Shown: positions 1 through 20,529 of the stretch, piece after piece
Layout of the letters: every line of letters starts with the position of its first letter
How positions within the stretch are numbered: the stretch's first letter is position 1
Program-made: the position numbers and the translations under genes
The notes under the pieces: model-generated
Seen by the model: only the letters and a program-made list of their open reading frames with translations
The model's database searches: none
Told to the model about the DNA's origin: nothing
Virus record (IMG/VR): IMGVR_UViG_3300031612_000700
Span: 1 to 20,529 of that record
Strand: one strand, 5' to 3'
Source: a virus
DNA length: 20,529 nt

Positions 1-13
1 CTACACCTGTCAA

Positions 14-985
14 CTAGGTAAGACTAGATGTGCTTTCTATTCTCTGTGCACATGCTTCACGGAAAACACCGTAACCAACAAGGTGATACCAACCAATTGG
101 GTTGAAACGTTGCAGTACATCAGTTACAGGACCAAACACAATTTTAGGATCTGGACCAAATCCAGGTGCACGGCTATGAGCTTTTGCAAGATATTGACGG
201 CCAACAACAAGTGTTGCATAAACGTCAATACCACCAGCACCAGCACCAGCAAAAACTGCTGCTCGTGGGTTTTCAATGTAGTCAATACCATTAAATGTAC
301 CAATAGAACCTGCCTTAATTGGCGCTCCATCTTGGTACAACTGGTAGTTAATAACGTCAGTCACAGCAACGTCACTACGAAGATCGTATGAAACGTTTGG
401 ATGAACAATCGCCATGTAGTTATTGTTTGTCCAACCCGGAGCGTTACGTGTACGCAATTGTGCTACAGCTTTACGTCCTTCTGCTGCACTGTATTTGTTA
501 GCTGCACCAATATTAACACGAGCAGCACCGCCGCCAACACGAGTTACATTAGCTGTAGCTCTTGTTCCATTTGCAATGTCTGAAACAACTTTATCCATTG
601 AATCAACCATGTTCCAAGAAACAAGAGACGCTGCATCAGCGTCAACGTTAAGGAACGAAGTACCACGTACTTTAGCCGTAGTTAAAACAGCGTTACCATA
701 CTCTTTAAGAGTAACGTCTAATGCACTATCTGCAAGAACAACTGGAGTAACATCAACAACTTCAGAAAGATTAGCTGTAGCTTGAGTCATGTCAGTATAA
801 AAAGTAAATTGGACACCAGAACCACTATGGGTCTGGTTAGTAGAACGCACGTCAGCAATCATTTCAAAAAGAGGATTTGATCGAAGTGCAAAGTTAGCCG
901 TTAGGCTGTAAGCAGTTTTAACTGAATCAGCTAAAGCTACTGTTCCAGTCGGGTTAACTGGGGTAAGTGGTGGGATCATTGCCAT
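14..985 (-). CDS. Major capsid protein, N4 gp56-like (HK97 fold)
   Basis: Shell-forming protein of the phage head, 323 residues, a usual length for this family. I recognise the layout of the N4-gp56 capsid family: an N-terminal arm, then a strand pair GVQFTFY (57-63), a loop with SEVVDVTP (74-81), the LKEYGNAV strand (93-100) and a helical stretch to about 140 (spine helix and P-domain). Further on is MAIVHPNVSYDLRSD (191-205), followed by GSIGTFNGIDYIENP (226-240), the family's typical 'G-x-I-G-x-x-x-G-I-x-Y-I-E' end of the A-domain. A Gly/Ala loop (246-252) follows. It has one cysteine (C312). The start ATG at 985-983 has an AGGA ribosome site 10 bases upstream that lies in a small hairpin. 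A second in-frame ATG two codons later is possible. It is the partner of the scaffold gene just upstream. Family assignment is by eye, not by a search. Confidence 0.85.
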   Translation of the reverse strand: MAMIPPLTPVNPTGTVALADSVKTAYSLTANFALRSNPLFEMIADVRSTNQTHSGSGVQFTFYTDMTQATANLSEVVDVTPVVLADSALDVTLKEYGNAVLTTAKVRGTSFLNVDADAASLVSWNMVDSMDKVVSDIANGTRATANVTRVGGGAARVNIGAANKYSAAEGRKAVAQLRTRNAPGWTNNNYMAIVHPNVSYDLRSDVAVTDVINYQLYQDGAPIKAGSIGTFNGIDYIENPRAAVFAGAGAGGIDVYATLVVGRQYLAKAHSRAPGFGPDPKIVFGPVTDVLQRFNPIGWYHLVGYGVFREACAQRIESTSSLT

Positions 986-994
986 AATTAAATA

Positions 995-1010
995 GTCCTA
1001 AGTTAAGGAC
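995..1010 (-). promoter_or_regulatory. Hairpin holding the capsid gene's ribosome binding site
   Basis: On the minus strand the 16 bases GTCCTTAACTTAGGAC fold as a 5-bp stem (GTCCT/AGGAC) with a 6-base loop. The 3' arm contains AGGA, the only plausible Shine-Dalgarno site for the capsid start at 985. There is no T-run after it, so it is not a terminator. It could tune capsid translation relative to scaffold or mark an RNA processing point. The stem is short and could be chance. Confidence 0.35.
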
Positions 1011-1022
1011 CCCATACAAAAA

Positions 1023-1487
1023 TTAAATTGCTGCACCCCACAAATGTCCTTCACCTTCCCAAAGAGCACGAAGCTCTTCGAGACTATTGGTTTGTAACAT
1101 TCGCTGTTCAAAATCAGGAGCGACATAAGGTTCTCCTCCTTCGCTTGAAGCAGCTATACGCTGCTCAGCGTTGAGAGTCTCAGCCTGGTGACTAGACATT
1201 TCAGAACTTTCTTGTCCTAAAAATCCTACTGCTGTAGCTTCCATACGGATTGCTTCAACAGACATTTCACCTTCGTAAGATTTAATAAGCATTTGATCTC
1301 GCTTGCTAGAGGGGTCTAACCCTGCTGAACGAAACAAATCATTTCTCTCATAGGCTTGCAATTTGGCTTCAGCAGCATCTGCACGTTCACTGTTTGCATT
1401 TGCTTTTGCTTCCATTTCACGTCGCCATTTAGGAAGATCGTTTATACTGGCAGCGACTTCATTTTTATTGGAGTCGGAATCTGTCAT
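1023..1487 (-). CDS. Head scaffolding protein (probable)
   Basis: A 154-residue acidic, Glu/Ala-rich protein with no cysteine, directly upstream of the capsid gene, which is the normal place for the internal scaffold that guides procapsid assembly. A Lys/Glu/Ala-rich helix likely to form a coiled coil spans about 20-48, followed by DLFRSAGLDP (50-59) and SYEGEMSVEAIRMEA (70-84), a pattern I know from scaffolds of other phages ('f-x-x-A-G-l-d', 'y-x-G-e-x-t-x-e-a-i'). The C-terminal third is disordered and ends in a short helix (about 127-150) of the type that contacts the shell. The ATG at 1487 has a strong AGGTGAG site 5 to 6 bases upstream. It is the first gene after an intrinsic terminator at 1537-1556. 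Assignment rests on position, composition and these motifs; no protease gene is visible in the window. Confidence 0.75.
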   Translation of the reverse strand: MTDSDSNKNEVAASINDLPKWRREMEAKANANSERADAAEAKLQAYERNDLFRSAGLDPSSKRDQMLIKSYEGEMSVEAIRMEATAVGFLGQESSEMSSHQAETLNAEQRIAASSEGGEPYVAPDFEQRMLQTNSLEELRALWEGEGHLWGAAI

Positions 1488-1608
1488 ATGTTCTCACCTG
1501 TTCTACGCATCCTCAGCGGTGGTACGTTGGATGGAATGAAAAACGGCTCACCGTTTCCGGGCCGATTAACAATAACTATTTAAGCACAACTAAAAGTTTA
1601 TGTCAAGG
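1488..1608 (-). other. Non-coding gap between the 509-residue gene and scaffold
   Basis: This 121-base gap is the longest non-coding stretch in the window. It holds the terminator at 1537-1556 and the scaffold gene's ribosome site. I looked for a -10/-35 pair between the hairpin and the scaffold start and found none that resembles a sigma70 promoter, so scaffold and capsid either depend on readthrough or use a promoter I cannot recognise. Confidence 0.6.
1537..1556 (-). terminator. Intrinsic terminator before scaffold-capsid pair
   Basis: On the minus strand AAACGG-TGAG-CCGTTT forms a perfect 6-bp stem with a 4-base loop, and the 3' arm runs into TTTTT (TTTC after the stem). On the plus strand there is no T-run, so the polarity is minus. 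It lies about 52 bases after the stop of the 509-residue gene. The stem is short and only half GC, so leaky termination is likely; the hairpin itself is directly visible. Confidence 0.65.
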
Positions 1609-3138
1609 TTAAGTCGCAGTACCGAATCCACTAATGCCAGCAGCGCCACCAGCTAAACTGCCAGTACCTCTAAACCTAGAGGTACGATTATTCAAACGTT
1701 TATCAATAGCATTAACAGCTTGATCGTCAAGACTCCAAATACCTTCAGCTAATGAATCAACACTTAGCGAAGATTCATTTCCGATTGTTTGAAGCAAACC
1801 TTTTTTAGATCCCATAGCTTGTACTTCTCTAGCTTGAATGTCTATATCAGATAACTGTTGAGAAATACTTTTACCAGTGGCAGTACCAAATGCAGCTTTT
1901 GCTCCTGCACCAATCTTTGCTGTATTCATTTCATTTTGTACAGTTAAACTATTTACAGTTTTTTCTGGATCTAGATAGTACGCAATCAAATCATTTTGAT
2001 TAATACCATGCTGTATCAAAAGTTGATTAGAAATTTCAGTATCAGCATATGAAGCTGCTTCAGCAGCAGCAGCAAAACGTGTACCTAATTCTATAACTGA
2101 AATATCGTTAGCAATAATTTCAGCTACTTCTGCAGGCGTATCAAATAATGTTGCATCTATACCATATTCTCTAGCAAGACTTTGAATACTATCTTCTAAA
2201 GCTAACCCTTCATATTCACTAATAGCGTTGTAACCATTTTCTCTACGAGTAGTCATATAAGGGAAACGTGCAGCATACGCTGAATGCTCTCTCAGTTTTT
2301 GAGTGATTGTAATTTCAGATGCGCCATCTATAATTTCTTGATCTAAAAATTCTATTAACGTTAACCCAGTAGTTGCGTCTTTTATATCACCAGCAATCCC
2401 AAAGTTAGTTAAAAGAGTTTTAAACACACTACGAGCTTCAGTTGTTTTCTTTAACGCAGCAAGTTCAGTACCAGATTGCAATGCTCTAATCTGTGTTTGC
2501 AAAGACTGATATTGTGAATCATTTAATCGAGAATTGTTTTTTGGACCTTCACCTAATCCTGGGGCACCCAGTATTGAGGGCGGCGGAACATTCGGATTAA
2601 ATCCAGCAGGAGGTTGAATTGCATTGTCGCCAGCTTCGATAATACTATTTCGTTCAGCTTCGTAAGCATCCCAACCAGCTTGACTATCCGGTCCCCACTT
2701 ACCATCAGCTTCAGTATCACCTATATCAAACCCAGCATCTAACAATTGCTGTTGAACTTCTCTAACAGAATCATCTCCGCCAGAATCTGAATAACCTGTA
2801 CGCAAATCAAAAGCTTTTAACTCATCAGGTACTGCTTCAGTAACTCCAGTAGCTCCCATAGGGTTAGCTTCTGTTTCACCTTCGTAAGCATAAGAACCAA
2901 GATCTTGCATTTGAGGATCACTAGATTCTTCAATACCAAATAACTTTGCTGCAGTTGTATCTACAGTTACTTTTCCTGCTTTATCCTTTATAACGCTTCC
3001 ACCTTTGTAAGGATTTTCTGCAGTACCTGCACCAGAATCAACAACTGTTATCTTTACTTCTTCACCATTCGACCAAGAAGGATCTCCTGGAAATATTTGT
3101 ACCCAGGTATTATCGTCATTTACTTTAATTCTTGCCAT
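1609..3138 (-). CDS. Virion-associated protein with peptidoglycan-binding-like repeat
   Basis: A 509-residue protein with no cysteine, ending the four-gene run that begins with the giant protein. The N-terminal 110 residues are acidic and probably flexible. Residues 125-160 read VREVQQQLLDAGFDIG then ADGKWGPDSQAGWDAY, matching the peptidoglycan-binding domain 1 pattern (x-x-V-x-x-x-Q-x-x-L-x-x-x-G-F...D-G-x-x-G-x-x-T/S-x-x-A). The rest (about 200-480) is helical, with RFPYMTTRRENG, EYEGLALED and YYLDPEKT, and ends in a Gly/Ala-rich tail. That C-terminal part resembles, from memory, minor virion proteins of actinobacteriophages. The start at 3138 directly abuts the previous stop; GGAG lies about 11 bases upstream. 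A plausible role is cell-wall contact or DNA delivery during entry. No catalytic wall-hydrolase motif is visible, so this is not called a lysin. Confidence 0.55.
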   Translation of the reverse strand: MARIKVNDDNTWVQIFPGDPSWSNGEEVKITVVDSGAGTAENPYKGGSVIKDKAGKVTVDTTAAKLFGIEESSDPQMQDLGSYAYEGETEANPMGATGVTEAVPDELKAFDLRTGYSDSGGDDSVREVQQQLLDAGFDIGDTEADGKWGPDSQAGWDAYEAERNSIIEAGDNAIQPPAGFNPNVPPPSILGAPGLGEGPKNNSRLNDSQYQSLQTQIRALQSGTELAALKKTTEARSVFKTLLTNFGIAGDIKDATTGLTLIEFLDQEIIDGASEITITQKLREHSAYAARFPYMTTRRENGYNAISEYEGLALEDSIQSLAREYGIDATLFDTPAEVAEIIANDISVIELGTRFAAAAEAASYADTEISNQLLIQHGINQNDLIAYYLDPEKTVNSLTVQNEMNTAKIGAGAKAAFGTATGKSISQQLSDIDIQAREVQAMGSKKGLLQTIGNESSLSVDSLAEGIWSLDDQAVNAIDKRLNNRTSRFRGTGSLAGGAAGISGFGTAT

Positions 3139-4131
3139 TTAACCCACGGCTCCAAATTTTTTGAGTATAGATTCACCGACAGTTCGATAATCTTCATGTC
3201 CATTTTCTGTAAATTGCCACTCATCTTCTAATTTTGTCATTGCCTGATTCTCTGTATAAGTAGCAAGCCGAGGAACACCTGTTATTGGATCTGGTATAAA
3301 CAACATTTCAAACATACCTCTATCTGCACCTAAATAATCTAAAGGACGCTCAAGCAACTTTTCTTGTTCCGCTTTATATGGATAAAAAAATGTTTTAGGA
3401 CTTATACCTTGCTCCATCAAAGGACGTAAAGCTGGATATTGATTTGCAGCCATCTCTGCATACCCAGCATCTAAACCTTCTTCCGTAACAAGACCCCGTT
3501 TAAGATCAAATGTTTGATCCCAAGCATCTGCATCAGAAAGAGCCAACATATAGTTAGATGCTCTACCTTGCAACGCTTGTTTTTGATCAAGCAAATCGCC
3601 TGAACTTCTATAAGTATTTAACCCATCACCTGCAATAGAACTGTAAGAACGAGGATCAAACAACTCAAAAATTTCTGTATCAATTTCAAATGAATCCATG
3701 TTCAAACGAGTAGCTTCACGAGCTAAAGCAATAATCTGTGGTTCAGATAATACAATACCTTTTTTACTAATCGATCTAACAATTGCATCATAGTTAGTAT
3801 CAATAAGCGCACGTTGACTATCAGTTAATGGAACCTCAGGATTGTAACCTCGTGATGTTCCACCTCCAGCAGCCCACCAACTTTCTTCAAACTCTCTAGA
3901 AATTGCATCTTGGCTTTTCCAAAACTCAGTTTCAATAAGAAGCCCAAATATACGCTGCTCGCTATAACCTTTACCTTCTAAATATTCTACTAAATCTTGT
4001 TCGACACCATCAACAACAATTTTTAAATCAGGATGGTTTCTAAAAAATCCTATTGAACCCCATTGGTCAATAATCGTTTCAAATTTGTTTGCATCAATTT
4101 GCATACTTTCTAGGTCTGTTTGTTCCATCAT
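3139..4131 (-). CDS. Minor virion protein of unknown function (330 aa)
   Basis: A soluble, mostly helical protein of 330 residues with no cysteine. The N-terminal third has DQWGSIGFFRNHPDL and IFGLLIETEFWKSQD. The C-terminal third has YPALRPLMEQGISPKTFFYP, then a Leu-rich stretch, PDPITGVPRLATYTE, and a closing WQFTENGHEDYRTVGE with ILKKFG near the end. The order 'Y-P-a-l...G-i-s...f-P-Y...D-P-x-t-G-x-P...W-x-x-T-e-n...il-k-x-F-G' recalls proteins found in the structural region of actinobacteriophages, a recollection I cannot verify here. The start ATG (4131) overlaps the preceding stop as ATGA, and AAGGAG lies 12 bases upstream; an adjacent second ATG makes MM a choice of start. Translational coupling to the 314-residue gene suggests co-assembly. 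No enzymatic motif is visible. Confidence 0.6.
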   Translation of the reverse strand: MMEQTDLESMQIDANKFETIIDQWGSIGFFRNHPDLKIVVDGVEQDLVEYLEGKGYSEQRIFGLLIETEFWKSQDAISREFEESWWAAGGGTSRGYNPEVPLTDSQRALIDTNYDAIVRSISKKGIVLSEPQIIALAREATRLNMDSFEIDTEIFELFDPRSYSSIAGDGLNTYRSSGDLLDQKQALQGRASNYMLALSDADAWDQTFDLKRGLVTEEGLDAGYAEMAANQYPALRPLMEQGISPKTFFYPYKAEQEKLLERPLDYLGADRGMFEMLFIPDPITGVPRLATYTENQAMTKLEDEWQFTENGHEDYRTVGESILKKFGAVG

Positions 4132-5072
4132 TGGCCTAAATTGCTCCTTGATAATTTAGAAATAATAGAAGAAACATTTGAAGATTGTTGTGCTAATACT
4201 TCTTCAGGATTATTTTCTTGTAAAAAGTTTTGTGTTTGACCTCCAATAACTGGAGCAAACCCAGAATCTGTTTCTTCTAAAAATCTGTACTGTGATTTAA
4301 AATTACGAGCTTCTGCCGCAGTAGGAGCACGACCAATATATTGTTTTGAGTACGCATCAAATTGTCTATCAACCTCAAATGGATCTGTAAACCTAGTGCT
4401 TGTTTCTGCTTCAACCATTATTTCATTTATAGCAGCATCAAACGATTCTTTAGAAAAATCATTAAGCTCTGGATCTAAAAAATTTCCTTCGTTCATTGTA
4501 GGAACAAATGTCATATCTCCAGTTATGGCAGCTTTTTGAATTGCATCTATTGCTGCTGCATGTAATCCATTTAAAACAGTAGTTTTTTTATATATATGTG
4601 AAAGATCTTCCCCACGATCAGGATCAAAAGTAGTTAACTCTTTTAAAAAGAGTGCTTCAGCTAAACGTATATGTTCTACACCGCTTAAATTTTTATAATA
4701 ATCTTGCAAATTTTGCATTGTAAAACTAGCAAGATCATCTACTGAGTCTTTTGCTTCAATATTTTCTAGCGTAGTTTCAAATTCTACTGGGTAAGAATCA
4801 TCAGTCATGATGCCAGTTGAACCTGGCTGATTATCAGTAGTAAGTACTCCTGTTGCTAAACGTTCTTGATAATCTAGCAATCTAGATTTTTGATTAGTAG
4901 TTCTATCCGCAGGACTTATAGCTAGTATCTGATCTATAAATCTTTGTAATGTGTCAATAGTAGATTGTATTAGTGGCTGTCCTGCTAAAATTGAATTTAA
5001 AATGTCAGCATCATAACCAAGAATGTCGCTTGTATTTGGTTTTGCAATTGTGCTGTTATCGTTTGTAGCCAT
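4128..5072 (-). CDS. Minor virion protein of unknown function (314 aa)
   Basis: I do not recognise this 314-residue protein. It is acidic, predicted mostly helical, has no cysteine and no membrane segment. Visible stretches include DTLQRFIDQILAISPADRTT (about 40-59), a helix-rich middle around SGVEHIRLAEALFLKEL, and FEVDRQFDAYSKQYIGRAPT followed by AEARNFKSQYRFLEE towards the end, with a Gln/Asn/Ser-rich tail. It starts 4 bases after the stop of the giant gene with AGGA upstream, and its stop overlaps the next start (ATGA). Its place between the giant protein and the 330/509 pair suggests a structural or internal virion role. This is inference from context only. Confidence 0.55.
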   Translation of the reverse strand: MATNDNSTIAKPNTSDILGYDADILNSILAGQPLIQSTIDTLQRFIDQILAISPADRTTNQKSRLLDYQERLATGVLTTDNQPGSTGIMTDDSYPVEFETTLENIEAKDSVDDLASFTMQNLQDYYKNLSGVEHIRLAEALFLKELTTFDPDRGEDLSHIYKKTTVLNGLHAAAIDAIQKAAITGDMTFVPTMNEGNFLDPELNDFSKESFDAAINEIMVEAETSTRFTDPFEVDRQFDAYSKQYIGRAPTAAEARNFKSQYRFLEETDSGFAPVIGGQTQNFLQENNPEEVLAQQSSNVSSIISKLSRSNLGQ

Positions 5073-5076
5073 TAAT

Positions 5077-8000
5077 TTATCCTATCCCTAATCTAGGTAT
5101 GACAGAATTTACGCCAGTATTTACATTTAATTCTTCATCATCAGAAAAATATCTATTATACAAAGGAGCAAATTCTATCCAGTTAGAATTTATTTTTGGA
5201 TTTGAAATAGAATCTCTAAAATCAAGCCAACTACCACGAATCTGATTAAATAAATCATCATCGGTAGACCATGCAAATCCCATGTCTTCCATAAAGTTAG
5301 TTATTTGATCTCGTGTATCCATGTAATCTTTAAGAGAAGCCATTTCAAGCCGATCAGCAAAATCAGGATCTTTAACAACTTCGCGGAAAGCTTGAATTGT
5401 TCTTATCTTTACACCAGGGTTACCAATATCTAACCATTCGTTATACCACTCTGTATTTGTTTGAGTAAGTTCTTTAAGTCCTTGTTGCCATACCAAACCA
5501 GCAGTGCTTTCTTTAAACGCTTTCTGGTTTTTACTTAAAGTTCTTTCTAACTCAGGATTAGCTTCTATTACTGCAGCGTTATTAATATTATAATCTGCTA
5601 CTTCTATTCTCCATTGCTGATCAACTCCTCGTAATAGATCATTAAAATCATTCCAACCCATACTAACTTTAGTATCGAAATAACGTTTAGGATCACTAAC
5701 AACTTTTCGTCTGCCTTGGCTTATTTCGCTATCAACAACAACTTTGTTATAAGAAGTTTCATATTCAAGTTCTTGACCAAGAGGACCATATTTGCCTATA
5801 ACCCAATCATCAATTTCAGGCCACTCTTTTATAAAGGTTTCAAATTTATTAAAAAGAAAATTTCCTTCTTGTGTACCACTAGCAGCACCAACAATTTGTG
5901 TACGTCTAGCTGTAGTCATAAAGTACCCTGTATCCCAGAGTTCTTCATTAGCTATTTCTTGACCATATTCTTTGTACGTTTCCCAATACTCATTTAAATT
6001 ATCTGTGTATGGTGAAACAATTTGTAGTGGAAGAGGAGAAGCTGAAGCCAAAGCTGCTTGCGCTATAATTAAATTTTGAGCTATCTCAAAAGACAATTCA
6101 TCTATTGCATTAAGACTTGCTTGATTTAACGGTTCGTTACCTGCTTCAAAATGTTGCACCATAAGCATGTCGTATGCCCAAGATTTTGTTGAATTAAATC
6201 TTTCATTATTTGCTTGATAAGTAATATTTGTTCCTGGAACTTTAAATTCTTTTCCTGATGCAATTATTGCCCAGTTAGGTCCCAAGTTTTTTATTGCTCG
6301 TTTTAACATGCTTCCTTCAGGATCTAATCCGTAAGGTATAAACATTTTTAAAGCACGTTCTAAACTTGGTATCTTTAAAAGAACTTCATTAGAAATTACA
6401 CTTGTATAATATCCACCAAAAACATTAAACGATTTTGTTGAATTAATAGGTAATAAACTGGTAGCATTTGCTCTTATTTTTTTGCCTGCTATATCACTAA
6501 ATTTACCAAATCCATTTTCTAAATTTAAACCGTAAATACTTGTTGGTATTTTAATTGTGTTACGTTTGTTCCCATTTTCATCTTCACCTTCTGTACTGCC
6601 TATAGCCGCACGAACATATTTGTGTGTTCGTATAGGATCATGGTATGTGTGTTTAGTCCAAGAAGTTAAAACTTCTTGACCAGCACCTAAAAATGGAGCA
6701 ATTGTTTTAAACAATTCTTGAAATTTAGTTTTACCAGCCATATTAAATAATGTTTGTTTAACTTGATTATCAGCGTATTGTTTAGCTTTTAATAATATTC
6801 CATCAATTTGACTTTGATCTATACCGCTTGACCGCAACAAAGCTAAATAGTTAATACTCTGAGTATTGTTTGCATTCTCAAGTGAAAGATTTGGAACGCT
6901 TGGATCACCAGCAAGATCAAGTCCTTCTGAAACTGCATCATTATATATTTTACCTTGTGCATCTATCTCATTTGATAAAAGTGGATTATCAATATTAGGA
7001 TGATCAAAAGATAACGTATTAATTTGTTGACGAATAATTGAAACATCTTCAATAGCTTTTGAAATAGTTTGTAACAAATTAAGCGTTGGTCTATCTACAA
7101 ACAAATTAGTTAAAGTATCATTTATTTCAAAATTGCCACCGAAAAGTCCAACTTCATTTGCTACTTCTGCATACGGTTGATAGCCACGAGACGTTTGCAA
7201 AAGAAAATCAGTATAAATTTGTAAAGACCTATCGGGCATTGCAATGTCATTAACTATCCATTGTTCTAAATTAGGTCCACGAGAATCTGGTTGTTTAACC
7301 ACATCCATTTCTTTAATTATATTAGTTAATCCATTTGGGAATAACAATGAAACAACATCAACATCAACACGATTACCACTTTTGTCTATAGTAACAGCAC
7401 TACCAGATTTTATTTTTTTAAGTAATTCAAAAGTTTCACTAAGCCCTACTCGTTTAGCATAATCTTGATCAACAAATTGTTCTATCCGTTCATGCCGTAA
7501 CCTTAAAAGTTGTTCTGTCATTATAGGCTGTTGCTGATATTGAGAGAACGTGGCGTCGTTTTGACTTTGTTGAAGAACTTGATTTAATTCAAAGCCATAA
7601 CCATCTTTATTCCATTGAGCCGCAAGTTCTGGATATGTTTTTATAAACCTTGACATAGGTGGATTTAACATTGGTGTTATAGCAGCTATTGTGTTTTCAA
7701 GATATTTTGTTACATGATGTTTGTGAGTACTATCTCGCATTGCACTCTGTGATTTTAAAAATAAACGGTCATAAGCATTATCTACTTTTTGTAAAAGGTT
7801 TCTTGATATACCAAGTTGTTCACCTAGTTGTTTAAACGCATCAGAACCTGTAACTTTTCCAAAATCTACGTGCCCTAAATTTTCACGGATATTAAATATA
7901 GGACTTCTTATTCCTGTAACTGTATTCGACGGAGCCATAGTTGATAGAACAGGTTCGATATCTGCTTTCCACGAGACTTCAATACCTTGAGCAGCTTTTT

Positions 8001-11000
8001 TTCTAACATGTGCAAACTCAAGCATAGGTGGAATCATGCTGTTGTATTCGCGAATCATACGACTAACTATTGGTAAAGTATTTTCTGTCCATTCAATAGG
8101 AGCAGTAGCCATAAGATCAGCAGCGTCAGGAGATCGCAAATACGTTACAATTTCTTTAGCAGTATCTCCTCTCCAAACTCGTTTTGGTAATTCTCTAAAT
8201 GCATTCATAGCTGCACCATCAGGCAATGGAACCATAAATTTATTTATATGATTATCCCATGCTGCTGAAAACACTACGTCACCATTAGGCATATCAAAAG
8301 TAAACTGAGTTGTTTTTTGAGCAACTTGAGAATTATTAGGAAGTTGAGTTGTGTATAATTCTCTAGCCCATACTCCATCTTGTTTAACTTTTTGACTAAC
8401 AGCCCATTCTTGAGGATTTTGACCTAATTCTCCAGGTAACAATTCGCTTCCTATAGCTGTAGGTTGAACACCTGCAGCTAATTGTTTACGCCCAGCAAGA
8501 TCTGCAGCATCATAAAGTTCAGGATAAGAATCTCTAGTTCTAGCCATTATGTGTGCATGTTGTTTTGCTTGTTGTAAATCACCAGTTAAAGAAATAGCAA
8601 ACGCTCGTTTTAATTGTTCTATTTCTGCAATAAGAGCTTCTTCAGAATTGACTTCTGTCATCATGTCATATTCTTTAGTTACTTTTAATGGATCAATTAA
8701 AAGCTCATCTTCAACATTTGATTTCACGCGTGTCTCTAATAAAAAATCTACTTCATTACGAGGAATTTTATATTTGCTAACAGTGTCGCCTTGAGATGCC
8801 ATAGTGAAAAAGGATGAATCTCCTTTTGCTATAGCTGTTAAAATAGCTACCTCTTCTGCTTCAGAAACACCCATAACTATGTCTCTTGAACCTGTACCTG
8901 ATCTAGTAATTTTCCAATTTTCTGAGCCTGCTTTTATTTTTGTTTGAGCTGTTTTAGCAAGGAATTGAAAAAGATCAGCTAAACCATTGCTAACACTTCT
9001 CATGTAATCTGTTTCAGTTATACCCTCACGAATTATTTCGTACCTTGGTCCTGTAAAACCTGGTGAAAGAGCTTCTTCTAATAGTGATCTTGCAGTTAAC
9101 TCTACGTTGTTAACAGTGTAAGAATAAAAATCTAGATCGTTAGTTTCTGAAAGAGTAGGCCTATATGATTTTTGTTGTGGATCATACAAATCTTGATCAT
9201 TCAAAATAGCAACAGTATCGTTAAAAGCATTTTTCTTTTTAGTAAATCTATTTATTAAAGATTGAAGTACATTGCCTGAAGAGTCAAGTTGTTTTTTATG
9301 AAGATTGCTTATTGTTATTGGAGCAGTAGCTTCTGGTAGAAATTGTCCAGAACCGTCGGGTCCGTCAATTAAACGAGTTTCTTTTGATTCAATACCAAAA
9401 ATACGTAACTGTTCATCAGCTACATCATATATGTTGTACTCAAAATTCATGTCATCAATTTGTGTAGTACGTATCCCATATCTATTACGAAGACTTTCGT
9501 AATTTGCTTTTGCTTCAATATGTTGACCTTCTAATGTGTTAATCTCATTAAATATATTACGTCTTGCCTGGTATCGGCCTCCTTCGTCAGACCAGTCGGC
9601 GTTAGGAAGAGCAAGTTCATCATCAAGATCATTAAGTTCTTTTGTAAGAACTTTTAATCTTTCTTCCATAATCTGTGGTTGACTAAACGCTTCTTGTATA
9701 TTTTTTGATGAAGCTAAACTACGTGATGTATCTGGATTAAACCAAGGCAACAAGTTTGATCCTGGAAACATAGGATTTAAAGTAAAACTTATAGGTCCAT
9801 CTAAATTATTGTCAGGAATTAAATCACCTGAACGGTAAACATTAATAAATTCTTGACCTGGATTTACTTGACTTAAAACGTTATTGCTTAAACCTTTAAG
9901 ATGGTCTTGAAGTAATTCTAATTCTTTATCAGTTATCCAATTACTTGGCATTAAATTCTCTGCAGGTATATAATTTTTTTCTCCATATTCTTTAAGACCA
10001 AGCATCATCTCGTCAGCATCAGTATTTGGAGTACTACCTTGTTTGCTTATAGAATTACTTAGATATTTGTTCTTGTCTGTATGAGGACCTGCCCATCCAG
10101 AACTGGTTACTGAAGAAAAATGATACAACCCTAAAATTGCTTGTTGTTTTGGTGTATACAGTAAATCAAATAAATTAACACCAGTTCTAGTTGATACTAT
10201 TTCCCAACCTTTACCTCCATTAAGTGTTCTATTAATTAAACCTTCAACACGTTTGTCAGATACTATTCCTAGTTTGTCTAAGGAAATGCTATTAGGCGCT
10301 AACGCTTCAAACGCTAAAGTAACATCGTCTATAACATCATAACCTGGAGCAATTCGTTCAAATATAGCTTTGTTAGTGTCTATAAAAGATTGTAATTGTT
10401 TTTGATCTAATACAGAAATATCAGATGTTATGGGTTCCCGCATCTGCATTTCAAAATCAAGCTCTAAATTCTTAACGTCGTCTATCTGTGTTCCACTGCG
10501 ACTGTTTGTTTGATTTTGATATTTAAAAAAGTTACTTAAGAATGGTATTTGTTTTTCAAATGCTCTTGTGCTAATTAAATGTTGAGGACCAATAGTACTA
10601 GCGTAATGTCCAGTGAAAAGTGACAAAGCACCAAGTTTAGCTATATCTGAATTTCTGTTAAACAAATGCCTTAAAAAAATTGTTGAACCTTGTAAACTCA
10701 TAGAGCCTAAAACAGAGTAAGCAATTTCATCAATCACAGTTGTTGTTTTTGTTTTAATTTCTGCTGGACTTATTTGTTCATTTGTAACTGGATCTCTTTT
10801 ATAAACAAAAATTGTGTCAAGCTCTTCTGATTTCATTAACTCAACATCATTGGGTGTTGGTCGTCGATATACACCTCGTTGTTGAGAAACGTTATTCGTT
10901 CTAGATTGAACAATTATTTCATCATCTAATAAATTATCAAAAGTTTTAAATCCTACAAGCTCAGGGACTACAAGTGATATTCCTTCTGCTGCTTCTTTTG

Positions 11001-14000
11001 CTCCTTCTATCAATGGAGGGTTTGTTGGATCAAATTTATTTTTTGGGTCTAAACGCCACGGAGGAGTTAGCTGCAAAGAATTCAAACTCTCGTTGAGATT
11101 GTTTGAGCCACTTCTTACTGAATCATCATAAATATTTACTGCGCCTATACCTATACTGTCGTCATAACGTTTTACTTGAGCATCAATATGAGACTTTTGT
11201 AAATGCTTTGCATAAGTTTGAAGGTTTAATCCTTGCAATGCAATCTCGCGTTGAGCAACTCTTGTAAGAGAACGTTGAGCTAATACACCACCAAACGTAG
11301 CTGCAAGACCAGCAGTCCCACCTAAAAGAGATCCTATTGTTAACCCAGTAATAGCGCGTACAGTTTGATTTCCAATTTTTCCTTTTTGTATAAGGTCTTT
11401 ACTAGCGTAACCATACCCTGCTTCTTTATAAACATTTTCCCATATTGTTTGTTGTGTCGGAACATGTTTTAACCGTTCAAATTTATCGTAGACCATTAAA
11501 AGTTGTATATGATCTAATTCAAGATTTCCAAAAGATATAGAATTTTCTGGTAACACACGAGTATCTAAAGCTTGGTCAGGTGTTAATGACACGCCAGGTA
11601 AATTAGATGGGATATTTGTAGCTTGGACATCAAGCGCTTTTACTTCAACTAGTTTGCTTGTTCCAAAATCTTGTACTACAACATTTTCACGATTTAAAAT
11701 TTGTTTAACTTTTTCTGCCCCTAATTTATCAAAAGCTATTTGTAATTCATCTTTAGTTTTTTGTACCCAAACTGCTGTAGGGTTAAAAGAATTTTTACGA
11801 ATGTCTCTATAAATTGCGCTAGTTCTTATATCAGCAAGCCCACTAAAATAACCTGAACTTAATTCTAAAATATTCATTTGTTGCATAGAACGAAACGCAT
11901 CATCAAGATTAGTTAGAAGAGGGTAGCCAGGGAATCTAGCTAATTTGCCACGTTTCCAAAACATAGTTAAAACGTCGTTAAGAGAAGAAAGAGCTTCAAT
12001 AACTTTTACTTCTCCTACAGCAGAATTTTGTTGGTTAAGAATCTTTCTTATGTCTCTATTGATATGACGAAAATCTGGAATTGTACTTGCTGTTTGAAAC
12101 TGTGCTGGTGATATTGGTCCGCTTGTAGCGTCGTTAACTCTAAAACTTTGTACTTGTATAACCTGCTCACCAGCGGTGTTTGTTCCTATTTCATTATAAG
12201 CTATATCAGAGTTACCATATATTTGAGTTCTGTTATTTGAATAAGCCTCTTGCATTGAAATTTCATTTTGTTTATGACTTAGATATAATTGGTCTGACAA
12301 CTTTATTTCGTTAGTCATAGGCCATACATCTGCATATATACGATCTATACTTGTAAACAGTTTTTTTACTACTTCATTAAACAACACTTGTTTTTCAACA
12401 ACATTCATTTGAACAAACCTGGCTATAAGTTCATTCTTTGAATATCCAGCAAGAGTTACAACATCTTTACTTTTCTTAACGGATTTAAAAATTTCTGATG
12501 TCGAAGAAGAAATTGTAGGTTTAATAGCTTCAGCATCTAATATCATTTTGCGAAATGCTTTATCTATATTCTGAACTGACATATCTTTCCACACAATAAT
12601 ATTGTCTTGTGCTTCAGAGAAAAAATATTCAGCAGTTAAATTACGAGAACTTAAAGGTGCTTCGTTAGGTATTGAAGATTTTTTTACACTATTAATTATT
12701 TCTTTAGCTTTACTAATTGCTGGAAGTTGTACTTTATCATTTACACCAACCAACATTGATGGTCCTATTAAACTTCCAAACGTTCCTTTAGGACCATAAG
12801 CATCGCTTATCGAATCAACAATTCTGCCTATTAGTCCTGGATAAGTTCTAGCTGTATGCAAATTAATTGCACCACGTCTATAAGCAAATTGGTTATATGG
12901 TTTATCTCCTCCAAAAGCTTCCCACACATCAGGGTTTTGCGCTTGATCAGGATCATTTAAAATAGTTCTTGGATCTTTTGTAACAGGTGCTACAACGTCT
13001 GCTTCTCTAAACGTGTTGTGTTGTTGTGGAATTATTTGTTTAACAGGAAAACCATTAGCATCTAATTCTCTTGTTGCTTGTTCATCTGCCAAAGCTCTGT
13101 TGTTAACTACTGTACGAGTTACAACACTGTCTAATGGAACTGCATCTCTAACCCATAACCCAGCATCATTAACTCCAGGGGAAATAGTTTCAGGTGGACG
13201 AAGAAGATTTTCTATTTGTTTAATAGCCATATCATAAGCATCATGAAATGGAAGATTTTTAGCATTTCTTAAAGCTACAATACCTACAGTAGAAGCTGCA
13301 TCTTTTGGCAATGACCAACTAATTTGATTGCTAACATAGTTAGATACATTTTGACCATATAGTTCTGCTGATTTATTTAATGACTCTTTAAAAATTCTTT
13401 CAGCATCTAATAAATCAACGTCACCAGTTAAAACTTTTGACATATCTTTTACTGCAGAAGCAATAGTAGCTCGTATACCTTCAATGCTTGTTGTTAAAAA
13501 ATTGTATTGTTTATCATTTTGTGCAAGTTGTTCTTGAGCATTAAAAGATGCCTGTTTTGTAGGCATTTTTTCTTTAGCTAAATAATCTAAAAATGATTCT
13601 CTATTACCAACAACATCATTTAATTCTTTAATATGATCTTGCAAACTTTGGACATTGTAAGTAATACGTTGGCGTAAACTATCTATACCTACTTGACTTG
13701 CTGCAATAGGTTCTCCTGGCAAAGCTTTACCTTCACCCATAGGTTGCAAAGCAAACAAATCAATATCATCTAAGTAGTTTTCAGGAACGTTTGGTTGTGT
13801 AATGATTGCAGCAATTCTGCCAAATTCAACAGCCGCTTCTTCTATAAGCGGTATTTGTCGATAGTCTGCCATCCCTAATTTAAGAACGTTTATTACAGAT
13901 TCATTATCTGAACTTTGTACTGCAGCACGGTAAATAGTTGATAAAGTTTTATACGGAGCATTAGCTAAAACTTCACCATACACTGCAGCATCTATTGGAG

Positions 14001-15306
14001 TTTCCCTTACGGCGTTTTCAATAAACGTCCCTAATCCTTCATTATATATTTTTTCATCAGCAACACTGTATACATTATTTTCTCTTGCTGCTGTTGAAAG
14101 TTTTGATCTTGTTAAATCAGCATCGTCTTTAATTATTTTTACTAAAGACATTCCGTTTCCGTTAGGTTTAAAATGGTCATCTAGTACTGAGCTATAGTTA
14201 CCATCACCATCCAGTACAAGATCAATTATGTCAAATTCTTTTCCAACATTAGTATTTGCAGGACCTTTAGGAAGACCTTTTACTGTGTATAAAGGAGGAC
14301 CTGATTGCGTTGGGTTTGGTGTAAAGAATTTTTTAGCGTTACGCCAAGTTGATCCTTTAACAAGTCGAAGATATCTTGTTCCTGGATCTCCTACAAATCT
14401 AAATATGCCATCAATCATCCCTGATGAAATATTGTAAGTTTCTGGATGTTCTAACATGTATCTAGTAGTAGCTACTTCATCTGTCGGGTCTACTTTAACT
14501 AAACTAAAAGTTATTGTTGCCCCAATACTTGAAGTAGTAGCAACATTCCAAAGATGTTGTTGTCTTTCTACAAAACCCATTGCTTCAGCTACAGTATCAG
14601 GGTTCCCCTCTTGTCTTCTTCTAGCTTGAACTTCAAGATCATTCCAACTAAGCATACTAAATTGGGCAACGTTTTGAAAAAGATCATAAATTTCGTTATA
14701 GGTTAAAGCTTGTTCAGCTATACCTTGTCCAATAGTTTTTTTTGAACCATCAGCATTAAGTGGTTGTCGCTTAACCGCACCAGTTGTCATTCCGCTTGGA
14801 GCGCGTAATGATTCTAAAGGAAGATTCATTATGAATCTACCACTATTAGAAAAACCTTTTGTTATCTGCTCGTCATAAGGTAACGCTTCATACAATTCTT
14901 TGACATCTTCATATGTACCTGTCAATATATTTAGAAATGATTCGGTTAGAGTTGCGCGTGAAACCTCAAGATCATCAGACCGATTAGGTTGGGGAGTTGT
15001 TTTTGCATTGCCAGGCAATGCACGCCATCCACGTTCTGCAGCACCTATTAAATCAACAGAACCTGTAGGTTTATATCTGCTGTCCTCACCTTCACCTGGA
15101 AGGTTTATAGCTTTTTGAGGGTCTTGTTCAAGAAAAAGTTGATGTGCTGCATCAGCACCAAATTGTAAAATTCGTCCAGAAAACGACATAGGTAAATCAG
15201 TAACTTTGTTTGCAAGGTTTAACCCATCTTCTGCTACACCACGAGTTAAATAATATCCATCTGCGGCTATGTCTAAAACAGATTCCCACCAACGTTTACT
15301 ACTCAT
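5077..15306 (-). CDS. Giant 3409-residue virion protein, cysteine-free, probable internal or ejected protein
   Basis: A single uninterrupted frame of 3409 residues takes half the window, between portal and scaffold genes. Its translation contains no cysteine. Seen in the sequence: a soluble N-terminal half; a Gly-rich hydrophobic segment at 1318-1344 (starts AITGLTIGSLLGG) that could enter a membrane; a weak ADP-ribosyltransferase-like region at about 1723-1845 (GLYHFSS, then VYRSGD...PISFTLNP); a charged coiled-coil candidate at 1880-1944; and near the C terminus a patch LFKTIAPFLGAGQEVLTSW at about 2865-2883 followed by HDP, a style I associate with large internal virion or polyvalent phage proteins. 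The start ATG overlaps the preceding gene by 8 bases and has only a weak GGAA site, so coupling is likely. Size is like N4 virion RNA polymerase, but I found no polymerase motif B. A tape-measure role is less likely because there is no long uniform heptad repeat. Confidence 0.7.
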   Translation of the reverse strand: MSSKRWWESVLDIAADGYYLTRGVAEDGLNLANKVTDLPMSFSGRILQFGADAAHQLFLEQDPQKAINLPGEGEDSRYKPTGSVDLIGAAERGWRALPGNAKTTPQPNRSDDLEVSRATLTESFLNILTGTYEDVKELYEALPYDEQITKGFSNSGRFIMNLPLESLRAPSGMTTGAVKRQPLNADGSKKTIGQGIAEQALTYNEIYDLFQNVAQFSMLSWNDLEVQARRRQEGNPDTVAEAMGFVERQQHLWNVATTSSIGATITFSLVKVDPTDEVATTRYMLEHPETYNISSGMIDGIFRFVGDPGTRYLRLVKGSTWRNAKKFFTPNPTQSGPPLYTVKGLPKGPANTNVGKEFDIIDLVLDGDGNYSSVLDDHFKPNGNGMSLVKIIKDDADLTRSKLSTAARENNVYSVADEKIYNEGLGTFIENAVRETPIDAAVYGEVLANAPYKTLSTIYRAAVQSSDNESVINVLKLGMADYRQIPLIEEAAVEFGRIAAIITQPNVPENYLDDIDLFALQPMGEGKALPGEPIAASQVGIDSLRQRITYNVQSLQDHIKELNDVVGNRESFLDYLAKEKMPTKQASFNAQEQLAQNDKQYNFLTTSIEGIRATIASAVKDMSKVLTGDVDLLDAERIFKESLNKSAELYGQNVSNYVSNQISWSLPKDAASTVGIVALRNAKNLPFHDAYDMAIKQIENLLRPPETISPGVNDAGLWVRDAVPLDSVVTRTVVNNRALADEQATRELDANGFPVKQIIPQQHNTFREADVVAPVTKDPRTILNDPDQAQNPDVWEAFGGDKPYNQFAYRRGAINLHTARTYPGLIGRIVDSISDAYGPKGTFGSLIGPSMLVGVNDKVQLPAISKAKEIINSVKKSSIPNEAPLSSRNLTAEYFFSEAQDNIIVWKDMSVQNIDKAFRKMILDAEAIKPTISSSTSEIFKSVKKSKDVVTLAGYSKNELIARFVQMNVVEKQVLFNEVVKKLFTSIDRIYADVWPMTNEIKLSDQLYLSHKQNEISMQEAYSNNRTQIYGNSDIAYNEIGTNTAGEQVIQVQSFRVNDATSGPISPAQFQTASTIPDFRHINRDIRKILNQQNSAVGEVKVIEALSSLNDVLTMFWKRGKLARFPGYPLLTNLDDAFRSMQQMNILELSSGYFSGLADIRTSAIYRDIRKNSFNPTAVWVQKTKDELQIAFDKLGAEKVKQILNRENVVVQDFGTSKLVEVKALDVQATNIPSNLPGVSLTPDQALDTRVLPENSISFGNLELDHIQLLMVYDKFERLKHVPTQQTIWENVYKEAGYGYASKDLIQKGKIGNQTVRAITGLTIGSLLGGTAGLAATFGGVLAQRSLTRVAQREIALQGLNLQTYAKHLQKSHIDAQVKRYDDSIGIGAVNIYDDSVRSGSNNLNESLNSLQLTPPWRLDPKNKFDPTNPPLIEGAKEAAEGISLVVPELVGFKTFDNLLDDEIIVQSRTNNVSQQRGVYRRPTPNDVELMKSEELDTIFVYKRDPVTNEQISPAEIKTKTTTVIDEIAYSVLGSMSLQGSTIFLRHLFNRNSDIAKLGALSLFTGHYASTIGPQHLISTRAFEKQIPFLSNFFKYQNQTNSRSGTQIDDVKNLELDFEMQMREPITSDISVLDQKQLQSFIDTNKAIFERIAPGYDVIDDVTLAFEALAPNSISLDKLGIVSDKRVEGLINRTLNGGKGWEIVSTRTGVNLFDLLYTPKQQAILGLYHFSSVTSSGWAGPHTDKNKYLSNSISKQGSTPNTDADEMMLGLKEYGEKNYIPAENLMPSNWITDKELELLQDHLKGLSNNVLSQVNPGQEFINVYRSGDLIPDNNLDGPISFTLNPMFPGSNLLPWFNPDTSRSLASSKNIQEAFSQPQIMEERLKVLTKELNDLDDELALPNADWSDEGGRYQARRNIFNEINTLEGQHIEAKANYESLRNRYGIRTTQIDDMNFEYNIYDVADEQLRIFGIESKETRLIDGPDGSGQFLPEATAPITISNLHKKQLDSSGNVLQSLINRFTKKKNAFNDTVAILNDQDLYDPQQKSYRPTLSETNDLDFYSYTVNNVELTARSLLEEALSPGFTGPRYEIIREGITETDYMRSVSNGLADLFQFLAKTAQTKIKAGSENWKITRSGTGSRDIVMGVSEAEEVAILTAIAKGDSSFFTMASQGDTVSKYKIPRNEVDFLLETRVKSNVEDELLIDPLKVTKEYDMMTEVNSEEALIAEIEQLKRAFAISLTGDLQQAKQHAHIMARTRDSYPELYDAADLAGRKQLAAGVQPTAIGSELLPGELGQNPQEWAVSQKVKQDGVWARELYTTQLPNNSQVAQKTTQFTFDMPNGDVVFSAAWDNHINKFMVPLPDGAAMNAFRELPKRVWRGDTAKEIVTYLRSPDAADLMATAPIEWTENTLPIVSRMIREYNSMIPPMLEFAHVRKKAAQGIEVSWKADIEPVLSTMAPSNTVTGIRSPIFNIRENLGHVDFGKVTGSDAFKQLGEQLGISRNLLQKVDNAYDRLFLKSQSAMRDSTHKHHVTKYLENTIAAITPMLNPPMSRFIKTYPELAAQWNKDGYGFELNQVLQQSQNDATFSQYQQQPIMTEQLLRLRHERIEQFVDQDYAKRVGLSETFELLKKIKSGSAVTIDKSGNRVDVDVVSLLFPNGLTNIIKEMDVVKQPDSRGPNLEQWIVNDIAMPDRSLQIYTDFLLQTSRGYQPYAEVANEVGLFGGNFEINDTLTNLFVDRPTLNLLQTISKAIEDVSIIRQQINTLSFDHPNIDNPLLSNEIDAQGKIYNDAVSEGLDLAGDPSVPNLSLENANNTQSINYLALLRSSGIDQSQIDGILLKAKQYADNQVKQTLFNMAGKTKFQELFKTIAPFLGAGQEVLTSWTKHTYHDPIRTHKYVRAAIGSTEGEDENGNKRNTIKIPTSIYGLNLENGFGKFSDIAGKKIRANATSLLPINSTKSFNVFGGYYTSVISNEVLLKIPSLERALKMFIPYGLDPEGSMLKRAIKNLGPNWAIIASGKEFKVPGTNITYQANNERFNSTKSWAYDMLMVQHFEAGNEPLNQASLNAIDELSFEIAQNLIIAQAALASASPLPLQIVSPYTDNLNEYWETYKEYGQEIANEELWDTGYFMTTARRTQIVGAASGTQEGNFLFNKFETFIKEWPEIDDWVIGKYGPLGQELEYETSYNKVVVDSEISQGRRKVVSDPKRYFDTKVSMGWNDFNDLLRGVDQQWRIEVADYNINNAAVIEANPELERTLSKNQKAFKESTAGLVWQQGLKELTQTNTEWYNEWLDIGNPGVKIRTIQAFREVVKDPDFADRLEMASLKDYMDTRDQITNFMEDMGFAWSTDDDLFNQIRGSWLDFRDSISNPKINSNWIEFAPLYNRYFSDDEELNVNTGVNSVIPRLGIG
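11274..11355 (-). other. Gly-rich hydrophobic segment inside the giant protein
   Basis: This codes residues 1318-1344 of the giant protein: 27 residues without a charge, rich in Gly, Ala, Leu and Thr, beginning AITGLTIGSLLGG and ending FGGVLAQ, bounded by basic residues on both sides (KIGNQTVR before, RSLTRVAQR after). It is the only stretch of membrane-spanning length I noticed in the protein. The flanking charge and GxxxG-like spacing suit insertion into a lipid bilayer or oligomer packing, as expected of an ejected channel-forming protein. Confidence 0.4.
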
Positions 15307-15706
15307 TATTTCCAGTTTCGCTTGATGTTCTTATTGGACCTAAACCGCTACGAAGTTTTACAGCAACATTATAGAAATCGGTATTAGGAGTACTGTTACT
15401 AATAATGCCATTCATCACATCTAACAAAACAAAACTTCTAAATGATTCTTGCCGTTGTTTAAAATTTGTAGGTGCAGGCTGTTGTAAAACAGATTCATTA
15501 GGCATTTCAGAAGGCCGAGCTAAAGGACCAAAACTTCCAGGTGCTGCTCTTGTTTGTGACGGTCTACCTTGTGGTTCATTTATCGGTGCAACATCTTCTG
15601 GGATTGGAGCAACAGCTAATGATTCTTCAAGAGCTACCGTTTCTCCATACTGAGAACTTGCAGGCGTAACATCTTCTGTCGCTTGCATTTTTCTAGGACG
15701 TGCCAT
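15299..15706 (-). CDS. Small Pro/Ser-rich disordered protein between portal and giant gene
   Basis: A 135-residue protein I do not recognise. It starts with a basic MARPRKM and is then rich in Pro, Ala, Glu and Ser (for example EEVAP-like and EGRPSQ-like runs; PINEPQGRPSQTRAAPGSFG at about 41-60), so mostly disordered. A short ordered helix is likely near FRSFVLLDVMNGIIS (about 89-103). It has no cysteine. The ATG at 15706 directly follows the portal stop (TAAATG), with AGGAG 10 bases upstream inside the portal gene; its stop overlaps the giant gene's start by 8 bases. This chain suggests the protein is made with, and may act as a linker or assembly partner of, the portal and the giant protein. 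Function is unknown. Confidence 0.6.
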   Translation of the reverse strand: MARPRKMQATEDVTPASSQYGETVALEESLAVAPIPEDVAPINEPQGRPSQTRAAPGSFGPLARPSEMPNESVLQQPAPTNFKQRQESFRSFVLLDVMNGIISNSTPNTDFYNVAVKLRSGLGPIRTSSETGNNE

Positions 15707-17458
15707 TTATAAAGCTCCTAATAATTGTTCTATCCCTTGAGGAGTTTCTTCTCCCATTTCCATAGGCGCACCAGCCATACTTTCTGCACCCATACCAGGT
15801 ATAGCTAAACCAGGTTGAGCTTCTGGAGCCATAGGTTCAACTTGTTCAGCTTGTCGTTCTTGTGCTTCACGTTGAACTTTTTCTATTGCACCAGCTAATT
15901 CCATATCATTATTTTTTACTAAATCCATAATGCGTGCTAGATCTGCAGGAGGAATAACGCCTTCAGAAGCTTGCTGCTGAATAGAGCTAAGCAAAGCTTG
16001 TTCTAATTGTTCAGCAATTACTGCATCATGTTCAAACTCTGGATCATCAATCAATGGATCAATCATCATAAACGATTGTTTAGACATTGTTCCCATGCCC
16101 ACACGTTGACCGCCGCCTATAACAAGATTGTTTATATCTGCACCAGCTTGGCTGTAGCTAACAACATTGTCAGTGCTATCAAAGTTATCTCTAGGTATAT
16201 AGTCAACATGTCCTTTAGCAGATTTTGAACTTACATAAAAAGATTGTTTTTTGTTTTTGGAATACGCTAAAGCCATATTGATAGCTATTTTGTTTTCTTC
16301 TTGTAAAGATCTTGCTACTATTTTTTGTGCTTCTTGTATTGGGAAATCTACTACAGCACTTAGTACAGCATCTCCACGGCGTCCTGTTCTAATGTTAGAT
16401 GAAGATTCGCCACCATATTCTGCTGGTATTCCAGCAGTTAAACGTTGTGCTCTTTCCAATCTGTCTATAGCTGGGTTAGTCATATAGCCTGGTTGAAGTG
16501 CCATATCTCTTAATTCGCCACCTCTAATAATTCCTACTTCACCAGTAAGACCATCAGCAGGGTTAACAATCTGTGGTGTTTCTCCCGCTCGACCAACTAA
16601 CCAAGTATCTGGGAAGATTCCTTTTTGTACAGCTATTACTTCAAGCGCCATTAAACGTGCTTGCATTTGATACATGCCAAGTATGCCATCAAATTGGCCT
16701 TGCGCTCCATCTAAAGAAATACGTTGAGTACAAACAACTGGTGTTTCGCCTAAAGGATTAACAGTTCTTTCTAATGGTATAACTAAACGTTTAAGTGTTT
16801 TTCTATCCCATTGATTTCCAGTTTCTACTGGACCTCTTGTAGCAATAAGAACCTGAGAATCATGATCTACATATTCAATCATGTCAATTGCGTCATCTGA
16901 ATTTCCTGAAACGCCACTTAACTGGTCTGGGTACATAGCTCGTACCCATCCTAATGTTCTAGTGTAATTAAAAATAACGTTTTCAGGACGTAAATCATTT
17001 ACTCCATAAACTGGCGCTGCATAAGTTGTTAAAGGATCACGGGCATACCATTCAGGGCATCCTGTTTTAGCATTAAATCTTATTTGAGTTATAGTTGTTG
17101 CATAACCAATCAGTTGTCTAGCACGTTTTCCCATCTGCAAATCCATGCGACTGTTTTCCCACCATCCAAACAGTGCTTTACGCCTTATAGATGCGTTGTC
17201 TCTAGCTCGTTTTTTAGTTGGATCAACTGGTGGACAAAAAATATCTGGTGTAGTTGACGCTATTCGCATAGCTGTTTGATCTAAACCTTGTGAAAGAAGA
17301 TTAGCTACAGCAGATTTTTCATCTGCGTCAATCTCAGGTAAAGGAACTATAACATCTCCGTTGTAGTAATCACGAAGCGTTAGCATTCTTGATTTTAAAC
17401 CGCCATAAGCATTCACTCGCGAAGTGTATAAGTCAAGAATCTCTTCGTTTGTTTTCAC
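15707..17458 (-). CDS. Portal protein
   Basis: The 583-residue head-vertex channel through which DNA is packaged and ejected. Family-like features are the N-terminal YYNGDV (31-36) with downstream AVANLLSQGLDQTAMRIAST, the tryptophan-rich ALFGWWENSRMD helix (95-106), the central ILGMYQMQARLMALEVIAVQ helix, and NPAIDRLERAQRLTAGIP followed by NIRTGRRGDAVLSA, as in many portals of tailed phages. The C-terminal 60 residues are Met/Pro/Glu/Ala-rich and probably disordered inside the capsid. It has three cysteines, unlike the genes that follow. The start is GTG at 17458: the ATG two bases earlier (17460-17458) runs straight into TGA, and GAGG lies 5 bases before the GTG. It follows the terminase stop by 26 bases. 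Confidence 0.88.
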   Translation of the reverse strand: MKTNEEILDLYTSRVNAYGGLKSRMLTLRDYYNGDVIVPLPEIDADEKSAVANLLSQGLDQTAMRIASTTPDIFCPPVDPTKKRARDNASIRRKALFGWWENSRMDLQMGKRARQLIGYATTITQIRFNAKTGCPEWYARDPLTTYAAPVYGVNDLRPENVIFNYTRTLGWVRAMYPDQLSGVSGNSDDAIDMIEYVDHDSQVLIATRGPVETGNQWDRKTLKRLVIPLERTVNPLGETPVVCTQRISLDGAQGQFDGILGMYQMQARLMALEVIAVQKGIFPDTWLVGRAGETPQIVNPADGLTGEVGIIRGGELRDMALQPGYMTNPAIDRLERAQRLTAGIPAEYGGESSSNIRTGRRGDAVLSAVVDFPIQEAQKIVARSLQEENKIAINMALAYSKNKKQSFYVSSKSAKGHVDYIPRDNFDSTDNVVSYSQAGADINNLVIGGGQRVGMGTMSKQSFMMIDPLIDDPEFEHDAVIAEQLEQALLSSIQQQASEGVIPPADLARIMDLVKNNDMELAGAIEKVQREAQERQAEQVEPMAPEAQPGLAIPGMGAESMAGAPMEMGEETPQGIEQLLGAL

Positions 17459-17484
17459 ATTTACCTCGGTTAATTACGTTATAG

Positions 17485-19383
17485 TCAAATCCATGATGGT
17501 CTCTTCTGACGATTATTAACTATAGTCGGTGTATGAAGATTATCTAAGTTATGTTCAAAAAACCATTGCGCCATAACGCAATCGTCTGTACGGGCACCAG
17601 TACCTTCAGCATTCCATTTAGTTACTTCATTAACTAGTAATAAAGAATGTGGACGTGCTTCTGTGTCTCGCCTACCTGGTAATCGTATGCGACCTACTTT
17701 CCATAAAGGTGCCAACATTTGCACACCATATTTAGGGTCACCTTTATTACGACTATGAGTATAGTGTGGCACAAGTTGGACGTTACGTAAAGCTGCCCAC
17801 CTTCTAAAGTGATCATATTGCATAATAAACTTTTGTGCAGCGTTAGCTTCTACTACCCAGTGAGTTATTGGTTTACCTAAGTCGTTAGTTATTTGCCACC
17901 AATCTTCCGCTACCCCAGAAAATGATTGTTTCTCATGGCTCCAATCTAAAAACGATGGTGCATCCATCTTACGTCGATAAGATTCTAGCAAATACCTGTA
18001 TTCAGTATTCGGGTTGTATGCCCAGCATTGCAATGCCCAAAATTTTGAAGGCGATGGATCAGCAGTAGCTATTACTAGCAGATCATCATAAACATTTGGC
18101 GGTAACTCCCAAAGATCTCTGTCATTATCCCAACATCCAGGGTGTTCTATACCGTCGTTGCCTTTACCACCTGATACCCATAAAGGATTTACTAAAACGT
18201 TGTCAGGGTTTATGTCCGATTGCTGATACAGGACTTCAAATCGGTCTGGAGTTTGCGCTTTAATGTGTCTAAGTCGTCGCCACGGCAATCGACGAGGGTA
18301 AAGTAAGCACCCCTCGGGCCAGGGTGTGGCGTCAGGTTTGTGATCGCCTTTACAGCGGTCTTCATAATGGACAGGATATTTGAGATGATGGTATTTTCGC
18401 CATTCAGGCGGGGCATCTTCGACATTGATTTCGTCCTCTAGTTCTAGTTCGTCGGGAGGGGCGACCTTATCTAGAGCGTAACGATAGATATCGTCAGCGG
18501 ACATGCGCTGACCTTGTAGGATCAGCAAGCCGCCTGGTTCTAAACGAGTTTCAGCTACCTCATCCCACCAACGACGCATATCTTCTCTGGATTCTGCGGA
18601 ACGCATCTTCCTCGGATCGTATACATCGTCCCAGATCACAAGATCAAATCGGCCTCCAAGGAAACCGGAGTCCATCCCGAACGCAGACCATGTAGGTTCT
18701 TTTTGAGATAACGGAGCGTCACCTTGTTGTAGTACAGTGAAGGCTTCTGAACGCCAAATTTCAGACGAATCTGGTTTAAACATTCCAAAGTCTTCTTGGA
18801 TTGTCGCTTCTGCATCTATCGCTAAGCCTAAACGGACATCGTTTAGTTCAGCACGTACAGGATGTGAACGATCCAGTTCTGATCTTAACCTACGAGAGTA
18901 CCATTCAGCTAGCCTTTGTGACGAAGAACCAATCATCCCACGAATAGCACGGTTTCTAACAGTGGCCCACGCAGGTAATACCTTTGCGAAGAAGGTTGAT
19001 TTACCGCAACCAGGAGGCGCATTGATAACAGCGTACTCTTCATACTCTGTTTCCATTAACCCCATGATGCGTTCTGTCGCTTCGATCTGCCAGGGTTGCA
19101 AGACAATGCCAAAATATCGCCGAGCAAAAATTTCTATATTGTCATATGCCGCTTTAGCTTCAGGGATAAGATCTTCATAAGAAGGGACCCCTATAGCGTT
19201 TTGTTCTCCCAAACTTTCTTTAGCAGCTACATAGTTTCGTGGTGATTTCCCTGTTTCTGCTTCTTTGCAAGTATGGTATGAGATTTGTAATGTCTTAGAT
19301 GAAGCAAACATTGAGGTGCCTGCTCGACGAAGGACTAAATATTCTGTCCATTTGTCTCTAGTTATAGGTGTACCTGATGGCAT
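17485..19383 (-). CDS. terL: Terminase large subunit (packaging ATPase and nuclease)
   Basis: This 632-residue motor drives genome packaging at the portal and cuts the concatemer. The ATPase part shows LQPWQIEATERIM (95-107, adenine-binding Q-motif style), Walker A APPGCGKST (122-130), and Walker B FDLVIWDD (246-253), with Asp in the usual Glu place. A coupling segment LLILQGQRMSADDIY follows. The nuclease domain shows D442 (ATADPSP), E512 (VVEANAAQ) and D600/D601 (RTDDCVMA), the three expected acidic positions. About 60 N-terminal residues precede the ATPase and look like a helix-turn-helix (EYLVLRRAGTSM then LQISYHTCKEAETGK). No separate small terminase gene is recognisable nearby, so this extension may bind DNA in its place. 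The ATG at 19383 has AAAGGGA upstream. The gene is clearly more GC-rich than its neighbours. Confidence 0.92.
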   Translation of the reverse strand: MPSGTPITRDKWTEYLVLRRAGTSMFASSKTLQISYHTCKEAETGKSPRNYVAAKESLGEQNAIGVPSYEDLIPEAKAAYDNIEIFARRYFGIVLQPWQIEATERIMGLMETEYEEYAVINAPPGCGKSTFFAKVLPAWATVRNRAIRGMIGSSSQRLAEWYSRRLRSELDRSHPVRAELNDVRLGLAIDAEATIQEDFGMFKPDSSEIWRSEAFTVLQQGDAPLSQKEPTWSAFGMDSGFLGGRFDLVIWDDVYDPRKMRSAESREDMRRWWDEVAETRLEPGGLLILQGQRMSADDIYRYALDKVAPPDELELEDEINVEDAPPEWRKYHHLKYPVHYEDRCKGDHKPDATPWPEGCLLYPRRLPWRRLRHIKAQTPDRFEVLYQQSDINPDNVLVNPLWVSGGKGNDGIEHPGCWDNDRDLWELPPNVYDDLLVIATADPSPSKFWALQCWAYNPNTEYRYLLESYRRKMDAPSFLDWSHEKQSFSGVAEDWWQITNDLGKPITHWVVEANAAQKFIMQYDHFRRWAALRNVQLVPHYTHSRNKGDPKYGVQMLAPLWKVGRIRLPGRRDTEARPHSLLLVNEVTKWNAEGTGARTDDCVMAQWFFEHNLDNLHTPTIVNNRQKRPSWI

Positions 19384-19392
19384 GTAGTCCCT

Positions 19393-19512
19393 TTACTGAC
19401 AAGATTCACATATGTCAGGATTTTCTAAGCCGCATTCGATTGGGGTATCGTCTTTAAAAGGATCATAACGTTCACCCATCATTTCTGTGGGTAGTTCTTC
19501 AGGTTCTTCCAT
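19393..19512 (-). CDS. 39-residue cysteine-containing microprotein
   Basis: A short acidic protein read directly from the sequence between the coiled-coil gene and terL: it begins MEEPEELPTEMMGERYDPF and ends in a segment ECGLENPDICESCQ, so C27, C35 and C38 are spaced C-x7-C-x2-C. The ATG at 19512-19510 overlaps the upstream TGA as TGATG, the usual sign of coupled translation, and it fills an otherwise unexplained 128-base gap, stopping 9 bases before terL starts. Three cysteines could bind a metal or form a disulfide, but a fourth ligand is not evident; H residues are absent. No homolog is known to me. Support is the coupling, spacing and composition. Confidence 0.5.
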   Translation of the reverse strand: MEEPEELPTEMMGERYDPFKDDTPIECGLENPDICESCQ

Positions 19513-19988
19513 CACCAACCAAACCTTTGATTCATGATCTCTTCAACAAAATCGCGAGGATCTTGGCTAAGGATATCTCGGAACGCATCTTTATGGTGAT
19601 GGATATCATTTAACTCGTGGTGTAACTGTTCCCCATCACGATCTAGATCATCCCACTGCTTTTCAAGTTCTTCAACACGGTGGGTAAGTTCTACATAAGC
19701 CCATGTCTCTATTGTCTCTAACCTAGTTTCTAAACTTTTAAAATCGATACCTTCTAATGCCCGCTCTATTGAATCAAGACGGCTAAGAACTACAGTAGGT
19801 TCCCCAACGTCTTCCATCTCTTGCTGTAATTGAACAATATCTGTAGATAACGTATTAATTTTATTTGATACCGCTGCGGCATTCCAGACTATGACCGCTG
19901 AGACACTAGCCACAGTCATTATGAGACCAAGAGTTAAACGGCTGATACGTACTTGTTTAAAGTCGTTACTTATATCATCTTCAGCCAT
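19512..19988 (-). CDS. Membrane-anchored coiled-coil protein
   Basis: A 158-residue protein: a short acidic N terminus, one membrane segment at about 17-40 (LTLGLIMTVASVSAVIVW inside it), then a long Glu/Leu/Asp-rich coiled coil from about 42 to 125 and a His-rich patch HHELNDIHHHKD (113-124), ending FGW. The basic residues just before the membrane segment (KQVRISR) suggest the N terminus stays in the cytoplasm and the coiled coil faces the other side. Its size and layout could suit an i-spanin-like or holin-accessory lysis protein, yet single-membrane coiled-coil proteins of unknown role are also common next to marine phage terminase genes, and no endolysin is in view. Start ATG overlaps the previous stop as TAATG; its own stop overlaps the next start as TGATG. 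Confidence 0.6.
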   Translation of the reverse strand: MAEDDISNDFKQVRISRLTLGLIMTVASVSAVIVWNAAAVSNKINTLSTDIVQLQQEMEDVGEPTVVLSRLDSIERALEGIDFKSLETRLETIETWAYVELTHRVEELEKQWDDLDRDGEQLHHELNDIHHHKDAFRDILSQDPRDFVEEIMNQRFGW

Positions 19989-20254
19989 TATCTTGCTGCC
20001 CTATTCTTAGATCGGTTACCAGGCGTTAACTTACCGCTTTTTCTTCTAACCATGTCCTTACCAGCTATCGACGCTGCCCCATTCTTCTTCGCAGCGGCTG
20101 TTCTAGCCCTACCATGCTCCGCACGAGATTTCTTATTTGCAGGTTTAGCATTATTCTTTTTATCAGTAGCAGCTTTAACTGCCCTAGCTTTAGCATTCGA
20201 CGCATAATAACGTGCAGTTTTCTTAGGATTAGAAACGCCACCACCGGTACTCAT
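19988..20254 (-). CDS. Very basic small protein of marine-phage type, near terminase
   Basis: An 88-residue protein with 25 Lys/Arg and only 3 acidic residues. The opening MSTGGGVSNPKKTARYYASN, the following AKARAVKAATDKKNNAKPAN and KKSRAEHGRAR, and a closing GNRSKNR match a pattern I recall for small proteins next to terminase genes in marine podoviruses and siphoviruses (t-G-g-G...yy-x-x-N-x-k-A-r...kp...k-k-R-a-E...R-S-k-N-R). Its charge suggests nucleic-acid binding; function is not established. I choose the ATG at 20254 because the family begins with this Met-x-T-G-G-G; a longer reading from a GTG at 20284 adds ten residues with no family match. I see no clear ribosome site before either. 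It ends TAATG into the coiled-coil gene. Confidence 0.65.
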   Translation of the reverse strand: MSTGGGVSNPKKTARYYASNAKARAVKAATDKKNNAKPANKKSRAEHGRARTAAAKKNGAASIAGKDMVRRKSGKLTPGNRSKNRAAR

Positions 20255-20290
20255 ATGGTATAACACTCTACACAACAACCCCACAAAATG

Positions 20291-20529
20291 CTAGCACCCA
20301 GCCTCCCGTTTCAGATGCTCCCACACCCCCCACTGCTCCTCACTCCATTTAGAATTAACAGTATTTAAAAAATTAGAACAATCTTTATTCTCAATAGGCA
20401 ACGAAACAAAAGCATCTCCAATCTGAATAGTATTTGCCCCAGTCAACGGATGGAACTGCTGATCCGGCTTCTCAACCTCCCCATCAGGCCACAACATAAC
20501 AAAACCCGCAACCAAACCAGCTAACGCAG
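20291..20529 (-). CDS. Partial small protein, truncated by window edge
   Basis: The reading frame is open to the edge of the window. The visible N-terminal part reads ALAGLVAGFVMLWPDGE, a hydrophobic stretch that looks like the end of a membrane or signal segment, followed by an acidic soluble part PDQQFHPLTGANTIQIGD with two cysteines (one being the last residue) and a Trp-rich end WGVWEHLKREAGC. A start at an internal ATG (20497) is possible but would split the hydrophobic stretch; a TTG at 20515 is another. I therefore list it as the 3' part of a gene that begins outside. No family is recognised. It lies 36 bases before the basic protein gene. Confidence 0.45.
   Translation of the reverse strand, partial: ALAGLVAGFVMLWPDGEVEKPDQQFHPLTGANTIQIGDAFVSLPIENKDCSNFLNTVNSKWSEEQWGVWEHLKREAGC

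Follow-up and report, generated by a model that had tools for sequence, protein, structure and literature searches.

What is the role of a viral protein of 3409 residues whose gene lies between those of the portal and of the scaffold? This question is raised by a viral DNA of 20,529 nucleotides (the window, by which the whole stretch analysed is meant), where a single open reading frame on the minus strand (positions 5077 to 15306) accounts for 10,230 of the bases. The frame has 3409 codons, an ATG start at the 15306 side and no internal stop, and its product has a mass of 381 kDa, a pI of 5.1 and no cysteine. No significant match was found for this product in Pfam, PHROG or NCBIfam, and a search for internal repeats found none. 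It can be proposed, with a probability of roughly 0.78, that the giant, in a phage with a short tail, is an internal virion protein that is ejected and forms the main part of a four-gene cassette.

Gene context and family of the giant

On the minus strand, the genes are read in the order TerL, portal, a 135-residue protein, the giant, proteins of 314, 330 and 509 residues, a scaffold-like protein of 154 residues and the major capsid protein (MCP). TerL (17485 to 19383) matches phrog_38 (E 2e-50), and the portal (15707 to 17458), which forms the upstream border of the cassette, matches phrog_104 (E 8e-7). The small protein between portal and giant (15299 to 15706) is free of cysteine and its gene overlaps that of the giant by 8 bases. 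Beyond the giant, cassette gene 2 (314 aa; 4128 to 5072) occupies the place of gp10 of the Beephvirinae. Cassette gene 3 (330 aa; 3139 to 4131) matches phrog_6654 (E 1e-4), which is common to Streptomyces phage proteins bearing NlpC/P60 and SLT domains; no Pfam match was found for ten marine cassette gene-3 proteins. Cassette gene 4 (509 aa; 1609 to 3138) matches phrog_8424 and has a weak, sub-threshold Pfam match to PG_binding_1 (peptidoglycan-binding). None of these three products contains cysteine. The scaffold-like gene (1023 to 1487; phrog_7813) is the downstream border of the cassette, and the MCP (14 to 985) belongs to the N4-gp56 family, as an earlier note on this DNA had stated (TIGR04387, 105 bits for a cut-off of 60; PF13252, E 1e-18).

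Third-position G+C in the window is 0.14-0.20 in the giant and cassette genes (1609 to 15706), as against 0.34 in TerL and 0.28 in the scaffold gene; in the relatives, that of the giant lies by a median of 0.09 below TerL, portal and MCP. A protein of 158 residues (19512 to 19988), with an N-terminal hydrophobic segment and a coiled coil, gives a weak Rz-like spanin match (E 8e-4) and is 96% identical in two relatives, most others having it at 35-44% or lacking it. In several relatives, a 90-residue protein with 13 cysteines, without Pfam match, is encoded directly upstream of TerL (L011 9719-9991).

As a query against IMG/VR, the whole window giant (conserved peptides) gave no match. Relatives were therefore gathered via TerL, which yielded 50 contigs at 61-89% identity. 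The giant is readable in 45 contigs including the window; 44 of these giants are complete (1628-3409 aa) and one, in G030, is cut by the contig end. All 44 contigs other than the window have an open reading frame of 1628-3166 aa at the equivalent position between portal and scaffold (the cut one included), so that a chance open reading frame is excluded; the window giant is the longest of a family that keeps a common core over a two-fold size range. Thus, the intact gene of 3409 residues between portal and scaffold is confirmed, at the positions given in the earlier note, which did not name the strand. It is, however, not the isolated oddity that the earlier note suggested, since all relatives examined, the Beephvirinae (gp09) and the Planktophila phages E7 and F5 have a giant gene flanked in this way by those of portal and scaffold. 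One contig of 59,966 bases (G029; L069-L071) holds two head modules whose giants differ (1837 and 2915 aa), either through chimeric assembly from two relatives or as a tandem arrangement.

Sequence comparison through these relatives places the giant in phrog_10618, a family without functional annotation to which gp09 of the Beephvirinae, podophages of Streptomyces (Immanuel3, Manuel, FlowerPower, Abafar and others), belongs. The window giant alone has no match to phrog_10618 at E 0.1, and the link runs via its relatives. Between it and the giant of G024, a compact relative, identity is 26% over 610 aa (E 2e-43), and the G024 giant in turn matches gp09 (E ~1e-25), also reached by tblastn. Moreover, phrog_10618 is matched by 20 of 21 relatives (best E 2e-43), and the 45-member family profile aligns with Immanuel3 gp09 over 1049 columns (100% probability, E 3e-42). 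Like the window giant, gp09 is without cysteine and stands after the portal and before phrog_6654, phrog_8424, phrog_7813 and the MCP; it has 1648 residues and is annotated as hypothetical, whereas the window giant carries large extra inserts. The cassette neighbours in the Beephvirinae bear NlpC/P60 and SLT cell-wall hydrolase domains, and the Beephvirinae phage Abafar has a podoviral morphology (PMC11536984). The giants thus belong to a family that lacks annotation, the window giant being unusually large among them, and would be of a known functional class.

Actinobacteria are the hosts of the nearest cultured phages, and WhiB-like genes, a marker of these bacteria, were recognised by their motif in five relatives (G002, G012, G036, G037 and G038). 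On these two grounds, Actinobacteria are the likely hosts of the group as a whole and may be those of the window phage. A scan of GTDB gave a single match, a relative with 81% TerL identity (L135) in a metagenome-assembled genome labelled Gammaproteobacteria (SAT200), which is probably misbinned phage DNA.

Conserved blocks and variable slots

When the 45 proteins are aligned, conserved blocks appear in collinear order, parted by stretches of very unequal length. In this sense the earlier description of the giant as multi-domain is retained. No Pfam domain lies above threshold in the window giant or in 20 relatives. In the window, with all positions on the minus strand, the blocks are an N-terminal one (aa 130-308; 14383 to 14919) with near-invariant G130, P163, G262, D307 and P308, block B (aa ~850-1165; 11812 to 12759) with invariant Q1069, W1117, P1126 and R1139, block C (aa ~2186-2540; 7687 to 8751) and a C-terminal core (aa ~2829-3400; 5107 to 6822), which has a PF..A.QEV...W motif at aa 2871-2891 and holds most of the invariant residues. 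The alignment of relatives also delimits the variable slots I2 (aa ~1166-2185, about 1000 aa; 8752 to 11811) and I3 (aa ~2541-2828; 6823 to 7686). In window numbering, the distance between anchors ranges from 423 to 1448 aa for residues 308-1069, from 133 to 1156 aa for residues 1139-2295 and from 137 to 426 aa for residues 2446-2872; in small members, 133-305 aa separate the anchors of slot I2. For the bulk of the window insert in this slot (~1000 aa), no homologue was found in phages, the PDB or IMG/VR.

The core of the G024 protein is predicted to be nearly all alpha-helical, in a model of modest confidence (mean pLDDT 65, pTM 0.41). No PDB match was obtained for the core, either by profile search or by Foldseek with the G024 model, and the Foldseek matches of the model were uncharacterised phage proteins only, including one from Streptomyces phage Manuel. 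An uncharged segment rich in Gly and Ala (aa 1318-1343, AITGLTIGSLLGGTAGLAATFGGVLA; 11278 to 11355) is a candidate membrane-insertion element. About 42 of the 45 members have a segment of this type, of about 25 residues, at the equivalent site; it is absent from G035-G037.

The giants of G006 and G007 are 86% identical, yet the latter has about 230 additional residues. A related insert is found in six relatives (G001, G007-G009, G040 and L144; five of the loci are L011 15191-15595, L010 6839-7285, L043 15553-15924, L004 9516-9905 and L144 9977-10390, and the ART-like part of G008 is aa 370-504), in slot I2 for G001 and in slot I1 for the other five, the assignment of L144 being based on the distance to the N-terminal block. 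H22, Y69 and E113 are invariant in all six sequences. The insert is modelled as an alpha/beta fold (pLDDT 71), whose order of strands and helices resembles that of H-Y-E ADP-ribosyltransferases (ARTs). No ART match was found in Pfam, and the Foldseek matches are not significant, with protein kinases at the top and Arr-2 (E 0.79) and EcPltA (E 1.0) among them. From motif and model, the chances that this insert is an ART appear about even. In the window giant, a YRSG...GPISFT motif (aa 1823-1846; 9769 to 9840) offers no more than a weak ART-like lead, which has no Pfam match and is not supported by an HMM built from the ART-like inserts of the relatives.

Block exchange and cysteine depletion

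Among the relatives, the giant and the other cassette proteins are barely alignable, whereas TerL, portal and MCP are conserved. Over 741 pairs, median identity is 82% for TerL, 74% for the portal, 67% for the MCP and 57% for the scaffold, as against 21% for the giant. In 25 of 37 contigs, by a crude count that includes near-ties, the nearest relative according to TerL is not the nearest one according to the giant. Two pairs show this plainly: G003 and G004 share 97% of their TerL and 28% of their giant, G018 and G039 91% and 12%, respectively.

The clearest case involves two cultured phages, E7 (LanE43AprE7) and F5 (OX376640, OX376641), both of which infect the freshwater actinobacterial strain LanE-43 (PMC10202952). 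Their flanks are 96-98% identical and the block at 8373-16921 of E7 is unalignable with F5. In the same portal-scaffold place as in the window, this region encodes proteins shorter than those of the window and free of cysteine, of 1764, 442 and 530 aa in E7 and of 1711, 364 and 482 aa in F5. No blastp match at E 0.001 links the two giants (best E 0.053) or the 442- and 364-residue neighbours, and the 530- and 482-residue proteins share 26% identity. The family profile nevertheless aligns through the C-terminal core with the F5 giant (95.7%, E 9e-9) and, more weakly, with that of E7 (68%, E 5e-5). In the published description of the 8-kb island distinguishing E7 from F5, each phage has three or four hypothetical proteins there that lack a counterpart in the other of the two, and no role was assigned (PMC10202952); this island coincides with the giant cassette (L003 8373-16921; L148). 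As E7 and F5 infect one strain, host species does not explain the exchange. Judged from these alignments, the cassette is hypervariable and appears to be swapped as one unit between phages that are otherwise almost identical. This hypervariability, the exchange behaviour and the identity of the E7/F5 island are the newly recognised features.

The cassette is also marked by its poverty in cysteine. The 45 giants contain 8 cysteines in 102,143 residues, and the next three cassette proteins 10 in 64,475, giving 18 in ~167,000 residues overall; per 1000 residues, portal, TerL and other genes have 5.9, 12.2 and 9.3 cysteines, respectively. This marker was calibrated on N4, T7 and P22, phages with proven ejection proteins. 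Cysteine is lacking from N4 gp50, gp51 and gp52, from T7 gp15 and gp16 (T7 gp14 has one), from P22 gp7, gp20 and gp16 and from five virion RNA polymerases (vRNAPs) of Schitoviridae, whereas the majority of the remaining virion proteins of T7, P22 and N4 contain it. T7 gp9, P22 gp8, P22 gp26 and N4 gp56 are, however, cysteine-free though not known as ejected. Since scaffold and some capsid proteins thus also lack cysteine, depletion is not specific for a single protein; it supports ejection and does not prove it. The vRNAP was noted to be without cysteine, and the reason proposed was that, with disulphides, the protein would pass less easily through the tail (PMC3915230, 2014). Apart from this remark, the literature yielded no statement that ejection proteins are generally marked by a lack of cysteine.

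Proposed ejection and the alternatives to it

The idea that the giant is probably ejected, already put forward in the earlier note, is supported by the position of the gene, the cysteine depletion, the helical core model and the Gly/Ala segment. It is further favoured by the hydrolase-bearing neighbours in the Beephvirinae, the podoviral Abafar and the size variation and sequence divergence documented for podophage ejection proteins (PMC8954989). The T7 (gp14-gp15-gp16) and P22 (gp7-gp20-gp16) sets resemble the cassette in their cysteine depletion, their place among the head genes and their strong divergence in size and sequence; a set member with a hydrolase domain (in T7, gp16 with its transglycosylase domain; PMC8954989) has its counterpart in the cassette of the Beephvirinae. 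No family match to these proteins was, however, detected, and the window giant is 2.6 times as long as T7 gp16. As the literature yielded no virion proteomics, and no cryo-EM, for any member of the family, ejection of the giant is still inferred.

By analogy with podophage ejection models (PMC8954989; PMC12633501), from which the steps of packaging, refolding and channel formation are borrowed, the giant would be made late and packed in the head with the 314-, 330- and 509-residue proteins. Its domains, extended or only loosely folded, would then pass the portal and the tail, ahead of the DNA or together with it, and refold in or across the cell membrane, the partners helping to open the path of the DNA. 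The helical core and the uncharged Gly/Ala segment may contact or cross the membrane and help to form the conduit for DNA entry. Inserts of variable size are tolerated between the core blocks and might act in the cytoplasm; because the insert of some relatives looks like an ART, the giant may also carry effectors, a function that is speculative. The four genes evolve together and appear to be exchanged as a unit.

It could even be imagined that the giant is purely an injected effector of the polyvalent type, which delivers host-modifying domains and has no part in a DNA conduit. Precedents exist in polyvalent proteins and T4 Alt (PMC5512222), as injected ARTs, with which the giant would share entry together with the DNA and does share variable domains between conserved parts; the ART-like H-Y-E insert of six relatives, assigned from motif and predicted topology and missing from the otherwise 86% identical G006, adds to the likeness. 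We nevertheless consider this unlikely: the core blocks are present in all members and reach as far as Beephvirinae gp09, an enzyme cannot be recognised in the majority of the inserts, the ART fold is a candidate without significant Foldseek match, and the three neighbouring genes vary as a set with the giant, which fits a co-adapted assembly. In the window giant, no enzyme domain is recognised, and Pfam finds none of the at least two recognisable, disparate domains per polypeptide that characterise polyvalent proteins.

Tape measures are typically long and helical, and tail fibres also vary quickly, so that a tail structural protein (tape measure, fibre or adhesin) in an unusual place might be considered. 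This is improbable, as a homologue-bearing member of the Beephvirinae is short-tailed and therefore needs no tape measure, and as a fibre-like gene, an endolysin and other late genes come after the MCP in the relatives. Tail fibre variation in E7 and F5 was assigned by the authors to a second, separate island (PMC10202952). A match to tail proteins of the tape-measure or fibre kind, which the earlier note had set against ejection, was looked for and none was found; searches of Pfam, PHROG, the PDB and Foldseek gave no significant tape-measure homology or fold, with E > 0.1 for the Foldseek matches to annotated tape measures.

That the giant is a highly diverged N4-type vRNAP, ejected and transcribing early genes, might be suggested by size (3409 and 3500 aa), by the lack of cysteine in both and by the N4-gp56 type capsid protein, but this can practically be dismissed, being largely refuted by profile comparison (45-member profile against five Schitoviridae vRNAPs with hhalign: probability 0.0, E 0.91), by the T7-type RNAP motif B pattern, which is found in N4 vRNAP and is absent from the window giant and 40 of the 45 members, falling at three unrelated positions in the remaining five, and by gene order, as N4 encodes its vRNAP on the far side of the capsid gene and not between portal and scaffold. 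The earlier remark that no polymerase motif is apparent was therefore correct. Its comparison with N4 holds as an analogy, N4 gp50, with gp51 and gp52 of Schitoviridae, sharing size, absence of cysteine, a gene set of ejected proteins (proposed ones in the window) and a related capsid family with the window cassette; it fails for sequence homology and gene order.

We therefore favour an ejected internal virion protein. To our knowledge, nearly all ejection proteins described so far come from phages that infect Gram-negative bacteria; if the proposal is true, phages of Actinobacteria gain a counterpart to them. A probable role would then be given to an unannotated family of Streptomyces, marine and freshwater phages, and the previously unexplained 8-kb variable island of cultured Nanopelagicales phages would be accounted for. 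More tentatively, and as something we regard as possible rather than probable, the giant could be a swappable delivery chassis, with a conserved, membrane-active core and effectors in at least two slots, within a four-gene ejectosome exchanged en bloc. If so, the slots would bear an ART-like domain in several relatives and an unmatched module of about 1000 residues in the window, and phages of monoderm Actinobacteria would swap their ejectosome even between near-identical phages of one strain, the locus being subject to an arms race much as receptor-binding islands are. The exchange of the cassette suggests that the ejection machinery, beyond receptor binding, is a fast-evolving and exchangeable module.
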